A stretch of 64,000 nucleotides of DNA, taken from the NCBI GenBank assembly GCA_026874595.1, contig CM049307.1:37428862-37492861 (forward strand). The letters are read 5' to 3'. The notes below the pieces were generated by a model. That model ran no database searches. It was not told the origin of the DNA and saw nothing but the letters and a program-made list of their open reading frames with translations. Below are positions 1 to 64,000 of the stretch, in pieces. The translations under genes and the position numbers were made by a program. This stretch comes from Sipunculus nudus (Eukaryota > Annelida > Sipuncula > Golfingiida > Sipunculidae). Every line of letters starts with the position of its first letter. Position 1 is the stretch's first letter.

Positions 1-3000
1 GGAGATATGGTTATATTTTGCAATAAAAAAAAATTCCTCCTCCACCCATACTCGTTGGTATATAATCTCATAAAATAAAAACAAACAAGGAACAGACATG
101 CAATTTAACTTTCTTTTGGTTTAATCAATTTGATGAGTTTTCTGTATACACCTTGTCAGAAAAACTTGAAATACTGAATTTAAATTTGAATCTTGCAATA
201 TTGAAAGTGTTTATGTATATAAACACAAGACTATTTTGTGAAAGTCTTCTTCCTCTACAGGTTACAAAATGCGTTCTTTGCGCAGTGCTCTCATCCCATG
301 CCTTTAAAATTCATTTAAGAAATGCAGTCAGACCACAAGAAGTACTGGTTTACCAGACTCAAAGGATTCATGGAAGAGAAAAATAACTTACGTATACGGT
401 GGGTGCAAAACATCATCAATAATTTGACAATAATAGGAAACTTTAATTAACGGGACATGTATGGCAGACGGTTACAAATGTTTGTTAATTCCATCAGTCC
501 GTGTTAAGTAAGGCAGTCTAAGGAAGTGTGAATAAAGTGACAACTCAATTTATACTATTATAAGCGGTATTGTTGGAAACACCTTTGAGGAATGTGTGTT
601 TGTGAAATACCTTTGAGGAATGTGTATTTGATTATAAATAGTAGATTTTATCATGAAAACAGCGACAAATAAAAAAGTTAAACATGAAGAATGAGTCATA
701 TTAATATCGTATTCAAATGTGAACAGTTGTCGACATCATTCTTGTTGACAGCCGAAAAATACTTCCTGGTGTTATGCTAATTAATTAAATATACAGACAT
801 ATATGAATAGATTTATAAATATATCTGTTTTAAGTATATGTATATTTGAAACGTATGTATAAATCCGCTTAAACTGCAATGAATTAAGTAAGAATTTCGG
901 AACACATTGGATGTGTTGACCTTTTTTTATTACTCTAAAGGACCCCAGGAGTAAGAGACAAATAGAGCAGGATACAGAAAAATAAGCTCTGAAACTGGTG
1001 TTATAAAACAACCCATGAAACTTGCTGCCAAGAGTGGTCTTAATACACAGGTATCCTATCAGTCAATTCAGTTATAATCAATGTGAATGCTTACGGTTCA
1101 CTCAAGTGTACTCTTAATAGATGGATGGTCTTATTAGACGGCTGGTCTTTCAGATAGGTTACAATGTATTTATTTAGAAGCTTCAGGTCACAAAGTGCTC
1201 CAAATATGCATGAAGACGTCAGTAGCCTTGACCATACCTGTTCATTTGCCTTTGGTTTGTTTAGCACTGGTTGTCTGTAGAACTGTTGCAGTATTTGATT
1301 TTTAAACATTTTAAATGATTCTTATGATAAATGGAGAGGGTGGTCCGTTAATTCTTAAACTGGAAATAATCAAATTATGATAGTAAAAGACATATATAAC
1401 ATTTTTTTTGCTCTCATTTTCTTTCAGAATAACTTCTTGAATATTTAATCATTAAAAAGTCAACATTTAAATTGTTTATTACGATACCTCCGGGGTTCTT
1501 ATAATTTGCTGATCCGTTTGTGTGAATATTTGCTAATTGCATAGAGAGGATGCTAGGAAACGTACTGGTTTAACAGACATCGATAATTAACAGTCAGCGG
1601 CAAAATCAACACAAAGAGATTTTAATATTCAGAATATGAAAACAACATAATACAGATGTTTATTTAATAAATGAGACGGTGTAATAAACAAGGGGTCCTC
1701 CAGGCTGCATCTAATACTCCCCGACCTCCCGGAATTTTACTCAGTCTAAAAATGATTAAATTTTCTAAAGCGCAATCATGAAATTCACGTCACTAGGATC
1801 CGCAGATTTGGGCCTTATTTTTATACATTTCATTGGGTTTGATCCTGCAAATAGGATATTTATAGCTCAGCTGAATATATGTCAACTGAGTTATAGCGAT
1901 GGTCATTTGTCCCTCATCCGTCTGGCTGACAGAACGTCGGTAAACGGGCAAACTGTTTAAAACTGCTGCACATACGAATCCATAATATAAAATACATTTA
2001 GATTTCCTTAAGTTCCCCTTCCAAACCCAAACTGAGTCACTGCGACTTCGTTCCCTTTGAAATTAAGGAAAATCTTCCGTTTTCCAGTAAAAGCCTGTTG
2101 TTACACTTCGAGAGTACCTTAATTACATTAAAACCGCTAACGTTTTGTTCATATAAAAAAAGTCATATAAAATATAATTTTCTCACTTAACATACTAACT
2201 CTTAAAGCTAGACTTTTTTCCCAATGATAAAAGTTTAACTTTATTTAATCGAACTTAAATAGTATGCCAGAAATCAGATCAGAATTTTGTATTTTTTTCA
2301 AGTAATGAGCATCAATGTAAAATATATACCTTAAATTTTGCCAAACTTTGTACCTGTAATTACTGATCATTTAAATTCACAACATATACACATCAGAGTA
2401 CTCTTTTGAACTCTGAAAGGAATTGGTAAAAACAAGATGATTTTATTAAAGCTTTAAGACACCACATCAAGTATTGTTATATCAAGTCAACCAAGCACGC
2501 TGGTGTGCAGCGAGTACCGGAGCCCTCACCGAGGACCTGTTATGAAACTTGCTTCAGTCCAGGCAGCTAGCTCCCTTTACTCAGCATTGCTAGGCTTCCC
2601 CTCCCGTCCATGCCCCCTTTATTAAGAGGATGTAAAAAGAAGATGAATGTACACATATTTTATGATTAATTCTCTTTAATTTTTTAATTAATTCAACTTT
2701 TGTTACATTTTGGAATTTATTTTGGATTACAAGGGGCTACAATTTAATTATCAGTGTTAGGTTATGTTATAAAAGTATGGATGTGCATGTTGAGAGGAAT
2801 TCCTCGCTTCAGAAGAGTTAAAACCTATTTCCTCTCTTTTTTAACATGAGTGAAATCAGTTTTAAAATATAGTTGAGATAATATTTATCATATTGATGTT
2901 ATTTGCCCCTTATCCAACAAACAGTGTGTATACCTGATTTGAAAAGGATTTTTTATCAATTTTACTTAATTTTGATTTTTAAGCATGTACATTAAACTAA

Positions 3001-3480
3001 AATCCCCAATTTATAAACCTTTTGGGGATTTGTGATCCAGAGGATAACCTAGAAGATGTCATTGTTTAGTGTGTTTATCTTTAAAAAATATTCTTTTAGA
3101 TTTAGTTGAAGCATTTTATGCCTAAAAAAGTGAAAAACATGTGTATGTATAATTTGACATGACCAAACTAAGGATAAATAATGATGCAGCTTATATTTCT
3201 TAATAAGTCGTCATTCTCCTCCCGAAATAGACATGCTGAAAAAAGGGTTTATTATAAACTTAAATATTTTTCCTTGCCTCATCAGAAATTAAAAAAAAAA
3301 ACTAGAATACGGGTAGTCGACAAGCGACTACGTGTATCCGCCAGAATCAGAGTAGGACGGGTGAAGTGAGGCATGGATTGACTGGCAAGAGGAAATAGAG
3401 TTAGATGTGTAACATATTAGACAGCTACAGCCTGTCACCCCAAACGTCGATTTTGGATGAACTGGAGAAGATGTCCAGGC
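1..3480. other. Unique AT-rich DNA, no gene seen
   Basis: No exon with convincing splice borders was found on either strand. The only structure noted is a direct repeat of about 31 bp around 571-632, carrying ACCTTTGAGGAATGTGT twice. Short open frames here lack context and have random-looking composition. Confidence 0.6.
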
Positions 3481-3534
3481 CCGTCAGTTTATTTCCAAAG
3501 GCTTGAGTGTCATGTTGTCATGGCTACATATTAA

Positions 3535-4290
3535 AATGGACGTCTGCCACGTAAACATGATTGTAGGTGGCGCCACATGTTTTTTGAACGAGAAACTATC
3601 CAAGATATATTCACATGCAAAATTTCAGGTAGAAAAGTCAAACCACTGCCGTGATTTGATCCCATAGCAAACAAACAGATAGACTGTGCAAAAATGGTTG
3701 TAGTCGGCGCCACAAGTTTCTTGTATGATAAAGAGCTATGTGAGATCCAAACACATGCATTACTTCAGGCAGGTACGTCAAACCAGGCAGGATATATTAG
3801 CACGGATATCTGCAGCATGAACGTGAATGTAGGTGGCGCCACCCGTCATAAAATCAAGAAATCTATCCAGGATGTATAAGCATGCCAAATTTCAGGTGAA
3901 TAGGTCAAACCATGCCGAGATTTGATCCCATAGCAAACAAACAGATAGACTGTGCAAAAATGGTTGCAGGTGGCGCTACCAGTTTCTTGTATGATAACGA
4001 GCGATGTAAGATCTAAATACATGCGAATTTTCAGGTAGATACGTCAAACCAGTTTAGAGATATAAGTATGGATGTCTGCAGCGTAAACGTGAATGTAGGT
4101 GGCGCCACCTTTCATAAAATCAAGAAAGCTATCCAGGATGTATATGCATGCCAAATTTCAGGTGAATAAGTCAAACCACTGCCGAGATATGAGTGATTTT
4201 ACCCCAAGGCAGACGAACAGATGGACGCTGTGCATAAATGGCTGCAGGTGGCGCCACCATTTTTGTGTATATTATAAAGCTATCCAAGGG
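3535..4290. repeat. Tandem array, 267-bp dimer with GGTGGCGCCACC
   Basis: Nearly three copies of a roughly 267-bp unit built of two related halves of about 134 bp. Each half carries a version of the 12-bp palindrome GGTGGCGCCACC, at about 3570, 3705, 3831, 3967, 4099 and 4248. Half A continues with ...CAAATTTCAGGTGAATAGGT. Half B contains AACAAACAGATAGACTGTGC. Some palindromes are decayed (TCGGCGCCAC, GGTGGCGCTACC). No frame stays open through the array. Confidence 0.8.
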
Positions 4291-4489
4291 CTACAATTGT
4301 GTAAAAATAATTCCTGATTGGTCAAACGAGTCCGACGATATGTGGGTTAATGTGTCAAAACAGACGCACAGATGGACGCACTGGAGAGAGGAAAGGTCAG
4401 AGGTCAACGCAAAATGGTTAGGCACCAGTTCACATGTTACCCGATAATTGTTGTAAGTTTCGGAAAAATCGGTCTCAGAGGAGTTCTCC

Positions 4490-4566
4490 GGAAACGAATG
4501 CGGCCGCGGGGGCGGCGGAACCCGGTCAAAAACAAAGTATCCGCAAAACTTTGTTTTGTCGGATAC
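4490..4566. repeat. GC-rich patch followed by a strong hairpin
   Basis: A GC-rich patch containing GCGGCCGC is followed by GTATCCGCAAAAC, a short loop and GTTTTGTCGGATAC (4538-4566). The stem is about 13 bp with one bulged T. It lies just past the end of the GGTGGCGCCACC array and may mark the terminus of that element. Confidence 0.55.
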
Positions 4567-4941
4567 AACTATCAGTTCTTTCTGTCCATCTGTGTCTATC
4601 TGTAAATATGTCATATGCAACACAGTATCTCAAAACCTTCACTGGTTTTTCCATGGCAGTCATGTCAAAGTATAAGTTTGGCAATCGTATATTTAGTACT
4701 TGATTACCACCAAATATTTAATCATTTTCTCTGAGCTCTGCAAGCAATAATATTTATATAGATATACAATGGAAAAAGTAAATTCTGCATTTGCAAAAAT
4801 TTTAAAAAATTAAGCTGTGACCCATGGGTTCCTTGTTTATTTTTTATTTACTCTTCTTATGCAATTGAATATTGGAATTGAACATTAATATGTTGTGTGG
4901 AATTATTGCGAGAGTTTTTGTATGTATATTTACAAATGTCT

Positions 4942-4945
<4 letters not shown>

Positions 4946-4993
<48 letters not shown>
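4946..4993. repeat. (TA)n microsatellite
   Basis: About 24 uninterrupted TA dinucleotides, followed by TGCATCGA. Confidence 0.95.
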
Positions 4994-4996
<3 letters not shown>

Positions 4997-5951
4997 TCGA
5001 TTGCCTTTGCCAAAATTTTCAACCGGCTCCACTCCCTCAATCCTGGCTACGCCCCTATCAACTCGAATATATAATGTAAACATGTAAAAATATAAGCATT
5101 TTTTAAGGCAGTTAAACAAGATGATTTACTCAAATATATTAAAGGGAGTAAATTTAAATAACAATAAATAACAATAAATAGTTCTTTATTCAAGTGGGCA
5201 TTCATAGGGCAAATTTGCAATGGGGCATGTTAATTCGAAAAATAATGTTCAAGCAGTTCAAAATCAAATGGAAGAAGCTAATAAATGGAAGAATATCTCC
5301 GAAATAATAATAAATTTACTCAATAAATTTCCTGAATTATTTCTATTTGGTCTCTCATCGGACTTTTTCATATTTTACTGGTAGGACTTCAGTGTATAAG
5401 AATGAATTTGACTTAATGCTGAGGTTATGCAAACGCCCTATTGTGTTTGATGATTGTTAAACAACTCGGTCTGACCAGCTTATCAACTGTTAATAGGCTT
5501 CAAGCCCGTGTATTGACCGAAGTTAGCCTGATGATTGTAAAATATATATTTTGAACCCTCACTGTAAATATGGAAATAGAGGTCACTGACCATAAACATT
5601 TCCCGCAATAATTTGCTTGTCTAGCTCTAGTTGGCGGAAGTTGGAATAAAAAGGGCACCCTCGGTATATACTTGCTATACTTTTGTGTAGAATCCCATGA
5701 TGAACGTTAAGTGAGGTCCGGTAAATCTTCATTGTTTACCAGTCAGGGACTTGCTGTGTAGTGACTGGTTTGTGGAGGGATGTTAATTAGATCGTAGGCC
5801 AGAATTGGTATATAGAAAATATATGCATAATAATCTTCTTTGTATTCTGTTTTCTTTAAAAAAGACAGCTTTTTAAAAATTCTGGTTATAAGATTCTTCA
5901 AAAAGAAATTTACTACGATTCCTTAATTATTAGCTTATCCGCTTGCAGGAA
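4994..5951. other. Unique AT-rich DNA, no gene seen
   Basis: Apart from a doubled AACAATAAAT motif near 5160-5180, I see no repeats, splice-bordered frames or RNA gene. Confidence 0.5.
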
Positions 5952-6162
5952 ACGTACCAGACACAATCGGACGCGACATTTATTTCTTAGGTTTGCTTCA
6001 AAATAAACACCAGGAATTTCAGTTTTCAGGACATGTAAGACAGACTGACAGAGTCTCTGTGAAATAACGAGAATTAATTGAAATGACTTAAAATTTACAA
6101 GAAAACTCGGACACAAAGGGAAGTGAAAACAGACTGGTGCACATTTTATGCAATGCAGTATC

Positions 6163-6176
6163 GTTACCTTGGCAAC
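6163..6176. promoter_or_regulatory. X-box-like palindrome, inner repeat copy 1
   Basis: GTTACCTTGGCAAC fits the RFX X-box pattern. The other three inner copies carry GTTGCCTTGGCAAT (6403-6416), GTTGCCTAAGCAAC (7780-7793) and GTTGCCATGGCAAT (8020-8033). Confidence 0.35.
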
Positions 6177-8165
6177 GCCTTTGAGCAAAGGGTATTGTTG
6201 ATCAGTCCTCTGGTTATAAACAAGGTAATAATAGATAAATTCATACAAGAGTATTATATATCATATACATATACTGATATAAAGTAAGCTGACATGTTAA
6301 ACATTAACGAAAATTTATTGGAATGGCTTTACATTTACAAGTATACTCGGGCACAAAGGGAAGTGAAAATGGACTGTAGCACATTTTATGCAATGCAGTA
6401 TCGTTGCCTTGGCAATGCCTTTGAGCAAAGGGTATAGTTGGTCAGCCCTCTGGTTATAAACAAGGTAATAATAGATAAATTCATACAAGAGTATTATATA
6501 TCATATACATATACTGATATAACATGACATGTTAAACATTCAACCCCCCCCCGCCTACTGTGGAGACCTGTTATCCTCGTTTACAACTGTTCAGTGTTAT
6601 GTTAATAAGTATGTGTTGAATAATCTTTGAGACCCGTAAATCCTTCACAGTAAAAGTAATCACGGTTATGACGCAGGTCAAATTGCAGTGAATTAGTTCT
6701 ACATAAAAGGCAGAGGAATTTGTTAATTAATAAGCCTTGTATGTACGTTGATATAGAATGCCACCTATAAGCTAGCATTTTCATATATATGCAGAATACA
6801 TATGCGTATACGGTACGTATGCATATGAAGCTAGAAAACGGACACCTGTGATCCCATTAAAGGTGGCCCACCATATATACGTATGCGTATGCAACCAGGA
6901 ATCGGAAACAATATATTCTCTTGGTGACATTCATGATATATTTGGTAACAGACATGACATAATGTATACAAAAGCAGCATATTGTCGAACGAAATTCTTT
7001 GATATTCCGTAAAGTGCAATTTTTAAAACTTTTACCAAATTTAAACGCATTTGATTCCCCTTCCTTACTTTTTTTCTTACTGATTATAAGGAAAAGTGGG
7101 ACAAGAATTGAATCACAGGGAGTCGGTCACTACAGGAATCGCCACCAATACCTTATGTTTGCATATTCATCACTTGGTCAGTCTACAAAACTCCATGATG
7201 AAAGCTTCAGCGACTTTTGGGATACATGTATTTGATAACGCCTAGTGGACGGCGGAGGTGCACCATCACAGAATGAACTGACAAGTGTTTCTCTTAAAAG
7301 CCCCAACCCCACCCCCCCTCCCCTCCATGGATTTATTGTTACTTACAAACGCTCGCAATCCGAATTAGTCTTTCTCTTCAGTCATAAATTATCGTATAAG
7401 TGATATAATTTATTCTTGTATAAATTCAGAGGTTGATAACGTTTGATGACGGGCTTTGCCCGACATAACTGTGATGGTCAGTCGGTAGGATCGGAAATAT
7501 CATTCATATATCTCTATGTGCGTGTGTGTGTGTGAGGGTGTGTGGTCGGAATTGGTTGTAAAATCACGTACCAGACACAATCGGACGCGACATTTATTTC
7601 TTAGGTTTGCTTCAAAATAAACACCAGGAATTTCAGGTTTCAGGACATGTAAGACAGACTGACAGAGTCTCTGTGAAATTAACGAGAATTAATTGAAATT
7701 ACGTAAAATTTACAAGTAAACTCGGTCACAAAGGGAAGAGAAAACAGAAAGGTGCACATTTTATGCAATGCAGTATATCGTTGCCTAAGCAACGCCTTTG
7801 AGCAAAGGGTATTGTTGATCAGTCCTCTGGTTATAAACAAGGTAATAATAGATAAATTCATACAAGAGTATGATATATCATATACATATACTGATATAAC
7901 GTAAGCTGACATGTTTAACATTAACGAAAATTTATTGGAATGACTTTACATTAACAAGTATACTCGGGCACAAAGGGAGGTGAAAATGGACGGTAGCACA
8001 TTTTATGCAATGCAGTATCGTTGCCATGGCAATGCTTTTGAGTAAAGGGTATAGTTGGTCAGTCCTCTGGTTATAAACAAGGTAATAATAGATAAATTCA
8101 TACAAGAGTATTATATATCATATACATATACTGATATAACGTAAGCTGACATGTTAAACATTCAA

Positions 8166-8184
8166 CCCCCCCCCCCCCCCCCCC
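8166..8184. repeat. Poly-C tract
   Basis: 19 C residues. The equivalent place in duplication copy 1 (6544-6552) has only 9, so the run changed length after duplication. Confidence 0.9.
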
Positions 8185-9194
8185 TCGCCTACTGTGGAGA
8201 CCTGTCATCCTCGTTTACAACTGTTCAGTGTTATGTTAGTAAGTATGTGTTGAATAATCTTTGAGACCCGTAAAACCTTCACAGTAAAAGTAATCACGGT
8301 TATGACGCAGGTCAAATTGCAGTGAATTAGTTCTACATAAAAGGCAGAGGAATTTGTTAATTAATAAGCCTTGTATGTACGTTGATATAGAATGCCACCT
8401 ATAAGCTAGCATTTTCATATATATGCAGAATACATATGCGTATACGGTACGTATGCATATGAAGCTAGAAAACGGACAACTGTGATCCCATTAAAGGTGG
8501 CCCACCATATATACGTATGCGAATGCAACCAGGAATCGGAAACAATATATTCTCTTGGAGACATTCATGATATATTTTGTAACAGACATGACAAAATATA
8601 TACAAAAAACAGCATATTGTCGAACGAAATTCTTTGATATTCCGTAAAGTGCAATTTTTAAAACTTTTACCAAATTTAAACGCATTTGATTCCCCTTCCT
8701 TACTTTTTTTCTTACTGATTATCAGGAAAAGTGGGACAAGAATTGAATCACAGGGAGTCGGTCACTACAGGAATCGCCATCAATACCTTATGTTTGCATA
8801 TTCATCACTTGGTCAGTCTACAAAACTCCATGATGAAAGCTTCAGAGACATTTGGGATACATGTATTTGGTAACGCCTAGTGGACGGCTGAGGTGCACCA
8901 TCACAGAATGAACTGACAAGTGTTTTTCTTAAAAGCCCCTCCCCTCCCCTCCATGGATTTATTGTTAATTACAAACGCTCGCAATCCGAATTAGTCTTTC
9001 TCTTCAGTCATAAATTATCGTATAAGTGATATAATATATTCTTGTATAAATTCAGAGGTTGATAACGTTTGATGACGGGCTTTGCCCGACATAACTGTGA
9101 TGGTCAGTCGGTAGGATCGGAAATATCATTCATATATCTCTATGTGCGTGTGTGTGTGTGAGGGTGTGTGGTCGGAATTGGTTGTAAAATCACG

Positions 9195-10016
9195 TTCCAT
9201 GAACGAAAGAAAACAAACGACCGATGCTCGACTATTAATCGATTATTTTATGTTCCTTCAATTTACCATATCATTTGCCTTATAAAATTATGCCATAATA
9301 TACAGACAAAGTAAATTCAGTCAGACTTGTACATCATGCATGAAAGGTTACGGTAAAGGCCAATTTGTTGATACTTATTCGCTGCACAAGAGTCCGTTTT
9401 AATACTGTTTGCTACTTCGTGTCCCGTCTTCCTTATTTCTCTGGATTAGAACAGTCTTTTTCTGTTAATGACTCCTTTGCATGTACATACCATTTTTGTG
9501 ATCGGTTATACAAACATGCAACCACTTTAAACGACAATGAATGAACACGATTAGTCATTTATATATCATCACATGTAAGTTCTACGCTTGTACGGACATT
9601 TCTCTTTTACTTTCTTTTGTGGAACGTTCAAACAAATGATAACAAATGATAAAAAGAGAACTGAAACAGATCACATTTTACACAATTTATTTCTGCAACG
9701 GATTCGTTCACAAGATATTGCTGAAAGGTCATATCACAGATAACGCGGTCTGGTTTGAACGGGAAAGTCTCAAACTACAAAAAAAATATCATTATCTATA
9801 CAATTATAAGTATATACAGGTACGCTAAACCCTATAACAAACATACAACATGGCAGTGTCACACACATGCATATTTTCAATCAGTTCTTGAAATATGAGT
9901 GCAGAAATTAATGACTGCAATGTTAAATAACATACTTGCACTGAAAATAAATTTGCTGTGGGTTCAGTGGGCGTGGTGAACGTTTTTGTATATATATTAA
10001 TGTGTGAGAGCCCGTA

Positions 10017-10022
<6 letters not shown>
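9195..10022. other. Unique AT-rich DNA, no gene seen
   Basis: No splice-bordered coding frame or notable repeat found. Confidence 0.5.

Positions 10023-10059
<37 letters not shown>
10023..10059. repeat. (TA)n microsatellite
   Basis: About 18 TA dinucleotides. Confidence 0.93.
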
Positions 10060-10064
<5 letters not shown>

Positions 10065-10409
10065 AATATTTAAAACAAAAATACCATACCACAATATGTA
10101 GGTGAATATATAATGTGTTTGCATGTGTGCGTGTGTTCAAGTGAAATAAAAAGCGCGAAAGAAGAGCATTTTTCTGTAATTCATGACCAAACTACGATGA
10201 GGAATGTCGGTTCTAATATTTACCTAAACAATTATCAATATTAATTCTCATTAAATCAGGGCTGAAAGGAGCAATATATCAGATATCACAGTCATCACGA
10301 TTTACAAATATCAGAAGACCAATCCTTATCTGGGCTGACGTCACAATAAAACAGATCCACTAAATCTAACATCATATTTACCAATTCGATTTCTAATATC
10401 CTATTATAA

Positions 10410-10680
10410 TTTTGGTTTTATTTATCCTTATAAATATTGTTCACGAGTTATCTGCCATAAATATAATAAGACATTTTTATGCTGAACAGACAGGAATTTT
10501 ATCTGTTCCCCTAAAATGGTTTAAACTAACTATTTCTAATTCCCTATTATCAGTTCTGGTTTTATTTTTTCTTATAAATATTGTTCACGAGTTATCTGCA
10601 ATAAATATAATCAGATATTTATAATACTGAATTGACAGGACTTTTATCGCATCCCCTAAAATGGTTTAAAATATCTTTAA
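10410..10680. repeat. Tandem duplication of about 145 bp
   Basis: Two copies share TATAAATATTGTTCACGAGT and CCCCTAAAATGGTTTAAA with a period near 145 bp. The open frame spanning them is a by-product of AT-rich sequence. Confidence 0.8.
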
Positions 10681-12380
10681 AAATTCATTATAATATCATA
10701 TATTTTACTAAGTATAAACTTATAAAACCATGCCAAATATATTAATAAAAAATTAGGTATATAATAACAACATGATCTGTATCATCAATACAAACCTGAT
10801 AATATCATGTGGTTAGCGTAACTACTTATTATAATACTGTCGGGACATATCAAATGGTTTTAAAATAGAGATATTATGCACGACGGACCATAATGTGCAT
10901 GTGTTTCTTTAAAATAAAAGCGGGATGCAAATGCAAAAAGCACCCTATATGAATAATTAATAAATCTGTTCTTTCCAAACATGGAATCTACTGCACAAAT
11001 TTCCTTATCAACACCCCATGTTTTTTTCAACAATATACTTTGTTTGCCTTTGCAAAATGATTAATAACCATGGATATGTCATAACCCATATATGGAAATG
11101 GAGATATTACCCCCTCCCCACCCTCAATCCTAATTAACAAGCACTAATACTGGTACCATCTAATGGGAGAAAGAGCATAAAGACCCAGGTTCCAGATTTC
11201 CATCCCTACAAATTGCTGTACTGATAAAAATAATAATAACCTCCGCTTTAATCATGCTATTTGTGTTTTGTCCTGTATGACACATTTACATATTACTTGT
11301 GGGGGTGGTCCATATTGTGGGATGGTCGTATGGCGGGACTTCACTTAATCTGTTTCCTTAATCCTTTGTTTATATTTTACTATACATACTGATTTTTCCA
11401 GTTTTTCAGTTTGACAGTTATTTGTCCCTTGCAAAGTTTTGCATCTAAAGCTGGCATATCTGAACTTCAGAGGATTAAGTGATACATTTCGCCAGCTGTT
11501 GGACCCAAATTTGGACCCAAACCCTCTTGGTGCACCTTACCCTAAAAACCTGAAAACCTGGCGTGTTGAATAATATACCTGAAGACCTGGCGTGTTGAAT
11601 AACATAGTACCGGTATATAACTTTGTAAATATTTACCCATTATTTTCAAAATTTGAAAGGATGTGTGTAATATTTACCCATGATTTTTAAAATTTGAAAG
11701 GATTTAAGGATTTAAGTAATAAGTGTAAATAAAGTATTCATTCAAATATGATAGTAGTACTAATTACCAACAATAGATGGCAGCACCAAGCCCATTTTCC
11801 TCAGGAAGCATAGAATGAATTAAGATACAGGAATGTACAGGCTTTCTGTTCTGAAATGCACAATTTAACCCAAATGTACTCTCTTGAATACAACCCAAGT
11901 GTACACTGTTGATTTGTAAAATTTACTGAGTCATGCATAAATCTGACTCCCTAGCACCAATTTAACCAGAATATATTTATATATTAATTTCTCAGCAGAA
12001 AAAAAACATGTATCTCTATGGGATAGCAATGGCACCAAATGAAAAATGCAAGCTTAGGCATATGATTCAAGGTAACATTTTCTTTAGAATATTTAAGAAT
12101 ACCAGTCTGAGGAACAATGGTTTTTAATATAGTGGACACAATCAACTGATCTAAACAACACATCAAAACACTGTTTCATTTGCATTAAACCACTCAACAA
12201 ACTTATACAATGGCTGAGCATAGGGCATACACAATATATATAACATTGTAAACATGTAACAAACACTGAATATGATGCATAAACCCTGCTAATCACATCT
12301 ACACACACCTCACATTGTGGTTACACACTGCAGTCAAGCAATATCTCCCTCTTTTTAACCACTGCTTTGTAAATCAAGAA
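10680..12380. other. AT-rich DNA with two small duplications
   Basis: No gene recognised. Two short direct repeats are visible. One unit of about 28 bp around 11549-11605 contains CCTGGCGTGTTGAATAA. Another of about 43 bp around 11627-11705 contains AATATTTACCCAT and AATTTGAAAGGAT. Confidence 0.5.
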
Positions 12381-12593
12381 TTTCCGGGTTTCACCACCAG
12401 GGCTGGCACAGAGCAAAGAAAGACACAGACCAATAAGAGTGTGGTATTGTATTGTTCTGTGCATCCAGCTCCAAGTTTCAAACCTGTGACAGTCTGCTCT
12501 CATTGGTTTGATGCACAATGCAATACCACACTCTCAGCGATCTGATTACAACTCTTGGCCCTGTGCCAGCCCTGGTTTAAAAACCCTGAAAAT
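12381..12593. mobile_element. Foldback/MITE-like palindromic element
   Basis: The left arm (TTTCCGGGTTT...CCAGGGCTGGCACAG) is the imperfect reverse complement of the right arm (CTGTGCCAGCCCTGG...AAACCCTGAAA). The pairing continues inwards: GAGTGTGGTATTG on the left matches CAATACCACACTC on the right. Arms are about 75-90 bp around a spacer of some 40-50 bp. No protein is encoded. The size and structure fit a non-autonomous foldback DNA element; I did not identify a target-site duplication. Confidence 0.7.
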
Positions 12594-13081
12594 ATTGCCA
12601 TACAAAGCAGCCATTAAAGCCAAGGGGACTTGGAACGACTGTAGAGTATAACCACTGTGTAAGGTGTGTGATAACATCCATCAATCTACTTCTACAGACA
12701 TGCCTGTTTTAACACATCTGTCCTTGTTATTATCATGTCACTGATGGTGAATAAATTACCTTTTCCTGTCACCTGCACATATGATCATTATGGACTAGTA
12801 CTGATGTAGTTTAAGGTACCTGGCATCTTTTACCCATAAACACTGTATCCTATCCTCAGACTGGTTGAAAACCATGTAATTATCCAATCATTAATTTCTA
12901 ACCTATAATTAAACCAATATAATTAACAAATTAAATCTTGTGTAAAGCCTGCTCAACTGCACAATTACTCACAATGTTACAACTTAAAACATATTTTTGT
13001 AACTGAGTTTTGATAACTTCAAATGTACACTGAAAGTAGCATACTGTTACTGCTTTATAAATAAACTTTGAGTCTGCTCAA
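12594..13081. other. Sequence downstream of the minus-strand gene
   Basis: Beyond the candidate AATAAA of the minus-strand gene. No further exon or repeat recognised. Confidence 0.4.
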
Positions 13082-13087
13082 TTTATT
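13082..13087 (-). promoter_or_regulatory. Candidate polyadenylation signal (AATAAA)
   Basis: AATAAA on the minus strand, 73 nt downstream of the exon-4 stop. This is the right distance for a short 3' UTR. A second AATAAA overlaps the tandem stop codons themselves (TACTAATAAACAA). Together they support gene termination near 13.06 kb. Confidence 0.4.
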
Positions 13088-13159
13088 TGTTCGGACCATT
13101 TAAAAATCAGGATGGTTTGTTAAATTCTGTGTGTTTATACTTGACAGACCAGTTGTTTA

Positions 13160-13266
13160 TTAGTATATGAAAGTGTTGTTTGCTTGTTTTCTTGACCCAT
13201 GGTACAGCACTCTGTTTCCTGATGTCCTTTTGTTGTCCTCTTTCCAAGCAGGACCAACCTCATCAC
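13160..13266 (-). CDS. Exon 4, terminal coding exon of the same gene
   Basis: The acceptor is ATATCTATCTTTCAG (intron end at 13267) with a good pyrimidine tract. The exon begins with GT, which completes the Gly codon opened by the last G of exon 3 (phase 1). It reads DEVGPAWKEDNKRTSG, then NRVLYHGSRKQ, and ends NNTFIY followed by tandem TAA TAA codons at 13162-13157. That gives 34 residues after the junction glycine. The phase match and polar composition support it as the real C-terminus. An AATAAA follows 73 nt after the stop. A competing phase-compatible terminal exon exists at 15744-15659 but has a weaker acceptor. Confidence 0.6.
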
Positions 13267-13724
13267 CTGAAAGATAGATATATGATGTATTAGAAATATC
13301 ATTATAACAGAAAAATAAAACAGTGATATTTTATTAAAAGGTTTTTTTTAAAGATATGCTATTCCACTATCCTGAAATCTGAAATGAGGGTGAACTGGAA
13401 TTGCACTGTCAATTCTATACATAAAAAAAAAACAAAAAAAAAAAACAGGAAATAAAACTGCCAGGTTTAAGTATATTAAATACCTTTACCTTTATTAAAT
13501 GCAGACTAATTCATTTGTTGCATTGAAGACAATGGTAGCATAAGTTTATATTCAAAAAAGTTCAGCAGCAGGTTTTTAAAAATATCCTTGTGTAAAATGT
13601 GCTGTAAACTGTGCTGTTTGATCATAACAGACATTCATTTGTCTAATGTACAGCGAAAGTGAACAAGACTTGATCAGAATTAGTGAATAGTTTCCTGATG
13701 TTGTGTGTAGTGACTAGTTGGTTT

Positions 13725-14130
13725 GGTGGTCCTGAGACTGGTCTCGGCCTCGAGACCAGTCTCAATGCTGGTTTCTGCTGGCCTCAGGCTAGGCCTTGGC
13801 CTCAGAAGGCAATGACTCAGACTTGGCCTTGGACCTTCCAGCCTTGGTGAAGTGGCCCATGGCTGGCTCGAGGGTGCAAAAATTTGACCTATTTTTTATA
13901 CATGCTTTTGAGCTATAACTAGTACCAGAATTGACACAAAGAATCTTAGTTGTATGGACTCTGACTTGGTTGGTGATAACTTAAGACTCTTCCACAGGCT
14001 CACCCATGAGCGGGTTGCGGAGTGTCCAGCTGTGTTATAGACTAGTTGTGACTCAGCCTCATTCTCAAAGGGTGGTGACTCGGACTCTGCCTTGGCCACG
14101 GAGGGCAGTGACTTGGACTTAGCCTCATGA
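13725..14130. repeat. Degenerate GACT(T/C)GGCCT-type minisatellite
   Basis: Degenerate short repeats of ACTTGGCCTTGG, GACTCGGACT and GGCCTCAG types occur at both ends of this intron-3 stretch. They give unusual GC content for the area. They include a perfect hairpin at 13733-13764. The open frame on the minus strand here is low-complexity and not credible as a protein. Confidence 0.6.
13733..13764. repeat. Perfect 14-bp hairpin
   Basis: TGAGACTGGTCTCG, spacer GCCT, then the exact reverse complement CGAGACCAGTCTCA. It lies within the degenerate GC-richer minisatellite. Confidence 0.85.
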
Positions 14131-14782
14131 CTCAACTACAACACTGGACTGACTATGAAAACTGTAAATTTACCAGTTTTTAAAGCTCAGAAAAAAGTAG
14201 TCAATAGTGTCTAACTGAATGAGGTCAAACAGGACATAGCTGAACTTTGATAAGAAATAAGTGTTGTCATGGGAACAGCCAGGAATTGCAGTAGCCAAGT
14301 CATTCTTGCATAATCAACATACATTTCTTCAAATTTAACTGTTTAATCTCTTCCTAGAACCTTTGCTTGATGAACTGACGAGTGAATTTCACAAATTTAT
14401 CCCTAACAGCAGACAGTTCTTCCAGGAGACAGAGAAACAAATATCCCACCCCCCAATTAAATGAGATTTTTTATGCCAATCATGGCATGGTATTTGCATT
14501 TATTTTACATAATTTTAGTAGAAAATAAAACAAAACAACTGTCCTGCAAGAATCATGATCAGGAAAAGAAGCCACTTTGCAAGAAATGGCCATATTACCA
14601 TTGACTTTTAAATATATCTTTTTTGAGATAACATGGTATACACAATAGCACAATAATCACAGCCACAGAAAGTTAAAACACTATTGATCTAGAACAGTAA
14701 CAACACACAATATCACTAATGCACGCTAATATATGAGTTTTTTCCTCATAGTTCGTTTACCTAACCTGACTACTACATCCAG

Positions 14783-14980
14783 CCATGCTGGGAAATGATC
14801 GACCCCATACAGAGGACCACCAGGCCGAAGAAATGCTATGTCCCTCAGCCCTGCAGACATCACAGAGCAACCAACAGAGAAACCAGCCTGCCCAACTACC
14901 CCCCAGGGCTCAGCGGGGAAATGCTCATGATTTTCTTATCTTACTCACAACAAATAACAGGTGTCTGCTCGATTCCTTAG
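14783..14980 (+). other. Candidate coding exon, plus strand, unresolved
   Basis: A GC-richer patch inside the last intron of the minus-strand gene. On the plus strand a plausible branch point (CTAAC at 14761-14765) precedes an AG at 14781-14782. The frame then reads CWEMIDPIQRTTRPKKCYVP, later ETSLPNYPPGLSGEM, and ends at a stop at 14978-14980. That looks protein-like. A second plus frame is also open, starting MLGNDRPHTEDHQ and continuing to about 14991. A minus-strand frame is open too, but its donor phase does not fit exon 4. No partner exon was found. It could be the last exon of a convergent gene, an old coding fragment, or chance. Confidence 0.25.
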
Positions 14981-15266
14981 GCCTTAGATAATAAACATAT
15001 AAACAGTACGGTGTATATATATACACACACCCCCGGCAAAACTTAGACAGTAAAACAACACAACAAGATTGTAGACAAAATAATAAAGAATTAAAAAAGC
15101 ATGCGATATGGGGACCGGAAACCTGCACAGCAAAATTGATGCCATGGAATGGAATGTTAATTAAACCTGTGTCATTCCTGTTTTAACTGAAAACATTTTA
15201 AAAACACCCTGGACATCATGGTATTGCTGTCCTTGACTATAAATATAACAAACAACAACCATGCCT

Positions 15267-15286
15267 CCCCCCCCCCCCCCCCCCCC
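15267..15286. repeat. Poly-C tract
   Basis: 20 consecutive C residues in intron 3. Confidence 0.95.
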
Positions 15287-15658
15287 ACCACGAGCATGAT
15301 GTACGTTAGTTTACTGACACCTTTTTGTGACATAATGGATCACACTGACAGATGGCTGTGTGGTCACATCCAACAAGTGCAAGTGGTAAAATGTGCTATA
15401 AAAACCCATAAAACACTCATTCAGGGGTTATTTACGCTTGAATTTACACCAAAATTGAACTTCATGAACACTTTTACATTACCAACCATTATGACAAATT
15501 TCAATAACATCCCTGATACATCCCCAGATTTGGTCCAGACACACATACACACACTCAGAAACATATGAGTGTCCTGATGTTACACTTGTAATCCTACTAA
15601 AGTCTGAGCATTATTCCCCTCTTAACTTTGCTGATACAGGCCCCCCAGGCCCCATACT

Positions 15659-15744
15659 CTATCTGTAGGCAGTATCTTGCCAGGACGCTGTCCTTGGACC
15701 GTGGTGTAAATTCTTGTTGAATCCCAAGGTCCTTACATGGAACC
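15659..15744 (-). other. Possible alternative terminal exon
   Basis: A phase-compatible alternative end for the gene. After an AG at 15746-15745 (AACCTGTCAG), the frame that continues exon 3 reads GFHVRTLGFNKNLHHGP and ends SWQDTAYR at a TAG (15661-15659). The pyrimidine tract is short, and I see no AATAAA close downstream. I rank it below the exon at 13266-13160. It may be chance, or an alternative last exon. Confidence 0.2.
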
Positions 15745-16003
15745 CTGACAGGTTAATCTGTGTGCACAGATTATACCAAATATCAAACACTGACAGGTTT
15801 ATTTAATTGCATAAACATTAAATCCTGGATATTCAATGAGATTTCCTATACAATTTAAAAACAATCCGAATTCTTAATTCAGGCAAGTGAAATTTCAGGA
15901 CATCACTTTTTACAATAGGAATTTTGTTCTAATTAGAAAAAGAAGTCAGGCACAGGGGAGTGGGTTACTGTCTTTTTAATCAGCTTCCAGCATTAATTGT
16001 TAC

Positions 16004-16214
16004 CTGTAAGGACATTGTACTGCCTCCGTACTGGGCTAGACCGTGGTACCCCCGGTCCCAGGAGCACACCAAGCTTATTGTGCACTCTGTTGTACTGCGT
16101 CCAGCCGTAGTTGCTGGATAAACGTCCATCCTTGCTGGAGAGTACTGTCTTGACCCCTGAGCTGTCATTCATGTTCATCTTGTTCTCGAAGGTTGGCCAG
16201 TGTATTTTATAATA
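16004..16214 (-). CDS. Exon 3 of the same gene, next to a satellite
   Basis: A 211-nt exon (70 codons plus 1 nt), entering in phase 0 and leaving in phase 1. The acceptor is TTACCTATTTCCAG (intron end at 16215) and the donor is ACAG followed by GTAACA (intron start at 16003). The peptide runs from YYKIHWPTFENK through NYGWTQYNRVHNKL and LLGPGVPRSS to RRQYNVLT. Codon composition is clearly less AT-rich than the flanks, which supports coding. The first 20 or so bases and the acceptor are nearly identical to a segment present in every monomer of the satellite that begins immediately upstream. The exact start could therefore be debated; a later acceptor inside the exon is possible but has a poorer pyrimidine tract. 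Confidence 0.68.
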
Positions 16215-19200
16215 CTGGAAATAGGTAACATCACAGGTAAACAGTGTGGTTTATAATACTGGAAGCAGGTTAATCATCTAGATAAAGAGTGTAGTTTATA
16301 ATACTGGAAAATGGGTAAATCATAGATAAACAATGTAGTTTATAATACTGGAATATTGGTATCATAGGTAAACAGTGTAGTTTATTATTATAAAACTGGA
16401 ATCAGGTAAATCTTCTAGGTAAAGATTGTAGTTTATAATACTGAAAATGAGGAAATAATTGGTAAACAGTGTAGTTTAAAATACAGGAAAATTGGTATCA
16501 TAGGTAAACAGTGTAGTTTATTATTATAAAACTGGAATCAGGTAAATCTTCTAGGTAAAGAGTGTAGTTTATAATACTGAAAATGAGGAAATAATTGGTA
16601 AACAGTGTAGTTTAAAATACAGGAAAATTGGTATCATAGGTAAACAGTGTAGTTTATTATTATAAAACTGGAATCAGGTAAATCTTCTAGGTAAAGATTG
16701 AAGTTTATAATACTGAAAATGAGGAAATAATTGGTAAACAGTGTAGTTTAAAATACAGGAAAATTGGTATCATAGGTAAACAGTGTAGTTTATTATTATA
16801 AAACTGGAATCAGGTAAATCTTCTAGGTAAAGAGTGTAGTTTATAATACTGAAAATGAGGAAATAATTGGTAAACAGTGTAGTTTAAAATACAGGAAAAT
16901 TGGTATCATAGGTAAACAGTGTAGTTTATTATTATAAAACTGGAATCAGGTAAATCTTCTAGGTAAAGAGTGTAGTTTATAATACTGAAAATGAGGAAAT
17001 AATTGGTAAACAGTGTAGTTTAAAATACAGGAAAATTGGTATCATAGGTAAACAGTGTAGTTTATTATTATAAAACTGGAATCAGGTAAATCTTCTAGGT
17101 AAAGAGTGTAGTTTATAATACTGAAAATGAGGAAATAATTGGTAAACAGTGTAGTTTAAAATACAGGAAAATTGGTATCATAGGTAAACAGTGTAGTTTA
17201 TTATTATAAAACTGGAATCAGGTAAATCATCTAGGTAAAGATTGAAGTTTATAATACTGAAAATGAGGAAATAATTGGTAAACAGTGTAGTTTAAAATAC
17301 AGGAAAATTGGTATCATAGGTAAACAGTGTAGTTTATTATTATAAAACTGGAATCAGGTAAATCTTATAGGTAAAGAGTGTAGTTTATAATACTGAAAAT
17401 GAGGAAATAATTGGTAAACAGTGTAGTTTAAAATACAGGAAAATTGGTATCATAGGTAAACAGTGTAGTTTATTATTATAAAACTGGAATCAGGTAAATC
17501 TTCTAGGTAAAGAGTGTAGTTTATAATACTGAAAATGAGGAAATAATTGGTAAACAGTGTAGTTAAAAATACAGGAAAATCGGTATCATAGGTAAACAGT
17601 GTAGTTTATTATTATAAAACTGGAAGCAGGTAAATCTTCTAGGTAAAGAGTGTAGTTTATAATACTGAAAATGGGGAAATCATTGGTAAACAGTGTAGTT
17701 TAAAATACAGGAAAATTGGTATCATAGGTAAACAGTGTAGTTTATTATTATAAAACTGGAAGCAGGTAAATCTTCTAGGTAAAGAGTGTAGTTTATAATA
17801 CTGAAAATGAGGAAATAATTGGTAAACAGTGTAGTTTAAAATACAGGAAAATCGGTATCATAGGTAAACAGTGTAGTTTATTATTATAAAACTGGAAGCA
17901 GGTAAATCTTCTAGGTAAAGAGTGTAGTTTATAATACTGAAAATGGGGAAATCATTGGTAAACAGTGCAGTTTAAAATACAGGAAAATTGGTATCATAGG
18001 TAAACAGTGTAGTTTATTATTATAAAAATGGAATCAGGTAAATCTTCTAGGTAAAGATTGAAGTTTATAATACTGAAAATGGGGAAATAATTGGTAAACA
18101 GTGTAGTTTATAATACTGAAAAATCGGTATCATAGGTAAACAGTGTAGTTTATTATTATAAAACTGGAATCAGGTAAATCTTCTAGGTAAAGAGTGTAGT
18201 TTATTATACTGAAAATGGGGAAATCATTGGTAAACAGTGTAGTTTATAATACTGGAAAATGGGTAAATCATAGATAAACAATGTAGTTTATAATACTGGA
18301 ATATTGGTATCATAGGTAAACAGTGTAGTTTATTATTATAAAACTGGAATCAGGTAAATCTTCTAGGTAAAGAGTGTAGTTTATAATACTGTAAATGAGG
18401 AAATAATTGGTAAACAGTGTAGTTTAAAATACAGGAAAATCGGTATCATAGGTAAACAGTGTAGTTTATTATTATAAAACTGGAAGCAGGTAAATCTTCT
18501 AGGTAAAGAGTGTAGTTTATAATACTGAAAATGGGGGAAATCATTGGTAAACAGTGTAGTTTAAAATACAGGAAAATTGGTATCATAGGTAAACAGTGTA
18601 GTTTATTATTATAAAACTGGAAGCAGGTAAATCTTCTAGGTAAAGATTGAAGTTTATAATACTGAAAATGGGGAAATAATTGGTAAACAGTGTAGTTTAA
18701 AATACAGGAAAATTGGTATCATAGGTAAACAGTGTAGTTTATTATTATAAAACTGGAATCAGGTAAATCTTCTAGGTAAAGATTGAAGTTTATAATACTG
18801 AAAATGGGGAAATCATTGGTAAACAGTGTAGTTTATAATTCTGGAAAATCTGTATCATAGGTAAACAGTGTAGTTTATTATTATAAAACTGGAATCAGGT
18901 AAATCTTCTAGGTAAAGAGTGTAGTTTATAATACTGAAAATGGGGAAATCATTGGTAAACAGTGTAGTTTAAAATACAGGAAAATTGGTATCATAGGTAA
19001 ACAGTGTAGTTTATTATTATAAAACTGGAAGCAGGTAAATCTTCTAGGTAAAGATTAAAGTTTATAATACTGAAAATGGGGAAATCATTGGTAAACAGTG
19101 TAGTTTATAAAACTGGAAAATCGGTATCATAGGTAAACAGTGTAGTTTATTATTATAAAACTGGAAGCAGGTAAATCGTCTAGGTAAAGAGTGTAGTTTA

Positions 19201-22200
19201 TAATACTGAAAATGGGGAAATCATTGGTAAACAGTGTAGTTTAAAATACAGGAAAATTGGTATCATAGGTAAACAGTGTAGTTTATTATTATAAAACTGG
19301 AATCAGGTAAATCTTCTAGGTAAAGAGTGTAGTTTATAATACTGAAAATGGGGAAATCATTGGTAAACAGTGTAGTTTATAATACTCGAAAATCGGTATC
19401 ATCGGTAAACAGTGTAGTTTATTATTATTAAACTGGAATCAGGTAAATCTTCTAGGTAAAGATTGAAGTTTATAATACTGAAAATGGGGCAATCATTGGT
19501 AAACAGTGTAGTTTATAATACTGGAAAATCGGTATCATAGGTAAACAGTGTAGTTTATTATTATAAAACTGGAATCAGGTAAATCTTCTAGGTAAAGAGT
19601 GTAGTTTATAATACTGAAAATGGGGAAATCATTGGTAAACAGTCTAGTTTAAAATACAGGAAAATTGGTATCATAGGTAAACTGTGTAGTTTATTATTAT
19701 AAAACTGGAAGCAGGTAAATCTTCTAGGTAAAGATTAAAGTTAATAATACTGAAAATGGGGAAATCATTGGTAAACAGTGTAGTTTAAAATACAGGAAAA
19801 TTGGTATCATAGGTAAACTGTGTAGTTTATTATTATAAAACTGGAAGCAGGTAAATCTTCTAGGTAAAGATTGAAGTTTATAATACTGAAAATGGGGAAA
19901 TCATTGGTAAACAGTGTAGTTTATAATACTGGAAAATCGGTATCATAGGTAAACAGTGTAGTTTATTATTATAAAACTGGAAGCAGGTAAATCTTCTAGG
20001 TAAAGAGTGTAGTTTATAATACTGAAAATGAGGAAATAATTGGTAAACAGTGTAGTTTAAAATACAGGAAAATTGGTATCATAGGTAAACAGTGTAGTTT
20101 ATTATTATAAAACTGGAATCAGGTAAATCTTCTAGGTAAAGAGTGTAGTTTATAATACTGAAAATGAGGAAATAATTGGTAAACAGTGTAGTTTAAAATA
20201 CAGGAAAATTGGTATCATAGGTAAACAGTGTAGTTTATTATTATAAAACTGGAATCAGGTAAATCTTCTAGGTAAAGATTGAAGTTTATAATACTGAAAA
20301 TGGGGAAATCATTGGTAAACAGTGTAGTTTATAATTCTGGAAAATCTGTATCATAGGTAAACAGTGTAGTTTATTATTATAAAACTGGAATCAGGTAAAT
20401 CTTCTAGGTAAAGAGTGTAGTTTATAATACTGAAAATGGGGAAATCATTGGTAAACAGTGTAGTTTATAATACTGGAAAATCGGTATCATAGGTAAACAG
20501 TGAAGTTTATTATTATAAAACTGGAATCAGGTAAATCTTCTATGTAAAGATTGAAGTTTATAATACTGAAAATGGGGAAATCATTGGTAAACAGTGTAGT
20601 TTAAAATACAGGAAAATTGGTATCATAGGTAAACAGTGTAGTTTATTATTATAAAACTGGAATCAGGTAAATCTTCTAGGTAAAGAGTGTAGTTTATAAT
20701 ACTGAAAATGGGGAAATCATTGGTAAACAGTGTAGTTTATAATACTGGAAAATCGGTATCATAGGTAAACAGTGTAGTTTATTATTATTAAACTGGAATC
20801 AGGTAAATCTTCTAGGTAAAGATTGAAGTTTATAATACTGAAAATGGGGAAATCATTGGTAAACAGTGTAGTTTAAAATACAGGAAAATTGGTATCATAG
20901 GTAAACAGTGTAGTTTATTATTATAAAACTGGAATCAGGTAAATCTTCTAGGTAAAGATTGAAGTTTATAATACTGAAAATGGGGAAATCATTGGTAAAC
21001 AGTGTAGTTTAAAATACAGGAAAATTGGTATCATAGGTAAACAGTGTAGTTTATTATTATAAAACTGGAATCAGGTAAATCTTCTAGGTAAAGAGTGTAG
21101 TTTATAATACTGAAAATAGGGAAATCATTGGTAAACAGTGTAGTTTAAAATACAGGAAAATTGGTATCATAGGTAAACAGTGTAGTTTATTATTATAAAA
21201 CTGGAATCAGGTAAATCTTCTAGGTAAAGATTGAAGTTCATAATACTGAAAATGGGGAAATCATTGGTAAACAGTGTAGTTTAAAATACAGGAAAATTGG
21301 TATCATAGGTAAACAGTGTAGTTTATTATTATAAAACTGGAATCAGGTAAATCTTCTAGGTAAAGAGTGTAGTTTATAATACTGAAAATGGGGAAATCAT
21401 TGGTAAACAGTGTAGTTTATAATACTGGAAAATCGGTATCATAGGTAAACAGTGTAGTTTAATATTATAAAACTGGAATCAGGTAAATCTTCTAGGTAAA
21501 GATTGAAGTTTATAATACTGAAAATGGGGAAATCATTGGTAAACAGTGTAGTTTAAAATACAGGAAAATTGGTATCATAGGAAAACTGTGTAGTTTATTA
21601 TTATAAAACTGGAATCAGGTAAATCTTCTAGGTAAAGATTGAAGTTTATAATACTGAAAATGGGGAAATCATTGGTAAACAGTGTAGTTTAAAATACAGG
21701 AAAATTGGTATCATAGGTAAACAGTGTAGTTTATTATTATAAAACTGGAATCAGGTAAATCTTCTAGGTAAAGAGTGTAGTTTATAATACTGAAAATGGA
21801 GGAATCATTGGTAAACAGTGTAGTTTAAAATACAGGAAAATTGGTATCATAGGTAAACAGTGTAGTTTATTATTATAAAACTGGAATCAGGTAAATCTTC
21901 TAGGTAAAGAGTGTAGTTTATAATACTGAAAATGGGGAAATCATTGGTAAACAGTGTAGTTTATAATACTGGAAAAATAATACTGGAAAATCGGTATCAT
22001 AGGTAAACAGTGTAGTTTATTATTATTAAACAGGAATCAGGTAAATCTTCTAGGTAAAGATTGAAGTTTATAATACTGAAAATGGGGAAATCATTGGTAA
22101 ACAGTGTAGTTTATAATACTGGAAAATCGGTATCATAGGTAAACAGTGTAGTTTATTATTATAAAACTGGAAGCAGGTAAATCTTCTAGGTAAAGAGTGT

Positions 22201-24560
22201 AGTTTATAATACTGAAAATGGGGAAATCATTGGTAAACAGTGTAGTTTAAAATACAGGAAAATTGGTATCATAGGTAAACAGTGTAGTTTATTATTATAA
22301 AACTGGAATCAGGTAAATCTTCTAGGTAAAGAGTGTAGTTTATAATACTGAAAATGGGGAAATCATTGGTAAACAGTGTAGTTTATAATACTGGAAAATC
22401 GGTATCATAGGTAAACAGTGTAGTTTATTATTATAAAACTGGAATCAGGTAAATATTCTAGGTAAAGATTGAAGTTTATAATACTGAAAATGGGGAAATC
22501 ATTGGTAAACAGTGTAGTTTAAAATACAGGAAAATTGGTATCATAGGTAAACAGTGTAGTTTATTATTATAAAACTGGAATCAGGTAAATCTTCTAGGTA
22601 AAGATTGAAGTTTATAATACTGAAAATGGGAAAATCATTGGTAAACAGTGTAGTTTAAAATACAGGAAAATTGGTATCATAGGTAAACAGTGTAGTTTAT
22701 TATTATAAAACTGGAAGCAGGTAAATCTTCTAGGTAAAGATTGAAGTTTATGAAACTGAAAATGGGGAAATCATTGGTAAACAGTGTAGTTTAAAATACA
22801 GGAAAATTGGTATCATAGGTAAACAGTGTAGTTTATTATTATAAAACTGGAATCAGGTAAATCTTCTAGGTAAAGAGTGTAGTTTATAATACTGAAAATG
22901 GGGAAATCATTGGTAAACAGTGTAGTTTATAATACTGGAAAAATAATACTGGAAAATCGGTATCATAGGTAAACAGTGTAGTTTATTATTATTAAACAGG
23001 AATCAGGTAAATCTTCTAGGTAAAGATTGAAGTTTATAATACTGAAAATGGGGAAATCATTGGTAAACAGTGTAGTAAATAATACTGGAAAATCGGTATC
23101 ATAGGTAAACAGTGTAGTTTATTATTATTAAACAGGAATCAGGTAAATCTTCTAGGTAAAGATTGAAGTTTATAATACTGAAAATGGGGAAATCATTGGT
23201 AAACAGTGTAGTTTAAAATACAGGAAAATTGGTATCATAGGTAAACTGTGTAGTGTATTATTATAAAACTGGAAGCAGGTAAATCTTCTAGGTAAAGATT
23301 GAAGTTTATAATACTGAAAATGGGGAAATCATTGGTAAACAGTGTAGTTAAAAATACAGGAAAATTGGTATCATAGGTAAACTGTGTAGTTTATTATTAT
23401 AAAACTGGAAGCAGGTAAATCTTCTAGGTAAAGATTGAAGTTTATAATACTGAAAATGGGGAAATCATTGGTAAACAGTGTAGTTTATAATACTGGAAAA
23501 TCGGTATCATAGGTAAACAGTGTAGTTTATTATTATAAAACTGGAAGCAGGTAAATCTTCTAGGTAAAGAGTGTAGTTTATAATACTGAAAATGGGGAAA
23601 TCATTGGTAAACAGTGTAGTTTAAAATACAGGAAAATTGGTATCATAGGTAAACAGTGTAGTTTATTATTATAAAACTGGAATCAGGTAAATCTTCTAGG
23701 TAAAGAGTGTAGTTTATAATACTGAAAATGGGGAAATAATTGGTAAACAGTGTAGTTTATAATACTGGAAAATCGGTATCATAGGTAAACAGTGTAGTTT
23801 ATTATTATAAAACTGGAATCAGGTAAATCTTCTAGGTAAAGATTGAAGTTTATAATACTGAAAATGGGGAAATCATTGGTAAACAGTGTAGTTTAAAATA
23901 CAGGAAAATTGGTATCATAGGTAAACAGTGTAGTTTATTATTATAAAACTGGAAGCAGGTAAATCTTCTAGGTAAAGATTGAAGTTTATAATACTGAAAA
24001 TGGGGAAATCATTGGTAAACAGTGTAGTTTATAATACAGGAAAATTGGTATCATAGGTAAACAGTGTAGTTTATTATTATAAAACTGGAAGCAGGAAAAT
24101 CTTCTAGGTAAAGATTGAAGTTTATAATACTGAAAATGGGGAAATCATTGGTAAACAGTGTAGTTTAAAATACAGGAAAATTGGTATCATAGGTAAACAG
24201 TGTAATTTATTATTATAAAACTGGAAGCAGGTAAATCTTCTAGGTAAAGAGTGTTGTTTAAAATACTGGAAAATGGGGAAATCATTGGTAAACAGTGTAG
24301 TTTATAATACAGGAAAATTGGTATCATAGGTAAACAGTGTAGTTTATTATTATAAAACTGGAATCAGGTAAATCTTCTAGGTAAAGATTGAAGTTTATAA
24401 TACTGAAAATGGGGAAATCATTGGTAAACAGAGTAGTTTAAAATACAGGAAAATTGGTATCATAGGTAAACAGTGTAGTTTATTATTATAAAACTGGAAG
24501 CAGGTAAATCTTCTAGGTAAAGAGTGTTGTTTAAAATACTGGAAAATGGGAATTCATAGG
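16215..24560. repeat. 136-bp satellite filling intron 2
   Basis: About 61 head-to-tail monomers of about 136 bp. Each monomer is made of three related subunits of about 45 bp centred on TAAACAGTGTAGTTTA, itself an inverted repeat (TAAAC/GTTTA). Two monomer flavours dominate: one with GAGGAAATAATTGG (most of 16.4-17.6 kb, again near 20.0-20.2 kb) and one with GGGGAAATCATTGG (most of the rest). The edges are more divergent, as usual for array borders. On the minus (gene-sense) strand each subunit reads like the acceptor and first bases of exon 3. No long open frame is present on either strand. Confidence 0.95.
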
Positions 24561-25690
24561 TAAAGAATGTAGTTTTTTATACTAGGGAAGGGGGACATCA
24601 TCAGTATACACCTGGATAAAGATTTCCAGTACTGTAAACTGCATGGAATGGATATACCAAATATTTTGAAGAAAATTGTGAAGTATGTAGTGACAAATGA
24701 CTATTTACTGATACACACATTAATGTCTACAAGCGTTTTTCTTCAGTTTTAGATGCACTTTTTAGGCAATGGATGGTTTGATGATTTCTTTTTATTAATA
24801 TTGCAATTAATCTGTCGACATCATCTGCGGTTTTCCCTATAAAACACAAAGTTAATACCAAAAGAAGAATTAGTTCTCAACAAAAACAGTTGAGTGGTGT
24901 TCAATAATTTGGCTAAAGTTCAGGAACTGTGATACATAATCATTCAATAACTCAACAAATTTCTTTAAGAAAATCTCAAATTAAATAGGTCAGTACTTTA
25001 GGTTTTCCAGTCTTTGTAAAATTCATTCACTTTTTTCAATCTTAAAGATACGTTAAGACAGTAACAGAGATGACAATCAGCCAATGGCAGTGCAGATTTA
25101 GAGACATTTGGTGGAGGGTCATGCAGTTAGTTCTCCTTAGTGCATCCTCCCCTTGCCATGAAGTGCAACACAGGTGTAAAGCAGATTTTTTTATACATAT
25201 TCATTTAGTCCCAGATGATCCTGCTTGTGTTTGAAATTAACCATCTGCAAACAATGCTTTATGGCCCCACTTGCTGTTTATAATTCCCAGCTGGAACACT
25301 TTGAAAACCCCTAAGCATTACATCAGGCAAATATCAAGGCACGTCAGTAACTATAGAGTAAGTCATTGAGGTACTGAACGTTGCCGACCGGCCTGAATCT
25401 GGGTGTGTACAACAAGTGTTCCTGTACATAAAAAACTGACTTCTTACTACAATCATTAGTAAACAATCCCCTGGTACTTAATTAGCCTCAGTGAGCATGC
25501 TGGCTACACCTGGAGCACACGTAGAGATTATTTACTCAGGACTTATAAACATTTGTAAATAAGCCATATTACTAGAGTGATTATACACAGAGATAGGTAA
25601 CATATACAGTATATAGCAACTCAGCTGGTGAATGAACAAGAATTTTTAATCTGTACAATCTCTCAAGAATAAACAGGAACTATGAGCCAC
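24561..25690. other. Intron 2 unique sequence
   Basis: No exon or repeat family recognised between the satellite and the next duplication. Confidence 0.5.
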
Positions 25691-25699
25691 ATGGTGTAA

Positions 25700-26015
25700 A
25701 AAAACCCTTGTTATTTAAGAAAAATAAGAATTTTAATTTCCTCTTAGGAAATAAAGGAATTTGAGGCACCTTTAGAAAGTGCAAGTCATCTGTTTCTTAA
25801 AGAGAATTAAGATTTAACAGATATATAGTATATCAAGGAAAGCAGGTACTCCAAGCTAGTGTACAAAACAAGGCCTTCCTCTTCCAGGAAACATAAGAAT
25901 TTTCATTCCCTCTAAAGGAAATATAGGAATTTGAGGCTCCTTTAGAATGTAAGAGTTATCTCTCTCTCAAGGCGGATTCAGATTTCCAAAATATACAGTA
26001 GTATATTAAGCCAAC
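25700..26015. repeat. Diverged tandem duplication of about 187 bp
   Basis: Two diverged copies share AATAAGAATTTT-, GGAATTTGAGGC(A/T)CC- and TATACAGTAG-like blocks at about 187-bp spacing. Confidence 0.6.
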
Positions 26016-26053
26016 CTCAGGACAATCATTTAATTTTTGTTTTCATACAAATT

Positions 26054-29000
26054 AACAAGTGACCCATGGGTCATGACGCTCAGCTGACTAAGAAGAGATT
26101 CACACAAAGAATTTTACCATCTGAATGCCACATTTTGCTAGTGGTATCCTCATTCAACTGTAGCAATTAAAGTTCATCAAAATCGACAAGAAAAAAAAAT
26201 TTCATGATAATATGTCCAGCCATTCCCATGAAATCTAGCCTTTTTGTATGCAGTCAGCTGACTTATAGGACCATGCACATTTTTTAAGGACATCCCTGGA
26301 TTTTATGACAGAAGATTCTATGTCAAAAAGTTGTACCATGTCTGACTGTCTATGTGCTTAAAATGTTTTTGGCCAGTAATATAGGTCACAATGACCTTAT
26401 TTCAGGTTTCCATGGATATTGCCCAAAAGTTCCCTGTATATTACATTGGAACATTCTAGGGAAAGCAGATACAATTTGTGCTCATCTGATTTTCAGGATG
26501 CTAAAAATCCTGTCTTTGGCCAAAAGTTACATGTATATTTAATATAAGTTACCATGACATAATTTCAGGTTTCAATGCAGATTTAGAGAAGATTTTAGGG
26601 CTAGCAGATACAATTTGTGCTCTGTCTGACGGACTAGGTGCTTAAAATAATGTTTTCAGCCTGTAGTTTACAAACAAGTGACCCAGGGGTCATGAGGCTC
26701 AGCTGACCAGGAAGACATTGACAAAAGTAATTTTATCATCTGAATGTCAAATTTGAATGAAATACTTTTTCCAAACTTGACCTTTTGCATCAAAATCATC
26801 CAATATTCATTGGAGTACTATGGAGCTCTGTAGCATGAAGGATATGGGTAACAGACACCTATTTTCAAGGTTTACAAGATGACTTTTCAGGGGTCTCCCA
26901 GCATGTCAAAAAATAAAATTCTAGGTCCAGTTATTATGATTTGTGCCCTGTTAACAAATCCAAATGTTTATTCTGGGGGGTATTTCAAAGCCGCATAGGA
27001 TGAAGGATATGGGTAACAGAGATGTAATTTCAGGTGCACAAGGAGAGGGGGCCTCCCAGCATATCAAGAAAGGAGATTCTAGGTCAAGTCATTATAATTT
27101 GTGCTCTGTTAACAGATGACCAAATCTTTATTCTGGGGAGTACTTCGGAGCCCCAGAGCATGAAGGATATGGGTAACAGGGACCTTATTTCGGGTTTCCA
27201 TGTAGACCTTTTATGGGCTTCTCTGGAGGTGAGGACAGAAGATTCTAGGTCCAGTCATTATGATTTGTGCCCTGTTAATATATGACCAAATCTTTATTCT
27301 GGGGGGTACTTCAGAGCCCCATAGCTCACAGAATATGGGAAACAGGGACCTTATTTCGGGTTTCCATGTAGACCTTTTATGGGCTTCCCTGGAGGTGAGG
27401 ACAGAAGATTCTAGGTCCAGTCATTATGATTTGTGCCCTGTTTACAGATGACCAAATGTTTAAAGATCACAAAAGTAGAGAAAAAAAATCGTAAAAAATA
27501 AAAAAAATATAGGTGGCGCCACCAATCTCCAGAAATTGATGAAACACTCCATGATCAATATCCATGCAAAGAATCATGGTGATTAATGCATTAGTTGTTC
27601 AGATACTTGAGCTTTTTTATTAAATTTTGCATTATTCTGGGGGGTACTTCAGAACCCCATAGCTCAAAGAATATAGGTCACAGTGACCTAATTTCAGGTT
27701 TACAAGGAGAATTTCCATAGACCTCCCAGGATTTCAAGTAAGAAGATTCCCGGTCTAGCAGTTACGATTTGTGCCCTGTTAACAGACAGACGCCTGGATG
27801 GCCGGACTGACGACGGACAAAAGGTGATCCCTACAGCTCAGATGACTTTCAGTCAGCTGAGCTAAAAATTGAAAAAATACAGGTGGCGCCACCAGAATGC
27901 AGAAACTGATGAAACATTTCATGATCAATATCCATGCAAAGAATCATGGTGATCAATATAATAATTGTTCAGATACTTGAGCTTTTGTATCAAATTTTCC
28001 ATTATTCTGGGGGGTACTTCGGAGCCCCATAGCTCAGAGGTTATGGGTAACCGAGACCTAATTTCTAGTTTTTAAGGAAACTTTTCATGGGCCTCTCAGC
28101 ATGTCAAGAGAGAAGATTCTAGGTCCAGTTGTTACGATTTGTGCCATGTTAACAGATGACCACATCTTATGAGGTCTCAAAAATAGAGAAAAAAATTCGT
28201 AAAAATAAAAAAAAATACAGGTGGCGCCACCATACTGCAGAAACTGATGACACATTCCATGATCAATATCGATGCAAAAAAATCATGGTGATCACTGCAA
28301 TTGTTGTTTAGATACTTGAGCTTTTGTATCAAATTGTCCATTATTCTGAGGGATATTTCAGATGACTTACAGTCAGCTGAGCTAAAAACACTTAATGGTC
28401 AATATCCATGCAAAGAATCATGATGATCTCTGTATTAGTTGTTCAGATACTTCAGCTTTTGTATCAAATTGTCCATTATTCTGAGGGATACTTCAGAGTC
28501 CTATAGCTTGAAGGATATGGGTAACAGAGACCTAATTTCAAGTTTCCACAGGCACTCTTCATGGGCCTCCTTGCATGACAAGAATGAAGTTTCTAGGTCC
28601 AGTTGTTGCAATTTGTACCCTCTTGATAGATAACATAGGTGGAGCCACCAGTCTGCAGGAACTGATGGAACATCTCATAATCAATATGTATGCAAAAAAT
28701 CATGACCATCAGTGATGTAGTTATTGAGATATTGAAGTTTTTGTATGAAATTTTTGACTACTCTGGAGGGGTACTTTGGGGCCCCATAGCTCGAAGAATA
28801 TGGGTAACAGAGACCTAATTTTGGTTTCCATGGAGACTTTTCATAGGTCTCTCAGTGTGTCGAGAATGAAGATTCTAGGTCCAGTTGTTATGATTTGTGC
28901 CACGTTAACAGATGACAGCATCCTTAAAGGTCTCAAAAATAGAGGAAAAAATCATAAAAAATAAAACAATACAGGTGGCGCCACAAGTCTGCAGGAACTG

Positions 29001-30356
29001 ATGGAACATTTCATAATCAATATGTATGCCAAAAATCATGACCATCAGTGATGTAGTTATTGAGATATTGAAGTTTTTGTATGAAATTTTTTACTACTCT
29101 GGGGGGGGGGGTACTTTTGGGCCCCATAGCTCGAAGGATATGGTTAACAGAGACCTAATTTCTGGTTTCCAAGGATATTTTTCATGGACCTCTCAGTGTG
29201 TCAAGAATGAAGGTTCTAGGTCCAGTCGTTACAATTTGTGCCATGCTAACAGATGACAGCATCCTTAAAGGTCTCAAAAATAGAGGAAAAAATCATAAAA
29301 AAAAACAATAAAGGTGGCACCACCAGTCTGCAGGAAGTGATGACACAACTCATGATCAATAGTTATGCCACAAATCATGACCATCAGTGATGTAGTTATT
29401 GAGATATTGAAGTTTTTGTTTGAAATTTTTTACTTTTCTTGGGTGTACTTTGGGGCTCCATAGCTCGAAGAATATGGGTAACAGAGACCTAATTTCTGGT
29501 TTCCATGGAGACTTTTCATAGGTCTCTCAGTGTGTCAAGAATGAAGATTCTAGGTCCAGTCTTTACGATTTGTGCCTTGTTAACAGATGTTTACATTTTG
29601 AAAGGTCTCAAAAATAGAGAAAAAAATTCGTTAAAAATTGAACGATACAGGTGGTGCCACCAGTCTGCAGGAAGTGATGGAACATCTCATGATCAATATG
29701 TATGACAAAAATCATGACCATCAGTCAAGTATTTAATGAGATATTGAAGTTTTTGTTTGAAATTTTTTACTTTTCTGGGGGGTAGTTTGGGGCCCCATAG
29801 CTGGAAGGATATGGGTAACAGAGACCTAATTTCTGGTTTCCATGGAGACTTTTCATAGGTCTCTCAGTGTGTTGAGAATGAAGATTCTAAGTCCAGTTAT
29901 TAAGATTTGTGTCTTGTTAACAGATGTTCACATTTTTAAAGGTCTCAAAAATAGAGAAAAAAATTCGTAAAAAATTGAAAAAATACAGGTGGCGCCACCA
30001 GTCTTCAGGAACTGATGGAACCTCTCATGATCAATATGTATGCCAAAAATCATGACCATCAGTCAAGTAGTTATTGAGATATTGAAGTTTTTGTATGAAA
30101 TTTTTGACTACTCTGGGGGGGGGGGTACTTTGGGGCCCCATAGCTCGAAGGATATGGGTAACAGAGACCTAATTTCTGGTTTCCAAGGAGATTTTTCATG
30201 GACCTCCCAGGATGTCAAGTAAGAAGATTCCAGTTCTAGCGGTTACGATTTGTGCCTGGTTAACGGACAGACAGACGGACAGACAGACAGACAGACGGAC
30301 GACGGACAAAGAGTGATCGCTATAGCTCAGATGACTTTCAGTCAGCTGAGCTAAAA
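26054..30356. mobile_element. Composite non-autonomous element
   Basis: It opens AACAAGTGACCCATGGGTCA, then GCTCAGCTGAC (26078-26088). It closes with GTCAGCTGAGC (30341-30351) then TAAAAA. The two 11-mers are exact inverted repeats. A second copy of the left end lies at about 26673. Extra copies of the right end lie near 27838-27865 and 28360-28385, so the block is a chain or nest of related elements. The interior is built of modules of about 337 bp. The right end has GACAGACGGACAGACAG-type repeats. No transposase or reverse transcriptase frame is visible. A second copy with the same termini is at 62607-63846. Confidence 0.75.
26950..30130. repeat. Modules of about 337 bp with GGTGGCGCCACC
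   Basis: About eight to nine modules in the composite element. Typical landmarks in order are GGGGTACTT, CCCATAGCTCGAAGGATATG, GATTCTAGGTCCAGT, CTCAAAAATAGAG, ACAGGTGGCGCCACCAG, CATGATCAATAT and GAGATATTGAAGTTTTTGT. The palindrome recurs near 27512, 27885, 28220, 28641, 28975, 29310, 29650 and 29988. It is intact in some modules and decayed in others (GGTGGAGCCACC, GGTGGCACCACC, GGTGGTGCCACC). Confidence 0.85.
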
Positions 30357-30603
30357 ATCCTGTACAGTTAATGGTTTACTATTAATTTTCAAGTTAATGT
30401 TCCTAACTAAATAACATGTACGAAAGAGAGTGATAAATTATAAATTTGCAATTATAGTAATAGACTTCTACCAAATTGGACTAAGTTATGAAATAATAAA
30501 ACCTTGTCCCTCCTGAATATATCAGGATATAAGTTTTTGTCTGTCCCAGGAAGAATAGAAATTAGTTCTTGAATGCCCCTGATGCTGTGAATCATGTACT
30601 CAC

Positions 30604-30753
30604 CGGTTGCGTATCCTTTTCGTGGAAGTTACTTTTATAGAGCGGTAACCAGGGGGTGGAATACTGGCCACCTAGTGAGAACTGTGAAGTGTGTTGTGAC
30701 GGGAATGGGATGGGCCTCTCAGCGGGTGCTAAGGTTTTGCTTCCTCCAAAATT
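30604..30753 (-). CDS. Exon 2 of the same gene
   Basis: A 150-nt exon of exactly 50 codons, phase 0 at both ends. The acceptor is canonical (CTGTTACTTTTCAG, intron end at 30754) and the donor is near-consensus (CCG then GTGAGT, intron start at 30603). The peptide starts NFGGSKTLAPAERP and ends YKSNFHEKDTQP, rich in Pro, Ser and aromatic residues with no recognised domain. Its phase fits exon 1 (ending ...AAG ATG) and exon 3 without any stop. It is the best-defined exon of the gene because both splice sites are strong. It sits just upstream, in the sense of transcription, of the repeat-filled intron 2. Confidence 0.7.
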
Positions 30754-31550
30754 CTGAAAAGTAACAGATAGATTGTTATATAATGTACTTATCACATCAT
30801 TTATTAAATATTGTGTACACTCACCAATGAATTTAAAAACCCCTTGGAGATTGGAGATATGCCTGAAACAAAAAAAAACATATATACACATATAATAAAA
30901 TCTCACTTGTATAACCCTGTTATAAAACCCTTAGATATTCCATTATCATTGAAAAAATACTGTTTGCTTATAAGTATGTGCTCAATGTCTCCTTAAGTAA
31001 ATTTTCAGTAACAGCGACTGGTATGGTCCAGACATTCATTTTAAAGTTATGTGTGTCAAAGATATGTATCAACCTACATTTGCAATGGGAAAAATGAGAA
31101 TTTTTTAATACTTTTCAGCTTTTCAGTATAATGAAACTTCAATAATGTATGACACAGATGGACAAGACTTCAAGAAAACTATATGTGGAGTAGATCATTT
31201 CTAGAATCTTGACACATACCAGGGCCATAATTTTACCCAGGGGAGTGGGGTATATATCTCTATTTATTTTACTTAAGTGGTATATGCAATGTTTTTAGTT
31301 TCCCCATGAGAGCCAAATAAATTCATAAGTAACTAGACCAACAAACAGATGACCAGCCAACCTCAGGGTCATGATAAAGTGGCTACTTTCCCTGATAACG
31401 TTTATGATTAACTACCCAGCATGCAGCACTGGAAACTTGATGTCAGTGCTGTTTCCTTACTTGGAAATGTGGCAAGGCATGGTTAGGCCCAGCTGTGATG
31501 GAAATCTGAAAATGTTGCTTCACCTGACAGTTTCACAGGTAAGATTGCAT

Positions 31551-31585
<35 letters not shown>

Positions 31586-34500
31586 GTACAACGTGATCAA
31601 CAGTAGATAGGGATAGATAGGGATATGTTTACATTTTAATTTGAGATTAACTATTGCTTTTGGAAGTTTAATTTTTTTTGCTTTATATCAAGAGTCTGGA
31701 CTGTTTTAACTTTAATAGGCATGCATAGATGTGTGTGAATATTAAAAGCAGCAGTCTATTTTGATTATAAACATTCATGGATCCTTTTGAATTTAAGTGG
31801 ATATGAATCTGTTCCAAATTTTAATTAATTTTCAATTTTAATTTCAGATTTAAAATATCTGACTAGAAATAGAATTTCTCATTTATCTAATTTTAATGTA
31901 AATGTTAAAATGTTATCTGAGCTCTCAATATAGAAATATCTTGAGATATAATGAAAATTTGGTACCATATTTCCCATCAAAAGATAGAAGAGAATTATCT
32001 TACTTGTTGAAATAATACCTATTTTATTGAGCTCAAGACATGAAGGCAATGTGTGATATTTTAGTAAAGGTGTTGAATTAATAATACAAAGTAGTATATG
32101 TTCCTTGTTGCCTGCCTTGAAACACTGGTACCCGTAAGGAAAGAAATGATACTTTAATTGTAAGATCTGAATGGTTTCTTGGTTTCTCATAGAAAGAGCA
32201 CATATTATTTATAAGCCCTGATGATCTTACAGAAACAAAGCTGACATCAAAGGTGTAAAAAATATCAGACAAAAAATCTAAACAAAAATATTTCAAACAG
32301 AATACAGTCTGGACTGGTGCAGAATATATAGTGTGAATGCCCTCACACAATCAATATAGCAACAATATGTGATGTAAATATGTTTATGAAAGCAACTGTT
32401 CAGTTTACATCCAAATTAATATACCTATATTAAACTAAAAGAAATATGTATAGGGAAATAACCTGTCTACTTACAGAGTTACTCTACTTGTTGATTCTGG
32501 CACTATTTAGCTTATTCCTATGCCAACGTGACAACCAACGAAACTATGAGAACCAATCCAAAAGGGTCTACATTCAGCACTAAGGGCCCGTAAGCTGCTA
32601 ATTCTCCTCATAAAAGCAATGAAAAGCTCTTTATTAACAACAGAACTTTTGTTGTGGGATACCCTCAGAGAAGTGTAAACATGTGGACGTATTTTTGGGG
32701 CTGTGACACCAAGAACCCTTGGAGCTGATCCCAAACACAGCTACAAATCACTCGTTAATGGCCCGTCAGCTGTATAGGATATACATGTACCCACAGTATG
32801 AGGCCTCAGGCTTTATTAATACTTCATTCATTTCTGAACCTGTTCACTATTCATTATCCTCAATACTGAACCAGCTCTTTGAAACTCTGAATAAAGTGAG
32901 GGTTATTATTTTGGGTCAGTTCTGTTTAAGCACTAAGTGGGCAGGTATATCCATAAATTATTTTATTGAATGGTTTCATGGATATTTAATAAGGAAATGT
33001 TAAATATAGCTTATCTCGGAGTCTGAACATCTTAAGGTGTTTAAATATTGATGTAAACCTCTGTGTTCACAACCCAAGGATAAGAGTTCTACAAGTTTTA
33101 TAGCACTATTAGGGGATTATAATGTGTGACAAACAGCCATCCATAAAGTGCGATTTGTGACTTGACATCGCTGTGAATAATGAAATCTTCCACCATGAAT
33201 TGCTTACTGAAAGGAAGCTTTGCCGGTTTTTCTGTTTCTGTTATTGCTCATAATCCTTTGTCTTATACAGGATTCACAGAAGATATAATACTGTATGTTT
33301 TACCAGTATACAGAAAGGTATTATTAATAACCAAAGAGTCATGTTAATAAATAGGCAAATTAATCAGAACACATTTTAGACTTAATGGATTAACAGGAAG
33401 TTGGCTAAACATCATAAAGAGTCACTCAGACAGGGCTGAATTTATACGATGATATGATGCAAGATCTTCAAGCATTGTAATAACAATGTATAACTGTACT
33501 GATCCCTTTCAAAGGGTAAAGGCTTCAGTCCATATTACTGAATTGTAGGTTATAAAACACCTTCAAAGTGGGCTACAATCTATTGGCAGAAATGGCTTAT
33601 GGATTTATTCATCTTACTGTCTGACTTGTAACTGAAACAGCACTGAAACTGCAGACATAAAGGTAGGTCAACTCTGTCCCACTGCCATACTTTCCAACAC
33701 TTGATCTGTCATAAGTTGATTACTTGTGTGAAGGATTAAAAATCAGTCTAATGGAAGTGATAGTTGGCTTTTACATCATTTCCTCTCTTGCCAAAATGTG
33801 TAAAAATACCCTTCCTCGATTTCCTAAAGCAGCCAAGTGCTATAAAGTAGAGTATTTTGTACTGATCCTCGGAGAGGCAGCCGTCCATAGCTGTATTGAT
33901 CTGAAACCTCATTTGTATGTCAAGCAGAAACCAAATTATAGCCATTTGTTTCCCTGAAGTATATTTGTTTCTGCTTGAAAATGGATGGTTTAAAATAGGT
34001 TGGATCAGATTTGAGTCTAAGGTCATTTGCAATGGAATGGACCCAAATGAGCACCCTTTTCCAACAGTAAAACTATCACTCCTAGCTGCCCCAAGTATAT
34101 ACCTTATGTTTAAGCATAGGGAAGGTAACCCAACTTACTGATGTAATACCCTGTATAAAATTACCTCATACATATGATAAAGCATACCCTCATTAAACTG
34201 AAACCTGAATATATATAAATGATGTGCATGAGACCCCAGCTCCTTATGTTCAAACATATCAAGTGGTCACTGATAAATAGGGAACAGCATTTGATTACAC
34301 TAGGCTGTTTAAAATAGAAGAACATCTGTGTTTTGCTCTTACTTTTTATGATATATCTGTAGCTATAAGGCACAGTGTGGGGTTCATGCCCTGAAATTTA
34401 AGCATTAATCTAATCATGTATCTTCTTGGAACAAACAATGTTAGATTAAATAGGTATATAAATCTACTCTAGTGAAAAGGCTAGATCAAAGAATCCAAGC

Positions 34501-36088
34501 TTATAAAGATTGATCACTGAGGGTCTGTACTCTCACAAATCACATGCTACGCTGGAATTTCTTGGGAATTTTCTTGTCGAAGTACAAATGTTATGTGCTC
34601 TTCACTGACAATACAATGGTTCAGGACATTGAATGGTTACAGCTGTTTGGTCCAGTAAACACTTTCACACCATAAAGGACTGAACAGAATACAAGGGAAG
34701 TCTAATAAAGTTATAAACTCATATTTTTATCAACAAATGGAGGTTTTGTTCAAACCCATCTTTGTTCATCTGTCTAGTCTTGGTCTGTAGGGTTACCAGG
34801 TGGGTGTGAAAAAAGACTACCAATGATCTCTGTGAAGAATTTATGAAAAAGAAATTTTTTGTGGAGATAACTGCTTCCATTTTTTTAATGCTAGCTCATC
34901 TAATCCTTATAATATATATATTTATGTACATCTGGAGCTGAAGTTAAAAATTAAATTCTGCAGAAAATTCCAGACCTAAATTCCCTTTGATTCTTATTAA
35001 ATCACAATAAACCATGTACAAAGCACAACAGACAGTCCTGAAGTTTCTTGTTTACAAGTCAAACAAAAATAAGAAAAAAAAATGAAAACATAAACAGCTT
35101 TGATTTTTATTAACATTTTTTTGTGGTATCAGAGGCCCTAGCATTAAAAAAGCCCAAGCAGGCCTCTAAGTCTGGGATTTATTCAAACTTTGATATGGAT
35201 TCTGAATATTTAATATCTCTTTGCCATTACCCTCTTTTGTTATCATAACTTAGCCAAATAGATGGGATCAATCAGTTACTTGATCAGTCAGCTGGTACAG
35301 TGGACATATAAAGTTCTCACTCAGACAGCTGCTTGATTTCTAATCCCAGCAGAGATGAGCTGTGAAAGATACTTTTTCCTCAATTTCCAATATGTCGGCC
35401 GGGACATTAGGCCTTGGTATGTTGCTCTCTACTCTGTTCCCTCAAGTTATGGAAGACATGGGGATATGGTGGGGTGAGCTGTTCTAGCGGCCACCCTGCC
35501 AGGGAGAAGCGGTTTTGTTTAGTATATTACCAGTCACCCCGTTCACTGAGTCAGGGCTTAACAGTGCCTGGACTGCGTTGTCCTGTAACTGAGTTTCCTC
35601 CATGAGTTATCTTCTGTACACTTTAATAATAAAAAATATGTATCTATAATAAGGCTCTGAAGTCCATTACAGTGTAAAAGACATACTTTAGAGAGCTGTG
35701 ATGATGCTGGAAGGTTGTTACTGTGAGGTAGCTGCTAATGCTGCTCCTTAACGAGAGGTGACATCAGCTTCACCAGGTGAGAGATCTTCATTAACAAACA
35801 TAGGTAATGAGATTTACTTCTGATAACAATGGCAAAAAGGTAAAGAGTTTTAAAAAGTTATTTCATCCATGGCACTGACAAAGCACAAACCCTGGAGAGA
35901 CCTGGGTGCTCTGAGCTAGGCCAGCAGGATAATCAGGAAGACACTGTGAAAATGTTGCTAAGCCAGAGTTCATATAAACATGGCTCATCCCTTTATGAAC
36001 TAGTAAGAAGGTTCATATTTTACTAATGCTATTATTCATAAAAAGAATTGAAATAAGATATGTGCTTTTTTAAATGTTTTAAACGTAT
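30754..36088. other. Intron 1, largely unique
   Basis: No further exon with good splice borders and a fitting phase was found. A (TA)n tract lies at 31550-31586. Short frames at 32507-32734, 33724-33957 and 35414-35605 have no supporting context. Confidence 0.5.
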
Positions 36089-36290
36089 AAATATCAATGA
36101 GATAAACAGATGTTAACAAGGCAAGAGGCAAATCTAAGCTCACAGGCTTACAGTCAATCCCTTCAATACATATTATGGTATCTTAATTAAAAATATCAAT
36201 GAGATAAACAGATGTTAACAAGGCAAGAGGCAAATCTAAGCTCACAGGCTTACAGTCAATCCCTTCAATACATATTATGGTATCTTAATC
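36089..36290. repeat. 102-bp perfect tandem duplication
   Basis: Two copies of a unit starting ATATCAATGAGATAAACAGA and ending ATTATGGTATCTTAAT, near identical and therefore recent. Confidence 0.93.
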
Positions 36291-38113
36291 AATTTATTCT
36301 TATTGCATTCAACATTATCAATAAAATCATTCAAACAAAGTTAATACTGTAGTTTAAGCTGCGGGCTAATCACAAGTCACCAATCAAGCAGGCAGATGTG
36401 ATAATCCCCAGTTTTAATGATTCATAGCTAAAATTTAACTATACATTTGGTGTACCTGGGGTCTGCTGCAATAATATTTGGTAGGCTTAAGTACAGTTGT
36501 TGGAATGTAAACCAATAATTATTGTAATTGTGATGTCATAATGGTTACCATAGTTACATACACCTCTTGACTAAAATGGCACTTTTCATGGAATCTAATC
36601 TGTTCTACCTTGATTTCACATCTGAAGCTATTATTTTACAAACACACAAACACATCTAGCTATCATTATCCTGATCAGTTAACAAATACAGCTTCCTGCT
36701 AAAAATATCCACATTAAACAGGTAACACACATGTGGCATTCAATTTCTACTTATAAACACTTTTTATTGTGTCCCTACAGATGGTACGTCTTGCTAGATA
36801 CAGAATAAAACAGTTTCTAATTTGGTCCTAGTGTCGGAGATATATATGCTGGGAATTAGGTAATTCTGCCATCAGTGAGACTGAATTAGCCGTCTCAGTC
36901 AGGGGCAGGACTCCAGCTCCAACAAACAGGTGAAAAATTCAACACAAAAAGCAGCCCCATACTAATGCAAAGTAAAACCACAGCATCAGGCCAACTGATC
37001 AATCTAGGTAGCCTGTGTTTAATTTGAAGGCAAAATTGCCCATTGTTGTTTCAGATTTTTCCCCTGTTATGAGCAAACTCTCTTGTGGAAAAAACTGTCA
37101 CAGAGTCTTCTTGGAATCTAGCACAGGGTTGTTAATGTTGTAATGCCGCGGATTGTTAATGTTGTAATGCACCAGTTTTATTATAAAATATATACAGCCT
37201 GCTTTAAACAGTCTTTGTGACTGACCATAAATAACCTTTTCTTTTCATTCCTTGTGACCTTATTTTTTTCAGCTTGTATACATATACCTGAGACATTGGG
37301 CTGTTTTTAAACTGGATGGACCACGTAATTAAAGTACTACCATTAATTCTTAATTTGATCAATTTTCCATCTAAATCTTAGAATTAATGCTTTAACCATC
37401 ATGTACTATATTATTAAACATCTGGATGTTTTAATGATGCTCTGGTAGTAGGTGTACTTCTAACCATTCTTTATTTGAATTCTGTATGATGAGATGGTGA
37501 ATTACATGCATTATAGATCAGTCTGTCTGGACAGACCACAAACTGACAGATTCATATTTAAGGAGCGTAACTACCCGTCTGTCCTTTATAAACTAAAGGT
37601 AATCCCTTGAGCTTTTATATAAATAGGCCACAAAATGTGGATATCATTGCACACATTGCTGCTTGTTTTGTTTAAATCAACCTGTTTATAATATGTGGGG
37701 GCCTGCCAAAAAAATCAAAACAAATTAAACTAGGGCATCTGGTGGCAAGTAAGATAAGCCAGAGCTTTGCAAATGGCGTTTTGCAACAAATGACCTTTCT
37801 ACCTTCGCATATGTGCAACCTACCACCTAAGGTTATATTTTTTTCTCGTTTGCCAACATTTGTGTTTACAAACAGCTGGTTGTTAAACAAGTTTTTATCA
37901 TCCTTCATGGAGGCTTTATAAGAACTTTTCATAACCAGAATTACACTTAGATCATTAATATATGCATAGAGGAAGCCAGAAATCATATATATTCTTTATC
38001 AAAAGGTAGGTGAACGGGCAGCTTTAATAAAATGTCATTGTAAGATGAACAGCTACAGGAAATCAGCCTGTCAATATTAAAGCCAGATATTCACCTACAT
38101 GATGTGTATAATT
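36291..38113. other. Intron 1 unique sequence
   Basis: Only a small doubled motif (GTTAATGTTGTAATGC near 37133-37172) was noticed. No coding exon was found. Confidence 0.5.
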
Positions 38114-38549
38114 AATGTGATTTCTGGCTTACATTGCTTACATATTCATGATCTGTAGTAAATTTCTGCTTAGAAAGGTTTTTATGACATTTTTGTGATG
38201 GCTGTGTGAGCATGTTCACCTTCAAGCTTTAATAAACGTGGCTCATGCACCTATGCTGACAGAGAGACCATGCAATGGGAGGTGGTTCACTTGGCTAAAT
38301 GTTTGTGGAAGCTGAAGGGTCAATAGTATTTGGCTAATGTGATTTCTGGCTTACATTGCTTACATATTCATGATCTGTAGTAAATTTCTGCTTAGAAAGG
38401 TTTTTATGACATTTTTGTGATGGCTGTGTGAGGATGTTCACCTTCAAGCTTTAATAAACGTGGCTCATGCACCTATGCTGACAGAGAGACCATGCAATGG
38501 GAGGTGGTTCACTTGGCTAAATGTTTGTGGAAGCTGAAGGGTCAATAGT
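38114..38549. repeat. 222-bp tandem duplication
   Basis: Two nearly identical copies (38114-38335 and 38336-38549), both starting AATGTGATTTCTGGCTTACA and ending GCTGAAGGGTCAATAG. Confidence 0.94.
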
Positions 38550-38640
38550 TGCCAAATACTGTCAATAGTTGCTAAATACTGTCAATAGTTGCTAAATACT
38601 GTCAATAGTTGCCAAATACCGTCAATAGTTGCCAAATACC
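38541..38640. repeat. 20-bp minisatellite, five copies
   Basis: Five exact-length units of GTCAATAGTTGC(C/T)AAATAC(T/C), beginning inside the end of the 222-bp duplication. Confidence 0.95.
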
Positions 38641-39759
38641 ATTTGCAAGACTGGTTTGCCTGGCTTGTTGCTTGTTGGATATATTTGGATTATTTTGGTT
38701 TTACTTAAAACCAGCTTCAAGTAAACAGTTCAATTACAGTTGTAAGTTTGTTTGTTTGCCGGTACTGATTTTTGATAATCAAAATAACTATTTCTTCCTA
38801 TTAACCTAATCGGCTACTAAGACAACATTATTGACTGATATTGATTTAAAAAGACTGAAATAGTCCCTTGGAATTCTCTGAGTATAAAGACAGAAATAAA
38901 ATACATGCCAGTTATATGAGACAGGTGAAATTTTACTGCATGTCGGCACTTTGTAAAATCAATGAAGAATAAATATTCATGAATACTGGCTTCTAAATAA
39001 AACATACACATTTATAATAAAGACTAATGGGCCAATTTATGATTCAACAAAGTATCATTTTAAAAATAGATCCTGCAGTTTAGGAATCTCTAAACATGTA
39101 TGCCATAAGAAAGATGTCTCCCAGCAGTACATGGAACACTTAACTGGCTCCATTTGTTAGGATTAGACTTTTGATATTCTGGCATTTCCTGTTTCCTTTC
39201 ATCATTTAATTATCAATATGCAAAACTGCTTTATATAGAACATTTCTTTTCTTCCACATCTGATGACCTTGTACAGATTTAACATAAACTAGAAATTACC
39301 CAATCAGCTGTCCTGATGTCTATATATGTAAACGTTATGCAATTGTAGAAACTAAATGAAAAAAGTAAAAATACCACCAGTTTGGTACAACTGAAACAGT
39401 ACCTAGTTTTGATCTCCAGATCATAACACCAACTGCCAGCACAGTACCTACAGCCTTTCTCAGAAATGAGTCAAAATATTAACGATATACATCATAATAA
39501 TTTTTTTAAATCCATTATATTCAGCTATATACTTTTTTCCTAAATCTAAGCATTTGGGAAAACAACTGAAATATAAGAATTTTAATTTTATGTGTGCTAA
39601 AAAATATTTTATATAATACAGAGCCTTGATTATCTGAACAATTCAGAGAACAATGGAGCTGCTCATATTAACAGTCTTTTAGATAAATTAGTTAGGTACC
39701 GTAACAGTAAAATTGACTTCATATTAAATGTTTCAAAGTCTGTTTAATGTAGCTTGGAT

Positions 39760-41080
39760 GAACATTTGAGGAGTGTGATGGTGTAATGGTTCGGCCACTG
39801 CACATGTGACCATAAGGTTGTGAGTTTACATCAGGTTTGGGTGCCTGCCTCACTGAAACTCCTGTGTTAATTCACATCAGGTTTGGGTGCCTGCCTCACT
39901 GAGACTCATGTGTTACTGCATCACTGAAACTCCTGTGTTAACTAATTAGTTCACATCGGGTTTGGTGCCTGCCTCACTGAGACTCCTGTGTTAGTTCACA
40001 TCAGGTTTGGGTGCCTGCCTCACTGAGACTCCTGTGTTAGTTCACATCAGGTTTGGGTGCCTGCCTCACTGAGACTCCTGCGTTAGTTCACATCAGGTTT
40101 GGGTGCCTGCCTTACTGAGACTCCTGTGTAAGTTCACATCAGGTTTTGGTGCCTGCCTAACTGAGACTCCTGTGTTAGTTCACATCAGGTTTGGGTGCCT
40201 GCCTCACTGAGACTCCTGTGTTAGTTCTCATTGGGTTTGGGTGCCTGCCTCACTGAGACTCCTGTGTTAGTTCGCATTTGGTTTTGGTGCCTGCCTCACT
40301 GAGACTCCTGTGTTAGTTCACATCGGGTTTGGGTGCCTGCCTCACTGAGACTCATGTGTTAGTTCACATCGGGTTTGGGTGCCTGCCTCACTTAGACTCA
40401 TGTGTTAGTTCACATCGGGTTTGGGTGCCTGCCTCACTGAGACTCCTGTGTTAGTTCTCATTGGGTTTGGGTGCCTGCCTCACTGAGACTCCTGTGTTAG
40501 TTCACATCAGGTTTGGGTGCCTGCCTCACTGAGACTCCTGCGTTAGTTCGTATCAGGTTTGGGTGCCTGCCTCACTGAGACTCCTGTGTTAGTTCTCATT
40601 TGGTTTGGGTGCCTGCCTCACTGAGACTCCTGTGTTAGTTTGCATTTGGTTTTGGTGCCTGCCTCACTGAGCCTCCTTTGTTAGTTCACATCAGGTTTGG
40701 GTGCCTGCGTCACTGAGACTCCTGTGTTAGTTCTCATTGGGTTTGGGTGCCTGCCTCACTGAGACTCCTGTGTTAGTTTGCATTGGGTTTGGGTGCCTGC
40801 ATCACTGAGACTCCTGTGTTAGTTCTCATTGGGTTTGGGTGCCTGCCTCACTGAGACTCCTGTGTTAGTTTGCATTGGGTTTGGGTGCCTGCCTCACTGA
40901 GACTCCTGTGTTAGTTCGCATTTGGTTTGGGTGCCTGCCTCACTGAGACTCCTGTGTTAGTTTACATTGGGTTTGGTTGCCTGCCTCACTGAGATCCCTA
41001 ATCAAAGTCTTCTCCACCAGGGCATGCCCTGTGATGGACATAGGCAAATGTAGAAGAAATAAACCTCTATCACGCACTGG
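39760..41080 (+). mobile_element. tRNA-like SINE with expanded internal VNTR
   Basis: The head matches a pol III A box exactly (TGGTGTAATGG, 39779-39789). A degenerate B box (AGTTTACATCA, 39823-39833) follows about 44 bp later. Between head and tail lies an array of about 25 units of 45 bp (39834-40990; core GGTTTGGGTGCCTGCCTCAC). The array is followed by a single-copy tail containing CCAGGGCATGCCCTGTGATG and ending near AAATAAACC. The head and tail look like ordinary tRNA-derived SINE ends. The SINE call rests on the promoter boxes only. Confidence 0.6.
39834..40990. repeat. 45-bp VNTR, about 25 copies
   Basis: The unit is approximately TCACATCAGG + TTTGGGTGCCTGCCTCACTG + AGACTCCTGTGTTAGT. 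Variant motifs CATCAGG, CATCGGG, CATTGGG and CATTTGG mark sub-families along the array. Confidence 0.95.
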
Positions 41081-41084
41081 CTAG

Positions 41085-41543
41085 TTAGGTTGTATGCTCC
41101 CAAGTTGCAGATCCAGAGGGGGGTCCAGGTCCAGACCCCCTCCTTTTGAGCTGCAACAACCTTTTTTCAGGGTTTGAAACCATTTTTTCCAGCCTGGACT
41201 CCTCCCTTTCCGGATTAGGGGACCTTTTCCTTAAGGTTTTCAAACAGGTCTTCCCTAGTTGGACCCTGCTCTTTCCAAAATCCTGGATCCGCCCTGCTCC
41301 CTGAGATAAGCTACAAGAATGAATAGGTCCAAAAGACCAGGGAGGCAAAGAAAGGGGGGGAGGAGGGGTTCGGGTCACCTTCCTTTTGAGCTGCTTCAAC
41401 CTTTTTTTCAGGGTTTGAAACCAATTTTTCCAGCCTGGACCCTTCCCTTTCTGGATAAGGGGACATTTTTCTTTAAAAGACCGGGGAGGCAAAGTGTGTA
41501 AAGTTGGATAAGACCAACACTTGGACCAAAATCCTCTCATCAT
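41085..41543. repeat. Direct repeat pair in a Pro/Lys-rich open frame
   Basis: Two copies of a segment of about 100 bp (41140-41240 and 41380-41480) share TTTTGAGCTGC, CAGGGTTTGAAACCA and TTTCCAGCCTGGAC, about 243 bp apart. They produce a 152-codon open frame on the minus strand that is Lys/Pro/Arg-rich and internally repeated. The phrase TGGATCCGCCC nearby is typical of dispersed repeats. I treat it as repeat DNA, not a gene. Confidence 0.6.
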
Positions 41544-43140
41544 CGGACAACCGGGTCCAATATTTTGGTGGCACCAGTTGTGCTGCGAGCGTATAATTGC
41601 TCAGCAGCTCTGTCAGGTACTTAATGCATGCCATGATTGGAACATGTGTACACAGTTTATGTACAGCCTACAGATTTTGGTGCTATACAAATGGATTCAC
41701 TATCACCTGACAGTTAACAGAATATCTGAATTTTGTATGATGTCTATAATACCGGTACATGATGATTCCATCATCTGAGGAGAACTGGTCTACATCTTAA
41801 CCAGGTGGAGCTGTTCCATGAAGTGTCATCCAGTTAGTGCCCTATTAGCTCCTTGCATTGTTTAATATACAATTTGGGAGCATGAGCTGGTCTGCTGCTG
41901 TCAGACAGTAGTCTGCTGGAAGAAAAGACCTATATAATAAAATTAAAACCCTTGGTATACAGGAAGGTCTCTTGATAATAACTATATGCAAGGACTTCTA
42001 TAGCAGTACATGTAAATTTTATCTTAGAATAACCAGTGGCATAGCTGAGTTGCTGGCATGTCTCACTACTGTTTAAATATGTGCTATGTGAGCAGCTCAT
42101 TCTATGAGATCTATTTAGTGAATCTTGGCTAAAGCTAAACTTCAGTCTTTTGAAAATGATTTGGGAGATATCTGATTGAACGGGCTCTCAGTAACAGACA
42201 GATCTCCTGCTGTGTCAGTCAGGGACTAGTCAGTAAAATCAATACAGGAGATGACAGTCTCCATAATAACAATGGTGAATTTCTCAGGGATGAATCTATG
42301 GTATTACAGTGACCAACCAAGGATGGCACATAGGACAGTGCGGAATTGCTGAAATAGATAAGCAAAGCTAATACCTGACAGGAAGCCGGCATGATAGGAT
42401 GGGGCTGATTTAGAAGGGGACATGCCCCCATTTTTACCTTTAATTCTAGGATATGAATTAATACATGTTCCCTTTTTAACGAAAGAAAATGTACCATTTT
42501 CCCCCCTATACCTCTGCATGTGAAAGTTATATCAACTAGTCCCCCAGCACTCCTGGCAACTAATTAACTTGTGGAAGGGTGTTGAGCCCCCCCCCCCCCC
42601 CCCCCTTAGATTCTGTATCCGCCCCCGATAGGGGTTTACATAAAAATAACTGATGTCTTACACTGTTTTCACATTAAATGTGGTTCATCTTTATATATTA
42701 AGAGGCCCAGGTAAACCACTTCATACTGATAAATATCCTGGTCCAGCCAACTCTGATTGATTGTATGCTACTGGTTCCTCCTGGAAAAACAAACTGTGTT
42801 CAACATGCAGCCTGTCATCTCTTGTCCCCTCACAGTGTATATAAACATCTGCATCCCATATTTAGCTGGGGCAAACCTGACAGAAGAAAATTTGGTTCTC
42901 TGATAGTCTCAAATTTTATTTTAGGGGAATCTACAAAAGTCTTTCTGAATCTTTTATATTAATTTTTGTTATTATAATTTGATTAACAAATTAAGAAGTA
43001 AATATAGTGTTTTTTACATACCAATTATAATGTCAACTAATTTAATTTTAATCAAATATATTATATATAATTTTCTGTAGTTATCTTAAACTGATTTAAT
43101 GGACATTAAATGGTATGATAAAAAAAATAAAAGAAAATAG
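41544..43140. other. Intron 1 sequence with a poly-C tract
   Basis: A 19-C run at 42587-42605 is followed by TTCTGTATCCGCCCCCGATA, which resembles the end of a dispersed repeat. No coding exon seen. Confidence 0.45.
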
Positions 43141-44330
43141 CTGAATTGTCAGTGCTGTTTTATCTGCATTCGGTTTAATCCACTGGATAAATCTGGATTA
43201 ATCCAGATCGGATAAAACAGGTTTTATTCAGTTTCATCCAAAGTTTGAGTGTGTACTGTCTGTGAAGTAGACATTTTATATTCAGTTTAGCTTTCCACTG
43301 GAAAAAAAAAAATCTTAAAAGGAACATTTATGTCTAGTTGACTGAATTATTATGTGACCATGTATTTATACCTATAACTCCTTGTGTTTGTCACAGGTAG
43401 TCATACCATAATTTTAATAATAATTTTTAAACTTGAAACTATTTCTCTTCTTTAGGGAGGTCAGTTAGGGTATGACTTATTTAAACATTACACTATTAGA
43501 AAAGTTAAACAACTGCAACTCACACATGTTTAGTTAAACTCCACAATCAGTGGTACTACAGAATATGATATATTCACAGATAAGCATTTATTCTTACATC
43601 TGAGAGAGATGTACATGATCCAGTCATTTATTGCATAAATGACTTAAGATAAACAGTGACATCAGTCACTATGTCAATAATTATGAGGGGGTGACCTTTC
43701 AAGATGCAAAGATACAATACTTCAGTTGAAAAGCTATCTTGCCTAAGTAGGTTTCTCTGAATGTGGGGTAGTAGTGTGATTCCTTGACTCTTTTGCCACT
43801 GGAAAGGCATGTTTATACAAGCAGCAACAATGGGCTAACATTGGACAACCATCCAGTCATGACAGCCTGAGAGGAGATACCTCCATTGGATAAGTCTGCC
43901 CCGTGACTGAGTAAATATTTGATGGCTGATCGCGGATGATGCTTTAAAGATGATACATCCTTTTTAGAAAATGACTACCAGCCAGAAAAGTAACATAGAA
44001 GACAAAGGGATAGCTCTTCAATCTGGTGTGTTGAGCATAAGCTAATAGTGGATGCTGATAACAGTGAAACATGAACCTGAAGCAAATTGCCAATTGGATA
44101 TAAAACTTATTTATTGTTAATATATTAATAAACCTTCTGAATTTATTTAACCAGATTATGATTTACGTTAATTTAAATAAATTTTACAAGATGATTCTTA
44201 GTTTTATCCAGTTTAAATCTGTTTAATCCAAATAAAACTGTATTAAACCGGATAAAACCCAGTTTTATCCATTGTCCTAGATTAAAAAAAAAGTTTTATC
44301 TGGATAAAACCCAACCCTGGTGCTTGGATA
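43141..44330. repeat. Region flanked by GGATAAAAC/GTTTTATCC clusters
   Basis: Both ends (43141-43250 and 44195-44330) are dense in GGATAAAAC, GTTTTATCC and GGTTTAATCC motifs in both orientations. The two clusters are roughly inverted copies of each other, about 950 bp apart. The interior is unremarkable. This may be one foldback element or two separate palindromic minisatellites. Confidence 0.4.
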
Positions 44331-46890
44331 ATTCTTCACCATAAATAAAATGCATGGTTGACAGATTTTAACTCGCACTGAGCAGAATACTGGCCCACAT
44401 TGAACTTTACTGGTTTTCAAAGATACATCACTATATGTTTTTTATGAAGAATGAAATATCCTCACTAGTTCACCATACTTAGTATCCTACTGAGAATAAT
44501 TATTCTCTTTGACTGGCATGCAAGAATAGTATAAACAGCTATATACAACATAACCCTTAATTCACTTGCCCAGTAGCTATGTCATTAGAGCGAAGCCTCT
44601 TTGAACTGACACTGGTATGTGATATGTTGTATGTTCTGTCCAGTGGGGCTTGACCAGTTGTCCACAGCTCAAATATAATCAAAGCGCCATTCATCTTTAC
44701 TCACACAACACTGACACTTAACGGTGTGACTCATGTATGTTTTCACTGCAGGGCAAACCACAGCTGGGAATAACAAGACCTTGTTACCATTGTAAGTAGT
44801 AAGTACACAAGCCTACCTGTGGTTCTATTGGATTATACAAAATTACATTCAGTATTTTAGCTGCATTGACCCTGTATACAACAGTTGGAGATCCAAGTAA
44901 AATGTGCAATGCAGTAATCTGCTGAGCAGTGGCAGTCTCAGGGCTCAGAGTGGAGTCAGAGAGGTCGGCATAGTATGCTTGTTTAAACAACAACAATAAC
45001 TTTCTTTTATTGACTTATCTGACAGCTCTGGAGGACATAGTTTAACTTCAGTAGATGTTTTAGACTGTTTGCACTGTATATCCTCAGAAAAAATATCAAT
45101 ATTTTCCTTCCTTTAAAAACATCTACATGAACAACCATCTAAGACCTAAATAAACAGCTATACTTTTTGTGACATTAGTGATTATATCCTGTTAAATGGG
45201 TTCAAATTAAAAAATTACTGATCATAATATTGTACTTCAAACATTAAATCAGATAATTAAGTGAAACAACTGACATAATTAATGACATACATTTAAATCA
45301 GGATATTTTGTAGCATTTTTTTCAAATTTATATGAATAAGCAAAAATAAATATTTTACAAATGATTCAGATTGGAAGTTTATATACATAGTAAGTGTTGA
45401 TATTGAAGGAGTTTGAAATCAGCAGACAGACATGTGTCCAAACATGAGTATATGTAATTTCTTTTTGTATGGGCTCAGACAATAAGAGCATTAATAGAGG
45501 TTATGTATATGTGTAACAAGTTAACATTGATAATGGAACTAATGCACCACTGATCACACACAGTGCCTCAGCATATTCTATACATTTCTTTACATAGGTG
45601 CACTGGTTTTAAATGTAATGGATGTAAGGCCAAATTACTTAAAAACAATTTAGACCAGTGTAGGTCTATCACCTGGCACTATATGTGCACCTTGTGTCTG
45701 CTTTGCTTACTTATCCTTAGGGGTATTAATATCCTTCTCCAGTAACTGCAGATATATAAAGTGCCTGCTATACTTTCAGTGGTGTGTCTTCTAGAGGTAG
45801 AAAATCATGCATAACTCCCAAAATAAATTTTATTTACAAAGATGCTCTGGTTCTAAATGTCACTTTAAAGCACTGTTGATTCTAATTTTCAGCAAGTCTG
45901 TGCTAGAATATTCTATTCCTTGATGTGGTACAGTTTAACAAACATGTCCACATTCTGTCAATCTAAATTATTAATATGTGCAGGTTTAGATAATGGTATT
46001 ACTGTAGTCTATATGTACTGTTTTTCATAATGCAAGATCAGAACTACAGTATTTGGCAATTAGGATGTTCAGCTCAGTCACCTGTCAATGGCAGCTGTCA
46101 TACATGTACATTTCACCTAATTAAGCTTCCCACCCTGGCATGTGACATATTAATGATAAGTAGTCTGGTCAATTAAGTCTGGTTACAGGCTGACAAATGT
46201 TCATTTTACCTAGATAAGCCCAGGGCTCAGAAGGGGTACCTATAATGTATGCACCAAAAAAAAGTTAAACAGTGTACAAAATGCAATTTACTTTTCACTG
46301 AAAGTGTAAGACAGCAAACTCAGCAATGAAGGTTTATTTTATGTAGATACTATATACTCCAATATACCTTTCATTTTTATCTTTATTATTAAGTCGAATT
46401 ATATCCTTAGAAAGGGACTACTTTGGTTCAACTTCACACAACACCAATTTATCTGAAGTCACACAATACAGAATTATTTCCTGTTCCTACCGAATGACAA
46501 GAAACCTATTGCAGTATTTGGCTATATACAGTATAACATCATTTTCTTGCCGACACCAGGAACCTTTGAACTTTTGGCAGTAGGTGGGGTGGTAGATAAT
46601 GAGGGATACTGATTTATAAAGCATTAGAATTTAAATGACTACAGTGACATACCTATCAAACAATAAAGCAATCAAGACAGGTAATAATGGAAAAGAAAAT
46701 ACTTTAAATCTGAAGTTATTCAAATTAATGTAGTACAAAACAAACCATACCAATAAATAATTTTATTAATTATACCTATATTATATAATATAATTATCAA
46801 ATTATTAAAAAAAATTATAATTATTTATTTCTTTAAATAACACCAAACTAGAAATATATATATCATACAAAATTACCCAGATTTAACAGC
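44331..46890. other. Intron 1 proximal part, no exon accepted
   Basis: An open frame at 44996-44784 (minus) ends at a plausible GTAGGC donor. Its upstream AG gives a phase incompatible with exon 1, so I do not accept it. The rest shows no structure. Confidence 0.4.
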
Positions 46891-46892
46891 CT

Positions 46893-46907
46893 AATATATA
46901 TATATAC

Positions 46908-46958
<51 letters not shown>
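46893..46958. repeat. (TA)n/(CA)n compound microsatellite
   Basis: TA repeats interrupted by TACATA, then about eight CA units. It lies just downstream of the exon-1 donor. Confidence 0.92.
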
Positions 46959-46985
46959 TTATAATAAAATACATAAAAATCTTAC

Positions 46986-47249
46986 CATCTTTGAGGATGT
47001 GGTGTAATCAGTGTGTGGCTGTGTCCGGATGGTGAATGTACTTCTGTGGTTGGCTCTGCTCCCTTTAGTGAACGGCAGAGGTTTAGAGACACAACGTGAT
47101 TTATATGGCTCATCTGTAATGATAGTGACGAAGTCCCCTTGATCAGCCAGGATGGTGGTGGCAGTTTTACCTTGGCCATGCCGTACGCTGCTGACTGGTT
47201 TTGCCAGTACGGAACAGTCGTAGTCTATCGGACTCTTCGCGGCTAACAT
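46986..47249 (-). CDS. Exon 1 of a four-exon gene, function unknown
   Basis: First coding exon of the only gene I can support here; I do not recognise its family. Translation starts at the ATG at 47249, the first Met after an in-frame TAA at 47273-47271. It runs 88 codons and ends ...TTSSKM at a GTAAGA donor (46985-46980), phase 0. The segment is soluble, basic and Ser/Thr-rich, with no signal peptide or membrane helix. The surrounding DNA is richer in CG than its neighbours, as expected at an animal promoter. With exons 2-4 the product would be about 243 residues (88+50+70+1+34). An X-box-like motif lies 54 bp upstream. Short, domain-free, Pro/Tyr/Arg-rich proteins of this kind are common among axonemal proteins, so a ciliary protein is one possibility, but that is inference. 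Further phase 0/0 exons in the 16.2-kb intron 1 cannot be excluded. Confidence 0.6.
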
Positions 47250-47302
47250 ATTACAAGATCTACTACCGTGTTATTTCCAATCAAAGAGAGCAGCTAACTG
47301 CT

Positions 47303-47315
47303 GTTGTCAGACAAC
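47303..47315. promoter_or_regulatory. RFX X-box-like inverted repeat upstream of the gene
   Basis: GTTGTC-A-GACAAC is a perfect inverted repeat with a 1-bp spacer. It fits the degenerate X-box pattern GTHNYY(n)RRNAAC bound by RFX-family factors, though the nematode form has a 2-bp spacer. It lies 54 bp upstream of the exon-1 ATG, inside the CG-richer 5' region. X-boxes near start codons are known marks of ciliary genes. One short motif can occur by chance, so this is suggestive only. Confidence 0.35.
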
Positions 47316-49700
47316 CGTGAAGAGTTCGCCATACACCCGTACAAACATTTACACGGTCATTAGCGCACAGGGCCGAAGCGCACCCAATGTAAACAGCTGA
47401 ATGCGACGTTCAAGTACACAAAATAGTTCTGTCGATCGAGCCTGTATTAGTAGCACGAGTGGCACTGATAATGTCTTGAGTATTTACACAAATCAAGCCC
47501 ATTTTTTGTAAAGTCAAATAAAGTGAGTTCACCCTAAATTTAAAATGAATAGATTTTACACCTGAGTTTCTTAAGCGTATGAATATTTTGTTGTTATGGG
47601 GATTGCTTGCCGGAAAGCAGCTCGTTGCCGTATGTAGGTTCTCCTTATGTCGCAAAAGCCAAACTTATGGGCATTTACTTTGATCATTATGTCGCAAAAG
47701 CTATAGAAGCTTTGATTACCTGTGCAAACTGCTTAATGCTGTACCTAATTTCTGACAAAATATGCAGACTTAGGCGAAATAAGCATTAGTAAAAAGAAAA
47801 AAAATACATATGTTTGACTATATGATCGGCCAGCGGTCATGAATGTTGGCCTTGAAAATCAGGCATAAATGTCAAGCCAACATGTTGATACCCACAACTA
47901 GTCAAAAGTGTGGAGTGACGATACAAAGGACAGAGAGTCTAAAACTGAGTATATATCTAAATACCTAGAAGATATGCTGTTTTGAAATAATTTTGACTTT
48001 GAGAGTTTAAACCTTGGTTTTTCTTCTTTTTTTGGGGGGGGGGGGGGGGGGGGGGGGGTGGTGGTTTTGCCAAGGGGCTGGATCTGATTAATCACCATTT
48101 GATGTTTTGATCAAATAAAATGCTCCAACAATGACACTTAAAATCGGATATGCCTTTTTTAACGATAATAAATGTGTATCAGGTAATTTCACGAAATATA
48201 AGACATAGTTTGACAGTCCATACCATAGATGGTTCCATGTGCACTGAATCCGGCTTTGTTTCGTAGACATATCCTACAAGAAAAACTGGGTACTGGTATT
48301 TAAGCAGGTAAAGATACAGGTTAAAAAAGGTAAAAAAACAATAGAATCCCTAGGTATTTGAAAGTCCTTGCTGTGCTGTTAAATATTTGATAATTTTGAA
48401 TATCCGGTAAATGTATACTCATGCACATTCATTGCTTCAACAATTGCATATTGTTAATACTAGTTAAAATTTATTATCTTCAACTACTGGTGATATACTG
48501 GATAACCTTGAATATTGTTTTGGCGAATAGTTATGGCATTATTATATCTACTAACTATCCACTTAATCTGCCTTTGCATCTGGTAATTATTAAAAGAACA
48601 CGAAGCAGATTTGATATTAATAACATTTTCATATTTCCTCTATAAAGGACGACCGATCTAAAAAAAAACACATTTAATTGAGCTGGTGAAAATGTGACTT
48701 TGTGAACAGTTTTGTAAAACAAATGCATTGGGCATGACAGATAAACTTAATAAGTCTCAATAAATATCGGTTCTATATCGGTTCTAAATATACTGGTCAA
48801 TCAGCTCTGGGATTACTGCCTTTGCTGAACACGTGATATCTGGTGCTTTTTATGCCTATGCAAAAATAGATTGTAACTTCCCCTAGAGCAAATTTATAAT
48901 CCTTTGGATTTTTATCTACACCATGCCGTATATATCACAATTTAGGGCCAAGGAAAGACTATTCTTTGCTGATGATACTCAACCATCCGATGAAAATACC
49001 ACGAAACTATTATGTTATCATACTTTTTTTTATAAAGCAATTGTTTGAAGAGAGATCAAAATTGATTTAAGGCCTCATCCGTGAGAGTACAGTTAATATA
49101 ATGGCTATCTCAAATTAAACTAGTTTGTACATAAATTTATCATATAAGTGCTTATATAAAGCACCTGATTAACTGCTATTCACCGTTTTAATTCCTTTAA
49201 TTAAACAATTTTAATTAGAAATTTTATTGTGCCTTAGTTTAATACCTACTGACTTATTTGATAAAACAAGACAGGGCACTTATAAATTGTGTCTAATCCT
49301 ATTCTCAATCAAACTTGAATATATCTCAACTTGGTGAACAAGGCATGTTTATTGATGAATGTTAATTTATTGTAATTCAAGTAAATGTCCATTAAAGACT
49401 AATTCTGAATATAATCCATCGGAATTAAGTTCCTGGAGATTTAATAAACACTGTTTTACCAACAAATTGAGTTCCTGAAAATAGGCCTAAGGTACCCAAC
49501 AAACAAATACAAAACAGAATAAAACCACCCGAGGCTGTGTGTAAATATACAGGATATATGTGCATTTCAAATCTGATCTCGAATTATTATTTAATTGAAT
49601 TTGTTTATTTGTTTCATTGTTATATATTTAAAAAGAACGAAAAGTAAATTCGATAATAATTCATTGATTTATTAGAGATGAAATTTGAATGAAAACTTTT
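47316..49700. other. Upstream flank of the gene, unique DNA
   Basis: The first 150 bp are CG-richer (GCGCACAGGGCCGAAGCGCA region) and may be part of the promoter. A 25-G run lies at 48034-48058. No divergent gene with convincing exons was found on the plus strand. Confidence 0.4.
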
Positions 49701-49729
49701 TTTCATTAAAGGTGTCATAGCGTTGGTGT

Positions 49730-50640
49730 AAATGAAACCCTCATCAGCAGTTGATATTACTATCAGACCAATAAACAAGATGACCAGAGGTCACGCGCTT
49801 GCCGGAAATACTTTGACCCAGATTGGTAGAATAACAAGAACATGTCATAACCAAGACAAAGACCCTAAAAAAGGAGCCCCTAGCGGCTATTTTCCAAAAA
49901 TGAAAAATTCTTTTCGAGATATTAGTGCAAGATGTATCAGATGTATCAGTTAAAATAGATTCCTGCGAAACTGTGGCCTGTAGAATGTTTTATTTAAGAC
50001 AAGGACCAGCTAAGAGGCAAAATTTAGGAGAGCTGACAAAGAGACAGAAATACTGACAAAGTGACACATCTGAGACAAAAGTTGGCCTTACAAAAGTTGT
50101 GGGGACGACCAATCGGAAGAAAATGAGCCTAAGATTGTGAAGATAGGATTAAAATTGACAAAGTTATGACGAAAATAACATTTCAAAATTTTTTGATGAT
50201 CTTGACGTTGACTTGTGGCAGATATTGAGAAAAAAGGCATGCAGAACGTTTGGTCTTCCATGATCTCTGTAAGTTTTAAAGCGGTTGCTGTAAAATTGTG
50301 GCCTTTGTAGTGCTATATGTAAGACAAAAGAACCAGCAAGAAGGCGAAAATGAGGACAGCTGACAAAGAGACAGAAATACTGACTAAGTGACACATCTGA
50401 CACAAAAGATGGCTTTACAAAAGTTGTGGGGAAGACCAAGAAGAAGAAAATGAGCCTAAGATTGTGAAGATAAGACCAAATTTGATAAAGTTATGAAGAA
50501 AATAGAATTTCAAGGTTTTTGGCCGACCTTGACCTTGACCTCTGACCTATATTGCCCAAAAAGAAAAGGCTTCCAGGATTTGAAAATTTCTACCAGCTGT
50601 GTAAGTTTCAGGGCGATTGCTGGAAAAGTGTGCCCAGGAG
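49730..50640. repeat. Start of repeat mosaic: 310-bp modules
   Basis: It opens with AACAAGATGACCAGAGGTCA and CGCGCTTGCCGGAAAT, the same left end seen at 52499 and 56720. Then come two degenerate modules of about 310 bp (landmarks CCCTAGCGGC, GAGATATTAGTG and GACAAAGAGACAGAAATACT). It ends with TGACCTTGACCTCTGACCTA. Confidence 0.75.
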
Positions 50641-52140
50641 AGTACTGACAAACAAACTAGACCTGTCTAGCTGTAAAACTCGCCGAGTTATCAGCATTTC
50701 CCTGAAATCTCGTGTTTTCTCGTGTGACCAGATACGGTGCGAGATTGTGCCTTACTTGCAGTTTTGTCCTGTCAAGCTGGCCATGTGGAACGAAATGCCG
50801 AAAACTAGACCTGTCTAGCTGCAGTTTCGTGAAATCTGGTGTTATCTCGTTTGACGAGATATGGTGTGAGATTTTGCCAGGCTTGCATATCTGTCGTGTT
50901 AAGGTGGTCTAGTGGAACCAAATGCCGAAAACCAGACGTGTCTATCTGTAAAACTGGCCGAGTTATAAGCATTTTGGTGAAATCTCGTGTTTTCTCGTTT
51001 GACGAGATACGGTGCGACATTCGGCCTGACTTTCAGTTCTATCATGTCCAGCAGGTCATGTGAAACAAAATCCCGAAAACGAGACCTGTCTAGCTGTAAA
51101 ACTCGCCGAGTTATAAGCATTTCCGTGAAATCTCGTTTTTTCTCGTTTGACGAGATGGGGTGCGAGAGTTGGCCTGACTTGCAGTTCTGTCGTGTCAAGC
51201 TGGTCATGTGGAAGAAAATGCCGAAAACTAGATCTGCCTAGCTGTAAAACTGGCCGAGTTATAAGCATTTCCGTGAAATCCCATGTTTTCTCATTTGACG
51301 AGATACGGTGCGAGATTTGGCCTGTCTTGCAGCTCTGTCGTGTCAAGCTGGTCATGTGGAAGAAAATGCCGAAAACTAGATCTGCCTAGCTGTAAAACTG
51401 GCCGAGTTATAAGCATTTCCGTGAAATCCCATGTTTTCTCGTTTGACGAGATACGGTGCGAGATTTGGCCTGATTTGCAGATCTGTCGTGTCAAGCTTGT
51501 TTGGTGGAACGAAATGCCGAAAACCAGACCTGTCTAGCTGTAAAAGTCGCCGAGTTATAAGCATTTCCGCGAAGTCTCGTTTTTTCTCGTTTGCCGAGAT
51601 ATGGCGCGAGATTTGGCGTGACTTTCAGTTCTGTCGTGTCAAGCTGGTCATGTGGAACAAGATGCCGAAAACTAGATCTGCCTAGCTTAAAAACTGACAA
51701 AGTTACAAAAAATGGTCGTGTTATTTCCAATTTCCATGATTTTTGCCCAAAAAATGTAACCATGGTAACGGCACTTGCATATCTGTCGTGTCAAGCTGGT
51801 CTAGTGGAACTAAATGCCGAAAACCAGACGTGTCTAGCTGTAAAACTGGCCCAGTTATAAGCATTTCCGTGAAATCTCGTGTTTTCTCGTTTGACGAGAT
51901 ACGGTGCGAGATTTGGTCTGACTTGCAACTCTGTCGTGTCAAGCTTGTTTGGTGGAACGAAATGCCGAAAACCAGACCTGTCTAGCTGTAAAAGTCGCCG
52001 AGTTATAAGCATTTCCGCGAAGTCTCGTTTTTTCTCGTTTGACGAGATATGGCACGAGATTTGGCGTGACTTTCAGTTCTGTCGTGTCAAGCTGGTCATG
52101 TGGAACAAAATGCCGAAAACTAGATCTGCCTAGCTTAAAA
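50640..52140. repeat. 148-bp satellite, block 1
   Basis: Monomers at exact 148-bp spacing (the GACGAG core falls at 51001, 51149, 51297 and 51445). They share GAGTTATAAGCATTTCCGTG, TTCTCGTTTGACGAGATACG, GCGAGATTTGGCCTGACTTG and CTGTCGTGTCAAGCTGGTCA. It is CG-rich for this genome. Each monomer has the hairpin TCTCGT-TTG-ACGAGA. From about 51590 the monomers are arranged in a 448-bp higher-order unit. The short frames on both strands are by-products. Confidence 0.95.
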
Positions 52141-52500
52141 ACTGACAAAGTTACAAAAAATGGTCGTGTTATTTCCAATTTCCGTGAATTTTGCCCAAAA
52201 ATTGTAACCATGGTAACGGCAAATTTAAGTAAGCTACATATCAAAAGAAAGGCCAGGTGATGACGAAAATAAATGAGCTATTGCAGAAGTGGATAAGCCT
52301 ATTTATGGCGAAGTTATAGTGCAAAAACCGTTAACCATACCTGTCGTGACCTTGACCCTTGACCTTGGAGCAATGTTGACCAAAAACAATAGGGCACCTA
52401 GAAATCGGTTTGTCAATCAAGCCTGTAAGTTTCAAGTTGATTGATGCAAAAGTGTGACCTGGAGAGTCGTGACAAACAAACAAACAAACAAACAAACAAA
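52141..52500 (+). repeat. Conserved tail module ending in (CAAA)n, copy 1
   Basis: Contains ATGGTCGTGTTATTTCC, GTAACCATGGTAAC (52204-52217), AGTAAGCTACAT, GTCGTGACCTTGACCCTTGA, CAATAGGGCACCTAGAAATC and CTGGAGAGTCGTGACAAACA. Near-identical copies are at 54290-54650, 58390-58720, 60070-60445 and 61440-61798. Confidence 0.9.
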
Positions 52501-54290
52501 CAAGATGACCAGAGGTCACGCGCTTGCCGGAAATGGAAATGATAGAGACAGATAGACAGAGAGTGCATGAAGAAACAGTCATATGAATGAGCAACATTGT
52601 GGGGGCAGCAGAAACGGATAATATGTTTATTTATGCATGCTGACCTTTAACAGCTGCATATCTTTCTAGTGTAAAAGGGACCAAGTTCAAAATTTTTTCA
52701 TGAAATCCCGTTAATCTCGTTTGACAAGAAGCAGTGACACGTTTTCAGGTTTGTCATGTCAAGCTGGCCAAATGATATGAAATGCCGAAAACTAGACCTG
52801 TCTAGCTATAAAAGCCGCTGAGTTATAAGCATTTGCATGAAATCTCGTGTTTTCTCGTTTGACGGGAAATGGTGCGAGCTTGTGCCTGACTTGGAGTTCT
52901 GTCATGTCAAGCGGGTCATGTGGAACTAAATGCCGAAAACTAGACCTGTCTAGCTGCAGTTCCGTGAAATCTCGTGTTTTCTCGTTTGACGGGATACGGT
53001 GCGAGATTTTGCCTGACATGCATGTCTGTCGTGTCAAGCTGGTCTAGTGGAACAAAATGCCGAAAACCAGACGTGTCTATCTGTAACACTCGCCGAGTTA
53101 TAACCAATGCCGTGAAATCTCATGTTTTCTCGTTTGACGAGATACGGTGCGACATTCGGCCTGACTTTCAGTTCTGTCATGTCCAGCAGGACATGTCAAA
53201 CAAAATGCCGAAAACTAGACCTGTCCAGCTGTAAAACTCGCCGAGTTATAAGCATTTCCGTGAAATCTCGTGTTTTCTCGTTTGACGAGATAGGGTGCGA
53301 GATTTGGCCTGACTTGTACATCTATCGTGTCAAGCTGGTCATGTGGAAGGAAATGCCGGAAACCAGACCTGTCTAGCTGTAAAACTGGCCGAGTTATAAG
53401 CATTTCCGTGAAATTTCGTGTTTTCTCGTTTGACCAGATATGGCGCGAGATTTTGCCAGACTTGCATATCTGTCGTGTCAAGCTGGTCTAGTGGAACTAA
53501 ATGCCGAAAACCAGACGTGTCTAGCTGTAAAACTGGCCCAGTTATAAGCATTTCCGTGAAATCCCGTGTTTTCTCGTTTGACGAGATACGGTGCGAGATT
53601 TGGCCTGTCTTGCAGCTCTGTCGTATCAAGCTTGTTTGGTGGAACGAAATGCCGATAACCAGACCTGTCTAGCTGTAAAAGTCGCCGAGTTATAAGCATT
53701 TCCGCGAAGTCTCGTTTTTTCTCGTTTGACGAGATATGGCGCGAGATTTGGCGTGACTTTCAGTTCTGTCGTGTCAAGCTGGTCATGTGGAACAAAATGC
53801 CGAAAACTAGATCTGCCTAGCTTAAAAACTGACAAAGTTACAAAAAATGGTCGTGTTATTTCCAATTTCCATGATTTTTGCCCAAAAAATGTAACCATGG
53901 TAACGGCACTTGCATATCTGTCGTGTCAAGCTGGTCTAGAGGAACTAAATGCCGAAAACCAGACGTGTCTAGCTGTAAAACTGGCCCAGTTATAAGCATT
54001 TCCGTGAAATCCCGTGTTTTCTCGTTTGACGAGATACGGTGCGAGATTTGGCCTGTCTTGCAGCTCTGTCGTGTCAAGCTTGTTTGGTGGAACGAAATGC
54101 CGAAAACCAGACCTGTCTAGCTGTTAAAGTCGCCGAGTTATAAGCATTTCCGCGAAGTCTCGTTTTTTCTCGTTTGACGAGATATGGCGCGAGATTTGGC
54201 GTGACTTTCAGTTCTGTCGTGTCAAGCTGGTTATGTGGAACAAAATGCCGAAAACTAGATCTGCCTAGCTTAAAAACTGACAAAGTTACA
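52500..54290. repeat. Left-end module plus 148-bp satellite, block 2
   Basis: It begins with AAGATGACCAGAGGTCACGC and a spacer module containing TTTATTTATGCATGCTGACC. About ten 148-bp monomers follow from about 52790. The last part carries two 448-bp higher-order units (equivalent points 53726 and 54174). The spacer module recurs at about 56840. Confidence 0.92.
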
Positions 54291-54650
54291 AAAAATGGTC
54301 GTGTTATTTCCAATTTCCATGATTTTTACCCCAAAAAATGTAACCATGGTAACGGCAAATTTAAGTAAGCTACATGTCAAAAGAAAGGCCAGGTGATGAC
54401 GAAAAAAATGAGCTATTGCAGAAGTGGATAAGCCTATTTATGGCGAAGTTATAGTGCAAAAACCGTTAACCATACCTGTCGTGACCTTGACCCTTGACCT
54501 TGGAGCAATGTTGACCAAAAACAATAGGGCACCTAGAAATCGGTTTGTCAATCAAGCTTGTAAGTTTCAAGTTGATTGATGCAAAAGTGTGACCTGGAGA
54601 GTCGTGACAAACAAACAAACAAACAAACAAACAAACAAACAAACAAACAA
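54290..54650 (+). repeat. Tail module copy 2 with (CAAA)n
   Basis: Same landmarks as copy 1; X-box-like motif at 54340-54353. It ends in about 11 CAAA units, then CTAGACGACCATAGGTCGAA, the left end of the next module. Confidence 0.9.
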
Positions 54651-56600
54651 ACTAGACGACCATAGGTCGAATGCTTGCCGGAAATCGGAAGTGAAACACA
54701 GACGGACAGACAGAACATATTGTCAGTTTTCTATTAATGGAATGACTCTCAGGGACATTGCTGAGAATATGTGGCCCGTAGAATGACATATGAGACAAAA
54801 GAACAGGCAAGCAGACAAAGCTGACAACAAAAGACGAACAGACAGACATACTGACTTTGTGAGACAAGATTGACACCAGATGACATAACCTGGTGATTGA
54901 GAAGATTGAAAGGAAGAAAATGAGTAATAATTTATGTAATTTAGATTTATAATTTTGGAGGTATGGCGAATTAATGATATACTAGGGAGGCTCGACTGTA
55001 GCGCCCTCTAGCAGACATATTCCGAAGACGACAAATGCGTTTCGTATTATTAGTGTAAACCATGAGATGTCCCAGTTTCAAAAGGATTCCGTCAAAGCTG
55101 TGGCCTGTAGAATGCTATATGTAAGGCGTAAGAACCAGCAAGCAGGCGACTTTGAGGATAACGGACAAACAGATGGACACACTGACAAAGTGACAGAAGA
55201 TTGAAACCAGATGCCTTAATCAGGTTATGGAGAAGACTCAAAGGAAGAAAATAAGCTATAGTTTATGTAACTGAGGCTTTGGGTGTAGAGATAGGGTCAA
55301 TACAATGGTATGTGTGTGAGGGTCGTGTGCAGCGCCCACTAGTGGCCATATCCGGAAAATGAAAAATTTATTTCTAGATATTAGTGTAAGACATAAGATG
55401 TAATAGTTTCAAAAGGATTCTGTCAAAACTGTGGCCTACAGAATGCTATATGTGAGACGCAAGAGCCAACAAGCAGGCGAATTTGAGGACAACTGACAAA
55501 CAGATGAAAACACTGACAAAGTGACTCAAAATTGAGTCCAGATGACTACTCCAGGTTATGGAGAAGACTCAAAGGAAGAAAAAAGCTACAGTTTATGTAA
55601 CTGAGGTTTATAGTTTTGGAGATATTGCCAAAGCATGATATGTTGGGAGAGGTCCGAGTTCAGCGCCCCCTAGCGGCCATATCCGAAAAATGAAAAATTG
55701 GTTTCGAGATATTAGTGTAAGACTTAAGATGTAATAGTTTCAAAAGGATTCTTTCAAAACTGTGCCCTTTAGAATGCTATATGTGAGACGCAAGAGCAAG
55801 CAGGTGAATTTGAGGACAACTGACAAACAGACAGACACACTGACAAAGTGTCACAAAATTGTGACCAGATGACTACACTAGGTTATTGAGAAAACTCAGA
55901 GGAAGAAAATAAGCTATAGTTTATGTAATTGAGGCTTATAATTTTGGAGATATGGCCCAAATATGATATGTTCGGGAGGTTTGCATCCAGCGCCCCCTAG
56001 CGGCCCTATTCAAAAAATGAAAAAACGATTTCGAGATACTAGTGTAGGACTTATAATATGTCAGTTTCAGAAAGATTCCTGCAATAATGTGGCCTTTGGC
56101 GCAAGATGAATGAAATCTCAAAATATCTCTATTCACGTGATATTTTACGAGATACTGCAATACTTGTTATAAAATCTTGTAGTACTAGTTCAATGCTACC
56201 TGATGCAAAAAACTAGATTACACTAGCTTTAAAACTGACAAAGTTAGAAAAATAAGACCCCTTATATTCGAATATCATGACTTTTCCCCCAAAATTTGTA
56301 ACCATGGTTACGGCAAATTTGAGTCAGCTACACACCAGATGACAGGCCTTGGAATGACGATTAAAATGAGCTATTGTTGAAGTAGATACGACTAATAGTC
56401 ACAAAGATATGAAGAAAAAACCGTTTTGAGAATTTTTGACGACCTTGACCTTGACCTTTGACCTATTTTAACCAAAAACAATAGGGCACCTAGAAATTTA
56501 ATTCTCCATCATCTCTGAAAGTTTTAAGGTGATTGTGGCAAAATTGTGGCCAGGAGAGTGCAGACAAACAAACAGACAGACAGACAAACAGACATACGCA
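54651..56600. repeat. 310-bp module array plus diverged tail
   Basis: About four copies of a 310-330 bp unit. Landmarks are CAGCGCCCCCTAGCGGCCAT, TTTCGAGATATTAGTGTAAG, TTTCAAAAGGATTC, GTGGCCTGTAGAATGCTATA and GGAAGAAAATAAGCTA. A degenerate 148-bp monomer (about 56090-56230) follows, then a diverged tail module. That tail carries a perfect palindrome GTAACCATGGTTAC (56298-56311) and TGACCTTTGACCT (56452-56464). Confidence 0.85.
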
Positions 56601-56720
56601 ACTGAGCAATATGCTTGCCGAAATCTTTGATTCCGGCAAGCAACAAACAGACAAAGAGACAAACAGACATACGCAACTGACGAACATGCTTGCCGAAATC
56701 GAAGATTTCCGGCAAGCAAC
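56600..56720. repeat. Tandem hairpin units with TGCTTGCCG stems
   Basis: Two units of ATACGCAACTGA...CATGCTTGCCG + AAATC + loop + GATTTCCGGCAAGCA + ACAAACAGAC. The stem is about 15 bp. The same unit occurs twice more at 60465-60575. Confidence 0.85.
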
Positions 56721-58720
56721 AAACAAGATGACCAGAGGTCACGCGCTTGCCGGAAATGGAAATGATACAGACAGATAGACAGAGAGTGCATGTAGAAACA
56801 GTCATATGAATGAGCAACATTGTGGGGGCAGCAGAAACGGATAATATGTTTATTTATGCATGCTGACCTTTAACAGCTGCATATCTTTCTAGTGTAAAAG
56901 GGACCAAGTTCAAAATTTTTTCATGAAATCCCGTTAAGCTCGTTTGACAAGAAGCAGTGAGACGTTTTCAGGTTTGTCATGTCAAGCTGGCCAAATGATA
57001 TGAAATGCCGAAAACTAGACCTGTCTAGCTATAAAAGCCGCTGAGTTATAAGCATTTGCATGAAATGTCGTGTTTTCTCGTTTGACGGGAAATGGTGCGA
57101 GCTTTGGCGAGATTTCCAGTTTTGTCATGTCAGGTTTGTCAAATATTACAAAATGCCGGAAACTAGACCTGTCTAGCTGCAAAAGTCGCCGTGTTATCAG
57201 CATTTACGTGAAATCATGTTTTTTTTCTCGCTTGACGAGATATTGTACGAGATTTGGCAAGACAAGCAGTTTTATTATGTCAAGACGGCCAAACGTTACG
57301 AAATAGCGAAAACTAGATCCGTCTAGCTGTAAAAGTCGCCGAGTTATTAGCATTTCTGTGAAATCTCCTTTTTTATCGTTTGACGAGATATGGTGCGAGA
57401 TTTGGCCTGACTTGCATATCTATCGTGTCAAGCTGGTCATGTGGAAGGAAATGCCGGAAACCAGACCTGTCTGGCTGTAAAACTGGCCCAGTTATAAGCA
57501 TTTCCCTGAAATTTCGTGTTTTCTCGTTTGACGAGATACGGTGCGAGATTTTGCCAGACTTGCATATCTGTCGTGTCAAGCTGTTCTAGTGGAACTAAAT
57601 GCCGAAAACCAGACGTGTCTAGCTGTAAAACTGGCCCAGTTATAAGCATTTCCGTGAAATCCCGTGTTTTCTTGTTTGACGAGATACGGTGCGAGATTTG
57701 GCCTGTCTTGCAGCTCTGTCGTGTCAAGCTTGTTTGGTGGAACGAAATGCCGAAAACCAGACCTGTCTAGCTGTAAAAGTCGCCGAGTTATAAGCATTTC
57801 CGCGAAGTCTCGTTTTTTCTCGTTTGACGAGATATGGCACGAAATTTGGCGTGACTTTCAGTTCTGTCGTGTCAAGCTGGTCATGTGGAACAAAATGCCG
57901 AAAACTAGATCTGCCTAGCTTAAAAACTGACAAAGTTACAAAAAATGGTCGTGTTATTTCCAATTTCCATGATTTTTGCCCAAAAAATGTAACCATGGTA
58001 ACGGCACTTGCATATCTGTCGTGTCAAGCTGGACTAGTGGAACTAAATGCCGAAAACCAGACGTGTCTAGCTGTAAAACTGGCCAAGTTATAAGCATTTC
58101 CGTGAAATCCCGTGTTTTCTCGTTTGACGAGATACGGTGCGAGATTTGGCCTGTCTTGCAGCTCTGTCGTGTCAAGCTTGTTTGGTGGAACGAAATGCCG
58201 AAAACCAGACCTGTCTAGCTGTAAAAGTCGCCGAGTTATAAGCATTTCCGCGAAGTCTCGTTTTTTCTCGTTTGACGAGATATGGCGCGAGATTTGGCGT
58301 AACTTTTAGTTCTGTCGTGTCAAGCTGGTCATGTGGAACAAAATGCCGTAAACTAGATCTGCCTAGCTTAAAAACTGACAAAGTTACAAAAAAATGGTCG
58401 TGTTATTTCCAATTTCCGTGATTTTTGCCCAAAAAATGTAACCATGGTAACGGCAAATTTAAGTAAGCTACATGTCAAAAGAAAGGCCAGGTGATGACGA
58501 AAATAAATGAGCTATTGCAGAAGTGGATAAGCCTATTTATGGCAAAGTTATAGTGCAAAAACCGTTAACCATACCTGTCGTGACCTTGACCCTTGAATTT
58601 GGAGCGATGCTGACCAAAACCAATAGGACACATAATAAATCGGTTTCTCAATCAAGCCTGTAAGTTTCAAGTTGATTGATGCAAAAGTGTGGCCTCGAGA
58701 GTCGTGACAAACAAACAAAC
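56720..58720. repeat. Satellite block 3 plus tail module copy 3
   Basis: It repeats the organisation of 52.5-54.65 kb: left end, spacer module, 148-bp monomers from about 57010 (the first few more diverged), then two 448-bp units (57824, about 58262). The tail module runs 58390-58720, with only three CAAA units, running directly into CTAGACC. X-box-like motifs at 57989-58002 and 58438-58451. Confidence 0.92.
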
Positions 58721-60445
58721 TAGACCTTCGTACCTGTAAAAATCGCCGAGTTAAAAGCATTTTGGTGAAATCTCGTGTTTTCTCGTTTGACGAGATACGG
58801 TGCGAGATTGTGCCTGACTTGGAGTCTGTCATGTCAAGCGGGTCATGTGGAACTAAATGCCGAAAACTAGACCTGTCTAGCTGCAGTTCCGTGAAATCTT
58901 GTGTTTTCTCGTTTGACGGGATACGGTGCGAGATTTTGCCTGACATGCATGTCTGTCGTGTCAAGCTGGTCTAGTGGAACAAAATGCCGAAAACCAGACC
59001 TGTCTAGCTGTAAAACTCGCCGAGTTATAAGCATTTCCGTGAAATCTCATGTTTTCTCGTTTGACGAGATAGGGTGCGAGATTTGGCCTGACTTGCACAT
59101 CTATCGTGTCAAGCTGGTCATGTGGAAGGAAATGCCGGAAACCAGACCTGTCTAGCTGTAAAACTGGCCGAGTTATAAGCATTTCCGTGAAATTCGTGTT
59201 TTCTCGTTTGACGAGATACGGTGCGAGATTTTGCGAGACTTGCATATCTGTCGTGTCAATCTGGTCTAGTGGAACTAAATGCCGAAAACCAGACGTGTCT
59301 AGCTGTAAACTGGCCCAGTTATAAGCATTTCCGTGAAATCCCGTGTTTTCTCGTTTGACGAGATACGGTGCGAGATTTGGCCTGTCTTGCAGCTCTGTCG
59401 TGTCAAGCTTTTTTGGTGGAACGAAATGCCGAAAACCAGACCTGTCTAGCTGTAAAAGTCGCCGAGTTATAAGCATTTCCGCGAAGTCTTGTTTTTTCTC
59501 GTTTGACGAGATATGGCGCGAGATTTGGCGTGACTTTCAGTTCTGTCGTGTCAAGCTGGTCATGTGGAACAAAATGCCGAAAACTAGATCTGCCTAGCTT
59601 AAAAACTGACAAAGTTACAAAAAATGGTCGTGTTATTTCCAATTTCCATGATTTTTGCCCAAAAAATGTAACCATGGTAACGGCATTTGCATATCTGTCG
59701 TGTCAAGCTGGTCTAGTAGAACTAAATGCCGAAAACCAGACGTGTCTAGCTGTAAAACTGGCCCAGTTATAAGCATTTCCGTGAAATCCCGTGTTTTCTC
59801 GTTTGACGAGATACGCTGCGAGATTTGGCCTGTCTTGCATCTCTGTCGTGTCAAGCTTGTTTGGTGGAACGAAATGCCGAAAACCAGACCTGTCTAGCTG
59901 TAAAAGTCGCCGAGTTATAAGCATTTCCGCGAAGTCTCGTTTTTTCTCGTTTGACGAGATATGGCGCGAGATTTGGCGTGACTTTCAGTTCTGTCGTGTC
60001 AAGCTAGTCATGTGGAACAAAATGCCGAAAACTAGATCTGCCTAGCTTAAAAACTGACAAAGTTAGAAAAAATGGTCGTGTTATTTCCAATTTCCGTGAT
60101 TTTTGCCCAAAAAATGTAACCATGGTAACGGCAAATTTAAGTAAGCTACATGTCAAAAGAAAGGCCAGGTGATGACGAAAAAAATGAGCTATTGCAGAAG
60201 TGGATAAGCCTATTTATGGCGAAGTTATAGTGCAAAAACCGTTAACCATACCTGTCGTGACCTTGACCCTTGACCTTGGAGCAATGTTGACCAAAAACAA
60301 TAGGGCACCTAGAAATCGGTTTGTCAATCAAGCCTGTAAGTTTCAAGTTGATTGATGCAAAAGTGTGACCTGGAGAGTCGTGACAAACAAACAAACAAAC
60401 AAACAAACAATCAAACAAACAAACAAACAAACAAACAAACAAACA
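58721..60445. repeat. Satellite block 4 plus tail module copy 4
   Basis: 148-bp monomers from 58725, including two that are deleted or shortened and so give longer chance frames. The 448-bp units are at 59503 and about 59950. The tail module runs 60070-60445 with about 14 CAAA-type units. X-box-like motifs at 59668-59681 and 60116-60129. Confidence 0.92.
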
Positions 60446-60464
60446 GACAAAGAGACAAACAGAC

Positions 60465-60575
60465 ATACGCAACTGACGAACATGCTTGCCGAAATCGAAG
60501 ATTTCCGGCAAGCAACAAACAGACATACGCAACTGACGAACATGCTTGCCGAAATCGAAGATTTCCGGCAAGCAA
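60465..60575. repeat. Second pair of TGCTTGCCG hairpin units
   Basis: Two tandem units identical in plan to 56600-56720. Each has AACATGCTTGCCGAAATC, loop GAA, GATTTCCGGCAAGCA. The first hairpin is at about 60482-60513 and the second about 58 bp later. Confidence 0.88.
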
Positions 60576-60599
60576 TAAAGTTGTGACTGTGCCTCCAAC

Positions 60600-60830
60600 A
60601 TGTATGATAATAGATGGGGCCCGGAGAGGCCGTCACGGACCGCTGCACACGCCGGCCGCCCACCGTAAGGACCCTGCCGCCACTTGCGGCGACGGCACGT
60701 GTCTTCGTGGTTTGGCGAAAAACGGCGCCAGATTTGACGAGACTAACAATGTGACCCCTGAATGTGACTGCGAGTGTCAGCTGCTATCCAGCGCTGCAAA
60801 CCATGTGTCTGTAGCGTGAAAAATGACAGA
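60600..60830. other. GC-rich island of unknown origin
   Basis: Much more GC- and CG-rich than anything else in the window (GGGGCCCGGAGAGGCC, CACGCCGGCCGCCCACC, CTGCCGCCACTTGCGGCGAC). It sits between the hairpin units and a degenerate 148-bp monomer. It extends an open frame that begins in the CAAA repeat (60352-60819), but I see no domain or splice signal. It could be an inserted gene fragment. Confidence 0.4.
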
Positions 60831-61440
60831 ATTATAGGCATTTCTTTGAATGGTCACTTGTTCTCGTTTCACGAGAAACGGTGCGAGATATGACGAGACT
60901 TGCGATTGAACGGCTTAGAACTAGAGGGATGCTGTCTAACGCCGAAAACCAGACCTTTCTATGGCAAATATCAACAGAGATAGAAGCAGGTAAACTTCGT
61001 ATTTTCAAGTTGTCACGTTTTACCCCAAAATTTGGTAACCATGGTAACGGCAGTACAAAGCTACATGTGCGGAGCAATAAGCCAATGTTCCTAGTTTCAG
61101 ATACCACAAAAAAAAATGGTGTCACGTTTAATATTTTTTGAGATATTGCAGAAAAATGATATGTTACAGTGTTTCATGTACCACGCCCCCTGGTGGCTAT
61201 TTCCCAAAAATGAAAAATTGATTTCGAGATATTTATAAATAACACAAAATATATCAATTTCAAAGCCATTGTTAAAAAAATGCAACCTGTAGGTCATATT
61301 TAATGAAATCTCGAAGACTCTCGTTTGACGAGAAATGGTGCGAGATTTGGCGAGACTTTCAGTTTTATCATGTCAAGCTGCCCATAAGGTACATAATGAC
61401 CAAAACCAGACGTCTGTAGCTTAAAAATTGACAAAGTTAC
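60830..61440. repeat. Diverged satellite and 310-bp module remnants
   Basis: Degenerate 148-bp monomers at 60830-60990 (TTCTCGTTTCACGAGAA) and 61305-61440 flank part of a 310-bp module (CACGCCCCCTGGTGGC). X-box-like motif at 61035-61048. These look like older copies than blocks 1-4. Confidence 0.7.
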
Positions 61441-61798
61441 AAAAAATGGTCGTGTTATTTCCAATTTCCATGATTTTTGCCCAAAAAATGTAACCATGGT
61501 AACGGCAAATTTAAGTAAGCTACATGTCAAAAGAAAGGCCAGGTGATGACGAAAAAAATGAGCTATTGCAGAAGTGGATAAGCCTATTTATGGCGAAGTT
61601 ATAGTGCAAAAACCGTTAACCATACCTGTCGTGACCTTGACCCTTGACCTTGGAGCAATGTTGACCAAAAACAATAGGGCACCTAGAAATCGGTTCGTCA
61701 ATCAAGCCTGTAAGTTTCAAGTTGATTGATGCAAAAATGTGACCTGGAGAGTCGTGACAAACAAACAAACAAACAAACAAACAAACAAACAAACAAAC
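61440..61798 (+). repeat. Tail module copy 5 with (CAAA)n
   Basis: Near-identical to copies 1, 2 and 4; X-box-like motif at 61490-61503. It ends in about ten CAAA units, then CTAGACGACCATAGGTCGAG. Confidence 0.9.
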
Positions 61799-62606
61799 TA
61801 GACGACCATAGGTCGAGAGCTTGCCGGACTTAAATGACAGACAGATGGACAAACAGGACAAACTGACGGTTTTCTATCAATTGAATGACTTTTAAAGCAA
61901 TTGCTTGAACGTTTGGCCTGTTGAACGACATATATCACACAAAAGAACATGAAATCAGACATAGCTCAAAAACAGACAAATATACTGACACACCTGAGAT
62001 AACAGACTACAAGTGAAGGTAGAGTTTATAATGTCGGAGATATAGCCAAAAAATGATATGGTGTGGAGGCTCTACCGCAGCATCCCCTAGCGGCCATATC
62101 CCAAAAATTAAAAAATTTCTTTTGAGATATTATTGTAAGAAATGTTCCAAAATGTATATATTATTGTAAGAGATGTTCCAATTCCAAAAGGATTCCTTCA
62201 AAACTGTGGCCTGAAGATTGCTAACTGTAAGACGCAAGATCCAGCAATCAGGCGAAAATGAGGATCACTGACAAACAGACAGACATACTGAAAAACTGTG
62301 GCCTGAAGATTGCTAACTGTAAGACGCAAGATCCAGCAAGCAGGTGAAATAGAGGATCACTGACAAACAGACAGACATACTGAAAAAGTGACATAAGAAT
62401 AAGACCAGATGACTAACTCAGATTATGGAGAAGATTCAAAGGAAGACAATAAGTCATAGTGTTTGTAATTGAAGTTTATAGTTTTGTAGATATGGCAAAG
62501 AAATATATATAGGGGAGAGGCGAGTGCAACGCCCCCTATTGGCAATATCCAGAAAATGAATAATCTGTTTCGAGATATTACTGTAAGATGTAAGATGTAA
62601 TAGTTT
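61799..62606. repeat. 310-bp modules interrupted by an insertion
   Basis: Two or so 310-bp modules, with a local duplication of about 92 bp (GTGGCCTGAAGATTGCTAAC at about 62210 and 62300). The last module stops at TAAGATGTAATAGTTT and resumes at about 63847, after the inserted element. Confidence 0.8.
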
Positions 62607-63846
62607 AACAAGTGACCCATGGGTCATGACGCTCAGCTGCCAAGCATGACCTGCCACATCATGGGCTGAGATTCACAACTTCCAGTCACATTTTGAAGAA
62701 CCAATTTGCCAATATGTTGAAATTTTCTACGACAACAGAAATATACATCACCTATGTCTGGTTAAAACACAGTAACTTGATGGTCTTAGAAAAATTAATG
62801 ATTGTTAATCTAACAGTAACTATTCCCATAGCTTGCTTGATACCTGTCAGTCTCAAAAGAAACACCAAAAAGGGCAAATATAAGATCAAAATATATAGCA
62901 AAAATCAAGGAAATCCATGCAAGAATTATTGAGAAACGGGTGCTTATAAATATGAAGTTTGAATCAAATTGAGTGATGCATAGATATGGCATATGTGAAA
63001 GACTGAAGGTTTGGGTTGAACAGTTTCACTTGCAAAATGTTCACAACCATTTAGAATAATTAAGTAATGTGTCCTTGACCTTTGACCTTTTGAACTCGAC
63101 ATCGATAGGCTTCTTCCCCTATTGGTAGGTAAGCCATATATGACAAATGGAAGGTATAGATTGAAAAGTTTCCTGAAAATGACTCCACACAAAAAGTGGG
63201 TGCAGTGAACTTCACCTTTGACCTCAAATTCAACAGGTCTTATCCCCTGTTGGTAGAGAAGCGATATCAGTGCTGGGAAGTTTGGAATGAAATGTCTAGC
63301 TTGAAATGTTTTCACAACCTTTTAAAAAAATTGGATCCTGTGACCCTGATCTTTGATCTTGTGACCTAAAAATCTATAGGATTCTTCTCCCTCTTAGTAG
63401 GTGAAATATATGTAAAAGTTCAAAGAATTGGGATGAAAGATTTGGCTTAAAATGCATCCACAGGCATTAAATAAAGGGACTCCTGTGACCTTGACCTTTG
63501 ACATGTTGACTTCAAAATAAATATGGTTCTTCCCCTGTTGGTAGATGAGCTGTATGTGAAAGATTGAAGGTTTTGGATAAAAATTTTAGCTAAAAGAATT
63601 ATTTCTGGGGGGTGCATACACACCCTGTAACTTCGAGAATATAGGTCAGTGACCTAATTTCAGGTTTGCAAGGAGATAATTTTAGAACCTCTAAGACTAC
63701 ATAGGGTTCATGACCCTAGCCCGTACAGTTACGATTTGTGCCCTGCTAACAGACGGACGACCGGTCAGCAGGATGGACAGATGGAAGGACGACGGACAAA
63801 GACCCATCGCTATAGCCCAGCATGACTGAAAGTCAGCTGAGATAAA
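62607..63846 (+). mobile_element. Second CAAGTGACCC...GTCAGCTGAG element
   Basis: The left end AACAAGTGACCCATGGGTCA then GCTCAGCTG, and the right end AGTCAGCTGAGATAAAAA, match the termini of 26054-30356. The interior differs. It holds about four diverged units of about 140 bp with TGACCTTTGACC, CTTCCCCTGTTGGTAG and TATGTGAAAG landmarks. A segment (TTCTGGGGGGTGCATACAC... to the right end) is shared with the other copy. No protein is encoded. It sits inside a 310-bp module. Confidence 0.75.
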
Positions 63847-64000
63847 AATGGTCCTTTCAAAACGGTGGCCTGTAGAATGCTATCAGTGAGACTCAAGAAC
63901 CAAAAAGCCGGCGAATTTGAGGACAACTGACAAACAAACAGACAAACTTACAAAGGGACACAAGATGGAGACAAGATGACTTAATCAGGTTATGGAGAAG
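63847..64000. repeat. Resumed 310-bp module, cut by window end
   Basis: TTTCAAAACGGTGGCCTGTA, then GAATGCTATCAGTGAGAC, continues the module broken at 62606. It runs to the window edge. Confidence 0.8.

What the first reader, a model, noticed from the sequence alone, without database searches (positions are those of the whole stretch)
16004..24560. Satellite apparently amplified from the gene's own 3' splice site
On the gene-sense strand the exon-3 border reads TTCCAG|TATTATAAAATACACTG. The adjoining 136-bp satellite repeatedly reads TTCCAG or TTTCAG followed by TATTATAAACTACACTG, in the same orientation, up to three times per monomer. Intron 2 thus appears to hold well over 100 acceptor-like sites directly upstream of the true one. 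Either the splice region seeded the array, or the exon start was taken from the array. Such a structure could delay splicing, cause recursive or slippery acceptor choice, or yield repeat-containing transcripts.
Basis: partly seen in the sequence, partly recalled or inferred. Interest (0 to 1): 0.75.

Follow-up and report, generated by a model that had tools for sequence, protein, structure and literature searches.

The report
Satellite repeats carrying copied splice site
In one animal gene, a short stretch covering the end of an intron and the first 17 bases of the next exon recurs about 180 times just upstream, so the real splice site sits at the end of a long row of near-copies; similar but much shorter structures are known from lancelets as "mirages".

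Summary
Exon 3 (minus strand, 16004-16214) begins TTTCCAG|TATTATAAAATACACTGG, and 16 of its first 17 bases match the adjoining array. The array (16198 to about 24575) has about 184 sub-units, nearly all 42-48 bp, in a 136-bp three-unit higher-order repeat, in gene-sense orientation. Upstream of the true acceptor lie 138 TTYCAG sites; splicing exon 2 to any of them meets a stop codon.

A pattern search of the whole genome (1.43 Gb) found 88 copies of the unit core: 87 here, one in a C7 minisatellite; the reversed control gave 2. The gene is single-copy.

[quoted passage not shown] passages). This looks like a giant mirage, probably outside cephalochordates. Seeding from the acceptor is favoured (about 0.65) over the exon having borrowed the array edge; no orthologue or RNA was available to decide. 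Recursive splicing is not supported: one AGGT on the sense strand.

The parts
46986..47249 (-). coding exon 1 (ATG; 88 codons; donor GATG|gtaaga)
   Evidence: open frame with donor; protein hit at C2:37475847-37476110
30604..30753 (-). coding exon 2 (TTTTCAG|AATTTT ... CAACCG|gtgagt, ends on a codon boundary)
   Evidence: rough acceptor score 8.11
16215..30603 (-). intron 2, 14,389 bp, about 58% of it satellite
   Evidence: coordinates; share by arithmetic
16004..16214 (-). coding exon 3 (TTTCCAG|TATTATAAAATACACTGG ... TTACAG|gtaaca)
   Evidence: rough acceptor score 5.93, 90.9th percentile of the window's minus-strand AGs
13160..13266 (-). coding exon 4 with stop TAA
   Evidence: rough acceptor score 8.15
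16198..16214 (-). exonic end of the array: first 17 bases of exon 3, 16 of 17 identical to an array 17-mer
16215..16353 (-). three plain 44-45-bp edge units (16221-16353) without the derived changes of the higher-order repeat, then the true TTCCAG acceptor
16354..24575 (-). 136-bp higher-order repeat array; A, B and C sub-units, nearly all 42-48 bp
18249..18368 (-). internal 120-bp copy identical to 16301-16420, suggesting insertion of about 1.95 kb of array beside the exon
24576..24660 (-). possible decayed repeat units at the far edge (weak: 8 of 1,733 random windows score at least as high)

Best explanation
A 'mirage'-type minisatellite of extreme size. A segment of about 44 bp straddling the 3' splice site of exon 3 (about 27 intronic and 17 exonic bases) was tandemly duplicated. 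The copies diverged into a three-unit set, and that 136-bp trimer was amplified inside intron 2 to about 8.4 kb, while selection on the gene kept the outermost copy as the true acceptor and exon start. In the transcript the array is most likely removed whole with intron 2: the exon-proximal acceptor is chosen by exon definition and the decoys are mostly ignored. Occasional use of an upstream copy gives a premature stop, and so presumably decay of the mRNA. Shown: anatomy, homology across the border, orientation, rarity elsewhere in the genome, coding consequence of each TTYCAG decoy. Inferred: direction of origin, selection, splicing behaviour.
For: The exon start matches the array at 16 of 17 bases, against a best of 14 in 1,500 random 17-mers. 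The unit core with up to 2 mismatches occurs 87 times here and once elsewhere in 1.43 Gb, with a reversed-pattern control of 2, so the array looks locally made rather than brought in. The units beside the exon lack the derived changes of the higher-order repeat (B: TTCCTG; C: extra bases). By a rough recalled acceptor matrix the true acceptor scores 5.93 (90.9th percentile), while the one AG within the first 30 exon bases (16184) scores 0.93 (50.3rd), so I see no obvious older acceptor just downstream. A TTTACC that could serve as branch point lies 22-25 nt before 79 of the 139 TTYCAG sites, the true one (24 nt) included; before 57 the nearest is only 12-13 nt away, and the remaining 3 are further (recounted, whose printed distances are one short for the array sites). 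Array growth beside the exon left the edge units in place. Lancelet genes have the same kind of structure with normal mRNA (passages of PMC3087553, PMC3902484).
Against: No orthologue or paralogue shows that the exon began with this sequence before the array existed (no spliced retrocopy). The seemingly decayed units lie at the far edge, which also fits an array that began deeper in the intron and grew towards the exon. An array edge lying near some splice boundary in this window is not wildly improbable: about 4% by simple arithmetic (5 arrays of 4 or more copies of 25 bp or more, 6 boundaries, 40-base tolerance, 64 kb). Units are no better than ordinary decoys one by one: by the same matrix the true acceptor is weaker than those of exons 2 and 4, and 34 of 299 AGs of intron 2 outside the array also reach its score. 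No RNA supports the gene model; the protein has no Pfam or PDB relative.
Confidence: 0.6

Rival explanations
1. The exon start was taken from the array: an intronic minisatellite grew up to exon 3 and its last unit supplied a new acceptor and the first 17 bases (nearly six codons) of the exon.
For: Array units score as fair acceptors (56 TTTCAG|TATTA sites average 6.56, above the true site's 5.93). An in-frame AG 30 bases into the exon could have been the older start. Far-edge units may be older.
Against: That older AG scores only 0.93; the plain units sit at the exon side; it needs the independent coincidence of an array arriving exactly at an acceptor.
Confidence: 0.25
2. A member of a dispersed minisatellite or transposon-carried satellite family that happened to lie here.
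For: A 37-bp minisatellite on C7 (L041:3535-6270, 74 copies) shares a similar 21-bp core (16 of 21 by eye), and BLAST aligns one variant stretch of it with the array at 74% over 70 bp (E 1.4e-4 within that 10-kb stretch) and 92% over 25 bp. Bivalve satellites are often carried by mobile elements (titles and abstract openings; that this animal is a bivalve is only my guess).
Against: Only 1 of 88 genome matches lies outside the array, within the control level of 2; the 301-bp repeat query gave 29 matches, all at this locus, but the tool scored one candidate region only and warns that repeats are undercounted.
Confidence: 0.1
3. The array is a working splicing regulator: its many acceptor modules delay splicing or divert transcripts into decay.
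For: 138 TTYCAG decoys, each leading to a stop; 67 of 269 array AGs score at least as high as the true one.
Against: No sign of upkeep: 41 of 59 B units have lost the AG; no ratchet sites (1 AGGT); no RNA structure signal in the two monomers folded (z -0.99); lancelet mirages reported as harmless to splicing.
Confidence: 0.1

Closest known systems
Amphioxus 'mirages' (Adh3, globins BflGb6 and BflGb9, troponin C; imperfect ones in PGBD5)
   Same: Minisatellite-like tandem duplication of an intron-exon boundary; many units carry the splice signal; in BflGb6 likewise the 3' end of an intron plus the 5' part of the exon; cluster edges escape homogenisation (passages of PMC3087553 and PMC3902484)
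   Different: Here about 184 sub-units in 8.4 kb against 6 and 3 units in the two BflGb6 haplotypes; a three-unit higher-order repeat; genome of 1.43 Gb with apparently 17 large contigs, which does not fit a lancelet (about 0.5 Gb, recalled)
Human IFI6 (6-16) minisatellite providing multiple splice donor sites (Turri et al. 1995)
   Same: A minisatellite that repeats a splice site at an exon edge
   Different: Repeats a donor rather than an acceptor, and two downstream copies are used in mRNA (seen only as a citing sentence and reference in PMC4526556; the paper itself is not held; that it is far smaller is recalled)
Variable internal tandem repeats at exon-intron boundaries of human segmental duplications (PMC2812944)
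   Same: Minisatellite expansion at exon-intron boundaries that may create new introns (passages)
   Different: On average 30-bp units repeated four times, in recent paralogues; no long homogenised array

Membership tests
mirage (tandem duplication of an intron-exon boundary) | repeat unit spans the boundary, with intronic and exonic parts | tested here: met
   16 of 17 exonic bases plus the preceding intronic unit match the array; that exon 3 starts here is predicted, not shown by RNA
mirage (tandem duplication of an intron-exon boundary) | minisatellite-sized tandem units (10-160 bp in the amphioxus cases of PMC3087553) | tested here: met
   sub-units nearly all 42-48 bp, 136-bp higher-order repeat
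mirage (tandem duplication of an intron-exon boundary) | many, not all, units keep the AG or GT signal | tested here: met
   A 61 of 61 (partly circular), C 56 of 60, B 18 of 59
mirage (tandem duplication of an intron-exon boundary) | inner units homogenised, edge units excluded | tested here: met
   adjacent 136-mers differ by 4.7 positions on average (46 pairs of equal length); the three gene-side edge units differ from the A, B and C consensus by 7-20 positions
mirage (tandem duplication of an intron-exon boundary) | normal splicing undisturbed; length instability between alleles | not testable with these tools
   no RNA; no second copy of the locus in the assembly
recursive splicing ratchet sites | AG|GT joined sites on the sense strand (definition recalled) | tested here: not met
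   1 AGGT in the sense strand of 16198-24640, 0 AGGTAA
dispersed or TE-carried satellite | copies at many genomic loci | tested here: not met
   1 of 88 matches elsewhere, control 2; a more degenerate core search did not complete

The most novel reading that the evidence does not exclude
A complete satellite-like array with higher-order repeat structure, born from a gene's own splice acceptor and coding exon start and still attached to its source: a mirage well outside cephalochordates, with about thirty times the units of the larger globin haplotype read here, showing that splice sites can seed satellites and giving a natural test of how the spliceosome picks one acceptor among about 139.
Probability: 0.55. 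Interest if true: 0.7.

Novelty: new variant of a known kind. Interest (0 to 1): 0.5.

Why it matters
Satellites usually have no visible source (general knowledge). Here the probable source is still joined to the array and presumably under coding constraint, which makes the origin of a satellite directly testable by comparing orthologues. The locus is also a natural experiment in acceptor choice: about 139 TTYCAG sites in one intron, of which only the last avoids a premature stop. In the listings of the searches made I met mirages by that name only in lancelets, and a related human case (PMC2812944); if this one is confirmed, they may be a more general route by which introns grow and new introns or satellites arise.

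Tried and rejected
Recursive splicing: rejected for lack of AGGT sites on the sense strand. RNA structure hiding the decoys: two monomers fold no better than shuffles (z -0.99, 33 of 200 shuffles as stable). Spliced retrocopy as proof of the exon 2-3 junction: none found at up to 3 mismatches. Paralogue as proof of an older exon start: none (next hit E 8.6). Identity of the protein: no hit in Pfam or PDB sequences, none by the peptide-pattern scans of IMG/VR or GTDB contigs (19 stretches matched a pattern, none confirmed). A link to the C7 minisatellite (L041): similar core, but as far as I could read by eye its array does not abut an exon at either edge. Rfam at gathering scores and tRNA: nothing. 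Pfam on ten long open frames of the window: three hits, all below the curated cut-off. The 179 AGGTAA on the antisense strand were noted and not pursued. Exon 3 as a DNA query against the genome did not complete.

The acceptor matrix uses recalled, human-like frequencies and is only a ranking aid. The unit classification is crude; B counts differ (59 against 62). The sub-unit total of 184 includes the exon copy and comes from motif-based cutting; two sub-units are 56 bp.
Full report
Gene. The predicted gene lies on the minus strand with four coding exons: 46986-47249, 30604-30753, 16004-16214 and 13160-13266. Together they encode 243 aa, with GT/AG intron ends and intron phases 0, 0, 1. The protein search of the window's own genome returns these four places and then only one hit at E 8.6, so it looks single-copy. 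It has no relative in Pfam or PDB sequences nor by the IMG/VR or GTDB scans. The genome is 1.43 Gb in 153 contigs. I saw the lengths of 22 contigs (20, C2, C7): the 13 seen among C1-C17 are 61-111 Mb, the 9 seen from C18 on are under 110 kb, so apparently 17 chromosomes.

Array. Intron 2 (16215-30603) holds a tandem array at 16198-24575 (with the edge). It splits into about 184 sub-units that form a 136-bp repeat of A, B and C units. Adjacent 136-mers differ by 4.7 positions on average over the 46 pairs of equal length. Next to the exon stand three plain 44-45-bp units (starting at 16353, 16309 and 16264) and then the exon copy itself. They lack the B change (TTCCTG) and the C insertion. A 120-bp block at this edge (16301-16420) recurs identically at 18249-18368, so about 1.95 kb of array was probably inserted beside the exon after the edge units had diverged. 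Beyond 24575 decayed units may continue (8 of 1,733 random windows score at least as high).

Border. The first 17 bases of exon 3 match an array 17-mer at 16 of 17; the best of 1,500 random 17-mers outside the array is 14, and the other two exon starts reach 10. The intron side continues as a full unit. So the repeat crosses the predicted intron-exon boundary.

Genome-wide. The 23-base core with up to 2 mismatches occurs 88 times in 1.43 Gb, all on one strand. By position 87 are in this array (one search gives the same 87 with up to 2 mismatches) and one is on C7; the reversed pattern gives 2. The C7 match is one variant unit of a separate 37-bp, 74-copy minisatellite that aligns with the array at 74% over 70 bp. 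The 301-bp repeat query gave 29 matches, all here, with the tool's warning that repeats are undercounted.

Splicing. There are 139 TTYCAG sites including the true one. With a rough recalled matrix, 67 of 269 array AGs score at least as high as the true acceptor, and 34 of the 299 other AGs of intron 2 do too. So the array is not alone in offering decoys, but it concentrates them. All 138 upstream TTYCAG choices meet a stop codon before the end of exon 3. The sense strand has 1 AGGT and the antisense strand 179 AGGTAA. The RNA fold of two monomers is ordinary (z -0.99). I see no sign of selection for or against the decoys: A and C units mostly keep the AG, 41 of 59 B units lost it, as homogenisation of a few founder units would produce.

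Known kind. Searches for the same elsewhere (listings only) gave the lancelet papers and human variable repeats at exon boundaries (PMC2812944, passages); the IFI6 donor minisatellite is cited in PMC4526556 (passages).

Judgement. Origin from the splice site is the better reading because the array is private to this locus at the stringency tested, its plain units sit at the exon, and I see no good alternative acceptor at the start of the exon. It is not proven: no orthologue was available, and the possible far-edge decay allows growth in the other direction. Function is most likely none beyond a splicing burden that the gene tolerates.

Noticed in passing
16198-24640, plus strand: The antisense strand of the array carries 179 AGGTAA donor-like sites (20 in the other 55.6 kb of the plus strand), so an antisense transcript would meet a row of 5' splice-site-like motifs.
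   Followed up: no
L041:3535-6270 (own genome C7:46045534-46048269): A 37-bp minisatellite of 74 copies, possibly intronic (by eye, near a possible coiled-coil exon), whose core (CCAGTATCATAATCCTGACTG) resembles the unit core of this array at 16 of 21 positions.
   Followed up: partly
50703-60133: At least two arrays of a 148-bp satellite with a 448-bp higher-order period.
   Followed up: no
39946-40994: A 46-bp minisatellite of 22.8 copies in intron 1 of the same gene.
   Followed up: no
21988 and 22954 (window, minus strand): Two B units share the same 14-bp internal duplication (TTCCAGTATTATTT before TTCCAGTATTATAAAC), so 150-bp monomers recur as a marked variant 966 bp apart.
   Followed up: no
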